Positions 1 through 64,000 of a DNA stretch of 64,000 nucleotides are shown here, piece by piece. The position numbers were made by a program, and so were the translations under genes. Source of the DNA: Bifidobacterium gallicum DSM 20093 = LMG 11596. GTDB taxonomy: Bacteria; Actinomycetota; Actinomycetes; Actinomycetales; Bifidobacteriaceae. The stretch spans positions 1-64,000 of the forward strand of contig NZ_JGYW01000003.1 in NCBI RefSeq assembly GCF_000741205.1, read 5' to 3'. The notes under the pieces were generated by a model. It did not search any database. It saw nothing but the letters and a program-made list of their open reading frames with translations, and had not been told where the DNA came from. Numbering within the stretch: position 1 is the stretch's first letter; each line of letters begins with the position of its first letter.

Positions 1-248
1 CCATGCTGGAGTACAAGGCCGCATGGTACGGACGCGACATCGTGGTCATCGACCGCTGGTATCCCAGCAGCCAAATCTGTTCGACCTGCGGGAAGAACAC
101 CGGCCGCAAACCGTTGAACGTCAGGGCATGGACGTGCCCGCACTGCCACACGACCCATGACAGGGACGTGAACGCCGCGAAAAACATCCTCGCCGCAGGG
201 CTTGCGGTGAACGTCTGCGGAGACCAACGCAAACACCACAACAACTAA
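1..248 (+). CDS. tnpB: TnpB RNA-guided nuclease, C-terminal part (cut by window edge)
   Basis: The reading frame enters from outside the window and ends at a TAA at 246-248, so only about 81 residues are seen. They hold the TnpB C-terminus: a four-cysteine zinc ribbon (CSTCGKN then CPHC) and a third RuvC motif, HDRDVNAAKNI, whose Asp is a predicted catalytic metal ligand. TnpB proteins of IS200/IS605 elements are RNA-guided DNA nucleases whose guide RNA is made from the 3' end of the gene and the element's right end. That right-end hairpin lies immediately downstream. The protein differs clearly from the TnpB at 32345-33634, so this is a second, unrelated element. Family call is firm; intactness cannot be judged. 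Confidence 0.85.
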   Translation, partial: MLEYKAAWYGRDIVVIDRWYPSSQICSTCGKNTGRKPLNVRAWTCPHCHTTHDRDVNAAKNILAAGLAVNVCGDQRKHHNN

Positions 249-342
249 TCACGTTGTAGTGCGAAGCGTAGTCTGTGAAACAGAAACCCTAGGCCGCGAG
301 GCCAAGGAATCCCCCGCCTCTACAGGCGGGGGAGGATGTCAA
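249..342 (+). mobile_element. Right end of IS200/IS605-type element, with probable guide-RNA scaffold
   Basis: Just after the tnpB stop is a GC-rich hairpin with arms CCCCCGCCT (311-319) and AGGCGGGGG (324-332), followed by AGGATGTCAA. The same arrangement, with AGGATTCAA, ends the complete element at 33622-33652. In IS605-type elements this sequence is both the transposition right end and the 3' part of the TnpB guide RNA, so the guide would be read from host DNA starting near 343. The exact element border is inferred. Confidence 0.7.
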
Positions 343-722
343 TTTTCTTTCACCCACCCAGTTGCCTGCACATACCAATGCGTCACTATATTTGCAATTG
401 ACTGTATGGAGTTGTGAAAAATTAATGTCCATATATGGAGCGCTCTCGCATTTTCGCGTCAATTTCGGCTAGACTGGCCATATCGCAATTTCGTTACGAG
501 CGAATAATTGTGGGGATGACTATTTACATAGCCTGCAGCATTAAGCCTCAGGGGTGGGGTTTAGCGCAGCGGGCCCCTGACATGGGGATGAATCCATAAC
601 GTAGTGGATTCTTCAGCCGGGCAATGGAAGGGATAATCCGTACTTCGGTACATTCCGGCAACTGCACATTTGACGTCAGCTGGGGAGTTGGGGTCACACA
701 ACCCGCATTGGGGGTGGGGAAC
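343..722. other. Intergenic region upstream of fibro-slime adhesin
   Basis: No gene is supported here. A promoter-like pair TTGACT (398-403), 17-bp spacer, ATTAAT (421-426) could serve the adhesin. The palindrome CCATATATGG lies just after it at 430-439. Several in-frame start codons occur from 624 on, but codons before 723 do not look like signal peptide or domain sequence. Confidence 0.4.
398..426 (+). promoter_or_regulatory. Candidate promoter for fibro-slime adhesin
   Basis: TTGACT and ATTAAT are separated by exactly 17 bp. The -35 is near consensus and the -10 is weak. It would give a leader of about 290 nt before the ATG at 723. Confidence 0.35.
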
Positions 723-3700
723 ATGGCCAAACATGGCAAGCCGAACACTATGCACTTGTTGTTCCATAGGGTACGTATGGTATGCAAAAACATTGGTATG
801 CGCACAACCCATGTGGTCGCGCTCGCGCTCGCCACGGTGCTGTGCCTGTCAACGTGCCCGGCTCGTGGTGTGGAAGTGGTAGATGATGCACCATCATCGA
901 TCACGCAATCCAGTGATGCACCCGGCACCAGCACTGCAAACAGCACGAATACCAACGCCAACGGCGCTCGCGCAGCCGACGCTGCCGCGCGAGACGCCGC
1001 CAATGGGGAACCTGACGGGGAATTCACTACGAAAACCGACACGGTGTCGCCGTCGAGTTCGGTTATCAATCTGTTTGACTATTGGGAAGTGGCCAATGGC
1101 CGCGATACCCCAACGCCAGGATGGGGCCATGTGGGCCCTGGCGGTCCAACGAACAGTGACGAAGCGATCAACGCCGGTCATGCGTTCAAGTTCGTGCGTA
1201 ATTCGGGCGATGGCAACGGTTTAGGTGAATTCAACCAATACACGAATAGCGCCAATGTGCGCCCGGGCATTGTGTCGAATCTGCTGAGCTATGGCTATCC
1301 GAAGCTGTCTGGTGAGAACGGGTTTGCGCCCGGCACTTCCGAGCAGGCCCGTAACGAATCATTGGACTATCTGTTCAATCCATTGACGAAAGTGCCTGAT
1401 GGCCGTGCCACCTATGCGAATGTCAAGAACCTGTTCTCGTATACCAAAGACGGCTATTTGAGTTACAACAGCAATAAGCACTATGCGCAGTTCGATGAAC
1501 ACACGAACTCGTTCATATTGATGAATGAGCCTGCCTCATGCTCCCAAAGTTTTGATGGGCAATTCTTCCCATTTGACGCCCCCGCAAAAATTGCAGGGCA
1601 TCGCAGTGAGGGCAACGGTTGCCAGGCTGGAGACATCAACCATTTCTTTGGTATCAACATCATTGCGCGCTTTGTGCAACGCAACGGTGGTTTCGCCGAT
1701 GCACAGCACAAACAGCGCACAACATTCAGCTTTTCTGGTGACGACGATGTGTGGGTGTTCGTTGACGATGTGCTCGTGGCCGATTTGGGTGGCTTGCATA
1801 ATGAAGCGTCCGTGGCCATCGATTTTGTGAACGGCCATATCACGGTCAACAATCGGTTCGAGGGCACGCTGAAGAGCAAATTTGAGGATGCAGGCCGTGT
1901 GCAAGGCGTCGAGTGGTCCACGACGGATCCCACGTTCGCCGATGAGACATCGCATACGCTGAAGTTCTATTACTTGGAGCGTGGCAGCGGCGAATCGAAC
2001 ATGCATATCGAATACAATCTCGTCGATATCCCCGTGACGTCGTTGTACAAAGTAGACCAGTATGGCGATCCGCTCAAAGGCGCCGTGTTCGCTACGTACC
2101 ATGGGCGTCAGGAATACGACGACAACGGTTTGCCCGTGGTGGGGTACCTCAAAGACGGTACGGACAATGATTACGTGGCATGGCCTGCTGGAGCCGTGGT
2201 GGATCAGCAGACGGGCAACGTCTATGCCGACGAGGCCCAGCAGAATCTGTTGTTCACACCCACGTACAAAGCTGTTACTGACGATTTTGGAGAAATATTA
2301 TTTGCCAATGAAAACGGAGCCCTCTCGGTAGGTGAGTTGAAGCAACTGCTGGGCGAGGAATTCGTGTTGCGTGAGCTGTATGTGCCGGACGGATACCGCA
2401 CGGTCAGTGATGATGCCGTGTTGTATTTCGCGGGTGACATGCTGCAGTCGCGTGACCCGTACGGCACGGGAGTGTGGGCGGCGCCGAGCTCGCTCGTGAC
2501 GGCCACGAACAGTTTGTATCTGATCAATGGTGACTCACAACCCACACCGCAACCGTATTACACGCTGAACAACGCGGGTGAATACGAATCGGAAGGCACG
2601 CTATTTGCCGTTGTGCTCAAGCGTAACGGCGCCGCGTGGACGGACCTGCAAGAGGGCGGCGACTGGACTCCGGTATACGGCAATGCCGATATGGGATATA
2701 AGGAAGCATCTCAAAAGGGCGTGTCGGGTGCCGTGGAAACGGTCAAATATATGACTGGCATGATGGACGGCGTGAGGCGTGGCTACCCGGAGTTCACGGC
2801 GCGTGCCAACGGCATGCAGGGATTGTTCTCGAATCTGCCGGGCTTTACGACGCAGTACTACTCGTATGTCGAGGAAGCCTATTTTGGCGGCGACTCGGGC
2901 AAAATCGCGGATATTCTGCAGGTGTGCGCAACCAGTGGCGGCACACAGCCCCTGGCCTCCTGCCAAGAGGCCATTAATCAAGGTGTGACGCGCGAGCAGC
3001 TTGAAGCGCTCGATTCAATTGAGTATTACGTCGGCTATTTCTGGACGGAGGAACACGATATTGCAAGCGCTAAGGAAGAGAACACTTGGCGCGTGCATTC
3101 ACACCGCAACTCGGTGGAGGGGCTGAAGGACGACGAATTCATGGGGTTCGACGTCAAATGGGGATCCACAATCAAGGTGCCGAACGTTGAAAACCGCCTG
3201 ATTGTGCAGAACCATGTGTACCGCGAGATGCCGCGCCGCACCGATGGTGTGGATGACAACGATGCCTATAACGGCTCATGGTTCGCGATGTATCATGTGG
3301 GCGAAACGCCTGTCCAAGACGAAGGTTCGTCGCCGGTCATGTATTACTTGGGCAACTCTACGGACGGCTCGCAAACGAACGTGCCGATCTACTTGAATCC
3401 TGATCCCAAGCGCGACGGCCTGCTGACCGATGCCGCATGGATTGTGGATCGGCAAACAGGGCAGCGCGTCGGGAACATTGGCACGTATCTGATTGACCAG
3501 AGCGTGCAATCGGCTGATAGCACGCAGAACCCGCAGGCTGGAGACATCACGGTGACAATCGGTGACGCTACATACACGATTCCTGTGGCCAGGAACGCTG
3601 AAGGGCAACGCTGCCTGAAACACACGCTGCCGGCGTCCGATCAGGAAAACCCGATCAAAGACGATGGCGCGCTGTATTTCTCGAAACTGCTGACAGGCAC

Positions 3701-5330
3701 ATATGTGGTGCGTCAAATCACAGCACCCGTGAACCCGGATGGTGAGAAATACGCGATCAACATTGCCGAATCCAAAGTGGCCGTGGATTCCACAGCAATC
3801 TATGCAAACGCGGGTGGCGACCGTAACGGCGTGCTCGTGGGTAACGGCGTGGGCTACCTGGCCAAAACGCTGAACATGTTCGCATCCAACGACGCGATTG
3901 ACGAAACATTGCGTTGGGTGGCTTCCTGCTTGCGTGTCAACGACGCGCAAACATTCAGCAAGTTCGCGCAATTCCTGGCCTCGTCCGACGAGTTCGGAGA
4001 GGCTCCCTGGGGCAAGCGCAGCGAGAATACGAGCCACACGGCCATCTCCTCCGACTCCACGACCACGCTGCATGAAGCGATGGTGACGTATTTGCAGTTC
4101 GCCCCTGACGCGGCCACCACGTTTTTCGACTACCAGCCGAACCCAAACCAGTCGGGCAACGGACGTTTTCAAACCACGGGTCCGTATGTGATGCAGCAGA
4201 TGGCCTCAATTGACGGCGACCTGTTTGCTCGCGAAGCGCGTGATGGTGAATCCTCACCTGATGGTGATGCGGTGCCTGGTGCCGGCCAAGGCAATGCCGG
4301 CAATGCCAACGATTCATTGCCCACCATGGGGGACGGTGAGGGCAAGATGCGCCTGTACACCGATGAAGGCTGGAGCAAGATCGACATCTACCAGGACTAT
4401 GGCTTTGGTTTAATGGAATCGCAGCGACAGCAGGCAAACGGTTCGCATGTCACGTATGCAAGCCTGTGGAACCGTGAAATCACGGGCTTGTTCTCGAACT
4501 CCACGTTCGTGGACTACTACAACTCACCCACGGCAGGCCCCGCCATCGTCAAAGTGAAGGCTGAGACGGAGCAGTGGGACAATGTTCCCGCCAATCCCAA
4601 CGACCCTGACAATACTGACACGGTCCGAAAATTCGTGGACTACGAGACCAAACTGTCGGGCGCGAAGTTCAACATCCAACGCAAGTTCGACGACAGCTAC
4701 CGTTATCTGACGCGCTCGTGCCCCGCTGAGCCAGAAGCTGATCCGGACCCGCAGCCTGAACCGTCAGACGACCGGTGCACCTACGACTGGGCGCCATCCG
4801 AGTCTGATTCCGACCAGGCCTACCTCTTCACATCTGATGAAGTCGGCGTGGTCTGGCAGAACATCCCGCTCGTGCCTTATGCGAACGGTGTCAATGTGCA
4901 GTACCGTCTCGAAGAGGTGACGCCGCCCACGGGTTACAAGGCACTGCGCTCGACAATCGACTTTGAACTCTACAACGTGCAAAACAGCGAGACGGGCGCT
5001 CAAGACGGTTCCGTCACGATGATCCGCTTCTCTGATGCCCCTGAGGCCGACAAGCTGACTGCACAGGTGAAGGATCCGGAAACCAACGAAACCAAGACCG
5101 TAGTCGCCGCGCGCATCGCTCCCGGCGGTATGACGATGTACGTGGGCAACTACCCGGACCCCAACCCACAGCCCGATCCTGATCCTGATCCCGCTCCCGG
5201 CGTCATGCTGCCGAACGCAGGCGCCACATTCATCTGGCGCACCGTGGCCGTGGGCCTCGTATTGACGGTCATCGCGCTCGCAATGTTGCGACGCGCCTTG
5301 CAGGAGGGTGGCAATTCGAGCGATTACTGA
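723..5330 (+). CDS. Sortase-anchored surface adhesin with fibro-slime and SpaA-like domains
   Basis: A very large exported wall protein of about 1535 residues, probably binding a host or glycan ligand. Near the N-terminus is a hydrophobic signal segment (HVVALALATVLCLSTCPARG). Around residues 340-365 is the fibro-slime signature DDDVWVFVDDVLVADLGG, a lectin-like fold also found in slime-mould and bacterial surface proteins. Near the C-terminus lies a SpaA/Cna-B-like segment with EEVTPPTGYKA, then a Pro/Asp spacer, the sorting signal LPNAG, a membrane helix and a short charged tail. LPNAG is a variant of LPXTG. The start is uncertain: 723 follows GGGGTGGGGA, but ATGs at 624, 777 and 798 share the frame. 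A strong terminator follows, so it is a single-gene unit; any sortase must come from elsewhere, for example the class C sortase at 16575. Confidence 0.8.
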   Translation: MAKHGKPNTMHLLFHRVRMVCKNIGMRTTHVVALALATVLCLSTCPARGVEVVDDAPSSITQSSDAPGTSTANSTNTNANGARAADAAARDAANGEPDGEFTTKTDTVSPSSSVINLFDYWEVANGRDTPTPGWGHVGPGGPTNSDEAINAGHAFKFVRNSGDGNGLGEFNQYTNSANVRPGIVSNLLSYGYPKLSGENGFAPGTSEQARNESLDYLFNPLTKVPDGRATYANVKNLFSYTKDGYLSYNSNKHYAQFDEHTNSFILMNEPASCSQSFDGQFFPFDAPAKIAGHRSEGNGCQAGDINHFFGINIIARFVQRNGGFADAQHKQRTTFSFSGDDDVWVFVDDVLVADLGGLHNEASVAIDFVNGHITVNNRFEGTLKSKFEDAGRVQGVEWSTTDPTFADETSHTLKFYYLERGSGESNMHIEYNLVDIPVTSLYKVDQYGDPLKGAVFATYHGRQEYDDNGLPVVGYLKDGTDNDYVAWPAGAVVDQQTGNVYADEAQQNLLFTPTYKAVTDDFGEILFANENGALSVGELKQLLGEEFVLRELYVPDGYRTVSDDAVLYFAGDMLQSRDPYGTGVWAAPSSLVTATNSLYLINGDSQPTPQPYYTLNNAGEYESEGTLFAVVLKRNGAAWTDLQEGGDWTPVYGNADMGYKEASQKGVSGAVETVKYMTGMMDGVRRGYPEFTARANGMQGLFSNLPGFTTQYYSYVEEAYFGGDSGKIADILQVCATSGGTQPLASCQEAINQGVTREQLEALDSIEYYVGYFWTEEHDIASAKEENTWRVHSHRNSVEGLKDDEFMGFDVKWGSTIKVPNVENRLIVQNHVYREMPRRTDGVDDNDAYNGSWFAMYHVGETPVQDEGSSPVMYYLGNSTDGSQTNVPIYLNPDPKRDGLLTDAAWIVDRQTGQRVGNIGTYLIDQSVQSADSTQNPQAGDITVTIGDATYTIPVARNAEGQRCLKHTLPASDQENPIKDDGALYFSKLLTGTYVVRQITAPVNPDGEKYAINIAESKVAVDSTAIYANAGGDRNGVLVGNGVGYLAKTLNMFASNDAIDETLRWVASCLRVNDAQTFSKFAQFLASSDEFGEAPWGKRSENTSHTAISSDSTTTLHEAMVTYLQFAPDAATTFFDYQPNPNQSGNGRFQTTGPYVMQQMASIDGDLFAREARDGESSPDGDAVPGAGQGNAGNANDSLPTMGDGEGKMRLYTDEGWSKIDIYQDYGFGLMESQRQQANGSHVTYASLWNREITGLFSNSTFVDYYNSPTAGPAIVKVKAETEQWDNVPANPNDPDNTDTVRKFVDYETKLSGAKFNIQRKFDDSYRYLTRSCPAEPEADPDPQPEPSDDRCTYDWAPSESDSDQAYLFTSDEVGVVWQNIPLVPYANGVNVQYRLEEVTPPTGYKALRSTIDFELYNVQNSETGAQDGSVTMIRFSDAPEADKLTAQVKDPETNETKTVVAARIAPGGMTMYVGNYPDPNPQPDPDPDPAPGVMLPNAGATFIWRTVAVGLVLTVIALAMLRRALQEGGNSSDY

Positions 5331-5439
5331 CTAGACTGCATTGCGTCTGTGTTAATGCGGGTGACCGCACGCACAGGTTCACGGCAGCAGTCTCGCAGTA
5401 GGCGACTAACAACAGACGTACCATGAATATCCCCATCAC

Positions 5440-5491
5440 GGAACGCTTCCGGTTCTTCTTCCCCTATCTTGCCGGAAGCGTTCCTTTTCTT
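5440..5491 (+). terminator. Rho-independent terminator after adhesin gene
   Basis: Perfect 13-bp arms GGAACGCTTCCGG (5440-5452) and CCGGAAGCGTTCC (5472-5484), followed by TTTTCTT. Confidence 0.85.
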
Positions 5492-5881
5492 ATGCGCCTT
5501 CCTATGCGGCCTGTCTGCAGCGTCTCGCACCCCCCTCACATCCCCTCTTCTCACCTCAATCACGCTCTGACTCAATTTCCCACGCAATCACGAGAAAAAA
5601 CGCTTGGCCAATGTCGCTGTAATGTCGCCGCGCACAGGCAAGATAGACGGCAGCGGCGCTGCAAAGCCGCTGCCCATCCGGAGGCGTCGATCCCCTCGCG
5701 GCAGAGCACTCAGGTTCAGTGACGAGGCTCTCCCGAGCGCCGGTGTCCGCTTCCGCATGATGATGACTTTTGGATTGCCTCCAACGTGCATCCTCCACGA
5801 TGCGGCCACGGTGAGAGCGTGGCGTGAGACCGTTGGGGCCAGGACGTTGCGGCATGATTGCAGCATGCCGTGAGGAGCATT
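5492..5881. other. Intergenic region before rne
   Basis: About 390 bp without a supported gene. It must hold the rne promoter and leader, but I see no clear -35/-10 pair. Short open frames here lack a good ribosome binding site and recognisable sequence. Confidence 0.4.
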
Positions 5882-8770
5882 GTGCCCGCTACATCAGAAC
5901 ATGGCTTCGATCACACCGACGCCGACCAGCCCACTTCCGTGACGACCTCTTCTTCCGATACTTCCGCTTCTTCCGCTTCTTCGGCCAACACAGCTGACTT
6001 TGACGGTTCCGCTGCGACTGCGGCCACGTCGTCGGCCACTTCCACGCCGCGCCGCCGCCGCACAGGCCGCCGCGTGGTACGTGGTGCCGGAGCTGCCGGC
6101 GCCCAACTGCAGCTCAAGGTTGAAGACCATGCACTGCTCGATCCGCCGAGCCCGGCTCCCGCGTTTGAGCAAACGGCCGATCAGCCCGCGCCTCCAGCCC
6201 CGCCCGCCACTGCGGACCGTAGCGATGAGCAGGAATCCCAGCCGCGCCGCCGCACGCGCCGCCGTTCCGCAGCGCGTGAGCATGAGCAGACGTTCCGTGA
6301 GCCGCCAACTGCGCCGCGCCGCGCCGCATCCCAGTCCGATGATGCCGTGCCCGACCTTGCACTCGACGTGCTCGATTCGCTGCCTGCCATGCCGCGTGCG
6401 GCCCGTGGCATGACTTCACTGCTGTTCCAGGAGCCGGTGCTGCCCGCACAGCACTCGCGTTCGCACGAGGACCGTTCCGAAAGTGCATCAGAGCATCATG
6501 ATGATTTCCGCGAACCCACACGTAGCTCCTCACGCCACCGTCGCCTGAACGCTCAGGAACGGCGCGCCGCCGCCGAAGTCGAGCAAATTGAGGAAGATCT
6601 CGAACTCGACGACATCACGTATTCGCCAATCGACGACGACACGGTCGATCAGCCGCGCCCTTCACGCCGCCGCCGTCGCGGCCAGTCATCGCGTGCCGAC
6701 CGTGAAACGCAAGACAATGGTGAATCTGCTGCGCATGAGCATGCCCGCGACGAGCGTGGCCGCGCAGACCGTGAGCGTGAAGAGGAAGAGGAGGCGCGCA
6801 GCACTACGCGTCGCCGTCGCCGCCGTTCGAGCGCTGCGGCACAATCCGATGAGGACCAGGTGCAATCCGCCACTGCGGAAGACGACGAGGAGCAGCCGAC
6901 CACGCGCCGTCGCCGCCGTCGCAACCGCCAGCAGGATGCCGATGATGCTGCCAATGAGCAGACCAAAGACACTGCGGCAGACGATGAGACCGATAACGCG
7001 GACCGTGCCCGGTCCTCAGATGATGAGGACGAAGGCGCCACGGTCACGCGTCGCCGCCGTCGCCGCCGGTCAAGTTCCAAGAACGCTGAAGACGAGCAGA
7101 CCACCACGCGGCGCTCGCGCAAGCAGCAATATATGGACGAAATCACCGATGTGGAAGGTTCCACGAGGCTTGAGGCCAAGAAGCAGCGCCGCCGTGACAA
7201 CCGTCGTGAGCGCAACCGCCAGAACCAGCTGCTCGAGCAGGACTTCCTGGCACGCCGCGAAAACGTGGACCGTCTGATGGTCGTGCGCCAGCGTGGCCGC
7301 CATACGCAGATCTCGGTGATTGAAGACAATATTTTGGTGGAGCATTATGTCTCCGATATCCAGGAAGTGGCCACGGTAGGCAACATCTACTTGGGCCGCG
7401 TGCAGAATGTGCTGCCAAGCATGGAAGCCGCATTCGTCGACATTGGCCAGGCGCGCAACGGCGTGCTCTATGCGGGCGAGGTGAACTGGGACACAACGCG
7501 TCTTGAAGGCCAGCCGCGCCGCATTGAACATGCGTTCCGTTCAGGCGACCCAGTGCTCGTGCAGGTCACGAAAGACCCGATCGGCCACAAGGGCGCACGT
7601 TTGACGAGCCAGGTCACATTGGCCGGCCGTTTCCTTGTGCTCGTGCCGTCGGGCGGCATGACGGGCGTGAGCCGCAAGCTCAGCGAACATGAACGTTCCA
7701 GGCTCAAGTCAATTGTGGCGAAGGTCGCTCCGAAAGACATGGGCGTAATCATCCGTACTGCTGCTGAAGGCGCTTCGGAAGAAGCAATCACGAAGGATCT
7801 TGAAAACCTGATGCACCAGTGGGAACACATCACAGCCAAGCGTGAGGAGTTCCGCAACGGCAAGCGTCCCAAGCTGCTGCAAGGCGAGCCTGATGTGGCG
7901 ATCCGCGTGGTGCGTGACATTTTCAACGACGACTTCTCAAAGCTGATTGTGGAAGGCGAAACCGTCTACGAGCGTATTGCCGAGTATTTGGACACAATGG
8001 CACCTGACTTGAAGGCCAAGCTGGAGCAGTGGGATCCTGCCGAGCACCAGGGCAAGGATGTGTTCGACAAATGGCAGATTGACTCGCAGCTGCGCAAGGG
8101 CATGGAACGTCAAGTGTATCTGCCGAGCGGCGGCTCGATTGTGATTGACCGTACCGAAGCTATGACGACGATTGACGTGAACACAGGCCGTTTTATTGGT
8201 AAGGGCCGTTCGCTTGAGGAAACCGTCACGGCCTGCAACCTTGAAGCGGCCGAAGAAATCGCGCGTCAGCTGCGTCTGCGCGATATTGGCGGCATGGTCA
8301 TGATTGATTTTGTGGACATGGTCATGCCGGCCAACCGAGATTTGGTGTTGCGCCGATTGCTTGAATGCTTGGCACGTGACCGCACGAAGCATCAGGTGGC
8401 CGAGGTCACGAGCCTGGGTCTCGTGCAGATGACGCGCAAGCGCATCGGCCAGGGCTTGGTTGAGGCGTTCTCCGAGGAATGCCCGACGTGTAAGGGTCGT
8501 GGGTTCATTGTGCATGACGAGCCGACGGTTTCAGCCGACTTTGAAGATCCATATGCGTTGAAGGGCGGCGATCCGTTCATCAAGACGAACAAGCATGGCC
8601 AGGGCACGGCCGTACATGCTCCCAAGGGATCGAGTGAATCGGTCAAAGCCAAGCTGGCCCAGATTGCGGCGGCGGCAGTGGCCGCGAACAGCGATGCCGA
8701 GGAAGCCGAGGACGCGATGGATGAAGCGGAGCAGGCCGAAGTCACGATTGAAAGCATCGAAGAAAACTAA
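5882..8770 (+). CDS. rne: Ribonuclease E/G
   Basis: An endoribonuclease that cuts single-stranded AU-rich RNA in mRNA decay and rRNA/tRNA maturation. The first 450 or so residues are disordered and low-complexity, with repeated RRRRRR blocks separated by acidic stretches, as in actinobacterial RNase E with its scaffold part at the N-terminus. The catalytic half follows: an S1-like domain (YLGRVQNVLPSMEAAFVDIG), the nuclease region TTIDVNTGRF and GGMVMIDFVDM with the metal-binding aspartates, and the zinc-link CPTCKGRG. The start is taken as GTG 5882, four bases after GAGGAG; an in-frame TTG at 5858 is less likely. In actinobacteria rne usually sits beside rplU-rpmA, but here they are 15.5 kb apart. 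Family assignment is firm. Confidence 0.95.
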   Translation: MPATSEHGFDHTDADQPTSVTTSSSDTSASSASSANTADFDGSAATAATSSATSTPRRRRTGRRVVRGAGAAGAQLQLKVEDHALLDPPSPAPAFEQTADQPAPPAPPATADRSDEQESQPRRRTRRRSAAREHEQTFREPPTAPRRAASQSDDAVPDLALDVLDSLPAMPRAARGMTSLLFQEPVLPAQHSRSHEDRSESASEHHDDFREPTRSSSRHRRLNAQERRAAAEVEQIEEDLELDDITYSPIDDDTVDQPRPSRRRRRGQSSRADRETQDNGESAAHEHARDERGRADREREEEEEARSTTRRRRRRSSAAAQSDEDQVQSATAEDDEEQPTTRRRRRRNRQQDADDAANEQTKDTAADDETDNADRARSSDDEDEGATVTRRRRRRRSSSKNAEDEQTTTRRSRKQQYMDEITDVEGSTRLEAKKQRRRDNRRERNRQNQLLEQDFLARRENVDRLMVVRQRGRHTQISVIEDNILVEHYVSDIQEVATVGNIYLGRVQNVLPSMEAAFVDIGQARNGVLYAGEVNWDTTRLEGQPRRIEHAFRSGDPVLVQVTKDPIGHKGARLTSQVTLAGRFLVLVPSGGMTGVSRKLSEHERSRLKSIVAKVAPKDMGVIIRTAAEGASEEAITKDLENLMHQWEHITAKREEFRNGKRPKLLQGEPDVAIRVVRDIFNDDFSKLIVEGETVYERIAEYLDTMAPDLKAKLEQWDPAEHQGKDVFDKWQIDSQLRKGMERQVYLPSGGSIVIDRTEAMTTIDVNTGRFIGKGRSLEETVTACNLEAAEEIARQLRLRDIGGMVMIDFVDMVMPANRDLVLRRLLECLARDRTKHQVAEVTSLGLVQMTRKRIGQGLVEAFSEECPTCKGRGFIVHDEPTVSADFEDPYALKGGDPFIKTNKHGQGTAVHAPKGSSESVKAKLAQIAAAAVAANSDAEEAEDAMDEAEQAEVTIESIEEN

Positions 8771-8772
8771 AC

Positions 8773-8784
8773 GCAAACGTTTGC
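8773..8784. promoter_or_regulatory. Orphan LacI-type operator palindrome
   Basis: GCAAACGTTTGC is a perfect 12-bp palindrome matching the operators around the sugar genes at 42-54 kb, but it lies three bases after the rne stop and far from any sugar gene. Confidence 0.5.
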
Positions 8785-8802
8785 ACTAGGCTATAACGAG
8801 AA

Positions 8803-8845
8803 AGCCGGCAGCGGGTTGAACTGACAACCTGCTGCCGGCTTTTTC
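8803..8845 (+). terminator. Rho-independent terminator after rne
   Basis: Arms AGCCGGCAGCGGGTTG and CAACCTGCTGCCGGCT form a long GC-rich stem followed by TTTTTCG. Confidence 0.9.
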
Positions 8846-9305
8846 GTATGCTGTCCAGCATGCGGAACCGCAATATGATGGCTGTTTCATCGACAATCCC
8901 AATCAAATCAACATGTTGCGTTCGAGTGTGTAGGTAGAGAGGTGCGATTGTGCACAATATGTGCAATATTTTCACGATTCGCGGGAATGTGGGGCGCAGC
9001 GCGTCTGTTAAGTAGGGCAGATAGGCGCGAAGGTGCGTGATCGCAGTACATGTTGGGGTTCCTCTTGGTCGAGCAAATAGGGGGAAGTCCTGTGAAAGTC
9101 CTTCGCCGCAACAATCCAAATCGCTAGAATGGGTGGCATTAACTGTTCGCCAGTAGTAAAATCGTTCCCAGATTGTTCGCTGAGGAATGAATAGCGGGGG
9201 TTGCATGCTCCCGAGTGCCTTGATCGCGCAGGGAAGCGTTCTGTTGGCAAAGACCGTGCGAACGGTTGCAGAGAGAGCACTGCACTACCAAGGAGAGGTA
9301 ACGCA
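8846..9305. other. Intergenic region upstream of pilus locus
   Basis: No gene supported. It separates the housekeeping gene rne from the pilus locus and should contain the promoter of the adhesin at 9471, but no convincing -35/-10 pair was found. Confidence 0.35.
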
Positions 9306-9404
9306 ATGTCTAGAAGGGCAACGTGGCTGAGCCGCAAGGTGAAGTCAGCATTGCTGCGTGAACGTGACGGCAGGCAAGGAAGTCCTGCCGTCACTTCTGC
9401 ATGA
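9306..9404 (+). CDS. Possible 32-residue leader peptide upstream of pilus adhesin
   Basis: A short frame starts at ATG 9306 after a strong ribosome binding sequence AAGGAGAGGT and ends at TGA. The product is basic (MSRRATWLSRKVKSALLRER...), with six arginines and two lysines in the first 20 residues. Its 3' half overlaps an 11-bp perfect stem (9364-9394), and it ends 66 bp before the adhesin start. That layout suggests a translated leader controlling downstream expression. It matches no family I recognise; its reality rests only on the ribosome binding site and position. Confidence 0.35.
   Translation: MSRRATWLSRKVKSALLRERDGRQGSPAVTSA
9364..9394 (+). promoter_or_regulatory. Leader stem-loop before pilus adhesin gene
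   Basis: Perfect arms GTGACGGCAGG (9364-9374) and CCTGCCGTCAC (9384-9394) with a 9-base loop, inside the end of the short leader frame. No T-run follows, so it may control translation or processing rather than terminate. Confidence 0.5.
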
Positions 9405-9470
9405 CTGCGTGATGAACACTCGCAGCAATCCAATTCAACACACAACACCATGGTTTCGAGGGGAGACCGA

Positions 9471-12400
9471 ATGACCAACAACACAACAGGTGCGCTGAGG
9501 CGGCAACCACGTGTCTACGCGGCCCTAACGGCCCTAGCCATGATGCTCGCCACCGCCGTTCCTGCGTTGCTGCCGAGGACCGCACAGGCGAATGACCCGG
9601 TGGCGGGAATCTGCGTCCCAGAGGACATCACGCTCGGTGACGGCACCGATGGTGGTACCGTCGACACCGGCGTGGCCACGTGGGTCGGTCGCGACATGTA
9701 TGTGGGCGCCCCTAAGGCGGGCATAACCAATTACGGCAGGAATAGCAACGAGATCAACGGCTCGTACGCAGTGGAGGCCGAAGGCACGACCCTCGTGGGC
9801 GGCAAGCTGGCCATCAACTCGAAGAAGGCCTCCTGGAGCAATCGCGGCTTCCGCTTCGGCATCGTCGGCTTCGGTGCACAGTACCGCCCGGCCGCCGGCA
9901 GCGATGCGCTCGTCGTGGCCGGAACGAATTCCAACATCACCCTCACGGGAACCTCGAACAACGGCAGCCAGACCGTGGATACGAATGCGTTAGGCTGGGG
10001 CCGTAACGCCCGTGGTTGGGTCGGTACGCTCAAGAGCGGTGAATGGAACTACGATGCCCGCATCAGCGGCAACAAGAGCCAGACCGTCTACGACTACAGC
10101 AACCAGTGGTTCGATTCCGTATACAGTGACAACGCGGCGGACGTACCTGCTTCACAGGTGCTGTGGAACCAGTCCAATCCGCTCTCCAACGTCAAGCTGA
10201 ACGGTGCCAATGGCGCAACCGCGGATTACACGAACAACACGGAGACCATCCAGAAGCTCTCCCAGACGCTTGCTGCGATTCCGGCCACCGAGGACGCCGC
10301 CACACCGAAAGTCGAGAATGCCGGTACGTATGACAACGGCAGCCTGAACGGCACCTATACCTACAAGAAGTACAACAGCGACGATGGCGTGTACATCGGC
10401 GCGAACATCACCTTCTCGAACGATGGCGGGAAGCGCGAGAAGCTCATCGTCTTCGATGGCAAGAACACCGATGCGAAGACAATCGTATTCTTCCTGGATG
10501 GTTCGCAGCTTGCCGACGGTAACGACTACAACGGCACGTCGTTCATGTTCAAGAACATCCCCGACAACGCGTCCATCATCGTCAACGTGTCGGGTTCCGC
10601 TCCAATCTCCTTCCATAACGGTTGGCGTTTCTGGTGGAACGGCCTGCAGATTGGCAATGGCTACTACCTCAAGTCCAATAATCCCGCCATCCAGAAGGCC
10701 TATGAGCGTGCGGCCCAGGCGATCATGTGGAACTTCTACGAAACGAGCTACCTCAAGATCGAAGGTGGCGTGGTGACCGACGGCCAAGGTGTTGCCTGGG
10801 CCAATACCGGTCAGCCGAACGACCAGAAAGTCACCGTCAACGACGATCCCGCAGCGGCCATGATCGGCAGCATCCTGGTGCCGAACGGCTCCTTCGAGGA
10901 CCATGTCACGACCAACGGCCGTGTCTGGGTCGGCCAGGACTTCATGATGTACAACCCGAGCGTGGCCAGAAACTTCGGTCCCGGCGTCGGCGAAGGCGAT
11001 TCCGCGTCAATCCTCGACATGGACCAGGAACGCCACAACTTCCCGTGGACGGGTTCGCTGCACAGCGAATGCTCGACGATCGCCTGGAACAAGGTGGACG
11101 AGAGCGGCAAGCTGCTCGGCGGCACCCGTTGGGGTGTGTACGGATCGCTGGAGGACGCGAAGAACCGTTCGAACGGCATCTATCCAAACGTAGCGGACAA
11201 CAACATCCCTTCCGGTGATTGGAACCTCGAGGACGGCAAGTTCCGCGTCAATTCGCTCGTGCCCGGTGCCGACTACTACATCCGGGAAATCGAGACGGTC
11301 ACCGGATACAAGCTCAACGACAACATCTACGTGATCAACGCCGCGAACAAGGGTGACGTCGCCAATACCGCCATCAAGGCGGTCTACGACGGCCAAGGCA
11401 ATGCGCTCACCGGCGACAATGCAGACAAGGGACTGGCCAATGTGTCCCCCGCGGATTCGTCCAACCCGATCGGCATCGTCAACCCGACCGAGGGCGGCCT
11501 CGTCAACTGGGGCAAGTATGCCGAGGGGTCCAGCCAGCCCTACAAGGGGCTTGAGGGCTCCGAATGGAACCTGCAGAAGGACGGCGACTCGGAATCGTGG
11601 ACGATCACTGACAATACGTTGGCTGTTGCGGGCCTCAAGGTCTTCCACGGCGAGACGCTGGTCGCGGACAGCGAGACCGGCGAGATCGGCGCCGTCGTCG
11701 ATGTCGCGGAGTTCCAGCAGCTGCAGCTGAACGCGACCGTGCTGCCGGCGAGTGCCGTGCAGAAAGTGACCTGGTCCTCGGACAACGAGAAGGTGCACGT
11801 CAATGACGGTCTCATCAACGTGACCGAGTATCCGGGGGACGATGTGCAGGTGCACATCACCGTCACGACCGTGGATCTCGACGCGAGCGGCAACCCGATT
11901 TCAGTGACGATTCCGCTGCGCATCACGCAGGCGACGGTTGAGTCGCTCACCGTCAAGAAGGGCAACGATGTAGTGGCGCCGAACGAGACCATCGACATGA
12001 ACGTCGATGATACCGTGAAGCTGACCGCATCCGTCGAACCGGCGTATCTGCATCCCACCTTCACATGGACGAGCAGCAACCCCGGTGTCGTGACCGTCGA
12101 TGCGAATGGCACCGTGCACGCCGAGGGAGAGGGCACCGCAGACGTCACCGTGTCCTGCAAGGGCAAGACGCAGACGATTCGTTTCCTCGTCGCCCCCAAC
12201 CAATACCCGTTGACGGTCTACATCCAGTGGCCGGGCGCCAAGCCGACGTTCTACTGGTATGATGCACCTGGTGAAAGTGGGCCGGAGTGGGGTGTTGCCC
12301 CGTACATGGACCCGGTCGACTCCTGTGGGAACAACTGGTATTCGTATAATCTGCCCTTCGGCAGCGGCAAGGAGTTCAGTTTCATCATCAGCGACGACCA

Positions 12401-13811
12401 CAATGGCGAAAAGAAATACGCCATGAGCCTCTCGGATACGAATGAGTTCACCGGTCTGGAACCACCGGGGGGCACGCAGGGTAAGTACACGGCCGTCAAG
12501 GCGATGGGCAATATGAGGGCGTATATGATTCAGAATGGTGAGCTCTCCGTGGGTGCGCCCAGCTGTGCCGCCGTGACCCCCTCACGGGCCAAGGCGCTGA
12601 GCGTCGCGCCGCAGTCCATGTTCACACAGCAGGACCTACATGTCTCGTCCAAGCCTCTCAACGAGGTCGGCGCCGAGACGATCCTGCGCGCGCGCAAGGC
12701 GCAGATGCGTGACGCCGCCAAGGATTCCACGCCGATGGATCAGAACTCACGGCCCGGCGAATTCTCGCTGGCTCTGGAGAACGGCACGTACACGCTGTGG
12801 GAGAAGACGGCCCCCGCCGGTTACACGATCAATCCGACGAGGTATCGGTTCACGATTACGGACGGCGTCGTGGAATGGATCGGCGACCAGAAGCCTTCCA
12901 TTGTCGGTGCTGTCGGCTGGATTGCTGATTCGCCGACCACGGTCAGCTGGCAGAAGACCGATGCCGACAACGACGAACTGCTCGGCGGATCCCAATGGGG
13001 TATCTACGAGAAGATTGACGGAGCCGTCCAGGTCGAGCCGATTCAGCTGATCGAGGACTGCGTCGCCAATGACGCGGCGGCGTGCGCCACGCGGTATGCG
13101 AACCAGAAGTATTACGATGCCAATCCGGCGAAGGGCAAGTTCAAGGTCAGCAAACTGCCCTCCGGTTCCTACGTACTCAAGGAAATCGAGGCCCCGACAG
13201 GCTACGAGCTCCTTGAAAACGGATACCCGTTCAAGATCGATACCACCAGTACCAATGAAAATGATGTGAACATCGAAATCGGGGCCTTGAAGAACCAGAG
13301 GACCCTTGGTAGTGTTACCTGGAGCAAGGTCGACGCGGAGGATACTTCGAAGCTCCTTGCTGGTTCTGAATGGACGCTGACTTATAAGAAGGGCACAGAA
13401 GATCAAGTTGTCCTGAATATCGAGGATTGCAATAGTAAGTCTGGATGTGAGGCGCTTCCTGCTGATGGAGCAGCGTGGAATGCGACTGGTGGGAACGTGG
13501 TATATGACTTCAATGGCACGTTCAGTATCAAGAATCTGCCGTGGGGCAGCTACGAATTGGTGGAAACCAAGGCGCCTGACGGATACTACCTCGATGCCAC
13601 CGAGCACAAGTTCACGGTCGGACCCGATACCAATGAAACCGTTGAAACCATCAAGTTGAACTGGGATTTGGGTTCCATCCGCAACGAGCCCGGCGTCGTG
13701 CTGCCGTCGGCGGGTGGCGATGGACAGGCTGTGTGGGTGATGTTGGCGGGTGCGCTGGTGTTGCTCATGGGCATGGGGTGCGCGGTGATCGTGAATCGTC
13801 GTCGTGTGTGA
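9471..13811 (+). CDS. Pilus tip-type adhesin with choice-of-anchor-A, SpaA, Ig-like and starch-binding-like domains
   Basis: A sortase-anchored surface protein of 1446 residues, probably the tip adhesin of the pilus built by the genes downstream. The start is ATG 9471 after GAGGGGAG. In order: signal peptide (AALTALAMMLATAVPALLP); a choice-of-anchor-A type head (YAVEAEGTTLVGGKLAINS, later ILVPNGSFEDHV); a SpaA repeat near 540-620; and the first strands of another SpaA domain (WGKYAEG..., about 679-712). An insert of about 380 residues follows, with two bacterial Ig-like (Big_2) domains and a module near 913-996 (PTFYWYDAPGESGPEW, NNWYSYNLP) like starch-binding CBM25/26. The rest of the split SpaA domain (TYTLWEKTAPAGY), two more SpaA repeats, LPSAG, a membrane helix and a basic tail complete it. 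SpaA repeats usually carry isopeptide bonds. The CBM match is by eye only. Confidence 0.85.
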   Translation: MTNNTTGALRRQPRVYAALTALAMMLATAVPALLPRTAQANDPVAGICVPEDITLGDGTDGGTVDTGVATWVGRDMYVGAPKAGITNYGRNSNEINGSYAVEAEGTTLVGGKLAINSKKASWSNRGFRFGIVGFGAQYRPAAGSDALVVAGTNSNITLTGTSNNGSQTVDTNALGWGRNARGWVGTLKSGEWNYDARISGNKSQTVYDYSNQWFDSVYSDNAADVPASQVLWNQSNPLSNVKLNGANGATADYTNNTETIQKLSQTLAAIPATEDAATPKVENAGTYDNGSLNGTYTYKKYNSDDGVYIGANITFSNDGGKREKLIVFDGKNTDAKTIVFFLDGSQLADGNDYNGTSFMFKNIPDNASIIVNVSGSAPISFHNGWRFWWNGLQIGNGYYLKSNNPAIQKAYERAAQAIMWNFYETSYLKIEGGVVTDGQGVAWANTGQPNDQKVTVNDDPAAAMIGSILVPNGSFEDHVTTNGRVWVGQDFMMYNPSVARNFGPGVGEGDSASILDMDQERHNFPWTGSLHSECSTIAWNKVDESGKLLGGTRWGVYGSLEDAKNRSNGIYPNVADNNIPSGDWNLEDGKFRVNSLVPGADYYIREIETVTGYKLNDNIYVINAANKGDVANTAIKAVYDGQGNALTGDNADKGLANVSPADSSNPIGIVNPTEGGLVNWGKYAEGSSQPYKGLEGSEWNLQKDGDSESWTITDNTLAVAGLKVFHGETLVADSETGEIGAVVDVAEFQQLQLNATVLPASAVQKVTWSSDNEKVHVNDGLINVTEYPGDDVQVHITVTTVDLDASGNPISVTIPLRITQATVESLTVKKGNDVVAPNETIDMNVDDTVKLTASVEPAYLHPTFTWTSSNPGVVTVDANGTVHAEGEGTADVTVSCKGKTQTIRFLVAPNQYPLTVYIQWPGAKPTFYWYDAPGESGPEWGVAPYMDPVDSCGNNWYSYNLPFGSGKEFSFIISDDHNGEKKYAMSLSDTNEFTGLEPPGGTQGKYTAVKAMGNMRAYMIQNGELSVGAPSCAAVTPSRAKALSVAPQSMFTQQDLHVSSKPLNEVGAETILRARKAQMRDAAKDSTPMDQNSRPGEFSLALENGTYTLWEKTAPAGYTINPTRYRFTITDGVVEWIGDQKPSIVGAVGWIADSPTTVSWQKTDADNDELLGGSQWGIYEKIDGAVQVEPIQLIEDCVANDAAACATRYANQKYYDANPAKGKFKVSKLPSGSYVLKEIEAPTGYELLENGYPFKIDTTSTNENDVNIEIGALKNQRTLGSVTWSKVDAEDTSKLLAGSEWTLTYKKGTEDQVVLNIEDCNSKSGCEALPADGAAWNATGGNVVYDFNGTFSIKNLPWGSYELVETKAPDGYYLDATEHKFTVGPDTNETVETIKLNWDLGSIRNEPGVVLPSAGGDGQAVWVMLAGALVLLMGMGCAVIVNRRRV

Positions 13812-13877
13812 CCTCGTGGCTCGGACGGGCAATCGAGTGATCGGTTGATTCGTCTGGGTTGATGCCTGGCTGATATG

Positions 13878-13917
13878 ACTGATGGCCGCAAGAGTTGATG
13901 CTCTTGCGGCCATCAGT
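13878..13917 (+). terminator. Stem-loop after pilus adhesin gene
   Basis: A perfect 17-bp stem: ACTGATGGCCGCAAGAG pairs with its complement across a 6-base loop (13895-13900). The tail CGTTTGTG is only mildly T-rich. Confidence 0.6.
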
Positions 13918-14172
13918 CGTTTGTGGGGTGTGTGCGACTAGGTTAATTGGCTTCGAGTTTGAGCCGATTATGCAGTCACCGGTCGTTTGTGGGTGGGCGA
14001 GATCGTTGGAATATCAACGTTTTCTGAGGTTGTTGTGGCGTTATGTGAAGGATATGTGACGATTGGTGAAATCACTGGAATTTTCTTGACGCGTGTGGCA
14101 TTGTATATATTGCTTTGCGAATCAAGCAATCGGTTGATTACTATTGGTTACTGAGTAATCAACCTCCTTTGG

Positions 14173-14219
14173 GAGAGGGGCGCATGCCCCGGCCTCATGG
14201 CCATACATGCGCCCCTCTC
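14173..14219 (+). terminator. Strong stem-loop upstream of fimA promoter
   Basis: Perfect 14-bp arms (14173-14186 and 14206-14219) followed by the T/C-rich ATCTTCTCCCTT. It may insulate fimA from upstream transcription. Confidence 0.55.
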
Positions 14220-14370
14220 ATCTTCTCCCTTCCACAATCCTTACCTTGATAGGCATGAAAGTTTACTGTGCCTAGTAATAGGAACGATTGTGCCCGCACG
14301 AGAGTTAGACAACTTCTCCCGAACAACTGCAATCAACTTGTGAAAATTTGAAAAAATACTTGGTCTCAGG

Positions 14371-14399
14371 TTGCAAAGTTCAATCTCATAGCTTAGACT
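14371..14399 (+). promoter_or_regulatory. Probable fimA promoter
   Basis: TTGCAA (14371-14376), an exactly 17-bp spacer, then TAGACT (14394-14399). Transcription would start near 14406, leaving about 400 nt of leader before the fimA ATG. Confidence 0.55.
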
Positions 14400-14809
14400 C
14401 AAACATGTGGCCGACGGAATCGCTCTCAGCAGAGAGATTCGTCGCTCGGCAAAACTCAAGACGGAGAGCGGATTGAGGGAAGCACAACTTCCTTCGGTTC
14501 GCATAGCGAAACGAAGCGCACACAAATGTGCTGAGAATCGCAACTTGCATTTCCGATGTGTGCACCGGAGAAATCCTCCTGGATTTCAACGAAGGGGCCG
14601 GAGAAATTCTCCGGAAGCGGCGAAGCGATTCGTCCCGGTCAACCAAGACCTACCAGGTTGAAGTTGATTGGACATCGAGAAGTGAAGCACCAGCGGAGAC
14701 GGCGCGAAGCGGCGTTAATCAGACCCTCAGATTCTCCCGAGGAGATGATTCCGCAAATGTGCACACAAGGCTCCACCTGTAAACACAGATGAACCAATTA
14801 AGGAGAATC

Positions 14810-16318
14810 ATGAAGAAGCTCAACAAGGCAATCGTTGCCTTCGGCGTATCGGCGGCAATGCTCGCCACCGGCTTCGCCGGCATTTCCACCGCATATGCGG
14901 CAACTGGCGAGGATGCTACTGTCACCATTTCAAACTTCGTTGCCGGCGACGAGCTCGTTGGCTATCGTATTCTCGACATCACGTCCGAGAATAGCGGTGC
15001 CACGAGGGACGACGACAAGTTCGTCTATGCCGTCAACGCCGAGAACAGGAGTGCTCTCATCGCTGGCCTCAAAAAACTTGTGAGTGTTCCTGATGATGCT
15101 ACGGATGCTGATCTGATCAAGCTCGTTCTTAATAACCTGACGACCTCTGCCAACGTTGAGACCTTCGCGAAGGCTTTCAAGGCCGCTTCTCCGACTGCCG
15201 GTCCGACGATTACGGATGAGACGACCTCGGTTAATCAGGGATACTATCTCTTCGAGCAGACTGAACTCGGCAAGGACGACACCTACACCAAGTCGAAGTA
15301 TTTGGTTGTCAATGTCGGTAAGAACGGAGCAACCGTTACGCTGAAGAACGGTACCGTCTCGTTGGAGAAGAAGGTCGCGGACAACGGTGATCCCAACGCT
15401 CCTGAGGGTCAGGGCGAGAACGAAATGAACGACTCCGCCGATTACGCCATCGGTGACACCGTTCCCTTCCAACTGACTGGTACGCTTCCTGCCGAATACG
15501 ACGAGTATGAGACCTTCTACTACTCGTTCAACGATACGATGTCCGCTGGCCTCACCTTCAAAGCAGATTCTGTCGCAGTGAAGTCTGGCGCCACCGATCT
15601 CACCGAGTGCTTCACGGTGACCGCGGCGACCCCGATTACGATTGCAACGGCTAACCTCAAGGCATGCACCGCTGCTGCCAGCCTTACTGCTGATAGCGAG
15701 ATTGTAGTCACTTACAATGCGGAGCTGAACGACAATGCGGTCATTGGTACTGCTGGCAACCCGAACACCGCCAATCTGACCTTCTCAAATAATCCGTATG
15801 CGCAGGGCACAGGTGACCGCGGTACCACTCCGGATGACAAGGTTGTGGTCTTCACTTGGGAGTTCGATGGTACGAAGACATTCAGCATCGACCCCAATGA
15901 CGCCGATCTTCCGGTGTTCCAGCTGACCAACAACAGCACTGGTGCGCAGTATACTCTGTCTGTCACGAAGCAGCCAAGCGGTGCCTACAAGTTCGGTGTC
16001 AAGGGCATCGACGCGGGTAATTACACGCTTACTGAGACCTACACTCCTGCAGGCTTCAACAAGGCTGACGACATCACGTTCGACATTAAGCCGACCCACG
16101 ATGTCCTTGCGGATGAGCCGACCGCTGCTTTGGTCGTCACCGGCGATGGTGTGACTCAGGGCACTAATGGAGCACTTGCTACCGTTCTGAACGAGGGTGG
16201 TAACAAGCTCCCCGAGACCGGTGGCATGGGTACTGTGGCTCTGTACACGGCTGGTGCGGCTATCGTGCTGTTCGCTGGTCTGGGCCTGACCCTCGCGATG
16301 AAGCGTCGCAACGCCTGA
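14810..16318 (+). CDS. fimA: FimA-type major (backbone) pilin
   Basis: The 502-residue shaft subunit of a sortase-assembled pilus. The start is ATG 14810, five bases after AAGGAGA. It has a signal peptide (VAFGVSAAMLATGFAGISTA), an N-terminal domain (GDELVGYRILD), a fimbrial isopeptide-forming D2 domain with the typical NAVIGTAGNPNTANLTFSNN, a SpaA/Cna-B domain (YTLTETYTPAGFNKADD), the sorting signal LPETG, a membrane helix and the tail KRRNA. D2 and SpaA domains normally form Lys-Asn/Asp isopeptide bonds. No classic YPK pilin motif is obvious; lysines after LKNGTVSLEKK are candidates for polymerisation. It lies between the tip adhesin and the class C sortase and is paralogous to the pilin at 22246. 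Two terminator-like stems follow, suggesting it is made in excess over sortase. Confidence 0.92.
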   Translation: MKKLNKAIVAFGVSAAMLATGFAGISTAYAATGEDATVTISNFVAGDELVGYRILDITSENSGATRDDDKFVYAVNAENRSALIAGLKKLVSVPDDATDADLIKLVLNNLTTSANVETFAKAFKAASPTAGPTITDETTSVNQGYYLFEQTELGKDDTYTKSKYLVVNVGKNGATVTLKNGTVSLEKKVADNGDPNAPEGQGENEMNDSADYAIGDTVPFQLTGTLPAEYDEYETFYYSFNDTMSAGLTFKADSVAVKSGATDLTECFTVTAATPITIATANLKACTAAASLTADSEIVVTYNAELNDNAVIGTAGNPNTANLTFSNNPYAQGTGDRGTTPDDKVVVFTWEFDGTKTFSIDPNDADLPVFQLTNNSTGAQYTLSVTKQPSGAYKFGVKGIDAGNYTLTETYTPAGFNKADDITFDIKPTHDVLADEPTAALVVTGDGVTQGTNGALATVLNEGGNKLPETGGMGTVALYTAGAAIVLFAGLGLTLAMKRRNA

Positions 16319-16361
16319 TTCAGGTATCAAGGATCCAATCAATGATTGGTGACTGACTTAC

Positions 16362-16402
16362 AGCGGATGCTCTACCAACACGGTAGGGCATCCGCTCTTT
16401 TA
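16362..16402 (+). terminator. Terminator between fimA and srtC
   Basis: Arms AGCGGATGCTCTACC (16362-16376) and GGTAGGGCATCCGCT (16382-16396) with one mismatch, followed by CTTTTAT. Confidence 0.75.
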
Positions 16403-16465
16403 TGCAATCGTGGAACCCTTGTGAACACTATGGATTGCAGCACTGTGCTGCAGTAGACTCAAGGG

Positions 16466-16509
16466 GGGCAGACCACAATGTTTGTATTGTGCGTCTGCGG
16501 ATTTTTTTT
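16466..16509 (+). terminator. Second terminator-like stem before srtC, with T8 tail
   Basis: Arms GCAGAC-ACAAT and ATTGT-GTCTGC (16468-16498), followed closely by eight T (16502-16509). A G6 run (16463-16468) abuts the 5' arm. Confidence 0.65.
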
Positions 16510-16574
16510 GACCTGCGCCAGCGGAGCGCGCAGCATAGTGCAATGCACGGTATGACGGATTGAAAGGGAACGCA

Positions 16575-17561
16575 GTGAGCCCAACACCTGATCAGCAACC
16601 AGTGGACCAAACAGCTCAGGGCCACGTGCAGCCTGACCAGGATTCACAGGCTGCTGCAACACAAACAGCTGACGCACCACAAACGCCAAAGAAGAAGAGC
16701 AATGCGTTCATGAACATCATGATCGCAATCTGCTCGTTGGCTCTGCTCGGTGGCATCGGCGTGCTCGCATACCCTTCGTTCGCCGACTGGTGGAACCGTC
16801 TGCACTCGTCACGCGCTGTGGCCAGCTACGTGGAGCAGGTCAACGACATGTCTGCTGAGAACAAGGCCAAGCTGCTTGAAGGCGCGAAGCAATACAACAC
16901 GGACTTGTTGAGCTTCCCGAACCGCTTCCAGCCTAGCGACGCTGAACACGAGTACTACGAGAAGACACTCGACGTGACGGGTACCGGCATCATGGGTTAC
17001 ATCAGCATTCCGAAGCTTGAGCAGCGCATGCCGATCTACCATGGCACCGAAGAAACAGTGCTGCAGATCGCTGCAGGACATCTTGAAGGCTCGTCGCTGC
17101 CTGTGGGTGGTCCGAGTACGCATGCTGCGATTTCGGGGCATACAGGCTTGCCTAGTGCCGAGCTGTTCACTGGTTTGGACACGCTCAAAGAAGGTGACCA
17201 GTTCTCGGTCACTGTGCTCGATGACGAACATTGGTACCAGGTTGATCAGATCAATGTGGTGCTGCCTGGAGACATGAACAACCTTGCGATTGAAGACGGC
17301 AAGGATTATCTGACGCTGATCACATGCACGCCATACGGCGTCAACTCGCATCGCCTGCTTGTGCGCGGCCATGCGATTCCAACGCCGCCTACGGCCAAGG
17401 ATGTGCAGTATCCAAGTGCGCAGGACATGACGAACATGGCTATCGCAATCGCTGCCGGCGTGTTCCTCGTGCTTGCGTTGCTCGTCTGGTGGTTGATCCG
17501 TCGCAAAGCCAAGAAGAAGTCACGCGATGCCAATGGGGCTCATCATGCCCATGAGCGCTGA
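16575..17561 (+). CDS. srtC: Class C pilin-polymerising sortase
   Basis: A membrane-anchored transpeptidase of 328 residues that joins pilin subunits covalently at the cell surface. The GTG at 16575 follows AAAGGG at good spacing. A cytoplasmic Pro/Gln-rich head precedes a membrane helix near residues 44-65. The sortase fold follows with catalytic His189 (AISGHTG), Cys251 in TLITC and Arg260 (NSHRLL), then a second membrane helix near 287-308 and a basic tail. Two membrane helices are typical of class C. The lid motif often seen in class C enzymes (DPF/W) is not evident; the matching region reads SFPNRFQPSDAEHEYY. It follows fimA and is the only sortase in the window, so it probably serves all the pilin-like proteins here. 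Confidence 0.93.
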   Translation: MSPTPDQQPVDQTAQGHVQPDQDSQAAATQTADAPQTPKKKSNAFMNIMIAICSLALLGGIGVLAYPSFADWWNRLHSSRAVASYVEQVNDMSAENKAKLLEGAKQYNTDLLSFPNRFQPSDAEHEYYEKTLDVTGTGIMGYISIPKLEQRMPIYHGTEETVLQIAAGHLEGSSLPVGGPSTHAAISGHTGLPSAELFTGLDTLKEGDQFSVTVLDDEHWYQVDQINVVLPGDMNNLAIEDGKDYLTLITCTPYGVNSHRLLVRGHAIPTPPTAKDVQYPSAQDMTNMAIAIAAGVFLVLALLVWWLIRRKAKKKSRDANGAHHAHER

Positions 17562-17613
17562 ACGGAAATAAATAAGAATAAAACATGAAGTGTCCGTGAA
17601 GTGACGTGACAGA

Positions 17614-17642
17614 TTGCTCTAAAGCGGGTACGCTAGTAGCAT
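17614..17642 (+). promoter_or_regulatory. Candidate promoter for minor pilin gene
   Basis: TTGCTC (17614-17619), a 17-bp spacer and TAGCAT (17637-17642). The gap between srtC and the next gene is 304 bp; apart from this pair and a good ribosome binding site at its end, nothing else stands out in it. Confidence 0.4.
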
Positions 17643-17865
17643 AACTATCAGGGTGTGGCTCTGTGCGTCCGGGCGTGCGAATGCCGAGGTCTGTTGAAAC
17701 CAGTGTTTCGTAACAGAGTGCGGGATCCGAGGGTACGGAAAACTGCATGCTCGGGCCGAAGGCGGCTCTGTCACACCGCATATAGCAACAAACGAATCTC
17801 AAGAGAGCGAGAAACCGCCGGCTGAGACTTGAAGCAAGGTCAAGGCCCAAGGAAGGGATCACACT

Positions 17866-19038
17866 ATGACGAAGACCACTATGGCTCGCCGAGCATGGTT
17901 GGTGACGGCTGCCATGATGTCGACGGCAATGGCGTTCTGCGGCCTGACCGCACCCACTACATTTGCTGACGAAAGCACCGGCTCCATTAAGTCGGGGCAG
18001 AACAGCGTGACGGTAACGTACGAACATGAAGACAAGCCCGTCGCCGATTCCAACTACTACCTGTACCAGGTGGCTGAATGGAACGGTGAAATGCCGATGT
18101 ATGACCATCTGACGTTGACGCCGATGTTCCAGAAGTATGAAGACGAGCAGGGCATCAACATCTCGGGCATGCTCAAGCCGAGCGGATGTGCGGTGGCGGA
18201 TACGGACGCTGCTGCTTCCGGTGATGCTGCTGCTTCCGGTGATGCTGCTGCCACGACGGAGCCGACCGAATATGAACTTGCATCGCTGTGCTGGGATCGA
18301 CTGAACAGCACGCTGTTCCAGACGCTCAAAGTCAACGGCGAATTCTATGGAGACAACCTGGCCAAGCGTATTGAAGCGGGCGACGCGCGCACCGCGGAAA
18401 CCGACGCCAACGGACAGGTGACGTTCAGCGACCTGGGTGACGGCGTGTTCTTCCTTGTCTCTCCGATCGATGTCGTGCCGGAACTCGTGTACTCGGCGCA
18501 GCTCGTGTCGCTGCCGTCGGCCATGCCGGCCAGCGAGGAAGCGCGCCACCTGAGCGTGAAAGCCAAGCCGAACCTGTGGGCGGGCGTCGATCCGATCCAC
18601 GTGAAGAAGGTCTGGAAGAACGACGATCCGGCAACGCGACCGAAGTCCGTGACCGTGGAACTCTACCTGAACCTCGATAACGGTATTGACGAAATGGTGT
18701 TGATAGACACCGTGGAGCTCAACGAAAGCAACGGTTGGGAATACGACTGGGACACACTGCCCGAATACATGGACTACTCCGTGCGCGAGAAGGACGTGCC
18801 TGAGGGCTACAAGGTGACGGTGACGGAAACCAAGGACGGCCCGAACACGGCGTACTTCACGCTGACGAACACGAAGCCCGCCGTGCCGCCGGTGACGCCG
18901 CCGACGCCGTCGGTGCCGGAGAAGCCGGCGCAGACCGGTGCGAACGTGGCGCTGATTGCGCTCGTGGCCGTGGCATCGTGCTTCCTGGCGCTGCTGCTGA
19001 TTGTGGAAGCTCGGCGCGTAGCGAAAAATAAGCAGTGA
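17866..19038 (+). CDS. Minor pilin / sortase-anchored Cna-B protein
   Basis: A 390-residue exported protein, probably an accessory or basal pilin. It starts at ATG 17866 after GGAAGGG. It has a signal peptide (AMMSTAMAFCGLTAPTTFA), a prealbumin-like domain (ADSNYYLYQVAEWNGEMP, then GQVTFSDLGDGVFFLVSP), a Cna-B domain (KKVWKNDDPATRPKSVTVEL, YSVREKDVPEGYKV), a Pro/Thr linker, the noncanonical sorting signal PAQTG, a membrane helix and a basic tail. A 21-bp in-frame repeat near 18210-18250 encodes Ala/Ser/Gly/Asp. The gene at 25472 is a clear paralogue (compare the VYFL/VFFL and YDHLTLTP/TDHLTVLP segments). A terminator follows at 19241. PAQTG has no initial Leu, so recognition by SrtC is uncertain. 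Confidence 0.82.
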   Translation: MTKTTMARRAWLVTAAMMSTAMAFCGLTAPTTFADESTGSIKSGQNSVTVTYEHEDKPVADSNYYLYQVAEWNGEMPMYDHLTLTPMFQKYEDEQGINISGMLKPSGCAVADTDAAASGDAAASGDAAATTEPTEYELASLCWDRLNSTLFQTLKVNGEFYGDNLAKRIEAGDARTAETDANGQVTFSDLGDGVFFLVSPIDVVPELVYSAQLVSLPSAMPASEEARHLSVKAKPNLWAGVDPIHVKKVWKNDDPATRPKSVTVELYLNLDNGIDEMVLIDTVELNESNGWEYDWDTLPEYMDYSVREKDVPEGYKVTVTETKDGPNTAYFTLTNTKPAVPPVTPPTPSVPEKPAQTGANVALIALVAVASCFLALLLIVEARRVAKNKQ

Positions 19039-19077
19039 TGCGATCGGCTTGGGCCGCTGGGGTATATAGTGGCTCGT

Positions 19078-19159
19078 GGATTGCGGATCCCCTTCTGCAG
19101 GTTTTCTTCAATGGATTTCTTCCATAAATTTCCTGCAGAACGCAACCTGATCGCAATCC
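19078..19159. repeat. Nested inverted repeat downstream of pilus locus
   Basis: An outer pair GGATTGCG (19078-19085) / CGCAATCC (19152-19159) encloses an inner pair TTCTGCAGG (19093-19101) / CCTGCAGAA (19132-19140). Both pairs are perfect and concentric, predicting a two-tier cruciform or RNA hairpin. Confidence 0.6.
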
Positions 19160-19221
19160 TCTGGATTGGCGACCCGTGGAGTACCCCTTCCCCCTATGAA
19201 TGAGATCCACGGGGCCGCATC

Positions 19222-19237
19222 GCAAACTGCAGTTTGC
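19222..19237. repeat. 16-bp perfect palindrome
   Basis: GCAAACTGCAGTTTGC is a perfect palindrome just before the terminator and pyrimidine tract. Its half AAACTGCA resembles the AAACNGCA segment between cores of the nearby 53-bp array. Confidence 0.5.
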
Positions 19238-19240
19238 ATC

Positions 19241-19280
19241 AAAGGGACGTTCTTCCCCAGAACGCCCCTTTTTCTTTTTG
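19241..19280 (+). terminator. Terminator closing the pilus locus
   Basis: Arms AAAGGGACGTTCT (19241-19253) and AGAACGCCCCTTT (19259-19271), one mismatch, followed by a T-rich run (TTCTTTTT). Confidence 0.75.
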
Positions 19281-19895
19281 GTTGTTGCTCGTTGCTCTGC
19301 TGCCTGCTGCTCCTGTTTCTTCCGGTGCCTTCCTGTTTCTCCTGTCTCCTCTGTTCCTGTTTCTCCTGTCTCCTCTGTCCCTCTTTGTCCCTTTCCTCTC
19401 TCTTCCTTTCCTCTTTTTCCTCTTCTTCTCTTTCTTCTTCTCCCGTTCCTCCTCTTCTTTCTCTCCGGTTCTTTCCTCTTTTTCCTCTTCCTCTCTTTCT
19501 TCTCCTTCCTCTTTCCTTTTCTTCTCCCATCCTCCCTTCTTCCCCTTCCTTCTCTCCGGTTCTTTCCTCTTTCCTCTCTCTTCCTCTCTTCTTCTTCGCC
19601 CTTTTCCTCTTCTTTTTCTCTTCTTTTCTTCCTCCCGTTCCTCCTCTTCTTTCTCTCCGGTTCTTTCCTCTTTCCTCTCTCTTCCTCTTTTCTTCTTCGC
19701 CCTTTCCCTCTTCTTTTCCTCTTCTTTTTCTCCTCCCGTTCCTCCTCTTCCTGCTCCCTGTTTCCTTTTCCTCCTTTCTCTTCCTTTCGCTTTGTCCTCT
19801 TCTTTCCGTTCTCTCTTCCTCTCTTTTCTCTCTTTTCTCTCTTTTCTCCCTTCTTCCTTCTCCCTTCTGCTTCCTCCTGCTGTCTCTTTCTTTCT
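19263..19895. repeat. 633-bp pyrimidine tract with a single adenine
   Basis: The + strand from 19263 to 19895 contains exactly one A (19529) and few G. It is made of degenerate repeats of TCCTCTTCTTTCTCTCCGG-like units (CTCTCCGG at 19461, 19552 and 19653). Long frames on both strands (Phe/Leu/Ser-rich on +, Lys/Glu/Arg-rich on -) follow from composition and are not called as genes. Such tracts can form triplex DNA. It lies directly before the palindrome array. Confidence 0.8.
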
Positions 19896-19974
19896 ATTTC
19901 TCTCTTTTCCTCAACCTGATGGATCCCTCCGGAGTCCTGCGGATTCTCTTGGACCCCGTACCTGTATCGTCTTC

Positions 19975-20219
19975 GTACCACCGTGGTACAGAAGCGGTAC
20001 GGATTCACTTGCGAGGAGTCAATCTGTGTCGTGTTTGTACCACCGTGGTACAGCCGCGCTACGGATTTCGCTCGAAAATGCACGTGGTTGTACCACGGTG
20101 GTACGAACGCGTTCCAAACTCGTCAAAATCCGTACCGTAATTGTTCCGCCGTGGTACAAACGCATCCCATCTTCGCCTTCTTTGCCCCAACTCGTCTCGT
20201 TTCCGTACCACGGTGGTAC
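19975..20219. repeat. Palindrome array, type A: five copies of GTACCACCGTGGTAC
   Basis: Copies begin at 19975, 20037, 20090, 20143 (variant GTTCCGCCGTGGTAC) and 20205. Centre-to-centre spacing is 62, 53, 53 and 62 bp. The last lies 52 bp (centre to centre) before the first type B core, so A and B form one continuous array. Confidence 0.9.
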
Positions 20220-20432
20220 AACCGCGCTACGTTCTTGGCCGCAACTGCACCTCCCCTGACCATGCTGGTCAGCGGGGATGCAGTTTCGGGCCGAAAAGTG
20301 TGGTTTTCCTGACCAGGTTGGTAAGCGGAGATGCAGTTTCGTGCTGGGAAGTGCAGTTTTCCTGACCGGGCTGGTAAGGGGAGATGCGATTTCGGAGTGG
20401 GGAAGTGTGGTTTTCCTGACCACGCTGGTAAG

Positions 20433-20571
20433 GGGAGATGCGGTTTTGAAGTGAGGTGTGTTGTTTCCCCATGGAACTGTTCCACCTCGATTCTGATCTA
20501 CTCCATCCCCGCATGGTTTCCTGCCTATTGGGCGTGGGGAGAAGTGTGTTTTTCGTTGGAGGTGGGTTTTC
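20433..20571. repeat. Higher-order spacer unit in palindrome array (copy 1 of 3)
   Basis: This stretch lacks a palindrome core but recurs at 20909-21048 and 21437-21576. All three share CCCGATTCTGATCT-like and TTTCCTGCC-like blocks and a GGGCGTG motif. Each takes up three 53-bp periods and keeps the phase of the array. Confidence 0.8.
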
Positions 20572-20908
20572 CTGACCACGTTAGTCAGCGGAGATGCGGT
20601 TTCGTGCTGGGAAGCGCGTCCTTTTCTGACCACGCTGGTCAGCGGGGATGCATTTTTAAGTGGGGAAGTGGTGGTTTTCCTGACCATGCTGGTCAGCGGG
20701 GCTGCAGTTTCGGGCCGAAAAGTGTGGTTTTCCTGACCATGCTGGTAAGCGGAGATGCAGTTTCGTGCTGGGAAGTGTGGTTTTGCTGGCTGGGCTGGTC
20801 AGCGGAGATGCATTTTTAAGTGGGGAAGTGTGGTTTTCCTGACCATGCTGGTCAGCGGGGATGCAGTTTCGGGCCGAAAAGTGCGCCTTTCCTGACCAGG
20901 TTGGTAAG

Positions 20909-21048
20909 CGGAGATGCGTTTTTGGAGTGAGGCGCGTTGTGTTCCTCATGGAGGTGTTCCATCCCGATTCTGATCTCTTCCATCCCCCGTCTAATTTCCT
21001 GCCGATTGGGCGTGTGGGGAGGTGCGTTTTCTGTCGGAGGTGCCTTTC
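20909..21048. repeat. Higher-order spacer unit in palindrome array (copy 2 of 3)
   Basis: Second copy of the long spacer, containing ATCCCGATTCTGATCT and TTTCCTGCCGATTGGGCGTG. Confidence 0.8.
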
Positions 21049-21436
21049 CTGACCATGCTGGTCAGCGGAGATGTGGTTTTGAGTGGGGAAGTGTGGTTTT
21101 CCTGATCGGGTTGGTCAGCGGAGGTACAGTTTCGTGCTGGGAAGCGTGTCTTTCCTGACCACGCTGGTCAGCGGAGATGCAGTTTCGTGCTGGAAAGTGC
21201 AGTTTTCCTGACCGGGTTGGTCAGCGGAGATGCGGTTTGGAACACGGAGATGTGCCTTCCCTGATTGGGTTGGTCAGAGGGGATGCGATTTTGGAGTGGT
21301 GAAGCGTGTCTTTCCTGACCACGCTGGTCAGCGGAGATGCGTTTTAAGTGGGGAAGTGTGGTTTTCCTGACCGGGCTGGTAAGCGGGGCTGCGGTTTTAG
21401 GTCGGAAAGTGCGCTTTTCCTGATCTGCCTGGTAAG

Positions 21437-21576
21437 AGGATATGCGCGTTTGAGATGAGGCGCGTTGTTTTCCTAGTGGAGTCACCTCATCCCGATTCCG
21501 ATCTATTCCGCCTCCGTCTGGTTTCCTGCCTGGTGGGCGTGCGGGGATGTGCGTTTTCCGTTGGAGGTGGGTTTCC
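21437..21576. repeat. Higher-order spacer unit in palindrome array (copy 3 of 3)
   Basis: Third copy, containing ATCCCGATTCCGATCT and TTTCCTGCCTGGTGGGCGTG. Confidence 0.8.
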
Positions 21577-21751
21577 CTGACCACGCTGGTCAGCGGGGGT
21601 GTGGTTTTGAGTGGTGAAGCGTGTCTTTCCTGACCACGCTGGTCAGCGGAGATGCGGTTTTGGGGTGGGAAGTGTAGTTTTCCTGACCGGGCTGGTAAGG
21701 GGAGATGCGGTTTTGGGGTTGGGAAGTGTGGTTTTGCTTGGTGGGGTGGTA

Positions 21752-22245
21752 GGAAGTTGGGGGGGTTTGGGTTTGGTGGGATTGGCTGGAGGGCGCGAAG
21801 GGAAGGACGGGTCGTGGAGTGATGGGGGATGGTGGTGGGGGGTGGGGAAGAGTTGGGGTGGGTGTTTGCTGGAGGCCTAAGGGGGGGTTGGGCGAGTTGG
21901 AGGGGCGTGGCTAAATAATGGGTGTAATGAGCTGGGATTCTTACACTGGCAGCTGAGGGTGCAGTGAACAGAGGGGGAAATGATTCACAATGGGTGGCGA
22001 AGACGTTATGTGGAGTCTGGGGCCACGTAACGGATGGGGATTTTACACGTTTTTCTCCATCTATGGTTGGGCACACCAGCGTAGGATCTGCACCTTGCAG
22101 ATCGTGTGCAGTGCATCGGGTACCAGATCGGGTACCAAGCCTGGTTCGGAACCGTATCTTCTTGACGCCAAGCGTGGACCGCCATGATGCTGGGGGTGGG
22201 CCGCCTAAGGCTTGCTTCCTGATCATGCAAGCCTCAAGGAACATT
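21752..22245. other. G-rich segment and upstream region of second fimA
   Basis: No gene is supported. The first part is strongly G-rich on the + strand, with G7 runs at 21759-21765 and 21881-21887 and a quadruplex-compatible cluster (G6, G4, G4, G3) at 21837-21862. The rest should carry the fimA2 promoter and leader; no convincing -35/-10 pair was seen. An open frame extending upstream from fimA2 to 21964 has no signal-peptide character. Confidence 0.5.
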
Positions 22246-23949
22246 ATGAACAAGCTATTGAAAGGAACGATCGCTGCGGTCTCCGGCGCAGCCTTCACCC
22301 TTGCTGGACTTGTTGGTGTCAACAGCGCGCTCGCTGAAGATGCACCAGCAACAGCGCCGACAGATTCCGCTACAACAGCAACAACGGTGCCAACCATTAG
22401 TGGCACTCCAGGCACAGCCTCAACGACCACGAGCAAAATTACCGTAAAAGGGGCTGTGGCTGGCGGCATGATTGAAGGCTATCGACTGCTCAATATCGAG
22501 TCACAGTCGGGCGATTCGTTCATCTACTTGGTGAACCCTGACTACAAGGCCGCCATTATCAACGGCATTAATGCTGTCATTGGCAGCAGCGGTACGCAGT
22601 TCACTGATGCGGTCACCGATGCACAAATCATCGAATACTTGACGAAGAATCTTAACGATAGCAATATCAAGACATTCGCCACGGGATTCATGTCCACTAC
22701 GTCTGCGCCAACGCCTTCGTTCGAGCAAACTGATGCAACCAAGACGATTACTGCGCAGGTTGGCTATTACTTGTTCAACCAGACCGCTACTGGTGACCCC
22801 ACGGGCAAGGTGCTGTCGAACTACATGGTTGACACGTTGGGTGCAGCGCCTCTGACTATCACGTTGAAGAACGGCACCGTGACGTTGACCAAACAGGTCA
22901 AGGACAATGACACCAATGAAGATGCAAGCGGCGCTCCAACCACATCTATGCAGGATTGGGTGAACGGTGCGGATTATGGTCTCGGTGACGAAGTTCCTTT
23001 CAAGCTGACTGGTACATTGCCGAGCACGTATAGCACCTTCACTTCGTATTCCTATACGTTCACCGATACGCTGTCCGATGGTTTGACGCTTGATCCGTCC
23101 ACGGTCAAGGTGTACGCCGTCAACGGTACGGGCAATGCCCAGACCAAGACGCAACTTAACGGATTCACTGTGAGTGACACGACGCCAGTGACCACGCCTC
23201 ATGCCGGCAACCAGTTCACGATTTCCACGAACAACTTGAAAGTCGTGACTGCTACTACGGGGCAGGCCAATGTCCCGAACCCTCTGATTACCGCTGATAC
23301 CAAGATTGTGGTCGAATATGAGGCCACGCTGAACGAAAATGCCGTAATCGGCAACCCCGGCAACCCAAACTATGCTGATTTGACCTTCTCCTCCAGCCCG
23401 AATGTGGGTGGTGCAGGATCCACTGGAACCACGCCTGAGCAGCAGGCTGTAGTGTTCACCTATGAGCTCGACATCACCAAGGAATTCCAGGGTGCTGACG
23501 GCAAGACTGTTGACACCCCTACCAATGACATGCCTCAGTTCACGCTGTATGCGGCGGACGGCACCACCGAGGTGCAGGGCCCATTCACCGTTCCTGCTGA
23601 TGATCGCAAGCTTGTGATCAAGGACCTTGATACGGGTACGTACATCCTCAAGGAAACCAAGACTCCAGCAGGCTTCAACAAGGCTGATGACGTTGAATTC
23701 ACGATCAAGGCCGTGCATGGTACGGATAGTGGTGCAGCTACCATCACGGAGCTGACGGTATCCCAAGCCGGTTGGAATGCTGATCCGAGCACAGGCATTG
23801 TGTCGGGCGCGATTGTCAACTCGCAAGGAACCAAGCTGCCTTCGACGGGTGGTATGGGTACGACGTTGTTCTATGTGGCGGGTGCCGTGATTGTGGCGGC
23901 TGCTGTGGCTGGTCTTGTGATCGCGCTGCGTCGTCGCAACAACGCCTGA
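22246..23949 (+). CDS. Second FimA-type pilin (orphan, no adjacent sortase)
   Basis: A 567-residue pilin paralogous to the protein at 14810. It starts at ATG 22246 after AAGGAAC. It has a signal peptide (IAAVSGAAFTLAGLVGVNSALA), an N-terminal domain (GGMIEGYRLLNIESQSGD), a D2 isopeptide domain (NAVIGNPGNPNYADLTFSS), a SpaA domain (TYILKETKTPAGFNKADD), the sorting signal LPSTG, a membrane helix and the tail RRRNNA. Both pilins share LKNGTVTL/LKNGTVSL and the PAGFNKADD block. It has no sortase or adhesin of its own and is cut off from the first pilus locus by the repeat array. It could be an alternative shaft subunit for SrtC, or what is left of a second pilus operon. Confidence 0.9.
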   Translation: MNKLLKGTIAAVSGAAFTLAGLVGVNSALAEDAPATAPTDSATTATTVPTISGTPGTASTTTSKITVKGAVAGGMIEGYRLLNIESQSGDSFIYLVNPDYKAAIINGINAVIGSSGTQFTDAVTDAQIIEYLTKNLNDSNIKTFATGFMSTTSAPTPSFEQTDATKTITAQVGYYLFNQTATGDPTGKVLSNYMVDTLGAAPLTITLKNGTVTLTKQVKDNDTNEDASGAPTTSMQDWVNGADYGLGDEVPFKLTGTLPSTYSTFTSYSYTFTDTLSDGLTLDPSTVKVYAVNGTGNAQTKTQLNGFTVSDTTPVTTPHAGNQFTISTNNLKVVTATTGQANVPNPLITADTKIVVEYEATLNENAVIGNPGNPNYADLTFSSSPNVGGAGSTGTTPEQQAVVFTYELDITKEFQGADGKTVDTPTNDMPQFTLYAADGTTEVQGPFTVPADDRKLVIKDLDTGTYILKETKTPAGFNKADDVEFTIKAVHGTDSGAATITELTVSQAGWNADPSTGIVSGAIVNSQGTKLPSTGGMGTTLFYVAGAVIVAAAVAGLVIALRRRNNA

Positions 23950-24024
23950 GTGTAGTTTTCGCGTTGATGTGAGGTGCGTCGGTGTGAGCTGATGCACTGA
24001 TAATGTCAAACGCGTCCATATTGT

Positions 24025-24071
24025 GACCGGTGCTTTCCCGCGACCTGATGGGAGGGCACCGGTCCATTTTT
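24025..24071 (+). terminator. Terminator after second fimA
   Basis: Arms GACCGGTGC (24025-24033) and GCACCGGTC (24056-24064) followed by CATTTTTG. Confidence 0.75.
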
Positions 24072-24186
24072 GCGTGATAACGTGGATGAATCGGCCGGAT
24101 TGCTGGGCTGCGGCGGTTATGGACGGCACGCGGAAATACAAAAAAGCAGCCCGACACGCCGCGGGACGCACCGTGGAAGTACAGTG

Positions 24187-24215
24187 TTGCCGTTGTACAT
24201 GGGGTTGTGTAAATT
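24187..24215 (+). promoter_or_regulatory. Probable rplU-rpmA promoter
   Basis: TTGCCG (24187-24192), a 17-bp spacer, TAAATT (24210-24215), giving a leader of about 65 nt before rplU. The rest of the gap from 24072 shows nothing further. Confidence 0.5.
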
Positions 24216-24288
24216 TGATTGCTGGTGTCTGGCCGCGAGGCTCGAACGTGCCGGGCAGTAAGCTTTCCAAGTGAATAAAGGAATGATT

Positions 24289-24597
24289 ATGTACGCGATT
24301 GTGAAGGCCGGCGGCCATCAGGAAAAGGTCGAGGTCGGTGACGTGATTCTCGTCAACCGTCTCGATGCCAAGAAGGGCGACACTGTGGAGTTCCCGGTGG
24401 CTCTCGTTGTGGACGGCGCGAACGTGACGCTCGCATCCGGTGATCTGGCCAAGATCTCCGTCAAGGCTGAAGTTGTGGACGATGAGGCCAAGGGCCCGAA
24501 GATCCGCATCCAGAAGTTCAAGAACAAGACTGGCGTTGCCCGCCGTAAGGGTCACCGTCAGAAGCTCACCGCCGTCAAGATCACGGAAATCGCCTGA
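24289..24597 (+). CDS. rplU: 50S ribosomal protein bL21
   Basis: A structural protein of the large ribosomal subunit that binds 23S rRNA. The 102 residues start with the family signature [18 protein letters not shown] and end with a basic [14 protein letters not shown] segment, the usual full length. ATG 24289 is chosen because it follows AAAGGA at ideal spacing and gives the normal N-terminus; in-frame codons at 24271 and 24283 are too early. It is co-transcribed with rpmA 42 bp downstream. Confidence 0.97.
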
Positions 24598-24639
24598 GTG
24601 TAACTCGGGTCGGTAGAGAACAGACCGAAAGGAACAGAC

Positions 24640-24909
24640 ATGGCACATAAGAAGGGTGCGTCCAGCTCACGCAATGGTCGCGATTCAAATCCTCAATACC
24701 TTGGTGTGAAGAAGTTCGGTGGCGAAGCTGTGGTCGCCGGCAACATCCTCGTTCGCCAGCGCGGCACGAACTTCCACCCGGGCCACAATGTTGGCATGGG
24801 CAAGGACCACACGCTGTTCGCCCTTGTTGATGGCAAGGTGCAGTTCGGTGTGCGTCGCGATCGCAAGGTCGTGGATGTGGTCGAGGCTGCTGAGGCAGTG
24901 GAGGCCTGA
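24640..24909 (+). CDS. rpmA: 50S ribosomal protein bL27
   Basis: A large-subunit protein whose N-terminus reaches the peptidyl-transferase centre. All 89 residues are typical: [46 protein letters not shown]. There is no extra N-terminal extension of the kind cleaved in Firmicutes. The ribosome binding sequence GAAAGGAA precedes the start. In most genomes obgE follows directly; here a terminator and a 2-kb insert of pilus-type sequence intervene. Confidence 0.97.
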
Positions 24910-24943
24910 GCGTCCGGAGCGAACTGAACGCTGATAAACGTTG

Positions 24944-24980
24944 AAACCGCGGATTCCGTTGAGGGGATCCGCGGTTTTTT
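24944..24980 (+). terminator. Terminator after rpmA
   Basis: Arms AACCGCGGA and TCCGCGGTT followed by TTTTTG. The adhesin remnant begins within 20 bp of it. Confidence 0.85.
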
Positions 24981-24996
24981 GTATGCGGGGTGATGA

Positions 24997-25479
24997 CCGG
25001 GGCGAGTGGGCGGCGCGCAGTTCAGTGTGGAATACCGAGCGTCTGCCAATGACGCGTGGAAGAGCGTGACCATTACTGATTGCGAAAGTGAGACGCGCAG
25101 TGAATGTCCGGCAGCTCCTGCGGGGGAGCCAGCGTGGGCGCGTGATGTGAACCCGGCTGCGGGCGCGTGGAATATTGAGGGGCTGCCGTGGGGACAGTAC
25201 CGGCTCAAGGAAGCCAAAGCGCCGCAGGGCTACGCGTTGGAACCCGGATACTTTACGCCTGAGGGCGTAACGCAAGATTCGCAGCAAGCTATCATGGCCG
25301 TCGGCCCTAATGCGAACAGTTACATGTTCTCGTTGGGACTGGTGAAAGACGAGGCTTACGTGGAGCTGCCTGTGACGGACGGCGCGGGACGTGACACGTG
25401 GCTTGGATTGGCGGGCGCTGTGTGCATCGCAGTTGCGCTGATGATGGGAGGCGCGTATGTGCGGCGGAAGAATGCGTGA
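24997..25479 (+). pseudogene. 5'-truncated pilus adhesin remnant (C-terminal SpaA domain and wall anchor)
   Basis: The frame opens right after a TGA at 24994 and has no signal peptide or ribosome binding site. Its roughly 157 codons align by eye with the last SpaA repeat and anchor of the adhesin at 9471: [19 protein letters not shown] against AGSEWTLTYKKGTEDQVV, and [19 protein letters not shown] against KNLPWGSYELVETKAPDGY. It ends with an LPVTDG sorting-like motif, a membrane helix and RRKNA. So it is the tail of a lost adhesin whose 5' part was deleted up to the rpmA terminator. Its stop overlaps the start of the next gene by a few bases, as in an intact operon. A GTG at 25006 might still be used, but without export the product would be useless. 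Confidence 0.75.
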
Positions 25480-27004
25480 GCCGATCATGAGGAAGCAGAC
25501 GGTCGCGGAGGCGGCAGCGGTTGCGGGGCCGGTGAAATCGGCGGACTCGGTGCGGCCGGTGGAGTCGCGGACGCTGGCGATGGAATCGCGGACGGGACGA
25601 GCTGTGGAGGTTGTGCACTTGGAGGAGCTGGGCGAACCGGCGATGGTCGCGGAACCGGTAGCGGTTGCGGGGCTTGGGGAGCTGGCGTGGTGGCTGCGGC
25701 GGCCGTGGCATAAGGTTGCGGCCGTGATCGTGGCGATGCTGGCGGCGTTGGCCATGTGCCTGGGGACAGGCGTGGTACTCGGCGCGCAGGTGCCGCAGGC
25801 TGTGGCGGATCCTGTGATGAACGCTGGAACGGGCGCGAACGCTGGAACGGGGACGAACGCTGGAACGGGCGCGAACGCTGGAACGGGGACGAACGCTGGA
25901 ACGGGGACGGTCGTGCGCGGCAACTCGCTGCACGTGACGTTCAAGTATGGCGAGCATCCGGTCAGCGATGCCGACATGGGATTGATGGAAGTGGCGCGTT
26001 GGGACGGGCAGCTGCCGGTGACCGACCATCTGACAGTGCTGCCGCAGTTCACGCGCGGTGAGTATCGCAAGATTGACGTGCTGGGCCTGATCCGCGGGCA
26101 GCATCAAGGGCTCGAACGTGACTGGGGCACGCTTTCGGAGCAGCTGCTCAAAGTGCAAATGCATGAAGAAATTACGAATGCGCTGAAGCCACCGAGTGCC
26201 GCCGCGCGAAAGAGCGTAGCCAGCGCGGATGGCGTGCGTATGGATAACGGTGCCGTGCTCAACGGTATGACGAATACCGAGGGGCGGCTTACGTTTACGG
26301 ATCTGAGTGACGGCGTGTACTTCCTGCGTGGCGCGCGCATTGTGTCTGCGAACCGGGTGGCTGATGTGGCACGGGCGTTGGATCAGATCGGTCTTGATGC
26401 CGGGGATGCCGGGACTTCGGGTGAGTCTGGCGAGTCTGGCGAGTCTGGGGAGCCCGATGAGTCGGGCGAGTCGGGCGAGTCGGATGACAATGTGAATGGT
26501 GAGGAGTCCGGAAAAGAGTATTCGTTTGTTGGATCGGCGCAGATTGTGGCGTTGTCTGGCGTGGTTGAAGGCGAGGAAACGCCGAATACGCAAGTGGTGA
26601 CCAAAGGCTTTTTGGTGCGCATGAGGATGCCTGCGGGGCCGGTGGAACCCGGTGAGGAGCCGAGCGAGCCGCGGGAGAAGCCGAGTGGGCCTAGCGAGGA
26701 ACTGAGTGAAGAGCCGTCTGAGCCGTCTGAGCCGTCCACACCTTCGACGCCTGCGGGTCCGAGCGCGCCGAGCTCTCCGAGTGCTCCGAACTCGCCGAGT
26801 ACACCGAATTCGCCGAGTACACCGAATGGGCCGAGTGCGCCGAGTGTGTCTGCGGGAAGCAAGCCGTCGTCGCCTATTGCGCAGATGCTGGCTGCGACGG
26901 GTGTGAGTACGGTCGTGATTGTGATTATGGCCGTCGCGGCGCTGACGATGGGCGTGGCGCTGTCGATTGAGTTGCGGCGTAGTGTGCGGCGTGAGGGATG
27001 TTGA
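25472..27004 (+). CDS. Minor-pilin-like surface protein with low-complexity repeats
   Basis: A 510-residue exported protein related to the minor pilin at 17866. ATG 25472 overlaps the preceding stop (ATGCGTGA), which suggests translational coupling; 25457 and 25487 are alternatives. An unusually long head of about 80 residues precedes the signal helix (VAAVIVAMLAALAMCLGTGV). Five copies of an 18-bp repeat encode NAGTGA/T. The core domain follows (LHVTFKYGEHPVSDADMGL, GRLTFTDLSDGVYFL), interrupted by a GESGES/DE run. A Ser/Pro/Asn-rich stalk of about 100 residues, LAATG, a membrane helix and RRSVRREGC end it. LAATG is a poor sorting signal. With the upstream adhesin truncated and no local sortase, the unit may be decaying, though this gene is intact. 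Confidence 0.7.
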   Translation: MREPIMRKQTVAEAAAVAGPVKSADSVRPVESRTLAMESRTGRAVEVVHLEELGEPAMVAEPVAVAGLGELAWWLRRPWHKVAAVIVAMLAALAMCLGTGVVLGAQVPQAVADPVMNAGTGANAGTGTNAGTGANAGTGTNAGTGTVVRGNSLHVTFKYGEHPVSDADMGLMEVARWDGQLPVTDHLTVLPQFTRGEYRKIDVLGLIRGQHQGLERDWGTLSEQLLKVQMHEEITNALKPPSAAARKSVASADGVRMDNGAVLNGMTNTEGRLTFTDLSDGVYFLRGARIVSANRVADVARALDQIGLDAGDAGTSGESGESGESGEPDESGESGESDDNVNGEESGKEYSFVGSAQIVALSGVVEGEETPNTQVVTKGFLVRMRMPAGPVEPGEEPSEPREKPSGPSEELSEEPSEPSEPSTPSTPAGPSAPSSPSAPNSPSTPNSPSTPNGPSAPSVSAGSKPSSPIAQMLAATGVSTVVIVIMAVAALTMGVALSIELRRSVRREGC

Positions 27005-27180
27005 AACGGGTGGCCTGAAGTTGGCTAAAGCTGGCTGAATCTGGCTGAAGCAGGACAGGGCGGCTGAAGCGGGACGGGGCGGCTGGATGCGGGTTTTGCT
27101 GTGACGGCAAGGGGACGCATGTTTTTGGCTTGCGTTCGGGCTTACGCTTGGGCTTGGGGAGCGCTGGCGTGTCGGGGGGC
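27005..27180. other. Gap with GGCTGAA-type short repeats
   Basis: The first 90 bp carry irregular copies of GGCTGAA/GGCTGGA, followed by G-rich DNA; no gene is supported. Confidence 0.4.
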
Positions 27181-27209
27181 TTGTGGGGCGTGAGGCACGT
27201 GGTTATGAT
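27181..27209 (+). promoter_or_regulatory. Probable obgE promoter
   Basis: TTGTGG (27181-27186), a 17-bp spacer, TATGAT (27204-27209). The predicted start of transcription, near 27216, lies at the edge of the LexA-type box. Confidence 0.55.
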
Positions 27210-27216
27210 GGCTGCA

Positions 27217-27232
27217 TCGAACATTTGTTCGA
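27217..27232. promoter_or_regulatory. LexA/SOS-type box upstream of obgE
   Basis: TCGAACATTTGTTCGA is a perfect match to the actinobacterial and Gram-positive SOS operator pattern (CGAAC-N4-GTTCG). It sits just downstream of a good -10, at the expected transcription start, where LexA would repress. Confidence 0.65.
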
Positions 27233-27316
27233 ACTGCTAGTCCCAATGCCGGGACCAGTGGTGGGGCGTGTGGTTGGGTGGCCGGGCAAACGGCATACTC
27301 GCGGCTAAGGTGGTGA

Positions 27317-29011
<1,695 letters not shown>

Positions 29012-29240
29012 TTGTCAACTGGTCCCTGCCAACCTCAGCGCGGCTTGACGCGGCTGATATGGCATGGCTGCGAATGCGGTTGTGTAGCTGTGGCCGCGCG
29101 GGCGGTTATGTGGCTGTATGGGCGTGGCGTAACTAAGGCGTATGGCATGGCCGGCTTGGTATGGCTGGGTCGGCTATGTGTGGCTTGGATGCCATGCTGG
29201 GTTATGCGGAAATAATGAAAAATCCGGAGAAGAGGACGCG
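29012..29240. other. Gap between obgE and proB
   Basis: About 230 bp of low-complexity DNA rich in irregular TATGGCTG/CATGGC-like words. A 67-codon frame here has no ribosome binding site or recognisable sequence and is not called. Confidence 0.4.
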
Positions 29241-30368
29241 GTGAAAACGCAAGAAGAGGTGCGCCGGGCGATTGCGGCGGCCGAAACGGTTGTGGTCAAG
29301 GTGGGTTCGAGTTCGCTGACGCAACCAAGCGGGCATCTGGATCCGGCGAAACTTGAAGCGCTCGTGGGCGCTGTGGCAAGTGCGCGGCTGCAAGGTGCGC
29401 GCGTGGTGCTCGTGTCGTCCGGCGCAATCGCTGCAGGATTCGGACCGCTCGGATTTGACGAGCGCCCCAAGGACGTGGCGCTGCAGCAGGCCACGGCGTC
29501 GGTGGGGCAGGGGCTGCTTATGGCGCAATACGAGATGCTGTTCGGACGATACGGTATTCGCGTGGGCCAGCTGCTGCTGACGGCGTGGGACACAATCCAG
29601 CCGCAGCAGTACCGGTCGGCCCGGCGCACAATGAACGCGCTGCTTGACTTGGGTGTGGTGCCGATTGTCAACGAAAACGATGCGCTCGCCTCGAGTGAGA
29701 TTCGCTTTGGTGACAATGATCGCCTTTCAGCCCTTGTGGCGAACATGGTGTGTGCGAATGCGCTCGTGCTGCTGACGGACGTGGACGCGCTGTATACGGC
29801 ACCGCCGTCGGAGCCTGGGTCGACGCGGATTTCGTTTGTGCCGAACGTGGAGGATGTGCTTGATTCGGTGCGTGTGGGCGGCTCGGAATCGGGTGTGGGC
29901 ACGGGCGGCATGGTCACGAAGCTTGAAGCGGCGCGTATGGCGGCCGTGTCTGGCATACCGACCGTGTTGACGGCCGCGCATAATGCTGGCCCTGCGTTGA
30001 TGGGCGACGAAGTGGGTACGGCGTTCGCACCAATTCATAAGCGCGGGTCGGCGCGACGGTTGTGGCTCAAGTTTGCGGCCAATCCGCGTGGCACGCTCGT
30101 TGTGGATGCTGGCGCGGCCCAGGCGTTGCGTGGCGGAAGGGCATCGCTGTTGGCGGCGGGTGTGCTCGAATCGCGCGGCGACTACTCGGCCGGCGATCCT
30201 GTGTGGATTGTGTCGGAAGATGGCGAGCGTTTGGCGCGTGGTCTGGTCGGGTATGACTCGGAAGAGGTGCCGCGCATGTTGGGGCGTACCACAACGCAGC
30301 TGCGACGCTTCTTTGGCGAGGAGTATGCGCATCCGCTGGTGCATAGGGATAATCTGACGCTCGTCTGA
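29241..30368 (+). CDS. proB: Glutamate 5-kinase
   Basis: Phosphorylates L-glutamate with ATP, the first step of proline synthesis in the cytoplasm; proline usually inhibits it. GTG 29241 is the start, after GGAGAAGAGG; an earlier frame opening at 29142 has no such signal. The 375-residue product has the amino-acid kinase fold: VVVKVGSSSLTQ, VLVSSGAIAAGF, PIVNENDALASSEIRFGDND and GTGGMVTKLEAARMA. A C-terminal PUA domain (GTLVVDAGAAQALRGG) is also present, the usual long form. proA is not in the window. Confidence 0.95.
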   Translation: MKTQEEVRRAIAAAETVVVKVGSSSLTQPSGHLDPAKLEALVGAVASARLQGARVVLVSSGAIAAGFGPLGFDERPKDVALQQATASVGQGLLMAQYEMLFGRYGIRVGQLLLTAWDTIQPQQYRSARRTMNALLDLGVVPIVNENDALASSEIRFGDNDRLSALVANMVCANALVLLTDVDALYTAPPSEPGSTRISFVPNVEDVLDSVRVGGSESGVGTGGMVTKLEAARMAAVSGIPTVLTAAHNAGPALMGDEVGTAFAPIHKRGSARRLWLKFAANPRGTLVVDAGAAQALRGGRASLLAAGVLESRGDYSAGDPVWIVSEDGERLARGLVGYDSEEVPRMLGRTTTQLRRFFGEEYAHPLVHRDNLTLV

Positions 30369-30465
30369 TATCCGTCGGGTGCTCGTCTGATACGGGTTGC
30401 GTAACCGCTGTTCATATTCGGGGACGGCTGCTCGTGTTGTTGTGCTGCGTGGTTACGATGAAGGC

Positions 30466-31671
30466 ATGGCTCAACTTGACACTCTTTCCACCCGTATTAA
30501 TGCAGTTTCCCCGAGCGCCACACTGGCAGTCGACTCCAAAGCCAAGGCTATGAAGGCTGAAGGCATCGACGTCATTGGCTTTGGCGCGGGCGAACCCAAT
30601 TTCCCTACTCCCAAAGCGATTGTGGATGCTGCGGCACTGGCCGTACAGGACGAACGCAACTATCGTTACACGCCTACGGCGGGACTTCCTGAACTGCGCC
30701 AGGCGATTGCCGACAAAACGTTGCGCGACTCGGGCTATGCGGTTGACGCATCGCAGGTCGTGGTGACGAACGGCGGCAAGCAGGCTGTGTATGAGACGTT
30801 CCAGATTCTGCTTGATGATGGCGATGAAGTCATCATCCCCACTCCGTATTGGACGAGCTATCCGGAAGCTGTGAAATTGGCTGGCGGCGTGCCTGTGGAA
30901 GTGTTCGCTGGCGCCGACGAGTATTTTGAACCGAATATCGATGCGTTGGAAGCTGCGCGTACGGAACGCACGAAGGCGATCATTATCACGTCGCCCAACA
31001 ACCCTACAGGTGCTGTGTGGAGTGCCGACACGATTGCGGCCATTGGTGCATGGGCCATCGAGCATGGCATTTGGGTGATTTCCGATGAGATTTACGAGCA
31101 CTTGGACTATGACGGTGCGAAGACCACGTACATTGGCGCTGCTGTGCCTGAAGTGCGTGATCAGCTGATTGTGCTCAACGGCGTGGCCAAGACGTATGCG
31201 ATGCCGGGGTGGCGTGTGGGCTGGATGGTGGCTCCCGCGCGCGTGGCTTCGGCCGCTTCGAAATTGCAGGGGCATATGACGTCTAACGTCAACAATATTG
31301 CGCAGCGCGCGGCACTTGCAGCCGTGTCGGGCTCGCTGGACGCCGTCTATGAGATGCGTGAGGCATTCAACCGTCGCCGCGAGGTGATTGTGAGCATGCT
31401 CAACGAGATTGAAGGCGTGAATTGCCCGACGCCGACGGGTGCATTCTATGCGTTCCCTGATGTGACGGGTCTGCTGAACCGCCCTCTAGGGCCAAGCAAG
31501 ACGGTATTCACGACGACGAGTGAACTGGCTGCCATGCTGCTGGAAGAGGGGCATGTTGCCGCGGTGCCTGGTGAGGCGTTTGGTGCTCCCGGTTATTTGC
31601 GGTTCTCGTATGCGTTGGCTGATGACGCGCTTGTGGAAGGCATGAAGCGTTTCCAGGAATGGGCGCGTTGA
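30466..31671 (+). CDS. Pyridoxal-phosphate aminotransferase, class I (aspartate-type)
   Basis: A 401-residue cytoplasmic transaminase of fold type I, most like aspartate aminotransferases of the Igamma group. ATG 30466 ([20 protein letters not shown]) is the family N-terminus; an upstream in-frame opening is not used. Visible motifs: [36 protein letters not shown] with the PLP-contacting Asn, [10 protein letters not shown], the Schiff-base Lys242 in [16 protein letters not shown], and YLRFSYA with the carboxylate-binding Arg. It probably makes aspartate from oxaloacetate, but aromatic or alanine specificity cannot be excluded. It lies 97 bp after proB and may be co-transcribed. Confidence 0.93.
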
Positions 31672-31822
31672 TAGAGCGCTCAATCAGCTTGAAACCGTTG
31701 TGCTGATTGGTCTAGCAGTCAGTGTGCATCAGCGGTTGCGGTAACGGGTGGCGGTCACCGGGATGGGGGTTTGGGGGCGGGAAGCCCCCGGCTTCAGCTG
31801 TGGGGATGGATGGCCCCCAATC

Positions 31823-32281
31823 CTAGACGTTGCGTTGGTTTTCGACGTATTGCTTGACGATTTCGAGCGGCGTTCCTCCGACGGTGGCGACGAAGTAGCT
31901 GTTGGTCCATAGTGTCGGGATGCGGCGTTTGAGGCTGGGGTATTCCTGCCTGAGGAGACGGCTTGAGCGGCCTTTGATGAGGCGGACGAGCTTGTTGATT
32001 CCGTATTGCGGGTCGCAGTCCACGAGCAGGTGCACATGGTCGGGCATGGTTTCCAGTTCGAGGATTTCGCTGTCATGCTCTTTGCAGACGTCTTGGATGA
32101 TTTCCTTGAGGCGCGCGTCTACGGGGCCGGGGTCTCCCGGTATTGGCGGGTTGTTGAGTTTCGGGTCGAGGCTGGTGATGACCTTGCGCCGGTACTTGGG
32201 GCACCAGACGACGTGGTAGTGGCACCGGTAGGTGATGTTGTGGTTGTGCTTGACGGCATCCATGTTTTTGCGACGGCTCAT
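31823..32281 (-). CDS. tnpA: IS200-type Y1 transposase TnpA
   Basis: A single-strand DNA transposase of 152 residues with the HUH fold. It has VVWCPKYRRKV, the metal-binding HUH motif in MPDHVHLLV, and the catalytic tyrosine in VKQYVENQ. ATG 32281 (MSRRKN) is chosen because it sits at the predicted transcription start downstream of TATACT (minus strand); 32308 lies upstream of that -10. No ribosome binding sequence is seen, so a leaderless message is likely. The length is normal for the family and there are no internal stops, so the element could be active. Confidence 0.9.
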   Translation of the reverse strand: MSRRKNMDAVKHNHNITYRCHYHVVWCPKYRRKVITSLDPKLNNPPIPGDPGPVDARLKEIIQDVCKEHDSEILELETMPDHVHLLVDCDPQYGINKLVRLIKGRSSRLLRQEYPSLKRRIPTLWTNSYFVATVGGTPLEIVKQYVENQRNV

Positions 32282-32285
32282 GCGT

Positions 32286-32339
32286 ACAGTATACAGCAGC
32301 GAAACCATATGCGTATATGTTTTATGTATGGTATACTGT
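32286..32339. promoter_or_regulatory. Mirror-image divergent promoters of tnpA and tnpB
   Basis: ACAGTATAC (32286-32294) and GTATACTGT (32331-32339) form an inverted repeat. Each copy provides a TATACT -10 element about seven bases before one of the two start codons, giving predicted leaderless transcripts in both directions. No good -35 was found. Confidence 0.55.
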
Positions 32340-32344
32340 CTTTC

Positions 32345-33634
32345 ATGAAGGTTCGCTACACGTACAGGCTACGCCCGTCCAAGACGGCGCGCCGCCGCCT
32401 CATGCGCGAATGGGGCATGTGCCGCTACGTGTGGAACCGGATGGTTGAGGAATCCAAACGCCGCCACGAACTCAACCGCGACGAAGGGCGACTCCACGAC
32501 GAAGAGTTCGGCGACAAGACGGCGCAACGCTACCTGACCATCCTGCGCAACCTCACCTGCGACGAGCACGGCGACCGCTGGCTGCGCGAAGGCAGTGTCG
32601 TCGCCCAGCAGCAGACCGTCAGGGACTTCTCCAAAGCCCGAAAGAAGGCGTTGCTTGACCGCAAGAACGGGATTGCCCCCGGCAAGCGCGCTGGGCTGCC
32701 ACGGTTCAAATCCAAACGCGACTCAACAGCGACACTTAATTACACCACACGAGGCTTCTCCCTATACGACGACGACGGCGGGACACGCCTACGCTTGGCC
32801 GGGGGTATCGGAATCCCGGTCGTATGGTCGCGCCCGCTGCCCGGCAAACCGTCAAGCGTGCGCGTCAGTCAAGACACCGACGGGCACTGGTACGCCTCCT
32901 TCGTCGTGGACAAGCCGGCCGAGACCCCACTGCCCGAGACGGGACGCGCCATCGGCATCGACCCCGGCGTAAGCACGCTGATGACCTGCGCAACCATCGA
33001 CGCAAACAGCACCATCGATGAAACCGACGCATACGACCTGCCACACCCCGAATACGGCAAGAAGGCGCAGCGCGAACTCGCCCGACTACAACGACGCATG
33101 GCAAAAGAACGCAGACCGAAACGGCAGAAACCTTCCAACAGGTACCTGAAGAACAAGCGCCGCGCCGCTGAAATCCAACGCCGCGTCCAACGCCAACGGC
33201 AGGACACGGCAAACAAATGGGCGCGCCGTATCGTGCGGGACCATGACAATATCGCCATGGAGGACTTCAAGCCGAAGTTCCTCGCCAAGACCACCATGGC
33301 CCGCAAGGCGGCTGATGGGGCGATAGCCAGCGTCAAGCATGCGCTTGAATGGCAGGCCCTCAAACATAGCCGCACCCTCAGGCTCGTCAACCCATCCGAC
33401 ACCACGAAACGTTGCGCGCATTGCGGCGCGATAGCCAAACACCGCATCCCCCTGAAGGAACGCACGTTCCGTTGCGATTCATGCCGCATGTCGCGCGCGA
33501 GGGACAAGAACTCCGCGCTGAACATGCTTTGCAGGGCTGGTTTCATCCCTGACGGCGTGGACGGGGTAAACCCACGCTGGGACGCTGTTCCCACTGGCAC
33601 CCGCCCAGCAAACCGTGAAATCCCCCGCCTTTAG
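32345..33634 (+). CDS. tnpB: TnpB RNA-guided nuclease
   Basis: A 429-residue TnpB of the IS200/IS605 family. The start is ATG 32345 (MKVRYTYRLRPSKTARRRLM), seven bases after TATACT; longer in-frame openings cover tnpA and are not real. Domains: an N-terminal helix-turn-helix-like region, then the RuvC fold with Asp in AIGIDPGVST (about residue 203), Glu in IAMEDFKPK (about 304) and Asp in RDKNSALNML (about 387), and a zinc ribbon (CAHC, CDSC). All three catalytic acids are present, so nuclease activity is expected. The last codons and the stop lie within the right-end hairpin, as expected where the guide RNA overlaps the gene. Confidence 0.93.
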   Translation: MKVRYTYRLRPSKTARRRLMREWGMCRYVWNRMVEESKRRHELNRDEGRLHDEEFGDKTAQRYLTILRNLTCDEHGDRWLREGSVVAQQQTVRDFSKARKKALLDRKNGIAPGKRAGLPRFKSKRDSTATLNYTTRGFSLYDDDGGTRLRLAGGIGIPVVWSRPLPGKPSSVRVSQDTDGHWYASFVVDKPAETPLPETGRAIGIDPGVSTLMTCATIDANSTIDETDAYDLPHPEYGKKAQRELARLQRRMAKERRPKRQKPSNRYLKNKRRAAEIQRRVQRQRQDTANKWARRIVRDHDNIAMEDFKPKFLAKTTMARKAADGAIASVKHALEWQALKHSRTLRLVNPSDTTKRCAHCGAIAKHRIPLKERTFRCDSCRMSRARDKNSALNMLCRAGFIPDGVDGVNPRWDAVPTGTRPANREIPRL

Positions 33635-33744
33635 GCGTGGGGAGGATTCAAAGTACAAGCACATCGCAAACACCACGCCATCGCACAGCGCAAGCGGCAC
33701 ACAATGCCGCGGCACATGTCGTGCCATGTATCGACACATGTGAG

Positions 33745-33770
33745 AACGTTTGCAAATAGTGTGCAAACAC
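33745..33770. promoter_or_regulatory. LacI-type operator half-sites before regulator gene
   Basis: AACGTTTGCAAA (33745-33756) and GTGCAAACAC (33761-33770) lie just upstream of the LacI-type regulator gene and suggest autoregulation. Confidence 0.5.
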
Positions 33771-33828
33771 GGGTACGATGAAACGAAAATCATTGCATTC
33801 TTATTTATCCCAAGGAGGGGGTGAATCA

Positions 33829-34872
33829 TTGGAGAAAAGGGCTGGGATTCGCGACGTTGCGAAGGCTGCCGGCGTATCCATTTCCACTGTTTCGCGCGTG
33901 TTCTCACGACCTGAAATTGTTTCAGATTCAACCCGCAAACGCGTATTGGAAATCGCGGACAAATACGATTTCAAAATCACGCGCACGGGCACGATGCTCA
34001 AGTCCGGGCAAACATTCCGTGCCGCGTTGCTGATGAACGAATCAATCACGAGCTGGTTCAACACGCAGGTATTTGCAGGCATCGATTCAATCCTGCACGA
34101 CAAAGGCTACGACATCTCGTTGTTCCAACACATCGACTCGGCCGAGAGCCGCGAACGGTTCTTCACGAACCTGCCTGTGCTGCGCAACGTCGATATGGTA
34201 TTTGTGGCCTCGTTCGCGATTGAGGCCGAGGAAGCCGAACAGCTGCAACGCACACGTGTGCCGATTGTGGGCATCAACGTGCCCGAATCAAGCTGTTTCG
34301 ACTCCACGATCAGCATCGACGATGAGGGCGGCATGGAACGTGCCACACAGCATCTGATCCGGCTTGGCCACCGCAACATCGTCTACACGTGTTCGCAACC
34401 GGCCCCGACGATAGATTCCTCGATTGACGCGCGCGAGCGCGGCTTTGTGCGGGCCTGCACGCAAGCCCAGCTGACAATCCCCGATTTGCGCTGGAAAGTG
34501 TTGAAAGTGCCGCGCGGTCAGCAGTTTGCCGATTTCGCGTTGGCCGCCGTGCTGGCTGAAGAGACGTTCCCCGACGCCATTTGCTGCCAGATGGACATGA
34601 TGGCGTTGCCACTCGTACTCAAACTGCAACATTTTGGCCACCACGCTCCACGCGACTATTCAATCATCGGCTTCGACGACTCGCCGTATGCCGACACGCT
34701 GGGCCTGACCACGATGCATCAAGATCCGTTCGAGATGGGCGCAATGGCTGCACGAAACGCGCTCAAGCTGCTGAACAACGAACCGCTCAACGAACCGTTC
34801 CAACTCGTAGAGCCGTCGTTGATCTTGCGGTCCACCGACGAGCGTCGCAATGTTGCACAAATAGCAGCATGA
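33829..34872 (+). CDS. LacI-family transcriptional regulator (probable maltodextrin regulator)
   Basis: A sugar-responsive DNA-binding protein of 347 residues. The N-terminal HTH reads IRDVAKAAGVSISTVSRVFS; the hinge and periplasmic-binding-like effector domain follow (RAALLMNESITSWFNTQVFAGI, GHRNIVYTCSQ, IIGFDDSPYADTLGLTTM). TTG 33829 follows AAGGAGG at 10 bases and gives the usual short N-terminus; the in-frame ATG at 33778 lacks such a site. Operator-like sequence lies upstream. It is convergent with the TraX-like gene and close to malEFG-pulA, so control of that cluster is likely, though the effector is not known. It is similar throughout to the second LacI protein at 50968. Confidence 0.88.
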   Translation: MEKRAGIRDVAKAAGVSISTVSRVFSRPEIVSDSTRKRVLEIADKYDFKITRTGTMLKSGQTFRAALLMNESITSWFNTQVFAGIDSILHDKGYDISLFQHIDSAESRERFFTNLPVLRNVDMVFVASFAIEAEEAEQLQRTRVPIVGINVPESSCFDSTISIDDEGGMERATQHLIRLGHRNIVYTCSQPAPTIDSSIDARERGFVRACTQAQLTIPDLRWKVLKVPRGQQFADFALAAVLAEETFPDAICCQMDMMALPLVLKLQHFGHHAPRDYSIIGFDDSPYADTLGLTTMHQDPFEMGAMAARNALKLLNNEPLNEPFQLVEPSLILRSTDERRNVAQIAA

Positions 34873-35048
34873 GCTATGCTTGGCAGTAGATGAAGCATTC
34901 AGAGCGGCAATTGCCCGTTCAATACCGAGGCCTCATCGAGCACGGTTCCATCGGTTGCCTGGGAATTCCCCTTCACCCCGGGCAGCGTCGCAACCCGCTG
35001 CATGGGCGATTTTTCCATAGCGTCGCGCCATCACCGTGGTTGTAAAGA

Positions 35049-35093
35049 CCGGGCGGCAACCCTGTGCAAACAGGATTGCGCCCGGCTTTTTTC
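35049..35093 (+). terminator. Terminator between convergent genes
   Basis: Arms around CCGGGCG / CGCCCGG with an inner CCTGT / ACAGG stem, followed by TTTTTTCTTTG. The rest of the 34873-35120 gap shows nothing further. Confidence 0.8.
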
Positions 35094-35120
35094 TTTGGAG
35101 TGAGGGGTAAGTCTTAGATC

Positions 35121-35888
35121 TTAGAGCGCGTGCAATGGTGCACACACGAGCAAGATCACGGGATACACGGCATACCACACCCATTTGGTCCAGCTGTGGC
35201 GTGCTCCCGTTTCATCATTGCGATAATGCAGAATGGCCACGCCCACAGCCGGCGCAATCATCATCATTGCGCCAAAGAAGCCGGCGGTCAGCATCATCGT
35301 GTTTTCACGGCCGTCAAAGAAGTAGAAAATCAGTGTGAACAGCACGCTCATCACGCCAATATTGATGACGAGACCCGTGTCTCCGACGCGGAACAACCAT
35401 GACCAAGCCAGTCCCACGAGCACGACGATCACCGACAAGATGATCTGCATGCTGCGCGAATACGCACGCAACAGGTCGAGCAGGCCAATCACGATCAACG
35501 AGATCAGCAGCCCCCATACGGGATTCTGCGCGCCCATCGAAATCGCATGCCCGCTGACCATCAGGTCATACGGCACTTCACACACGAGCGCCAGCACCAG
35601 CAGCCTCACGCCATAAAGCACGGCGTTATGCGTGTACTGGTATCCCGAGTACACGAACCAGGCATACATCGGCACAGCCACCCACGACGCGATTTCCGAC
35701 AGCACGCTCACCGTCAGGCTCGTCATGTTATTGGCGTCGGGCGTGCCGAGCCAGTACGGGAACAACGTCGTGCTTGCCGCCCCAAGGAACAGCAGCACAG
35801 CCGCGATCACCTTGAGCTTGAAGCGCGACAGCCCTTTGCGTGGACGCCGCTTTTTCTCGCGTACAGAAAATTCGTATTCATTGGCCAC
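35121..35888 (-). CDS. TraX-like integral membrane protein
   Basis: About 255 residues with roughly eight membrane helices after a basic head (REKKRRPRKGLSRFKLKV). YQYTHNAVLYGVRLLVLALV followed by CEVPYDLM, then QNPVWGLLISLIVIGLLDL, match the TraX/acyltransferase-like pattern, a family first described for F-pilin acetylation but common in non-conjugative bacteria. Its role here is unknown; membrane or surface modification is only a guess. Start uncertain: GTG 35888 follows a GGAGGAG 12 bases away, GTG 35924 has no such site. It lies 38-74 bp downstream of pulA on the same strand and could be the last gene of the mal operon. Confidence 0.7.
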   Translation of the reverse strand: MANEYEFSVREKKRRPRKGLSRFKLKVIAAVLLFLGAASTTLFPYWLGTPDANNMTSLTVSVLSEIASWVAVPMYAWFVYSGYQYTHNAVLYGVRLLVLALVCEVPYDLMVSGHAISMGAQNPVWGLLISLIVIGLLDLLRAYSRSMQIILSVIVVLVGLAWSWLFRVGDTGLVINIGVMSVLFTLIFYFFDGRENTMMLTAGFFGAMMMIAPAVGVAILHYRNDETGARHSWTKWVWYAVYPVILLVCAPLHAL

Positions 35889-35961
35889 AGGCCTCGGGTC
35901 TCCTCCCTGCGTACGCTTGCGCACGCATTCAACGCTCAGTTGCCGCCCGGCATGCCGGCAT

Positions 35962-38004
35962 TCAGTGCATCATCCAGATGCGGAACGAACGTGGCGGTAG
36001 TTCGAACATACGCCCATGCTCCCCTTGAGCGGGAGCCTCGAGCGTAATCCCGTGCTGATTCTCCACAGTTGAATCGAGTACGCACGTCCACGTCGGCTCC
36101 TGATTCTGGACATCCTGCGCGCGTGCGCCGTTCATGCTGTTCTCGTCATCCTTGCCCAGCAACACTTGGCGCGGCTCGCAATCCGGGTTCGCCAGCGCCA
36201 GGCACGTGCCGAACCGGTACGCAAGATGGTCACCGTTCGTCTCGATCGCCTCGTGCGCCACGCTGAACCATTCAGGCATCTGCTTGCGCAGCTCAATCAA
36301 GCGCCGGTAATAATCGGTCAGCGGCTGCATGCGTTGCGCACGCGTCCAGTCGATCTGGTTGATCTCCTTACCCGAGTCAAAAGAATTATGATTTCCGTAT
36401 TTCGTCTTGGCAGCCTCTTCACCCGATAGCATGAACGGAACTCCAGCCGCCGTCCAGATCAGTCCTGCAGCAAGCTTGTTGGCCTCCAGCACACGCTGCT
36501 GGGCTTGCCCCGGCTCAGCCGCAAACAGCTCGGTCAAGTCGTCCATGCGCTTGCCATACATGCTGATGCACAGCTTGTCCCACAATGTCAAATCGTCGTG
36601 TGCCGACACGTACTGGATGATTTGGCCCGCATAGCCTTCCCACGTGTCTGGGGTGCGCCATGCGTCCACGGCGAAGGCCACAGCCTCTTTATGGCCGGCT
36701 GCATCGCCGTTGACATAGCCCTGATTCGACACTTCAAACACATGGCCTTTGATTGCGTCTCGCGTCGTGTCGCAGAAATGACCGATGCGCGGGTTGAGCT
36801 TGTCGAGTCCTTCCTTGTCTGCCAGCAAGGTGCCTTCAAGCGTGGCCGTGTCGGCGGCGCGCCATGGTTCGCCATACATGATGATGTCTTTGCCGTCCGG
36901 CAGCGCGTCGAGTGTGGCACGGATGTCGTTCATCGTGTCGGTGTCGATCAGGCCCATCAGGTCAAAACGGAATCCATCCACATGGTATTCTCGCGCCCAA
37001 TAGGCCACCGATTCAACCATGAAACGGCGGAACATGCGATGCTCGGTGAACATGTCGTTGCCACAGCCCGAACCGTTCGACAGCGCACCGCTAGGCAACC
37101 GGCGCACGTAATAACCCGGCACCGTGCGTTCAAACCAGTTGTCTTTGACAAACATGTGGTTGTAGACCACATCCATGATCACTTTGAAGCCGTTGGCATG
37201 CAATGCCTGGATCATGCGCTTGCACTCGTTGATGCGCACGGCGCCATCATATGGGTCCGTTGAGAACGAGCCTTCGGGCACGTTGTAGTTCACAGGGTCA
37301 TAGCCCCAGTTGAACCCATCGGTGCGCGTTTCATCCACGGAACCGTAATCGTAGAACGGCAACAGCTGCACAGCCGTCACGCCAAGTTTCTTGAGGTAGT
37401 CCATGCAGGTCGAGAACGCTTCACCACGTGAATCGTCGCTATCAGGACCATGCTCGCCATCCAGTGTGGTGCCGTTGAGCGTGAACGCCAAATATTTGCC
37501 ACGCAACTGCTCGGGTACACCGCTGTGCGGATCGTTGCTGAACGAACCGACGTGCGCTTCCCAGACCATCGTTTCGCTGAATGGCGTATCAGGGCGCTTA
37601 TCGTCGGCCCAGCCTTCCGGGTCGGTGCGCTTGAGGTCGATAATCATGCTGCGGCGTCCATTGACGCCTGCGGCCTTGGCCCACGGGTCGGCCGAACGCT
37701 GTGTGGTGCCGTCTTGCATCCACAGCAAAAAGTCGTAATACATGCCATCGAGGTTCTCGTCACTATGCCATGTCCAAGACCCGTCAGGTTGTTGTGTCAT
37801 CGGATGGGACGCGAGATGGTCCACGTTGAATTCGCGTTCCTCACCGTACTGGAACAGTCGCAGCGTGACGGCATGCGCAGTAGGCGCCCAGAGCGCCACA
37901 TCGGTGCCGGACTCGGTGATGGTGGCGCCCAGTGGACGCTCCAAGCACAGCGGATACGGTTCCACTGAATTTGCCTGTGAATTGTCCTGCATTGCAAAAG
38001 CCAT
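35962..38004 (-). CDS. pulA: Type I pullulanase (alpha-1,6-debranching enzyme, GH13_14)
   Basis: Hydrolyses alpha-1,6 branches in pullulan, limit dextrins or imported branched maltodextrins. The 680 residues have no signal peptide, so it acts in the cytoplasm on imported oligosaccharides or glycogen. The N-terminal part is a CBM48-like module (LGATITESGTDVALWAPTA). The type I pullulanase signature FNWGYDP is at 231-237. The GH13 catalytic residues are Asp348 (DGFRFDLMG), Glu379 (IMYGEPW) and Asp470 (VSAHDD). The start ATG 38004 follows AAGGA. It lies downstream of malG on the minus strand, but two hairpins separate them, one terminator-like, so pulA may be expressed at a lower level or from its own promoter. 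Confidence 0.93.
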   Translation of the reverse strand: MAFAMQDNSQANSVEPYPLCLERPLGATITESGTDVALWAPTAHAVTLRLFQYGEEREFNVDHLASHPMTQQPDGSWTWHSDENLDGMYYDFLLWMQDGTTQRSADPWAKAAGVNGRRSMIIDLKRTDPEGWADDKRPDTPFSETMVWEAHVGSFSNDPHSGVPEQLRGKYLAFTLNGTTLDGEHGPDSDDSRGEAFSTCMDYLKKLGVTAVQLLPFYDYGSVDETRTDGFNWGYDPVNYNVPEGSFSTDPYDGAVRINECKRMIQALHANGFKVIMDVVYNHMFVKDNWFERTVPGYYVRRLPSGALSNGSGCGNDMFTEHRMFRRFMVESVAYWAREYHVDGFRFDLMGLIDTDTMNDIRATLDALPDGKDIIMYGEPWRAADTATLEGTLLADKEGLDKLNPRIGHFCDTTRDAIKGHVFEVSNQGYVNGDAAGHKEAVAFAVDAWRTPDTWEGYAGQIIQYVSAHDDLTLWDKLCISMYGKRMDDLTELFAAEPGQAQQRVLEANKLAAGLIWTAAGVPFMLSGEEAAKTKYGNHNSFDSGKEINQIDWTRAQRMQPLTDYYRRLIELRKQMPEWFSVAHEAIETNGDHLAYRFGTCLALANPDCEPRQVLLGKDDENSMNGARAQDVQNQEPTWTCVLDSTVENQHGITLEAPAQGEHGRMFELPPRSFRIWMMH

Positions 38005-38142
38005 TGGTGTGATTGGTCCTTACATCAAAAAGTTCGTGAAAGAAAGCATCGGGCATGTGGGGCCGGATGTGGTAGGGGGTGAAAACGGAAATCAAAAAGA
38101 ATAATGTCAAGCAGTCCGTGCGATACCGGGCGGGCCATGTCC

Positions 38143-38180
38143 AAAAATCGGCTAGTCACTGCAATACCAGTGGCTAGCCG
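38143..38180 (-). terminator. Terminator-like stem downstream of malG
   Basis: Read on the minus strand, CGGCTAGCCACTG pairs with CAGTGACTAGCCG and is followed by ATTTTTGG. A second stem, CCGGCAGCG / CGCTGCCGG (38193-38225), lies closer to malG. Confidence 0.75.
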
Positions 38181-38241
38181 AGTGAAGTGGAACCGGCAGC
38201 GCAACGTCAAGCGAGACGCTGCCGGCACAGGTCAATGGGAA

Positions 38242-39147
38242 TCAGCCCTTGACGGCGCCTGCCATCGACGTGGTGTAGAAGCGCTGCATCACGATGAACA
38301 GGATTGCGATCGGGATCGAGATCAGCACAGCACCTGCGGCGAAGCGGGCGTACCAGGACTGGATGTATTCCTTCTGCAGCATCTGCCACAGGCCCAGCGA
38401 AGCCGTGTAGGTGGTCTGCGTACGGCAGATGACCTTGGCCATGACGAAGTCGAGCCACGGGGTCAGGAAGCCGATAATCGCCTGATACACAATCATTGGC
38501 TTACAAACCGGGATGATAATCTTCGTGAACACCTGCCAACGGTTGCAGCCGTCGAGCATGGCGGCCTCGTCAAGCGAGGTCGGAATCGTGTCCATGAAGC
38601 CCTTCATCACGTAGAAGCCGGCGCCCGTACCTGCCGAGTAGACGATGATCAGAGCGATGATCGTCATGCTCGCGCTCGTCAAGCCCAAAGCCTTGAGGAT
38701 GAAGTAAATGGCGACGACGGCCATGATGCCCGGGAACATGCCGAGGATCAGCACGAAGTTCATGAAGAAACGACGGCCGCGGAAACGCATACGGCTGATG
38801 CAGTATGCGACCGAGAGCACGAAGAACACCGAGATGATGCACACGAAGATAGCGATGATCAACGTGTTCATGAACATGCGCGGGAAGTCAAGCACGTTGC
38901 GCTCGGCGAACAGCTTGACGTAGTTGTTGAACGTGTATTCCGTCGGGAAGAACGTGGCCGTATACGGGGCCGTGTTCTTGTTGAAGCTCTCGAGGAACAC
39001 CCATACGATCGGCAACAGCCAGACGATGGCCAGAGCCGTCAGCAGGATGTAGACCAGGATGTCTGCAAGGATGCGGCGCTTGCGCTGATCCTGCATGAAA
39101 CCAATGGATTCGGAAGCGGGAACCTTAGCCGCGGTATGTTTACTCAC
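38242..39147 (-). CDS. malG: Maltodextrin ABC transporter permease MalG
   Basis: One of two membrane subunits of an ATP-driven maltose/maltodextrin importer. The 301 residues have six predicted helices and the EAA loop EAAMLDGCNRWQVFTKIIIP that contacts the ATPase. GTG 39147 overlaps the malF stop by four bases and follows AGGAGGG, so the two are translationally coupled. No ATPase (MsmK/MalK) gene lies in the window; bifidobacteria commonly use a shared ATPase encoded elsewhere. Confidence 0.92.
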   Translation of the reverse strand: MSKHTAAKVPASESIGFMQDQRKRRILADILVYILLTALAIVWLLPIVWVFLESFNKNTAPYTATFFPTEYTFNNYVKLFAERNVLDFPRMFMNTLIIAIFVCIISVFFVLSVAYCISRMRFRGRRFFMNFVLILGMFPGIMAVVAIYFILKALGLTSASMTIIALIIVYSAGTGAGFYVMKGFMDTIPTSLDEAAMLDGCNRWQVFTKIIIPVCKPMIVYQAIIGFLTPWLDFVMAKVICRTQTTYTASLGLWQMLQKEYIQSWYARFAAGAVLISIPIAILFIVMQRFYTTSMAGAVKG

Positions 39148-40550
39148 CGGAAGCCCTCCTCGTTCTTGTACGAACCGGTGCTGCGGTACGTGATCAGCGA
39201 GACGATGGCAAGCACGATGAACGTCATGATGCCGATGACTGCGCCGAGGTTGTAATCGTTCTTCTCAACAGTCAGCTTGTACAGCCAGGTGATGAGCAAA
39301 TCAGTCTTACCTGCCGAAGCGCCGACCGGTGTCGGCTCGCCCTTGGTCAACAGGTAGATGACGTTGAAGTTGTTCACGTTGCCCGTGAACGTGGTGATCA
39401 GGTATGGCGTGAGCACGAAGAAGATGTACGGCATCGTGATCTTCGTGAACGTCTGCCACCAGTTGGCGCCGTCGATGCGGGCGGCCTCATACAGGTCGGC
39501 AGGAATGTTCTGCAGAATACCGGTGACCTGCATGATCGTGTACGGAATACCAACCCAGAGGTTGACGATGATGACCGTGACACGGGCCCAGTTGGCGTCA
39601 ACGAGGAACGGCAGCGGGCTGTCAATCCAGCCCCAGCTCTGCAGCAGGCGGTTGATAGCGCCCTGCGGCTGCAGCATCTGGCTCATGACGAGCAGCGACA
39701 CGAACTGCGGCACTGCGATCGACATCGAGAAGATGGCGCGCCACACGCTCTTGCCGGCCGTGGTCGGACGGTTGAGGATCATGGCCAGGAACAGGCCGAG
39801 GAAGAAGTTCAGGAACGTGGCGAAGAACGCCCAGATCAGCGTCCAGCCGAGGACCGACAGGAACAGCTTGCCGTTGACAATGCTGCCCGTGCTGGCGAAC
39901 ACTTCCTTGAACGAATTCAGGCCGTCCCAGTCGAACAGCACCAGATGGTTGTGGTCGTAGTTCGTGAACGCCATCGAGATCATGAAGATCAACGGCAGCA
40001 CGGTGAAGATGGCGATGCCGAGGATCGGCAGGAACATCAACGTGATGTTGGCGCGTTGGTTGAGCATGGCCTTGACGTCCTGGCCGAACGTGAGGGCATG
40101 GCCTTCGGCCTTGACCTCGCACTGCGCCTTGTATGCCGAACGGATCGACATGATCCACCATGCGATGAACACGAGGCAAATCACGACAGTGGCAACGCCG
40201 TACAGCAAGATGACCACGGAGTTGTCGCCGGCTTCATAGTGGTAGAAACCGTCGGCGTCCTTGACCTGACGCTGCTCATGGTCACCGAGTGACGGCAGCA
40301 TGCTCAGGTTGTGGGCACCCGAGAAAATCATGAACAGAATGAACAGAACCTCACCGGCAAACAGCAGCAGACCCTTGATGATCTGCTTATGCATAACGTT
40401 GCCGAGGCCGAACACAATGATCGACAACTTGGTCCAGACATCACCATTCGCCAAAGCGTTCTTCAGCGAATACGGCGATGGCGGAATGTATTCCGCCCCT
40501 AATTTGCGGGCTTTTTTGGCCGCACGGGGGGAAAGCGTGGTGGCACTCAT
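39144..40550 (-). CDS. malF: Maltodextrin ABC transporter permease MalF
   Basis: The partner permease, 468 residues. The N-terminal third carries additional membrane helices (GLLLFAGEVLFILFMIFSGA, VVILLYGVATVVICLVFIAW) before the transport core, as in MalF. The EAA loop reads EAARIDGANWWQTFTKITMP. ATG 40550 (MSATTLS) follows GGTAGG; the GTG six bases upstream is less likely. malE precedes it, separated by two stem-loops, and malG follows with overlap. Confidence 0.92.
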   Translation of the reverse strand: MSATTLSPRAAKKARKLGAEYIPPSPYSLKNALANGDVWTKLSIIVFGLGNVMHKQIIKGLLLFAGEVLFILFMIFSGAHNLSMLPSLGDHEQRQVKDADGFYHYEAGDNSVVILLYGVATVVICLVFIAWWIMSIRSAYKAQCEVKAEGHALTFGQDVKAMLNQRANITLMFLPILGIAIFTVLPLIFMISMAFTNYDHNHLVLFDWDGLNSFKEVFASTGSIVNGKLFLSVLGWTLIWAFFATFLNFFLGLFLAMILNRPTTAGKSVWRAIFSMSIAVPQFVSLLVMSQMLQPQGAINRLLQSWGWIDSPLPFLVDANWARVTVIIVNLWVGIPYTIMQVTGILQNIPADLYEAARIDGANWWQTFTKITMPYIFFVLTPYLITTFTGNVNNFNVIYLLTKGEPTPVGASAGKTDLLITWLYKLTVEKNDYNLGAVIGIMTFIVLAIVSLITYRSTGSYKNEEGFR

Positions 40551-40642
40551 GGGCACCTACCGCCTCTCTCTTGTAAAAATGAACTCTCCAAAGAAAACAC
40601 CAGGCAGGCATCCAATTGGCTCCGGACGCCGCCGGCCGAATG

Positions 40643-40699
40643 AAAAGCAAAAGGAATCTCGAACAGATCCGAAGAGAGTCCGGATCTCTTCGAGATTCC
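40643..40699 (-). terminator. Partial terminator between malE and malF
   Basis: On the minus strand GGAATCTCGAA with inner AGATCCG pairs with its complement (40653-40699), followed by TTTTGCTTTT. It is the second of two stems in this gap. Confidence 0.7.
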
Positions 40700-40726
40700 C
40701 CTGCTATGACGGGTCATACCGCCGAC

Positions 40727-40763
40727 AAAACGGAGCATCGGGAGTGTGAATGACGATGCTCCG
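40727..40763 (-). terminator. Terminator just after malE
   Basis: On the minus strand CGGAGCATCG (40754-40763) pairs with CGATGCTCCG (40731-40740), followed by TTTTG. Confidence 0.7.
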
Positions 40764-40835
40764 TCTGTGGGACCGCCGTTAGCGGTCATTTATGATATGG
40801 GCCGGATTGGCGCGTTGGCGCCGATCCGGATGCAA

Positions 40836-42107
40836 TCACTGCTGGAAGGAGGCCAGAGCCTTGGTCAGCTGGTCTTCCCAATCCTTGGTCTTGGCTTCAG
40901 CATTATCAGCCGTCACGTCCTTGTTGACGATGGCCTTGCCGAAGGACTCGGCCGGGGTCCACCATTCGTTCATGGCAGCGATGGTCGGCTGAACGATGGA
41001 GGTGTTGGCGATCGTGTTGATCTGAGCCTGGGCAGCCGGATCCGCGGAGATGCCTTCGAGATCAGCCAGCGACTTGTCGGTCGGGATGATCTGGCGCTTC
41101 TCCCAGTGCAGCTTCTGAGCCTCAGTGGAGCCCAGGAAGCCAGCGAACAGAGCGGCAGCCTTGGTGTTGGAAGCGTTCGGGTTGTAGGCGGCAGCCTTGG
41201 AACCAGCGAACGACTTCATCTGCATGTCTTCACCAGCGCAGTTGAAGGTCGGCAGCTGGGCAGCGGCGTAGTTGTCGCCCAGAGCTTCCTTGACGGAAGC
41301 GGCATCCCAGGAGCCCGAGAAGTAGACGTCAGCGTCGCCCGTCTTGAGGGCAGCGAGGCCGGAGCCATCCTGATCGTTGATGAAGTTGGCGTTGTTGGCC
41401 ACGTCGACGAGGTACTTGGAGACATCCACAGCCTTGTCGCCGAACTTGATGCCTTCCTTGACGTCGGTGCCGTTCTCACCGAAGAACGTCATGCCGCCAC
41501 CGACATAGAATGCCGGGATGTACCAGGAGTTGCTCAGCGGGAAGGCAACCTTGCCCTTCTCGAGCAGCGTGTTGAAGCTCTTGATGTCGTCGGCGCTGTA
41601 CTTGGACTTGTTGTAGTACATGAACCAAGTGTTGCCCGTGTAAGGAACGCCGTACAGCTTGCCGTCGGTGCCCTGGACGGAGTTGACCATGGACGTGTCG
41701 TTCTGTTCCTTGACCTGGGAAGCAACCGAATCCGGCAGCTCGCCGATGGCCTTGAGGTCGATCAGCGTACCGAGCTGATCGTTTGCGAACATGTAGACGT
41801 CAGCAGCGGCCGAAGGATCGGTCTTGACCTGCTTGGAGACGTCACCTTCGGAGACGACGTCGTTCTTCCACGTCACTTCATACTCAGGGTGAGCCTTGGC
41901 GAAGGCATCCTCAACGGCCTTCAGCCAGTTGCCCTGGTCATCGGCCTGATCTTCGGCCGGCGCCCACACGCTCAGCGTGACCTTCTCGGTGGAACCCGAG
42001 GAAGCGGTAGAGTTGGAGTTGGAGTTGTTGTCGGAACCGCAAGCCGCGAGCGGAAGCAGCATAGCAGCAGCGGCGGCAAAGCCAACCGACTTCTTCCAAT
42101 TGATCAT
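40836..42107 (-). CDS. malE: Maltodextrin-binding lipoprotein MalE
   Basis: The extracellular solute-binding protein of the importer, 423 residues. The lipobox LPLAACG places the lipidated Cys at residue 23, followed by an Asn/Ser linker and a family 1 binding fold (VTLSVWAPAEDQ, YGVPYTGNTWFMYYNKSK, FAGSKAAAYNP). Trp and Tyr residues likely to stack on sugar rings are present (TWFMYYN, SWYIPAFY). The ribosome binding sequence GAAAGGTGAT precedes ATG 42107. An operator-like TTGCAAACGT lies 114 bp upstream in the region shared with the divergent GH13 gene. Confidence 0.92.
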   Translation of the reverse strand: MINWKKSVGFAAAAAMLLPLAACGSDNNSNSNSTASSGSTEKVTLSVWAPAEDQADDQGNWLKAVEDAFAKAHPEYEVTWKNDVVSEGDVSKQVKTDPSAAADVYMFANDQLGTLIDLKAIGELPDSVASQVKEQNDTSMVNSVQGTDGKLYGVPYTGNTWFMYYNKSKYSADDIKSFNTLLEKGKVAFPLSNSWYIPAFYVGGGMTFFGENGTDVKEGIKFGDKAVDVSKYLVDVANNANFINDQDGSGLAALKTGDADVYFSGSWDAASVKEALGDNYAAAQLPTFNCAGEDMQMKSFAGSKAAAYNPNASNTKAAALFAGFLGSTEAQKLHWEKRQIIPTDKSLADLEGISADPAAQAQINTIANTSIVQPTIAAMNEWWTPAESFGKAIVNKDVTADNAEAKTKDWEDQLTKALASFQQ

Positions 42108-42220
42108 CTTCGATCACCTTTCATTTTCTCAATCATTTCCACAGTCGCACCGCGCTCAATTCCTTACCCCACAAGGCATGACGAATTCACGATGTTTCCG
42201 TGCGTTACACTGTACCATAG

Positions 42221-42236
42221 TTGCAAACGTATTCAA
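42221..42236. promoter_or_regulatory. LacI-type operator between malE and GH13 gene
   Basis: TTGCAAACGTATTCAA lies in the 219-bp divergent region and could control both genes. Confidence 0.6.
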
Positions 42237-42326
42237 GTTCGCTCATTCCATGCTGGACGAATCCCCCCTCCTTTTCCAGCATCACGGAGCGTCTCAAATC
42301 TGCAGTAATCATGTAAGGAACCCGTC

Positions 42327-43997
42327 ATGACCCCCTTCACCTCTCGGACGAAAGCATGGCTCAACACGGCCGTGTTCTATCAGATTTACCCCTCAAGCTT
42401 TCAGGATTCGAACGGCGATGGCATCGGAGATTTGCAAGGCATAATTTCTAGGCTCGATTACCTGCAAAAACTTGGCATTTCGGGCATCTGGATTAGTCCA
42501 ATATATGATTCGCCGTTTCGTGATGGCGGCTATGATGTGCGCGATTTCTGCAACGTTGCAGAACGGTTCGGCAATAATGACGATGCAGTGAAACTGTTTC
42601 ATGAAGCGCATAATCGAGGCCTGCGCGTGCTGCTCGATTTGGTGCCCGGACATACGAGTGATGAACATGCTTGGTTTGCCGATAGCAAACAAGCCACACC
42701 TGTTCACTACGCGGATAGATACATCTGGACCGACGACTGGATTGCCGGCGGTGACGGTTTGCCCTTCATCGCGGGTACGGCCGACCGCAATGGCGCCTAC
42801 ATCACGAACTTCTTCTCGTTCCAGCCCGCACTCAATTACGGATTCGGAGAGCGTCAGCGCGTCTGGCAGACCGAACCGTTGCAAGGCGCCGCATTGGACA
42901 CGGCCCAAGCACTCGTGGATGTGATCCGCTTCTGGCTGGAGTTGGGCGCGGACGGCTTCCGCGTGGACATGGCTGATTCGCTTGTCAAGTTTGATGATGC
43001 GGGAGCTGTGGGCAAAGAGCAGACACGCCGTGTGTGGCAGTGGGTGTTTGACCAGGTGCGCCCTGATTTTCCCGATGCCGTGTTCGTCTCGGAATGGGGA
43101 CGGCCTGACCAGTCCTTGGACGCCGGCTTTGACATGGATTTCTATCTGGATTGGCGTTGGGATGGCATTCCGAACGGCTATAACATGCTGCTACGCAACA
43201 CGTCGACGCCACTTGAACACGATGATGACGCGAGCTATTTCAACGCCGATAGCGCCACTGGCATCGCGCCGTTCCTGGCCGAGTATGAGCCGCGTCTGGG
43301 GGCTGCGCAGCAGGCTGGCGGATTGTTTGATTTCATCACGTGCAACCACGACACGGTGCGTGTGCGCCCAAGGCTTAGCGAGCTTGAGGTGAAGCTGGCT
43401 TATGCCACGTTGTTGACGCTGCCGGGCGCCCCGTTTGTCTATTACGGCGACGAAATCGGCATGTGCTACCGCACGTTGCCCACGAAGGAAGGCGGCTATG
43501 TGCGCACGGGCACGCGTACGCCGATGCAATGGGACAGCGCACAGACCAACGATGGCTTCTCCACGGCCAGCGCCGAGGACCTCTATTTGCCGGTCGATCC
43601 GGACCCCGATGCGGAATCGGTCAACGATGCCATTGATGACGTCGATTCGCTGTGGCATGTGGTGCATGACTTGATTGCGCTCAAGAAGCAGCATGCGGCG
43701 TTGGGATCCTATGCCGGGTATCGCACGTTGTTCTCGTCCGACACGCAGCGCTCCTATGTGTTCGAACGCTTCAGTGACGCCGACGCAAACGATGGTGCAT
43801 TGGATGCCGCGGGCGCGCAGCGTGTCATTGTGGCTGTGAATCCGTCACGACATGCGGAAACGGTGTCGTTGCAGGAGTTGCCTGACGGATGGTCAGGCAA
43901 GTTGACCGCGCTGTATACGGTCAACGACGTCAGTGCTTCCGACGACATGTTGACGTTGGGCGCCCAGAGTTTTGCCGTGTTCATGCTGGGTGAATGA
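42327..43997 (+). CDS. GH13 alpha-amylase-family hydrolase, cytoplasmic
   Basis: A 556-residue GH13 enzyme without a signal peptide, probably an alpha-glucosidase or oligosaccharide hydrolase/transglycosylase acting on imported maltodextrins. It has AVFYQIYPSSFQDSNGDGIG at the N-terminus, LLDLVPGHTSDEH near 102-114, and catalytic Asp214 (DGFRVDMADS), Glu256 (VFVSEWG) and Asp342 (TCNHDT). The motif VPGHTS replaces the usual VPNHTS, and the Glu site reads SEWG, so it differs from the enzyme at 55521 and may belong to another GH13 subfamily. It is divergent from malE and shares its operator. Exact substrate unknown. Confidence 0.85.
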   Translation: MTPFTSRTKAWLNTAVFYQIYPSSFQDSNGDGIGDLQGIISRLDYLQKLGISGIWISPIYDSPFRDGGYDVRDFCNVAERFGNNDDAVKLFHEAHNRGLRVLLDLVPGHTSDEHAWFADSKQATPVHYADRYIWTDDWIAGGDGLPFIAGTADRNGAYITNFFSFQPALNYGFGERQRVWQTEPLQGAALDTAQALVDVIRFWLELGADGFRVDMADSLVKFDDAGAVGKEQTRRVWQWVFDQVRPDFPDAVFVSEWGRPDQSLDAGFDMDFYLDWRWDGIPNGYNMLLRNTSTPLEHDDDASYFNADSATGIAPFLAEYEPRLGAAQQAGGLFDFITCNHDTVRVRPRLSELEVKLAYATLLTLPGAPFVYYGDEIGMCYRTLPTKEGGYVRTGTRTPMQWDSAQTNDGFSTASAEDLYLPVDPDPDAESVNDAIDDVDSLWHVVHDLIALKKQHAALGSYAGYRTLFSSDTQRSYVFERFSDADANDGALDAAGAQRVIVAVNPSRHAETVSLQELPDGWSGKLTALYTVNDVSASDDMLTLGAQSFAVFMLGE

Positions 43998-44044
43998 CCG
44001 GATTGTTGACATCATTGTTGAACCGGTAACGGCCACAACACGCA

Positions 44045-44085
44045 AGTGGGCGGTTGCATTGGTGTGCAACCGCCCACTGCTGTTT
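44045..44085 (+). terminator. Terminator after GH13 gene
   Basis: Arms AGTGGGCGGTTGCA (44045-44058) and TGCAACCGCCCACT (44065-44078) followed by GCTGTTT; placed to serve the convergent HAD gene as well. Confidence 0.75.
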
Positions 44086-44139
44086 CATATGGCTGATTCA
44101 CATGGCTGGCATGTGGACCGTTCGCTGTGACGCATGCAT

Positions 44140-44910
44140 TCAGGCCACAGGCTGCGGCGCGCGCACCGCATCATGCTTGAGAATGTATTCGAGCACGGCA
44201 CCGTAATCGGCTCCTTCCAGCGCCAGCGTGGCGGCGTCTTGCGCGCGTCCCGCATCGGGATCGTTGTCGGTATGCAAATACACGGTGTCGAATCCGGCAT
44301 GGCGTGCGCCATCGATATCGCAATGCACGTTGTTGCCCACCATCAGCACTTCATCGGGACTGACCTGATTGCGTTCCGTCACGGTGTCGAACAATCCTTT
44401 GGCTGGCTTGCGCAGGCCTTCTTCGCTAGAGATCGTGATCGCATCGAACTCGCCAAGCAGTCCGAGCTCTTTCATTTCGGGCACTGTATAGCATGTCTGG
44501 GCATTGCTCAGCAAGACCACGCGGTAGCCCTCCTTGCGCAAACGCCTCAACAGTTCCACAGCCCCCGGGAACAGCTTGAGATGCTTGGTCGCGGCTTTCC
44601 TGAACGCCCAAGCGCAACGCTGCACCGTGTCGTCATCGGCATCAAACCACAAAACGGAAAGCAACCCGCGATACGCATCCATCAAGTCCGGTTCAAAATC
44701 CGGATCCATGTCCATGTGTTCGCGGTCCGGCATAAAACATGCCCCGAATTGGCCACGCAATTCATCATTGTTGTGGTAGAGCGCCCCATCGCGGTCCAAT
44801 TCAAAACGCAGCGCATCCCATGCCGACTCCAGCGATTCATCCGTAATGTTGTCGACGAGCGTGCCATATAAATCAAAGGCGATGACCTTGTATCGTTGTG
44901 TAGCTGCCAT
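44140..44910 (-). CDS. HAD-superfamily hydrolase
   Basis: A 256-residue cytoplasmic phosphatase of the haloacid dehalogenase type. Motif I is FDLYGTLVD with nucleophile Asp13; VVLLSNAQ is motif II; the Lys is in EEGLRKPAKGLF; motif IV is MVGNNVHCDIDGA. The tyrosine at position +2 of motif I (DLY) matches the haloacid-dehalogenase subgroup rather than the DxD phosphatases, so the substrate is open. A ribosome binding sequence GGGGTGAG precedes ATG 44910. It sits between the GH13 gene and malQ, so a role in removing sugar phosphates is possible but unproven. Confidence 0.85.
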   Translation of the reverse strand: MAATQRYKVIAFDLYGTLVDNITDESLESAWDALRFELDRDGALYHNNDELRGQFGACFMPDREHMDMDPDFEPDLMDAYRGLLSVLWFDADDDTVQRCAWAFRKAATKHLKLFPGAVELLRRLRKEGYRVVLLSNAQTCYTVPEMKELGLLGEFDAITISSEEGLRKPAKGLFDTVTERNQVSPDEVLMVGNNVHCDIDGARHAGFDTVYLHTDNDPDAGRAQDAATLALEGADYGAVLEYILKHDAVRAPQPVA

Positions 44911-45077
44911 AGCTCACCCCTTTCATATGCGCTGTTGTTCACCCTACATGAAACGTACACCCGTTTGGTTGACCAATCCACCAAATCCCTCATCATTTGC
45001 ACACTTTTCACAGATTTACGTCATAAGGTGTCGCTGCTGTATGTGGTATGGGATGCGCACCGGCCGCGTAACATGGA

Positions 45078-45093
45078 TTGCAAACGTTGCGCA
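45078..45093. promoter_or_regulatory. LacI-type operator upstream of malQ (distal)
   Basis: TTGCAAACGTTGCGCA is a near-palindromic match to the operator family. Confidence 0.6.
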
Positions 45094-45167
45094 CCAGGGA
45101 ACTACAGCGGCAATGGTTGCGTGCACAGAAATCAATCAAAATCAAGGAAAACGACACCCCATATCGC

Positions 45168-45179
45168 GTTGCAAACGAT
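45168..45179. promoter_or_regulatory. LacI-type operator upstream of malQ (proximal)
   Basis: GTTGCAAACGAT carries the same half-site about 140 bp before the malQ start. Confidence 0.5.
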
Positions 45180-45317
45180 GGCAGTGTGCGGTAATCTGGA
45201 CGCAATGGTGAGCGCGGTCGCAACCCGCAGTCCTGTGCGACGAAGCACGGGGGTACTGTCAGGAACCCGCCGAATCCCCAAGAAAACACACATCTTACGC
45301 GTATAAGGAGGGCAACG

Positions 45318-47531
45318 ATGCCGAATGAACCCCGCAACGAATCCGCACAGCAGCGCACCGAGAGTGCCGAACGACTCGCGAGACCGCTGATCCAGCTCGC
45401 GAATCTCTGGGGCGTTTCCACCGCGTATATCGACCAGGTCGGCACGTATGTGGAAATCGCCGACGAGTCGCTCGTGACCGTGCTCGGCGCGCTCGGAGTG
45501 GACGCGTCAAGCGACGCGCTGATTGACGAAGCACTCGAGCGCATCCGCACGAGCATGCACACGCAGCTTGTGCCGCCGACGATTGTCAAGTTCACAGGAG
45601 TGAACAGCAGTGTGGAAGTGCGCGTGCCGGCAGGAGCCAAGCCACAAGTGGCAATTTCGCTGGAACAGGGCGGTCAGGCGGCCGACGATGCCGCGACACT
45701 TGAATTTGCCGCGCATGATGACGACGTGGACGTTTACACACTCACGATTGCCGACAGCTTGCCGGAAGGCTACCACCATCTGAGCGTGAGCGACGGAACC
45801 GAAACGGCCGAGTCGACAGTGCTGCGCGCCGCCGCACGCATTCCGCTGCCCAAGTCGATGGACCGCCAGCGCTGGGGATGGATGACGCAGATGTATTCCG
45901 TGCGCGGTCCCGAATCGTGGGGCGTGGGCGATTATGGCGACTTGCAGCAGCTCGCGGGTGACGCAGCCGCCAAGTCAGGCGCCGACTTCATGCTGATCAA
46001 CCCGATTCACGCCTCGGCACCAATCACGCCGCTGGAACCGTCGCCATATTTGCCTGAATCGCGCCGTTTCCTGAACGTGACGTATATCCGTCCGCAGAAC
46101 ATTGCCGAATATCAACAGCTCGAAGCGATCGAGACGCCAGAATCGGCTCGTGTACTCAATGAGATCAAGACATTGCATGAGCGTGTGGCGGCAGACAACT
46201 TGAACCCCGACCCGATCAACATCAACGACGCCTGGGATGCCAAGCGTGAAGCGTTGCGCCTGATTTTTGAACAGCCGCGTTCAGCTGAGCGCCAGGCCGC
46301 GTTCGACGCGTTCAAGCAGGCGGCTGGCGAAGACTTGGAGGCATTCGCACTCTGGAGCGTGGCCTTTGAAGTGTGGGGCGCACCATGGCAGGCCGAGAAC
46401 GACTGGTTCCATAAGCTCGACAAGCACTCCCCCGAAATCGCGAAGCTCAAGTCCGAATACCACGACATGTTCGAATTCGAATGCTGGCTGCAGTGGATCG
46501 CCGACGAGCAGGTGGCCGCCGCACAGCAGGCCGCCAAAGACAACGGCATGGCGCTGGGCCTGATGCAAGACATGGCGGTGGGCGTGCACACCTATGGTTC
46601 CGACGTGTGGTGGAGCCCCGAACGCTTTGCCATCGGCCATGTCACAGTGGGCTGCCCGCCCGACTTCTACAACCAGCAGGGTCAGGACTGGGGTCAGCCG
46701 CCGTTCAACCCCAACTATTTGGAGGCCACGGGCTACCAGGTGTATCGCGAGATGGTGCACAACATGTTTGCGCATGCGGGCGCCATCCGCATCGACCATG
46801 TGCTCGGACTGTTCCGCCTGTGGTGGATCCCGGCAGGCAAGGGCCCGACGGCTGGCGCGTATGTGCGCTACAACTATGAGGCTATGCTGGCTGTGCTGAC
46901 GATTGAAGCTTCACGCGCCGAGGGCCTTGTGATTGGCGAAGACTTGGGCACGGTGCCCGAGTTCGTGCGCACGACGCTGAGCGAACATGGTGTGCTTGGC
47001 GCCGATGTGGAATGGTTCGCACGCGTTGGCAATTCAGGCACTGCGGGCGACCCATACATGCAGCCTTCCGAGTATCGCAAGTACGCGCTGGCATCGGTCA
47101 CCACGCACGACTTGCCGCCGACCGCGGGCTATCTGCTCTACGACCATGTGGCGCTGCGCGACGAGCTGCATTTGCTCAAGGAACCTGTTGAAGAGTTCCG
47201 CAAGGCGGCCGAAGCTGAACAGCACGCGATGCTCAAGGTGCTCGCCGAAGGCGGATGGCTCTCGCCTGAAGCGGCCGCAGACGTGCCGAACCATGTGCAG
47301 GAAGTGGTGGAGGCCATGCACCGCATGCTCAAAGCCACGCCGTCGTTGCTCATGCAAGCCGCGCTCGTCGATGGCGTGGGCGAGCGCCGCACGCAGAACC
47401 AGCCCGGCACATCCACCGAGTACCCCAACTGGCGCATTCCGCTGGCCGACGCTGACGGCAATGTGGTGCCCACGGACCAGGTGTTCGATTCGCCACGCGT
47501 GCAAGCGCTGTCGGCCATTATGAACGGCTGA
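45318..47531 (+). CDS. malQ: 4-alpha-glucanotransferase (amylomaltase, GH77)
   Basis: Transfers alpha-1,4-glucan segments between maltodextrins and releases glucose in the cytoplasm. The 737 residues are of the long actinobacterial form, with an N-terminal extension of about 150 residues (LIQLANLWGVSTAYIDQVG). The GH77 core has RQRWGWMTQMYSVR, the nucleophile Asp in IRIDHVLGLFRLWW (about 492), the acid/base Glu in VIGEDLGTVPEFV (about 541), and Asp in TTHDLPPTAGY (about 597). ATG 45318 follows AAGGAGG. Two LacI-type sites upstream suggest induction by maltodextrins together with malE. Confidence 0.96.
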   Translation: MPNEPRNESAQQRTESAERLARPLIQLANLWGVSTAYIDQVGTYVEIADESLVTVLGALGVDASSDALIDEALERIRTSMHTQLVPPTIVKFTGVNSSVEVRVPAGAKPQVAISLEQGGQAADDAATLEFAAHDDDVDVYTLTIADSLPEGYHHLSVSDGTETAESTVLRAAARIPLPKSMDRQRWGWMTQMYSVRGPESWGVGDYGDLQQLAGDAAAKSGADFMLINPIHASAPITPLEPSPYLPESRRFLNVTYIRPQNIAEYQQLEAIETPESARVLNEIKTLHERVAADNLNPDPININDAWDAKREALRLIFEQPRSAERQAAFDAFKQAAGEDLEAFALWSVAFEVWGAPWQAENDWFHKLDKHSPEIAKLKSEYHDMFEFECWLQWIADEQVAAAQQAAKDNGMALGLMQDMAVGVHTYGSDVWWSPERFAIGHVTVGCPPDFYNQQGQDWGQPPFNPNYLEATGYQVYREMVHNMFAHAGAIRIDHVLGLFRLWWIPAGKGPTAGAYVRYNYEAMLAVLTIEASRAEGLVIGEDLGTVPEFVRTTLSEHGVLGADVEWFARVGNSGTAGDPYMQPSEYRKYALASVTTHDLPPTAGYLLYDHVALRDELHLLKEPVEEFRKAAEAEQHAMLKVLAEGGWLSPEAAADVPNHVQEVVEAMHRMLKATPSLLMQAALVDGVGERRTQNQPGTSTEYPNWRIPLADADGNVVPTDQVFDSPRVQALSAIMNG

Positions 47532-47572
47532 GAGCCCGCATAACGGCTTTATGCAACATAGCGATATAGCGT

Positions 47573-47608
47573 GAGCGCCCCGACTGCCATCTGGCGGTCG
47601 GGGCGCTC
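47573..47608 (+). terminator. Stem-loop after malQ
   Basis: A perfect 12-bp stem GAGCGCCCCGAC / GTCGGGGCGCTC with a 12-base loop; no strong T-run follows. Confidence 0.6.
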
Positions 47609-47674
47609 AACTATGTCAGTAGATCAGTCAGGCCTTTTGTTGGCCACTTATGACCTTGGTCAATCAACATAGGT

Positions 47675-48286
47675 TCAGTGTGTGGCCGGCAGATGGCCGT
47701 GCGTGCGCAAGATGTATTCCTGGATTGGCACATGCAGCGACAGCAATGAGCCGTAACCCAACACGCCAAGCAGGAACAAGCCTTGCGGCAAATACAGGAA
47801 TGACGCCACAATCAACGCTACGAAGGCGATGTCAATCGCCATCATGGCCAAAGTGGCCCAAATGTAGCTGACGCCAAAAATGTAGGCGTTGATCAGCGTG
47901 CGCGACACGGGATTTTCGAAGCGCGCCTGCAACGCCCATACCCATTCAAACCCGATGAACCATACGAGCGTCAATGCGATTTTTGGCACCATGAGTTCAG
48001 GGATCGTGATCAGCCACATCCATGCGGCGAGCGCGCCGACCAAGCCGAACACGATCCACAGCATCGTGGCTTTGATGAAGTTTTGTTTGAACGATTTGAA
48101 GTAGCGTCGTATCCAATGGCCTTCGGCGTGCAACATGCGGCGCGTCGTCTCTTGACCGGCCGCGAGTGAAGCGCCGATTGTGATGATCGGGATGCTCGTG
48201 AGCGCCATGAGCAGGTTGATGATGATTGCGTCAACGAAGTTGCTCCATCCCTGCATGAACCGGGAATCAGGAGACAGGAAATTCAT
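47675..48286 (-). CDS. DUF624 (YesL-like) membrane protein
   Basis: 203 residues with about five membrane helices. The family hallmarks are the N-terminal MNFLSPDSRFMQGWSNFVDA, then a helix with NLLMALTSIPIITIGASLAAG. ATG 48286 follows GGAAGGCG on the minus strand; the frame opens further upstream but codes no sensible protein. DUF624 proteins usually accompany sugar ABC transporters and LacI regulators, as here, where it follows the two permeases. Its function is unknown; an accessory role in sugar uptake is inferred. Confidence 0.85.
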   Translation of the reverse strand: MNFLSPDSRFMQGWSNFVDAIIINLLMALTSIPIITIGASLAAGQETTRRMLHAEGHWIRRYFKSFKQNFIKATMLWIVFGLVGALAAWMWLITIPELMVPKIALTLVWFIGFEWVWALQARFENPVSRTLINAYIFGVSYIWATLAMMAIDIAFVALIVASFLYLPQGLFLLGVLGYGSLLSLHVPIQEYILRTHGHLPATH

Positions 48287-48482
48287 GGGTCGCCTTCCAA
48301 AAGAGCCAAAGAATCGTGTTACGTGTTGTAACTGTGATAACTGTCTAGTAAAGCTGCTCAGCAGTATAAGGGCAAGTGGCGATGCCTGTGCGGGTGTGAG
48401 AGTGGTGGGGATTGGGGATGCGCGGCGGCTATGGGGGTGCCACGGAAATAATGAAGAAAATACCCAGCCCAAGCGCACCATC

Positions 48483-48520
48483 AAAAACAGGCGGGAAGGA
48501 GCGAACCCCTTCCCGCCTGC
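48483..48520 (-). terminator. Terminator after second permease pair
   Basis: On the minus strand CAGGCGGGAAGG pairs with CCTTCCCGCCTG and is followed by TTTTTGA. It separates the permeases from the DUF624 gene; the rest of that gap is unremarkable. Confidence 0.8.
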
Positions 48521-48539
48521 ATGGAAATGATTGAAAAAA

Positions 48540-49379
48540 TCAGCCCTTCACAGCACCTGCCATGACACCCTTGACGATGTACTTCTGGCAGATCAGATAG
48601 AAGATGACAATCGGGATGATGGCGAGCACGAGGCAGGCCATCATGGCGCCCATATCCACCGCGCCATAGCCACCCTTGAGATACTGGACGGCGACCGAAA
48701 TCGTCTTGTATTTGTTCAAGTCCAGCGTCAAGTACGGCAGCAGGTAGTCGTTCCAGATCCACATGGCCTGCAGAATCGCGACCGAAATGATCGACGGCTT
48801 CATGATCGGCACCACAACCTGGAAGAATGTGCGCGGCACGGAAGCGCCATCGAGCATGGCCGACTCTTCGAGCGACTCGGGGATGCCCTTGACGACGCCC
48901 GTGAAGATGAACACGGCCAAACCGGCGCCGAAGCCCAGATAGATGAAGCACAAGCCCCACGGCGTGTTCAGGCTGAGGCGGTCAGCGAGCCAGGACAGCG
49001 TGAACATGAGCATCTGGAACGGCACAATCATGTTGAACAGGAACAGCATGTACAGCGTCTTGGCGGCCCAGTTGTTGACGCGGACGATCCACCAGGCGCA
49101 CATGGACGTGCACAGCAGGATCAGGCAGACGGAACCCACGGAAATCAGCAGCGTCCAACCAAAGCTTGCGAAGAAGTTCGTGACTTCAATGCCGCGCAGA
49201 TAGTTGTCGAAACCGGAGAACGACTCGCCAGTCGGGAAGGCGAACGCGTTGTCGTTGATGAACGCCTTCTTCTTGAACGAGTTGATGAGAACGAGGAAGA
49301 GCGGGAAGACCCAGGCGATCGAAAGCGCCGAGAAGAACAGGGTCCACGCAAGCGCGTGCTTCGGCTTTTCGGAATTCAT
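48540..49379 (-). CDS. Sugar ABC transporter permease (MalG/GanQ-like)
   Basis: 279 residues, six predicted helices, EAA loop EESAMLDGASVPRTFFQVVV. It is the second membrane subunit of a carbohydrate importer and overlaps the upstream permease by four bases. With the binding lipoprotein at 52706 it should form a CUT1-type importer; an ATPase must be supplied from elsewhere. The neighbouring alpha-glucosidase suggests alpha-glucosides as cargo. Confidence 0.9.
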   Translation of the reverse strand: MNSEKPKHALAWTLFFSALSIAWVFPLFLVLINSFKKKAFINDNAFAFPTGESFSGFDNYLRGIEVTNFFASFGWTLLISVGSVCLILLCTSMCAWWIVRVNNWAAKTLYMLFLFNMIVPFQMLMFTLSWLADRLSLNTPWGLCFIYLGFGAGLAVFIFTGVVKGIPESLEESAMLDGASVPRTFFQVVVPIMKPSIISVAILQAMWIWNDYLLPYLTLDLNKYKTISVAVQYLKGGYGAVDMGAMMACLVLAIIPIVIFYLICQKYIVKGVMAGAVKG

Positions 49380-50269
49380 GCCGCGACCTCCTTGGACGTG
49401 GTGAGCTTGTTCTGCAGCAGCGCGACGACGGCCACGAGAATGAAGAACAGGACCGCCTTGGCCTGGCCCACACCCTCAAAGCCCGTGCGAGCATAGAACG
49501 TGTTCGTGATGTTCAGCGCCAAGCCTTCCGACATCTTCATCGGGTTGCCGGCCGTAAGCGCGAGGTTCTGGTCATAGAGCTTGAAGCCGTTGGTGACCGT
49601 AAGGAACGAGCACACGGTGATGGACGGCATCATCAGCGGGATGATTACGCGGAACATTGTCTGGCGGCTGTTGGCGCCATCGACCGAGGCGGCCTCGAGC
49701 ACGTCGGTCGGAAGCGACTGCATGCCGGCGATGTAAATGATCATCATGTAGCCGATCTGCTGCCAGCACACGAGGATGACCAAGCCCCAGAAGCCATACT
49801 TCGCGTCGAACGTAAGCGACTTGGACCAATGGGCGAGCACGCCGTTGAGCAGCAGCAGCCAGATGTAGCCCAGGATGATGCCGCCGATAAGGTTGGGCAG
49901 GAAGAACACCGAACGGAACACGTTCGAGCCCTTGATCGCCTTCGTGAGCATGTAGGCGACCGCGAACGCGATCACGTTGATGATGATGGTGGTCACAATG
50001 GTCAGCAACGTGGAGAACAGCAGCGAATGCAGGAACACAGGATCCTTGATTGCCTTCGCATAGTTCGAGAAGCCCACGAACTTCGCATCGGTGACCGTGG
50101 TGAACTTACAGAAGCTCAGATAAACGCCATATACGAACGGGACGATAAAGCCGATGATGAACGCGACGAATGTCGGAAGGACAAACAGCGCCCACCATTT
50201 GCGTATCGCCTTTCCAGCCATACTGATCATAGGGGTCAGGCCTACTTTCTTCGGGTCATCTCCATCCAC
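49376..50269 (-). CDS. Sugar ABC transporter permease (MalF/GanP-like)
   Basis: 297 residues, six predicted helices, EAA loop LEAASVDGANSRQTMFRVII. The start is taken as GTG 50269 (MDGDDPKKVGLTP); ATGs 39 and 48 bases further in are possible, and none has a clear ribosome binding site. It is the first gene of a two-permease unit, divergent from the LacI-type regulator, with several LacI-type operators between them. Confidence 0.9.
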   Translation of the reverse strand: MDGDDPKKVGLTPMISMAGKAIRKWWALFVLPTFVAFIIGFIVPFVYGVYLSFCKFTTVTDAKFVGFSNYAKAIKDPVFLHSLLFSTLLTIVTTIIINVIAFAVAYMLTKAIKGSNVFRSVFFLPNLIGGIILGYIWLLLLNGVLAHWSKSLTFDAKYGFWGLVILVCWQQIGYMMIIYIAGMQSLPTDVLEAASVDGANSRQTMFRVIIPLMMPSITVCSFLTVTNGFKLYDQNLALTAGNPMKMSEGLALNITNTFYARTGFEGVGQAKAVLFFILVAVVALLQNKLTTSKEVAA

Positions 50270-50648
50270 GCCATCGTGTCGATGAAGACAATTGCATTGC
50301 CGGTCTCAGGTCTCGCTGCCGGTGCGTTGTGCATCCATCATGCCTGGCATGTCTGGTGCAGTATGCCTGATGCGTCATCTCTGATGCATCGTGCATGGCC
50401 ACAATTCTCGTTACCTTGCGTTGCTCTGCTGCTGCCGCTGCTGCGTGGATGCTGCAGCTGCGCCGCTGTTGCTGCGCTGCCGCATCGCTGCGACGGCCGC
50501 TCGCGTTACTCACCGATTCCCAAAACACGCCGAACGTGCTTGGCTCCGCTGAGTACTGCTTGAGTTTCGCTTGGTTTCGATTGTTGTGAATGCGCTGGCT
50601 GCTTTGCCGCGACCACTGCATGCAAGAATACCTATCATGGCCGATAAT

Positions 50649-50662
50649 GTCAAACGTTTGCA
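50649..50662. promoter_or_regulatory. LacI-type operator 1 upstream of lacI
   Basis: GTCAAACGTTTGCA, containing the palindrome CAAACGTTTG. Confidence 0.65.
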
Positions 50663-50760
50663 TTCCCGCGTGCCGAATTCCGCGTGGCGCGGTAGAAGCC
50701 GCGGAATCATTGCTGTACAATGGGTTTCAGTAAGCCGTTTGCACAGCACTGCTGCTGAAC

Positions 50761-50776
50761 TGCAAACGTTTGTGCA
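50761..50776. promoter_or_regulatory. LacI-type operator 2 upstream of lacI
   Basis: TGCAAACGTTTGTGCA, with the same palindrome core. Confidence 0.65.
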
Positions 50777-50789
50777 ATCGATGGAACAA

Positions 50790-50802
50790 CAAACGTTTGC
50801 AA
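50790..50802. promoter_or_regulatory. LacI-type operator 3 upstream of lacI
   Basis: CAAACGTTTGCAA; its core begins 28 bp after that of operator 2. Confidence 0.65.
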
Positions 50803-50967
50803 TACTGCAACACGTGTCATTCAGCGACGAAGATTCTTCAACGACGAAGAGCGACGGCTCCCGTAATCACTAACCACTGACTACTAACGACCAACTACCA
50901 ACCACAACGGAACAGTGCAACAGCAACCCATGCACAGGACCATCTATAGAAGAGGTGTGACTTCCCC

Positions 50968-51987
50968 ATGAACACGAGCATTCAGGATGTGGCCAAAGCC
51001 GCGCAGGTCTCCATATCCACGGTCTCCAGATCGTTCACACGCCCCGAACTTGTTTCCAAAGCCACGCGTGAGAAAGTGCTCAAGGTGGCCGAGGAACTCA
51101 ATTTCTCCACGTCCCGGTCCGCCGCGGCACTCAAGACAGGCCGCTCCTTGCGCATCGCACTGCTCATGAGCGACGCGCTGCATCGCTGGTTCAGCTCCTC
51201 CGTGATCGAAGGGCTCAACCAGGTGCTACATCCGGCCGGCTATGATTTGTCGATTTTCCAGGTTTCGAGCGTCGAGGACCGCCGAGATTTCTTCACGATG
51301 CTGCCCGTGCGGCGCAATGCCGACGCCGTGATCGCCACGTCGTTCGACATTGACACGAGCGAGGTTTCCGAGCTGATCGCCATCGGCGTACCCGTGATTG
51401 GCATCAATTCAGTCATGCCGCGCGAACGCGGGTTCACAGCTGCCGTCAACATCGACGATGTGCAGGGTTCGATTCTGGCCGCCCGTCACTTGATTGCGCT
51501 CGGCCACCGCCGCATCGCCTACATCCGTTCGGCGCGCGACGTTTCGCTGCACTTCAGCGTGGCCCAGCGTTTCGATTCGTTCGTGGAATGCTGCAGTCAC
51601 TCGGGTATCACTCCGACCGTCATCACGGCCATGGAAGGTCCCGACCGTATCGGCGACGTTGTTACCGAACTGTTGAGTCTCGAGCAGCTGCCCACGGCCA
51701 TCGCCTGTCAGGAAGATGACATTGCGATCCCGCTCATGTTCCAGCTCATGCGCAGCGGGTTCTCGATTCCCGCCGATTTTTCTATCGTTGGGTATGACAA
51801 CAGTACTTTTTCTTCTGATTTAGGCCTCACAACAATCGCTCAAGATCCGCAGGCCATGGCTGCAACAACGGCGCGTATGACGCTTGACCTCATTGATGGC
51901 ATCAACCCGCCAGAACTGTTCGTGACCGAACCCGCACACCTCGTTGTGCGTTCCAGCACCGGCCCCGTGCCGCAACATAAAGCCTAG
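50968..51987 (+). CDS. LacI-family transcriptional regulator of second sugar cluster
   Basis: A 339-residue repressor. The HTH is IQDVAKAAQVSISTVSRSFT, the effector domain begins RIALLMSDALHRWFSSSVIEG, and the C-terminus has VGYDNSTFSSDLGLTTIAQD. ATG 50968 follows GAAGAGGTG at somewhat long spacing. It is divergent from the permeases, with three operators between. The recognition helix closely resembles that of the regulator at 33829 (SISTVSR in both), and all operators share one core, so cross-talk or a shared regulon is likely. The effector is unknown. Confidence 0.9.
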   Translation: MNTSIQDVAKAAQVSISTVSRSFTRPELVSKATREKVLKVAEELNFSTSRSAAALKTGRSLRIALLMSDALHRWFSSSVIEGLNQVLHPAGYDLSIFQVSSVEDRRDFFTMLPVRRNADAVIATSFDIDTSEVSELIAIGVPVIGINSVMPRERGFTAAVNIDDVQGSILAARHLIALGHRRIAYIRSARDVSLHFSVAQRFDSFVECCSHSGITPTVITAMEGPDRIGDVVTELLSLEQLPTAIACQEDDIAIPLMFQLMRSGFSIPADFSIVGYDNSTFSSDLGLTTIAQDPQAMAATTARMTLDLIDGINPPELFVTEPAHLVVRSSTGPVPQHKA

Positions 51988-52039
51988 CTAGCGCCAGGCT
52001 GCTAAGGAAAAGGCAGAACCCACCAAACCGCATCTCTCC

Positions 52040-52318
52040 TTACCAGCCTGATACGCAAACACGCACCATCCACCAGCAACCCGCATCGTTGCGTACCAGC
52101 CCGGTACGCAACGATGCCGAATCCATCCCCAAACCGCACCTCCCCTGACCAAGCTGGTCAGCAAAACTGCAGTTCCCCGCTCCAAACCGCACCTCCCCTG
52201 ACCAAGCTGGTCAGCAAAACTGCAGTCCCCCGCTCCAAACCGCATCTCCCGTTACCAGCCCGGTCAGGAAAGATGCAGAATCTGCTGCCAAACTGCATGT
52301 TTACTTACCAGGTTTGAG
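52040..52318. repeat. Palindrome array (second locus), five to six copies, period 53 bp
   Basis: Centres lie at about 52047, 52100, 52153, 52206, 52259 and (decayed) 52311. Cores: TTACCAGCCTGATAC, GTACCAGCCCGGTAC (type A-like), CTGACCAAGCTGGTCAG twice, and GTTACCAGCCCGGTCAG. Flanking blocks AAACCGCATCTCC and AAACTGCAG are the reverse complement of those in the 20-21 kb array, so this array is in the opposite orientation. Confidence 0.85.
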
Positions 52319-52351
52319 GGGGGGCACGAGCGCTCAAGCCACGTACTTCTC

Positions 52352-52427
52352 ATCCCGCCAATAGTTCAGTTGGGCAGTAAACCGGCTAGGCAGCACGGGC
52401 GTTGAACTGTTGGCGGGATTTGTTTTA
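52352..52427 (+). terminator. Long stem-loop terminator
   Basis: ATCCCGCCAATAGTTCA (52352-52368) pairs with TGAACTGTTGGCGGGAT (52403-52419) with one mismatch, followed by TTGTTTTA. Confidence 0.65.
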
Positions 52428-52621
52428 TGTACTCGCACATACGTCACCATTGCGCGCCGCTGGGGTGGCCGCCGAATACGCGGGGACGAGATCAACGGGT
52501 ATACCAACGGGGCTGCAGCCATCCCTTGATGGCTACAGCCCCGATTGTTGAGAGAGAGGAAAAGAAGAATGTCCTATGGCTTTGCGAATTGGCTTTTTCT
52601 GGCCAATTCGCACCAAGTCCC

Positions 52622-52656
52622 CGTGACGGCCGGGAGGATCACCTCCCGGCGTCACG
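52622..52656 (-). terminator. Stem-loop after sugar-binding protein gene
   Basis: CGTGACG-CGGGAGG pairs with CCTCCCG-CGTCACG; GC-rich but without a T-run, so termination is tentative. Confidence 0.45.
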
Positions 52657-52705
52657 AGGATTGAGATATTTCGAGCGGATTCGTTACCGAATCCAAGTGT
52701 CAAAA

Positions 52706-54025
52706 TCAGTGGGAAGCGTCGTACTCGGTCTTCCAGTTGTCCACGAAGGCCTTCTCCACGGCATCCCAGTCACCGGTGCCCTGAGCGTAGGCGAGCATGG
52801 CCTGGCCGAGCTGGTTCTTCCACTCCTCCGACGGCATCATCGTGAAGTTCCAGGTGACCTGCGTCTTGCCGGAGTTGGAATCCTCAACAGCGGCGGTGAC
52901 GAGCGGGTTCTCGGAAGTGACCTTGTCGAACGTCTTGAATGGCGTGGTGAAGCCCATGTCTTCCGACAGAGCCTTGATGCCCGTATCCGACGTGATGACC
53001 CAGTTCAGGAAGTCCTTCGAAGCCTTCTGATCAGCTTCCGAAGCCTTGGCGTTGATGCACAGGTAGTTCTCAGAGCCCGTAGCCAGGCCCTCAGTGGCAT
53101 CGTCCACACCGGCGTAGATCGGCAGCATGCCGAGCTGATCAGCGTTCATGCCGGCCTTCTGCAGATCGGACCATGCCCAGGTGCCGTTCTGGTAGAACGC
53201 AGCCTTGCCGAGCGCGAACTCGGAGTTGGCGTCGTCACCGGTCTTCGAGCTCAGAGCCGTGCGATCCGTCGTGGAATCGGTGATGTACATATCGAAGATG
53301 TTCTTGAAATTCTTCAGATACGTGCCCTTGATGGTCTCAGGCTGCTCAGTGATGTTGTCGGCCTTGAACTCGTAGTACAGCGGGATGTTGGCCAAGTGCG
53401 TCTTGAAGCGCCAGTCGGAGCTGGAGTCGAAGCCAGCCGAAGTGAAGGCACCTTCAATGCCGAGTTCCTTGGCATGCTTCTGCATGTCGTCGGCCACTGC
53501 CTTGAGCTTGTCGTACGAGTCGATCTCTTCGGCGCTCTTGACCTTGGCATCGGGCAGCTTCGTGTACTTGTCGACGATGTCCTTGTTGTAGATGATGCCG
53601 TAGGTTTCCATCACGTAAGGAATGCCAACGACCTTGGAGTCATCCTTGAGGGCGATGTCCTGATTCTTGAGCTGCTTGTACATCTCGGTGTCGGACATAT
53701 CAGCCGTGTAATCCTTCCACGTGGCCAGACCCACGGGGCCGTTGACCTGGAAGATGGTCGGGGCGTTGCTCTTGGCCATCTCGGACTTCAGCGTCTGCTC
53801 ATAGGTACCCGAAGCAGCCGTCTGCACCTCGACCTTGACACCCTTTTCCTTCGTGTACTTCTCAGCCAGAGCCTTCCACTGATCAGCAGCTTCCGGCTTG
53901 AAGTTCAGGAAGTACACCCTTCCTTCGGAATTGTCAGAACCCGAGTTGCCGCAAGCAGCCAGACCAGTCAGGCCCATGACGGCCACAGCAGTGATTCCGA
54001 TAGCTTTCTTCCAAGTGCGATTCAT
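52706..54025 (-). CDS. Sugar ABC transporter substrate-binding lipoprotein
   Basis: A 439-residue extracellular binding protein. The lipobox is LTGLAACG with the lipidated Cys at residue 25, then a Ser/Asn linker and a family 1 fold (VYFLNFKPEAADQWKALAEK, IFQVNGPVGLATWKDY, AAFYQNGTWAWSDLQKAG). ATG 54025 (MNRTWKK) follows AAAGG, and the AAAGGT-N2-TCGAAG-ATG layout matches that of malE; the in-frame ATG five codons earlier is less likely. It probably serves the permeases at 48540-50269 but is cut off from them by the regulator and a repeat array. It is not closely similar to MalE, so a different oligosaccharide is likely. Confidence 0.9.
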   Translation of the reverse strand: MNRTWKKAIGITAVAVMGLTGLAACGNSGSDNSEGRVYFLNFKPEAADQWKALAEKYTKEKGVKVEVQTAASGTYEQTLKSEMAKSNAPTIFQVNGPVGLATWKDYTADMSDTEMYKQLKNQDIALKDDSKVVGIPYVMETYGIIYNKDIVDKYTKLPDAKVKSAEEIDSYDKLKAVADDMQKHAKELGIEGAFTSAGFDSSSDWRFKTHLANIPLYYEFKADNITEQPETIKGTYLKNFKNIFDMYITDSTTDRTALSSKTGDDANSEFALGKAAFYQNGTWAWSDLQKAGMNADQLGMLPIYAGVDDATEGLATGSENYLCINAKASEADQKASKDFLNWVITSDTGIKALSEDMGFTTPFKTFDKVTSENPLVTAAVEDSNSGKTQVTWNFTMMPSEEWKNQLGQAMLAYAQGTGDWDAVEKAFVDNWKTEYDASH

Positions 54026-54660
54026 CTTCGAACCTTTCATACGATATTTCGTCTTTCGACGCTCCGCATCGGTGTGGAGCAGAAGAAGTTTCTCTCATGG
54101 ACTTCTTTCCGTGATTCCCCATTATGCACCACTTCACAGCAAATTGCAAACGTAATCATCATAAAAGCTGTTTTGAGCGCTCCATCACATCCCCGCGAAC
54201 CTCGTTTTCCCTAGAAAACAAGCCAAAACCGCCATGTGAAGAAAATGAAAGCGTTTGCCGCAACGAGCGCAACACACCCCCAACCTGTGCACCACCATCA
54301 CGCTGATTGCCTCCCAATAGCCAACGATTCCTTCTCATTCCTATGCGCCCCCACTCCTGCCTCTTCCCAATCGACCTCTTTCCCGTACCAGACTCTTCCC
54401 TACCTCGGCACTGTCCGATCCTTGCCCTTCCCGACCCGCCCTTTCCTCCGCGTTTATCTGTTTCTGCCGATTCCTTGTCCATTTTTATTTCTGACCATTT
54501 CCCCTCACCCCTTCTCATTCCTGACCTACCCCTATCTACCCCGGCCTCACCACTTCTCGTTTCCAACCAATCCCATCTCATTCCATCTACTCATACGGGC
54601 GAAGTTGAAGTGTGGGATGGAACAATACGCCGACTTGCGACTCCTATGTGCAGACGGCGC
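54026..54660. other. Upstream region of binding protein and pyrimidine-rich stretch
   Basis: No gene supported. LacI-type sites lie at 54144-54155 (TTGCAAACGTAA) and 54251-54262 (GCGTTTGCCGCA). From about 54310 to 54590 the + strand is rich in C and T, much less pure than the 19.3-kb tract, and leads directly into a type A palindrome array, repeating the order seen at 19-20 kb. Confidence 0.5.
54144..54155. promoter_or_regulatory. LacI-type operator upstream of binding-protein gene
   Basis: TTGCAAACGTAA lies about 120 bp upstream of the ATG at 54025. Confidence 0.55.
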
Positions 54661-54679
54661 CCCTAGGTGTAGCGTCTTC

Positions 54680-55065
54680 GTACCACCGTGGTACAAACAC
54701 GACACAAGTACCCGCAATCCGTACCGTTTCTGTACCACCGTGGTACAAACACAATACGGATTTCAGGCCAAATGTACCGCTTTCGTACCACCGTGGTACA
54801 AACACGACACAAACGAGCCAAAATCCGTAGCGCCAACGTACCACCGTGGTACAAACGCGATACGAATAGGGACCATCCGTACCGGATTTGTACCACCGTG
54901 GTACAAACGCGATACACGCACGAGCCATATCCGCAGCGAATCCACGTCACAGCAATGCAAACGCAATACAGAAGCAAGCCAAACGTGAGGCCCCTTACCA
55001 GTCCAGCACAACAAACCTCCGCTTTGGCTACGGGAACTGACGTCTACTTGCCGGCCCAGCGCAAC
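54680..55065. repeat. Palindrome array (third locus): five perfect GTACCACCGTGGTAC copies, then decayed copies
   Basis: Identical palindromes begin at 54680, 54732, 54785, 54838 and 54890, steps 52, 53, 53, 52 bp (mean 52.5). In-phase decayed copies follow near 54995 (TTACCAGTCCAGCAC) and 55048 (TTGCCGGCCCAGC), the latter two of type B flavour. Flanks share ACAAACACGACAC-like words. Confidence 0.92.
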
Positions 55066-55520
55066 AGACCACCATTGTGGTGGCCAAGTGCGGCCTGTTC
55101 TGACCGCAACGGATTACAACAGCCATAGTTCCACGCCCAGTTGCTCACTCCTATATCCACTATCCAGCCGCTGCCCAAACCCACCTTGACGCATACGACG
55201 CACACACGGATTGCATATCGAATCGCCCGCCCCTACTCTTTCCATCCCTCCCACCAAGTCGAACACGCTTTGGCCCGCGGCACGCACCGCATGTCGCGCC
55301 ACCCCCATCTGGCGGTCGTTGTCGTTAGTATGGTGGCCAATCGCACAGTGATGCCGAACAACAGCACCGCCATGCAGGCCAGGTGCGGCGGCACTTGGTG
55401 CATCGCCGCACCAAAGCCCAGCCATGCCACAGCGCCACCGACAGGCAGCGCCGTAGCGCCACCACACCGGCAGCGCTGTAGCGCAGATAGCCGTTTTGAG
55501 ATGAAGGAGGAGTCTCGCAT
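55066..55520. other. Gap before alpha-glucosidase
   Basis: About 450 bp without a supported gene. It contains a short tandem repeat (GGCAGCGCCGTAGCGC at 55444 and GGCAGCGCTGTAGCGC at 55469) and a good ribosome binding site AAGGAGGAG just before the gene. No clear promoter or LacI-type operator was seen. Confidence 0.4.
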
Positions 55521-57272
55521 ATGACCAACAACAACACGTTCGCCGACTGGTGGAAACAAGCCGTGGTCTACCAGGTGTACCCGCGCAGTTTCAAAGACAT
55601 GAATGGTGACGGCTTGGGAGATATCGCAGGCATTACCGACCGCATGCCCTATTTGCATGAGCTCGGCGTGGACGCGATCTGGCTTTCGCCGTTCTATCCG
55701 TCCGAGCTGGCCGACGGCGGCTACGACGTGATCGACTACCGCAACGTCGATCCGCGCCTCGGCACGCTCGACGACTTCGACGCAATGATCACCGCCGCGC
55801 ACAAGGCCGGCATCAAAGTCGTCGTCGACATTGTGCCCAACCACACGTCCGACCATCACGTTTGGTTCCAGGAGGCGTTGGCCAGCAAGCCCGGTTCTCC
55901 GGCACGCGAGCGCTACATTTTCCGTGACGGCCAGGGTGAGCATGGCGAGTTGCCGCCCAACGGCTGGCAGTCCGTGTTCGGCGGTTCGGCTTGGCAGCAG
56001 GTGCCCGACGGCCAGTGGTATCTGCATCTGTTCACGAAGGAGCAGCCCGACCTCAACTGGAAGAATCCCGAGGTGCATCAGGATTTCAAGGAAACGTTGC
56101 GGTTCTGGTCCAAGCGCGGCGTTGACGGCTTCCGTATCGATGTGGCGCATGGCTTGGCCAAGGATTTGGACTCGCGCCCGCTGGCTGAGCTTGGTGAGCT
56201 CTATTCCGTGCAAAACCTCGACAGTCCCGACGGTCAGCATCCGCTGTGGGACCGTCCGGAAGTGCACGACATCTACCGTGAGTGGAATGAAGTGTTCAAT
56301 GAGTTCAACCCGCCGCGTTTCGCGGTGGCTGAGGCGTGGGTTACGCCCGAGCATCAACATCTGTATGCGCGCGAGGATGAGCTCGGCCAGATTTTCAACT
56401 TTGAGTTTGCGAAGGCCGACTGGTTCGCGAAGGATTTCCGCACGGCCATTGTGGAGGGCTTGCAGTCGGCGCAGGATTCGGGCACCACAACTACTTGGGT
56501 CATGAGCAACCATGACGTGCCGCGTCATGCTTCACGATACGGCCTTCCGCAGGTTGAGACGCCTCAGTATCACCGTTTGGCCAATGACTGGCTGTTGCGT
56601 AGCGGCACGAGTTACGTCGAGGATCGTGAGCTCGGCGCGCGCCGTTCACGCGCGGCGCTGCTGATGGAACTTGGGTTGCCGGGTTCGGTGTACGTCTATC
56701 AGGGTGAGGAGCTTGGCCTTCCCGAGGTCGCGACGATTCCTTGGGACCGTCTTGAAGATCCCGTCGCGTTCAATACGGACCACGGTTATGCCGAGAAGGG
56801 CCGCGACGGCTGCCGCGTGCCGTTGCCGTGGGATTCGTCCGATCTGCCCGAACCCGCGCTCTGGGATGAGACGTTTGGTGAAGGCTCGACGGGTTCGTTC
56901 GGCTTCTCGCCGGCCGGTTCGGCTGACCCGCATCTGCCGCAGCCCTTGTGGTTCAAGGACTATTGCGCCGACGTGGAGCACACCGATCCGGCTTCGATGC
57001 TCAATCTGTACCGTCGCGCGCTGGCGATCCGTCAGTCGCTGCTCACGTCGACACGCAGCCTTGACTTCACGTGGTTCCCGACTGTGGAATTTGGTGAGCA
57101 GGTCATCGCTTATTCGCGTCCGATGCACGACGAGACCGGCGACCGGTTCGCTTGCATCGTCAACTTCGGTGCCGAACCCGTGATGCTGCCCAACGGCGAG
57201 CTGTTGCTCAAGTCATCGCCGTTCGACGGTTATGCGCTGCCAACCGACACGGCCGTGTGGATGCGCGTCTGA
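55521..57272 (+). CDS. Alpha-glucosidase (GH13 oligo-1,6/alpha-1,4-glucosidase type)
   Basis: A 583-residue cytoplasmic GH13 enzyme cleaving glucose from short alpha-glucosides. The start ATG 55521 follows AAGGAGGAG. Motifs: WWKQAVVYQVYPRSFKDMNG, VDIVPNHTSDHH (about 102), catalytic Asp207 (VDGFRIDVAHG), Glu271 (FAVAEAWVTP) and Asp332 (WVMSNHDVPRH). VAEAW and SNHDVPR resemble bifidobacterial AglA/AglB-type alpha-glucosidases, but alpha-1,4 versus alpha-1,6 preference cannot be settled by eye. It is divergent from the binding-protein gene at 52706, 1.5 kb away. Confidence 0.92.
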   Translation: MTNNNTFADWWKQAVVYQVYPRSFKDMNGDGLGDIAGITDRMPYLHELGVDAIWLSPFYPSELADGGYDVIDYRNVDPRLGTLDDFDAMITAAHKAGIKVVVDIVPNHTSDHHVWFQEALASKPGSPARERYIFRDGQGEHGELPPNGWQSVFGGSAWQQVPDGQWYLHLFTKEQPDLNWKNPEVHQDFKETLRFWSKRGVDGFRIDVAHGLAKDLDSRPLAELGELYSVQNLDSPDGQHPLWDRPEVHDIYREWNEVFNEFNPPRFAVAEAWVTPEHQHLYAREDELGQIFNFEFAKADWFAKDFRTAIVEGLQSAQDSGTTTTWVMSNHDVPRHASRYGLPQVETPQYHRLANDWLLRSGTSYVEDRELGARRSRAALLMELGLPGSVYVYQGEELGLPEVATIPWDRLEDPVAFNTDHGYAEKGRDGCRVPLPWDSSDLPEPALWDETFGEGSTGSFGFSPAGSADPHLPQPLWFKDYCADVEHTDPASMLNLYRRALAIRQSLLTSTRSLDFTWFPTVEFGEQVIAYSRPMHDETGDRFACIVNFGAEPVMLPNGELLLKSSPFDGYALPTDTAVWMRV

Positions 57273-57314
57273 GTTGTGGGGTGGAGACGGCACGGTCGCG
57301 GTAGCAGAAATCAA

Positions 57315-58004
57315 TTAAAAATTCCACTCCTCGATGACCGTGTCGCCCTTGTAGAACCCGAGACGGCACAGGTGGGCCGTGTCGAGACGCAGGTGACGGG
57401 CCGAACGCGGGTCCTCGCCGAGGAACTGCGTCGTTAAGATGCGCAGGATGTGCGCATGGGCCACGAACAGCACGTCGCGACCCTGCATGAGTGCCGGGCG
57501 TGCGGCTTCGATGGCCCGCGAGGCGCGCGCGGCCGCCACTTCCAGCAGTTCCCCCTCGCCGTTGACCACGTGCACGGTCGAGCCGTCCGGCATGATTTCC
57601 GTACGCTCGCCCGAAAACTGCAGCGGCACCCCCTCGGGCCCCTCACGCCATACGTCCCACGGCGAGCCGAGGGCCTCGGAAATTTGCACTCGTGTGCGGC
57701 CTTCCGCACGGCCGTAATCCCATTCAGCAAGTTCGTCAAGCACCTGGTGTGTCGGGAAGCCGGCCAGGGCCGCCGTTTCCTGCGCGCGCACGAGCGGACT
57801 CGTGAACACGTCTTGTGGCTCGAATCCGCGCGGGAAAATCGCACGCAGCCGCTCCCCTGCGGCCACGGCCTGCTGCCGGCCCGTTTCGGTCAATGTGATG
57901 TCTGTACGGCCCGTATATTGCCCGCTTTCGCTCCATACGGTCTGTCCGTGGCGCAACAGCACCAGCGTTCCCGGCGTCACTTCTTGTTGTGCGAACGGCA
58001 TCAT
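57315..58004 (-). CDS. Histidine phosphatase (phosphoglycerate-mutase-like)
   Basis: A 229-residue cytoplasmic enzyme of the histidine phosphatase superfamily. The phospho-accepting His19 is in LLRHGQTVWS, with further signature residues in TSPLVRAQETA, LAEWDYGRAEG and VAHAHILRILTT. The small size and GQYTGRTDITLTETGRQQA pattern fit a cofactor-dependent mutase or acid phosphatase; the substrate is unknown. ATG 58004 follows AGGAGATC; the next codon is also ATG. It is convergent with the alpha-glucosidase gene (42 bp apart). Confidence 0.88.
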   Translation of the reverse strand: MMPFAQQEVTPGTLVLLRHGQTVWSESGQYTGRTDITLTETGRQQAVAAGERLRAIFPRGFEPQDVFTSPLVRAQETAALAGFPTHQVLDELAEWDYGRAEGRTRVQISEALGSPWDVWREGPEGVPLQFSGERTEIMPDGSTVHVVNGEGELLEVAAARASRAIEAARPALMQGRDVLFVAHAHILRILTTQFLGEDPRSARHLRLDTAHLCRLGFYKGDTVIEEWNF

Positions 58005-58207
58005 GATCTCCTGCTTCGTTGCGTGGCCTCAAATATGTTCATCCTATGCCAACTTCGCGTTGTTCACGAGCGTTATTTCGGTTTCTTCATGGTTTATGCT
58101 GATTTCTATTTCTGTTGGGGAGAGCATGGCGTCCCGACCTTCACAAACTCAGTCCGTTTCTAGCAAGTGCCCAATCTTTGGACTGTTCAGTGACATACAC
58201 TGGACAC

Positions 58208-58675
58208 ATGAGCTTAACAATCAAGAACACACGCGGCTCGGCCGTGGCGGCGCTCGACAAGGCCGATGCCAAACTGGTCAAGGCTGATGCCGAAGCATCC
58301 CACCAGGAACAAGGGTTGTCGTCCACAGCCGGCAACGTGATCAACTCACTGCACAAGGTCGACAACAAAGTCAACGGTCTGGCCGCCGCGCGCCGTCGCG
58401 ATCCCGATACGCTTGGAGACAAGATTGCGAAATCGGCCGTCCCGTCGTTGGCCGGCATGGCTGCCGGACGTATTTTCCAAACGGTGTGGGATCGCATCAT
58501 GGACAAGATTCATCCAAGTCCCGTAGACGACGAGCAGGACCATAAGACCGGCATCATCGGCAGCCTCGTGTTCGCCGCACTGTCGGCCGCCTTCGTAGCC
58601 GTGGTCACGCAGCTGTCCGACCGTGGCACGATCGCCGCCATCCACAAAATGCAGTCCAAACGCAAGAAGCGCTGA
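58208..58675 (+). CDS. DUF4235-like small membrane protein
   Basis: 155 residues of unknown function. A charged N-terminal half (AVAALDKADAKLVKADAEAS) leads into GMAAGRIFQTVWDRIMDKIHP and a membrane helix IIGSLVFAALSAAFVAVVTQL, then a basic tail QSKRKKR. The WDRIM...HPSPVDDEQ step before the helix resembles DUF4235 proteins of actinobacteria. ATG 58208 lies seven bases after TACACT and has no ribosome binding site, so it may be leaderless; an upstream in-frame opening is not supported. Confidence 0.65.
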   Translation: MSLTIKNTRGSAVAALDKADAKLVKADAEASHQEQGLSSTAGNVINSLHKVDNKVNGLAAARRRDPDTLGDKIAKSAVPSLAGMAAGRIFQTVWDRIMDKIHPSPVDDEQDHKTGIIGSLVFAALSAAFVAVVTQLSDRGTIAAIHKMQSKRKKR

Positions 58676-58731
58676 GTGGGGCTGCGTGCAATAGCGGTTT
58701 TCTGTGGATGGCTGATTTTTGCCAGGTTTCG

Positions 58732-58760
58732 TTGGCATCAGGAGGGTTCGCCTTGATAAT
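58732..58760 (+). promoter_or_regulatory. Promoter of nitroreductase gene
   Basis: TTGGCA (58732-58737), a 17-bp spacer, GATAAT (58755-58760). The ATG at 58767 coincides with the predicted start of transcription, implying a leaderless message. Confidence 0.65.
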
Positions 58761-58766
58761 GAGGGT

Positions 58767-59543
58767 ATGGCAGAAATAATTCATAATCAAACTGTTGATG
58801 CACTACTGAACCGTTGTTCAATTCGAGCGTTCGAACCGGACGAAATTGACGATGATACGATTGCGACGCTGGAACTGTGCGCACAGCACGCGCCGTCGAG
58901 CATGTATCTGAACGATTGGTCGGCAATCCGAATTACGGACCCCGAAAAACGGCGGAAGTTGGCCGAAATCGGACGGCAGTCGTATATCGGAACCGCGCCG
59001 CTGCTCTATATTTTTGTGATTGACGAACACCGTAACGCGCAGATTGCGCAACGGATGGGCGTGGATGTGGAGTCCGGCGAGTTCACGCTTAACACAAGCT
59101 ACCGATTCACGCAAGCGCAGAACGACGCCACGCTCGCGCTGCAGGCGATGGCCACGGCGGCCGAATCGCTCGGGCTGGGAAGCGTCGTGCTCGGAACCGT
59201 GCTCGGCGATATCGATGCCGTTATCGACCTGCTTGAGTTGCCGCAGTTCACGTACCCCGTGCTCGGCCTGGCGCTCGGCAAGCCAGCGCAACAGCCGGAA
59301 GTCAAGCCGCGCATGCCGCGCGAAGTGCAGTTCATGGAGAACAGCTACTTTGGCGACGAACTGACCACGCGAACGCGCATGGAAGCGTTCGATGCCGAGG
59401 TGCACACGTATTACGATCTGCGTAATGACGGCCGGCCGGAAGAGACGTTCAGCAAGCAGATCGCGAAGAAAGCTGTGGCACAAGGTGTGCTCCAGAGCGG
59501 TCTGGACCATGCCAAGCGGCAGGGGTTCCGGTTGGATCGCTGA
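58767..59543 (+). CDS. Nitroreductase-family oxidoreductase
   Basis: A 258-residue FMN-dependent NAD(P)H oxidoreductase. Typical features: the N-terminal LLNRCSIRAFEPDEIDDD (FMN-phosphate contact Arg), APSSMYLNDWSAIRI, ALQAMATAAESLGLGSVVLG, and the YPVLGLALGKPAQQPEVKPR segment near the end of the fold. An extra C-terminal helix region (ETFSKQIAKKAVAQGVLQSG) resembles NfsA/FRP-type enzymes. The physiological substrate, such as a quinone or nitroaromatic, is unknown. ATG 58767 is supported by the promoter position. Confidence 0.9.
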   Translation: MAEIIHNQTVDALLNRCSIRAFEPDEIDDDTIATLELCAQHAPSSMYLNDWSAIRITDPEKRRKLAEIGRQSYIGTAPLLYIFVIDEHRNAQIAQRMGVDVESGEFTLNTSYRFTQAQNDATLALQAMATAAESLGLGSVVLGTVLGDIDAVIDLLELPQFTYPVLGLALGKPAQQPEVKPRMPREVQFMENSYFGDELTTRTRMEAFDAEVHTYYDLRNDGRPEETFSKQIAKKAVAQGVLQSGLDHAKRQGFRLDR

Positions 59544-59577
59544 GATAGCGGCGAATCTGTGACGGATAATCCCGAAC

Positions 59578-59614
59578 GAAGAGGGGCCTTACCTTCATTG
59601 GTGAGGCCCTTCTG
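59578..59614 (+). terminator. Stem-loop after nitroreductase gene
   Basis: AAGAGGGGCCTTACC pairs imperfectly with GGTGAGGCCCTTCT; the T-run is weak. It may serve both convergent genes. Confidence 0.5.
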
Positions 59615-59656
59615 CTTATCTGCGACGGCAGTATTTCTAGGAGGAACTCACGGCCG

Positions 59657-59908
59657 TTACCGGTGGCGCGGCTTGAAGCCTTTCTTGCGGGAGTGAGGAC
59701 GCTTGCCCGAGCGCTGTGTGAAGGGCGGAAGCACGGCTTGCGGATTGCGGTGGGTCAGATGCCAGGTATGGCAGAATTCGCACTGGTAAACCCAAAGCTC
59801 GGTATGGCGCTCGATTCTACTTTGCTCAGCTGCTTGCAAGGCCGTGACCTTGTCGTGATACATGATCTTGTTGGTGGACTCGCAACGCTTGGGCACAAAG
59901 TAATACAT
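59657..59908 (-). CDS. Small zinc-ribbon-like protein of unknown function
   Basis: 83 residues. It starts at ATG 59908 (MYYFVPKRCESTNKIMYHDK) after AAGGA. The middle has YQCEFCHTWHLTHR, a CxxC...WHLT motif common in small actinobacterial and phage proteins thought to bind zinc. The C-terminus is strongly basic (SGKRPHSRKKGFKPRHR), suggesting nucleic-acid contact. No partner gene is evident. Function not known. Confidence 0.65.
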   Translation of the reverse strand: MYYFVPKRCESTNKIMYHDKVTALQAAEQSRIERHTELWVYQCEFCHTWHLTHRNPQAVLPPFTQRSGKRPHSRKKGFKPRHR

Positions 59909-60349
59909 GCTGCCATCCTTGCACAAGGGTGCTATGTCTATTGCTGAGGGGTTGATGCGGGATATGCGGGGCTGGGAAAGTGGCGCTGATGGTGGGAAGC
60001 TGCGGTTCCCGGGCGCAAACCGCGTCCCTCCTGACCGGTCTGGTCAGGAAAGGTGTGGTTTCCGGGTGTAAAGCGCGTCCCCGCTGACCAGGCTGGCCAG
60101 GAAGCATGCAGTTCAAAGGCTTAAAGTGCATCCCTGCTGGCCGGCCTGGTCAGGAAAGGTGCGGTTAGGGGTTCCGGATGCGGCTTGCTCCTGCCGGTCC
60201 CGTGCCTCCGGATCGCGTCCCGTCCCCAAAACGCGTCCCCGCTGACCATGCTGGTCAGGAAAGCTACGGTTACATGGTGCAAAGCGTGTGCCTCCTGGCC
60301 TGTCTGGTCGGGTGGGAGGCGGTTTCATGCCAGGGTTGGTTTCGGGTAT
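59909..60349. other. Gap carrying fourth palindrome array
   Basis: No gene is supported between the small zinc-ribbon gene and the rRNA operon end. The palindrome array occupies 60031-60311. Confidence 0.5.
60031..60311. repeat. Palindrome array (fourth locus), six copies, period about 53 bp
   Basis: Cores begin at 60031 (CTGACCGGTCTGGTCAG), 60084, 60137, 60191 (decayed), 60242 (CTGACCATGCTGGTCAG) and 60295; steps 53, 53, 54, 51, 53 bp. Flanking blocks AAACCGCGTCCC and AGGAAAGGTG match the orientation of the 52-kb array. It ends about 40 bp before the rRNA terminator. Confidence 0.85.
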
Positions 60350-60381
60350 GAAAAAAGGCACCCTGTGGGGGTGCCTTTGAA
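60350..60381 (-). terminator. rRNA operon terminator
   Basis: On the minus strand AAAGGCACCC pairs with GGGTGCCTTT, followed by TTTTC; it lies right after the 5S gene. Confidence 0.85.
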
Positions 60382-60390
60382 GTGTGGGTT

Positions 60391-60507
60391 GCGGCGGTGT
60401 GCTACTCTCCCGCGTCCTCTCGGACGCAGTACCATCGCCGTGCCAGGTCTTAGCTTCCGGGTTCGGAATGGGTCCGGGCGTTTCCCCTGGGCCATGGCCG
60501 CCGCAAA
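60391..60507 (-). rRNA. rrf: 5S ribosomal RNA
   Basis: A 117-nt sequence whose ends pair (TGCGGCGG with CCGCCGCA). It contains the conserved 5S loop CCATTCCGAACCCGGAAGCT (minus strand) and GATGGTACTG, ending in GGGAGAGTAG-CACACCGCCG. It lies between the 23S 3' end and a terminator. End positions are accurate to a few bases. Confidence 0.93.
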
Positions 60508-60689
60508 ATCTTCTATTATACCCTTCCCCGTGCGGGGGGATTGGTGTTGGCGGTTTGGGGACCGGCGGGTGGACGCGGATGGTATCGTGATGTGCTCGGG
60601 GATTGTTTGTGTCGTCCCGCGTGCGCGGGGGATTGTCCTGGTGTCTTGCGCAGGGATTCTTGCGTGTTCCCAACCGTGAAGGGTTGGGG
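60508..60689 (-). other. 23S-5S internal transcribed spacer
   Basis: About 180 bp with no tRNA that I can see. Confidence 0.6.
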
Positions 60690-63772
<3,083 letters not shown>

Positions 63773-64000
63773 CCCGCAAGACCACACGAAAAACACCAGA
63801 CAACACGCCAACCATCCCAACAAGGGACAGCCGGCGTCATCGACACAAAAAATAATGATCACAAAACGATAAACAACAACTACAACGAACCACCACCCCC
63901 AACAGGGGACGGCGGCCGCAGTACCAAGCGAACACACGAACCACGAAAAACCCGCGGCCGTGTGACGCTCGCGTCCACTCTCCAGTTCTCAAACCACCAA
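63773..64000 (-). other. 16S-23S spacer, partial
   Basis: Spacer DNA up to the window edge, with processing-stem-like sequence near 63905-63960; no tRNA seen. The 16S gene lies outside. Confidence 0.6.

Follow-up and report, generated by a model that had tools for sequence, protein, structure and literature searches.

What keeps a long row of palindromes at an almost constant distance from one another in a bacterial chromosome, and what might such an arrangement be for? The question is raised by positions 19975 to 21751 of the 64,000-nucleotide stretch of Bifidobacterium gallicum DNA analysed here (the window), which lies in contig C3 of the source genome (G000; 2,004,594 bases in 12 contigs). 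The original prediction described some 27 palindromes with the core ACCA-N3-TGGT, held about 53 bp apart on one face of the helix, a phasing taken as the usual mark of cooperative protein binding. The array itself is as described. Exact cores number 26 in the window, whereas 20 first-order Markov sequences derived from the window hold 1.25 on average, and 25 sites were scored between 19977 and 21686, namely five of type 1 (one degenerate) followed by 20 of type 2; since more degenerate units can be discerned by eye beyond these, a count of 27 is reasonable. The type-1 run (19975 to 20221) is built on cores of the form GTACCAC-N-GTGGTAC at steps of 62, 53, 53 and 62 bp, and the type-2 run (20253 to 21703) on cores of the form CTGACCA-N3-TGGTCAG at steps of 52 to 54, 106 to 107 or 156 to 157 bp. 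The three long steps, predicted at 156 to 157 bp, measured 156, 157 and 157 bp, and a related segment of about 100 bp lies inside each; the array also contains a higher-order duplication of 159 bp. That almost every step is 52 to 54 bp holds for most of them, but not for the two 62-bp steps in the type-1 part (19977 to 20039 and 20145 to 20207) or for the steps of 106 to 107 bp, which mark the places of decayed cores. Similarly, neighbouring sites do share a face of the DNA, but a 53-bp step at 10.5 bp per turn shifts that face by about 17 degrees, so that over 20-odd units it could turn right round.

The surroundings of this array have features of their own. Directly upstream lies a pyrimidine-rich tract of about 600 bp (19290 to 19915, plus strand) containing imperfect repeats, a period of 101 among them, and just past the array (21700 to 21900) the plus strand is G-rich. 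Sortase-dependent pilus genes flank the array on both sides (window 9450-19038 and 22246-23949), encoding SpaA, Cna_B and GramPos_pilinBB proteins and a sortase.

The palindromic core is only part of what is repeated, the unit being larger and containing a second dyad in each spacer. Each unit of about 53 bp thus comprises the core dyad ACCA-N3-TGGT with type-specific flanks and a pair of inverted half-sites in the spacer, which read GATGCAGTTT-N8-AAACTGCATC in type 2 and GATACGGAT-N7/8-ATCCGTATC in type 1; in our reading of the listed spacers, the type-1 TACGGAT half is often partnered by an unlike half, TGCATTTT. Followed outward from the core on both strands, the type-2 half-unit runs TGGTCAGG-RRAGATGCAGTTT and is followed by some 8 bp that carry little information and by its own reverse; the type-1 half-unit runs TGGTACAAACGCGATACGGATT, with 7 to 8 bp between it and its reverse. 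Information in type 2 falls from 1.2 to 2 bits per position in the core to 0.2 to 0.4 bits in the middle. The palindromes are constrained: between arrays, identity in type 2 is 0.913 over the eight core letters versus 0.342 over the middle 8 bp of the spacer, where composition alone gives 0.301. Of the DNA between cores, which the earlier view counted as conserved with the whole unit, the spacer arms are conserved and the middle 8 bp or so are nearly random in their letters. By its repeats the array is, as proposed, not a CRISPR; its cores vary and its spacers share conserved arms.

Spacing was analysed on 280 cores picked regardless of their distance from one another, the scored list having admitted weak cores by spacing. 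Steps shorter than 100 bp numbered 208, of which 197 were of 51 to 54 bp (161 of 53, 22 of 52, 10 of 54 and 4 of 51), 10 were of 62 to 63 bp (7 and 3, respectively) and one was of 56 bp. Longer steps fell into classes of 103 to 107 bp (16 cases), 115 bp (1), 156 to 158 bp (6) and 210 bp (1), which are near sums of the unit at places where a core is missing or decayed. Spacer length is held far better than spacer sequence: among neighbouring type-2 spacers whose middles are identical at no more than 3 of 8 positions, 34 of 53 pairs have exactly equal steps. The step is thus fixed around near-random middles, and the other common class of step is longer by about one helical turn, which argues that spacing, too, is constrained. 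The 62- to 63-bp step stands at an end of a type-1 run in all 11 cases, with two weak sites nearby (C9:136755 and C11:113074) left out of account, and 10 of these 11 spacers yielded a profile of their own; several type-1 arrays contain no such unit. Cores of types 1 and 2 can also follow each other at 52 to 53 bp, with three clear cases (C1:29243, C3:20207 and C4:187156). Within this genome, then, the period does not drift freely, as it might in a degenerate satellite.

Nor does the array stand alone. The window holds three more, at 52020 to 52320 (five good cores plus a decayed one, spaced by 53 bp), at 54677 to 54916 (five type-1 cores at steps of 52, 53, 53 and 52 bp) and at 59997 to 60310 (type-2 cores at 60034, 60087, 60140 and 60245, with a decayed one at 60298), the last adjoining a 5S rRNA gene (60389-60505, minus strand). 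Over the genome the family occupies at least 46 loci, of which 44 are arrays of at least two sites and two are single type-1 sites (C2:282591, inside a called open reading frame [ORF], and C2:299012); three other lone sites (C3:17236, C3:22888 and C4:258344) were left out. This count is a lower bound, obtained from whole-genome pattern searches, 39 extracted stretches plus the window, and one chance find (locus C9:98928-99244 emerged only from a control stretch). Of 45 loci checked with a simple ORF caller, 42 are clear of called genes, the exceptions being two arrays that overlap possibly over-long ORF starts and one lone site within an ORF. The gene pairs around the 42 loci are co-directional in 24 cases, divergent in 9 and convergent in 9, so that the arrays have no preference for gene orientation, and a dispersed family of this kind is not the single silencer or partition site that had been suggested.

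Among the flanking genes that were scanned (a part of them all) no common function was found; they encode NusG, PEP carboxylase, a PASTA kinase, a glutamine amidotransferase, RNase III, phosphoglucose isomerase, protein kinases, permeases, FGAM synthase, pilins and other surface proteins. Three genes are enclosed by neighbouring arrays: one encodes a solute-binding protein (window 52706-54040), and the other two (L140:4492-5619 and L122:4416-5534) match no Pfam or NCBIfam family. The former of these two, a 375-aa ORF on the minus strand (C9, about 135.5 to 136.6 kb), sits between two type-1 arrays that are 91% alike and run in opposite orientation, and the gene beside the C9:135 kb array (L140:3208-4053, minus strand) gave a weak match to the SepX/GlpR (divisome) model (21 bits against a cut-off of 110, E 0.0003). 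Elsewhere, purine-rich degenerate repeats (GAAAGNGGCACAAAAG) come right after the type-1 array behind nusG (L120:4480-4800; C3, about 142.5 kb).

Blocks of several units are found again at unlinked places. Among the matches listed, the unlinked loci at C11:113 kb, C9:135 kb and C9:137 kb carry near-identical blocks (90.5 to 92.9% over 197 to 243 bp) whose likeness stops near the array borders. The gap holding the C1:154 kb array measures about 1.2 kb, compared with about 115 bp between the orthologous gene pair in the relative G003 (L245, near 17.0 kb), and the array-bearing gap after nusG measures about 0.8 kb, compared with about 310 bp in G116 (L160, near 9.9 kb). Array blocks have thus been gained or lost.

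If the arms of a spacer paired with each other, they should match better than arms taken from different arrays. We found no sign of this. In the source genome, type-2 arms within a spacer match at 9.41 of 18 positions versus 11.01 between arrays (n=160), a value reached or exceeded by 99.9% of 2000 within-array permutations and by all global ones; type-1 arms match at 8.32 of 17 versus 10.07 (n=38), a value reached or exceeded by all permutations. Comparing arms across different units within one type-2 array gives a similarly poor match (9.63), so that part of the deficit is polarity inherited through tandem duplication; the instability of long perfect palindromes could add to it. Across the core, adjoining letters are uncoupled and outer letters match less than permuted ones. 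Two relatives gave no significant excess either: G116 arms match at 9.0 of 13 versus 9.11 between (n=28 of 43 rows, after five other-strand duplicates and ten three-mismatch rows were dropped, and with a search pattern that limits arm variation), and G063 arms at 16.14 of 22 versus 15.59 (n=14 of 16 places, two near-copies being dropped). This lack of coupled arm changes in three species speaks against hairpins and for independent protein half-sites. An Rfam search over 15000 to 62000 returned only rRNA and sub-threshold matches. On the window's four arrays no family attained its gathering score; a match to mir-1421 that stayed below threshold fell within the first array (21155-21225; 27.4 bits against 45).

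The exact sequences appear almost confined to this species. Among the matches listed, 2 of 112 genomes of the genus contain the exact pair pattern (108 places in G000, one in G003), and 3 of 112 contain the type-1 core. The places in G003 are arrays with a period of 51 and a repeated dyad of roughly TTCCGTACC-N10-GGTACGGAA, so that G003 shares core letters with type 1. To look beyond shared sequence, 1.85 Mb from 20 genomes of the genus were run through Tandem Repeats Finder and the rows scored for dyad symmetry (palindromic being z ≥ 2.5). Palindromic rows with periods of 36 to 80 bp numbered 21: eight of 51 to 53 bp, six of 61 to 63 bp (five places, two rows being the same place) and seven others, at 36, 40 (twice), 46, 54, 59 and 69 bp. 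Arrays of period 51 to 53 or 61 to 63 were present in 6 of the 20 genomes (G003, G010, G020, G099, G116 and G128), mostly with other sequences; the other 14 sampled relatives, including three represented by 100 kb each (G062, G068 and G130), yielded no such array. Several of the relatives' arrays overlap open frames of at least 120 codons and may not all be intergenic. G116 has a family of its own, GTCRCAAAYGCAAY-N5-ATTGCANNYRYGAC, at 38 places, and 18 of its 23 steps below 300 bp are of exactly 51 bp (the others are of 102, 102, 103, 154 and 199 bp). In G020, two palindromic arrays with long arms (L293:5826-6031 and L264:14125-14295; periods 63 and 52, respectively) are unlike each other in sequence.

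Outside the genus, similar DNA was found in neither plasmid nor phage records, from which those of the source genome itself were possibly excluded; under the same proviso, stretches with the core pair numbered 20 in viral contigs and 76 in 84,980 other species. Tandem Repeats Finder recovered 22 arrays from the 76, three of them palindromic (periods 52, 54 and 54). As a control on period these 76 loci are query-biased towards 53-bp spacing and say only that periods of 61 to 63 bp are absent there. One of the stretches, from Neobacillus sp. Marseille-Q6967 (L044:2941-3316), is a palindromic array of period 52 with 7.2 copies that are 92% alike, a spacing that the query favours, and a single acidobacterial MAG, SZAS-9, supplied four (L029, L067, L081 and L088).

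The loci are distributed unevenly over the contigs of the source genome (P 0.005, post hoc). Along G116 the GC skew goes over from mainly positive to mainly negative near 1365 kb; this locates the terminus of G116 at that point and its origin close to 0. The first 280 kb of contig C5 (435 kb) match G116 at 1182 to 1384 kb. C5, anchored in this way around the terminus, carries 1 of the 46 loci versus 10.0 expected (P 0.0005, post hoc and on a rough contig order); the stretch next to its one array (C5:378 kb) matched G116 weakly at 914 kb. No site was present in ten 15-kb stretches of C5 or in five taken from the 60 to 235 kb part of C2. Synteny between the two genomes is broken, with C3 and C4 matching G116 in several distant places. 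The largest site-free arc of the G116 family (748 to 1694 kb; 36.5%, P 0.04, post hoc) contains the terminus, and that of G063 (348 to 1446 kb; 56.9%, P 0.0006, post hoc) contains the place where the terminus is assumed to be, the origin (position 1) and length (1.93 Mb) of G063 being assumptions and the GC skew of its loci having given no clear signal. The terminus test was devised after the data had been seen, and other causes could keep repeats away from the terminus. A model centred on the origin was dropped: the arrays, though sparse towards the terminus, showed no peak around the origin. parS-like sites provided a mere hint at which contigs are origin-side.

The original prediction knew of no described bifidobacterial element of this kind, which is nearly right. 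In the accessible parts of the open-licence literature on bifidobacteria we found no description of such arrays, with the exception of a spaced palindromic motif in Bifidobacterium animalis subsp. lactis AD011, GGGACAG(N)15TGTCCC, reported as 21 copies, 20 of them intergenic and mostly nearer the 3′ end, and left unexplained (Tong et al. 2017, PMC5217627); a B. dentium genome paper, in the portion accessible, mentions palindromic repeats only as CRISPR. The AD011 motif pair may belong to the same class as our arrays, being likewise palindromic and mostly intergenic and coming from the same genus, and its published description, in the accessible portion, mentions neither periodicity nor chromosomal distribution (PMC5217627). 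In G063, a genome of the same genus, GGGACAG-N15-TGTCCC occurs 11 times per strand, at 16 places, which supports the assignment to Bifidobacterium. The motif forms the centre of a longer dyad, about 48 bp in all, whose outer arms read TGCGTAA/TTACGCA; there, too, a large site-free arc lies opposite the assumed origin. Unlike the arrays, these sites have another sequence and mostly stand alone, at mixed distances from their weaker neighbours (39, 53, 58, 60, 74, 81, 106, 130, 135, 150 and 154 bp), so that phasing is unsupported in this case. Extra TGCGTAA heptamers stand beside the GGGACAG palindromes in three G063 loci (L306, L307 and L314), as if half-sites could multiply alone.

Better-known systems resemble the arrays in part. 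The REP and BIME elements of enterobacteria are described as extragenic palindromes, usually in more than 100 copies per genome and regularly spaced within BIMEs (PMC2817692), and BIME-2 are reported to attract gyrase, whose cleavage sites in E. coli are enriched in BIME-2 and under-represented in Ter (PMC6379681). The arrays are likewise extragenic palindromes in regularly spaced groups, but they differ in their two-dyad unit, in their steps of 51 to 54 or 62 to 63 bp and in their uncoupled arms, and, unlike REP/BIME systems with a RAYT, none of the Y1 transposases of the source genome is flanked by the repeats. The STAR elements of staphylococci have conserved 14-bp repeats with at least 40 bp of recurring sequence between them, are intergenic, expand and contract, differ in their loci from species to species and are given no function in the accessible account (PMC3532100). 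The arrays share the intergenic setting and the recurring sequence of at least 40 bp between short conserved repeats, whereas STAR repeats are GC-rich direct repeats for which, in that account, neither a dyad nor a helical step is described (PMC3532100); the STAR consensus T(G/A/T)TGTTG(G/T)GGCCC(C/A), as direct repeats, does not fit the array profiles, which have other, dyad-symmetric letters. The binding sites of Noc (about 70 NBS) and SlmA (24 to 52 SBS) are likewise dispersed palindromes, and they are under-represented near Ter (PMC4726725), as the arrays may be on the post hoc counts given above. Unlike those sites, which belong to known proteins, the arrays are runs, their sequences change from species to species, and the genome encodes no second ParB-family protein.

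A search for a protein partner among the Y1 transposases, serine recombinases and ParB of this genome revealed none adjoining the arrays, and no binding protein was found there. None of the three Y1 transposases (PF01797) lies directly beside a listed site, the nearest array being about 2.9 kb away (C3:139305 to 142244) and the other two transposases about 10 and 34 kb from theirs; one of the three, IS200-like, is in the window (31823-32308, minus strand). Eight Resolvase-domain (PF00239) hits, one of them at a contig end, come no nearer to a listed array than about 9 kb. As for a Noc, both PF02195 hits fall within C1:181961-182320, each reported in an open frame of 563 aa, and thus point to one ParB.

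Several explanations other than binding by a dedicated protein have to be weighed. The long inverted repeats invite the idea that the arrays act as hairpins, in RNA or in extruded DNA, serving as terminators, mRNA-end stabilisers or processing sites, and in some relatives (G020 and G010) arms of about 15 to 19 bp around loops of about 8 to 10 would suit this well. Yet the arms show no covariation, those of the source genome are less complementary to each other than to the arms of other arrays, no Rfam family was recovered at its gathering score on the window arrays, and divergent genes flank arrays as often as convergent ones, all of which makes hairpins very improbable. The same even split in gene orientation bears on the view that the arrays are operators of a transcription factor controlling neighbouring genes: the palindromes are of operator size and 9 loci do lie between divergent genes, but as many lie between convergent ones and the scanned neighbours are unrelated housekeeping or surface genes, so we think this very improbable. 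A distance of about 53 bp is possible between the subsites of a resolvase, and dif and lox sites have two inverted arms around a centre of 6 to 8 bp. One could read the arrays as dif-, lox- or res-like sites of a serine or tyrosine recombinase, and the G003 geometry can be read as 11-6-11 (TTCCGTACCAC-AACCAC-GTGGTACGGAA) and that of G010 as about 13-8-13. No Resolvase-domain gene stands beside an array, though, and tandem sites would be expected to delete each other; of the readings considered here, this is the one we credit least.

The main rival is that the arrays are selfish interspersed palindromic repeats, REP/BIME- or MITE-like, that are mobilised in trans and multiplied in tandem and either have no host role or are tolerated as gyrase-attracting sites; their period would simply have been inherited from the founding unit. 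We regard this as possible, albeit somewhat doubtful. It would account for dispersed copies, for near-identical unlinked blocks whose likeness ends near the arrays (among the matches listed), for the 159-bp duplication inside the window array, for the restriction of the sequences to one species and for the much shorter gaps at orthologous gene pairs in G003 and G116. Even the gap around the terminus is compatible with it, given that E. coli gyrase cleavage sites are also reported to be rarer in Ter (PMC6379681). It explains less readily why step length is kept despite a nearly random middle, or why the alternative step is longer by about one helical turn and recurs, at 61 to 63 bp, at five places in relatives. 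Moreover, no RAYT-like partner was found (none of the three Y1 transposases being directly beside an array), and no fixed element ends were seen.

We favour instead the reading that these are phased binding arrays for a putative protein, perhaps one that organises the chromosome or its division, and that they have been copied between intergenic places; we would give this a probability of roughly one half (0.52). A dimeric, sequence-specific DNA-binding protein would bind the dyad sites of each array, steps of five turns would put neighbouring dimers on nearly the same face, and a six-turn unit would sit at the ends of some type-1 runs. Neighbouring dimers would contact each other to yield a compact nucleoprotein block. 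Runs of several units would have spread by copying to numerous sites between genes, for the most part away from the terminus, and arrays of similar design but different sequence are present in several species of the genus. Of the original proposal, protein binding is probably right, although not at a single silencer or partition site. By analogy with the Noc and SlmA sites, we infer that such a protein would serve chromosome organisation, or the coordination of division with segregation, rather than gene regulation, and that the phase of its sites would be under selection.

Several points weigh against this reading. Species-specific sequences are odd for a vital chromosomal function, 14 of the 20 sampled relatives (three of them with 100 kb each) yielded no such array, and dispersed near-identical blocks are what one would expect of selfish repeats. 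Tandem duplication alone would copy a period within an array, and a period of 51 bp over five turns corresponds to 10.2 bp per turn, an imperfect fit. The depletion around the terminus is post hoc, weak in G116, dependent on an assumed origin in G063 and on a rough contig order in the source genome. A wider and more speculative possibility, which we consider unlikely, is that phased arrays occur throughout the genus, each with a fast-diversifying protein and lying origin-side and off the terminus, and that they would form a template for nucleoid occlusion or organisation in a phylum without known ones, the spacing of five or six turns being kept and not the letters.

A spacing rule that outlives the sequence would be unusual in bacterial intergenic DNA, in that geometry, and not letters, would be what is kept. 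If the arrays are selfish, they would represent a class of repeat with a period set by the helix and with a testable copying mechanism. If a protein does bind them, a widely used genus would have a chromosome-level factor not described before, and this factor would provide a handle on how division relates to the chromosome in bacteria that lack Noc and SlmA.
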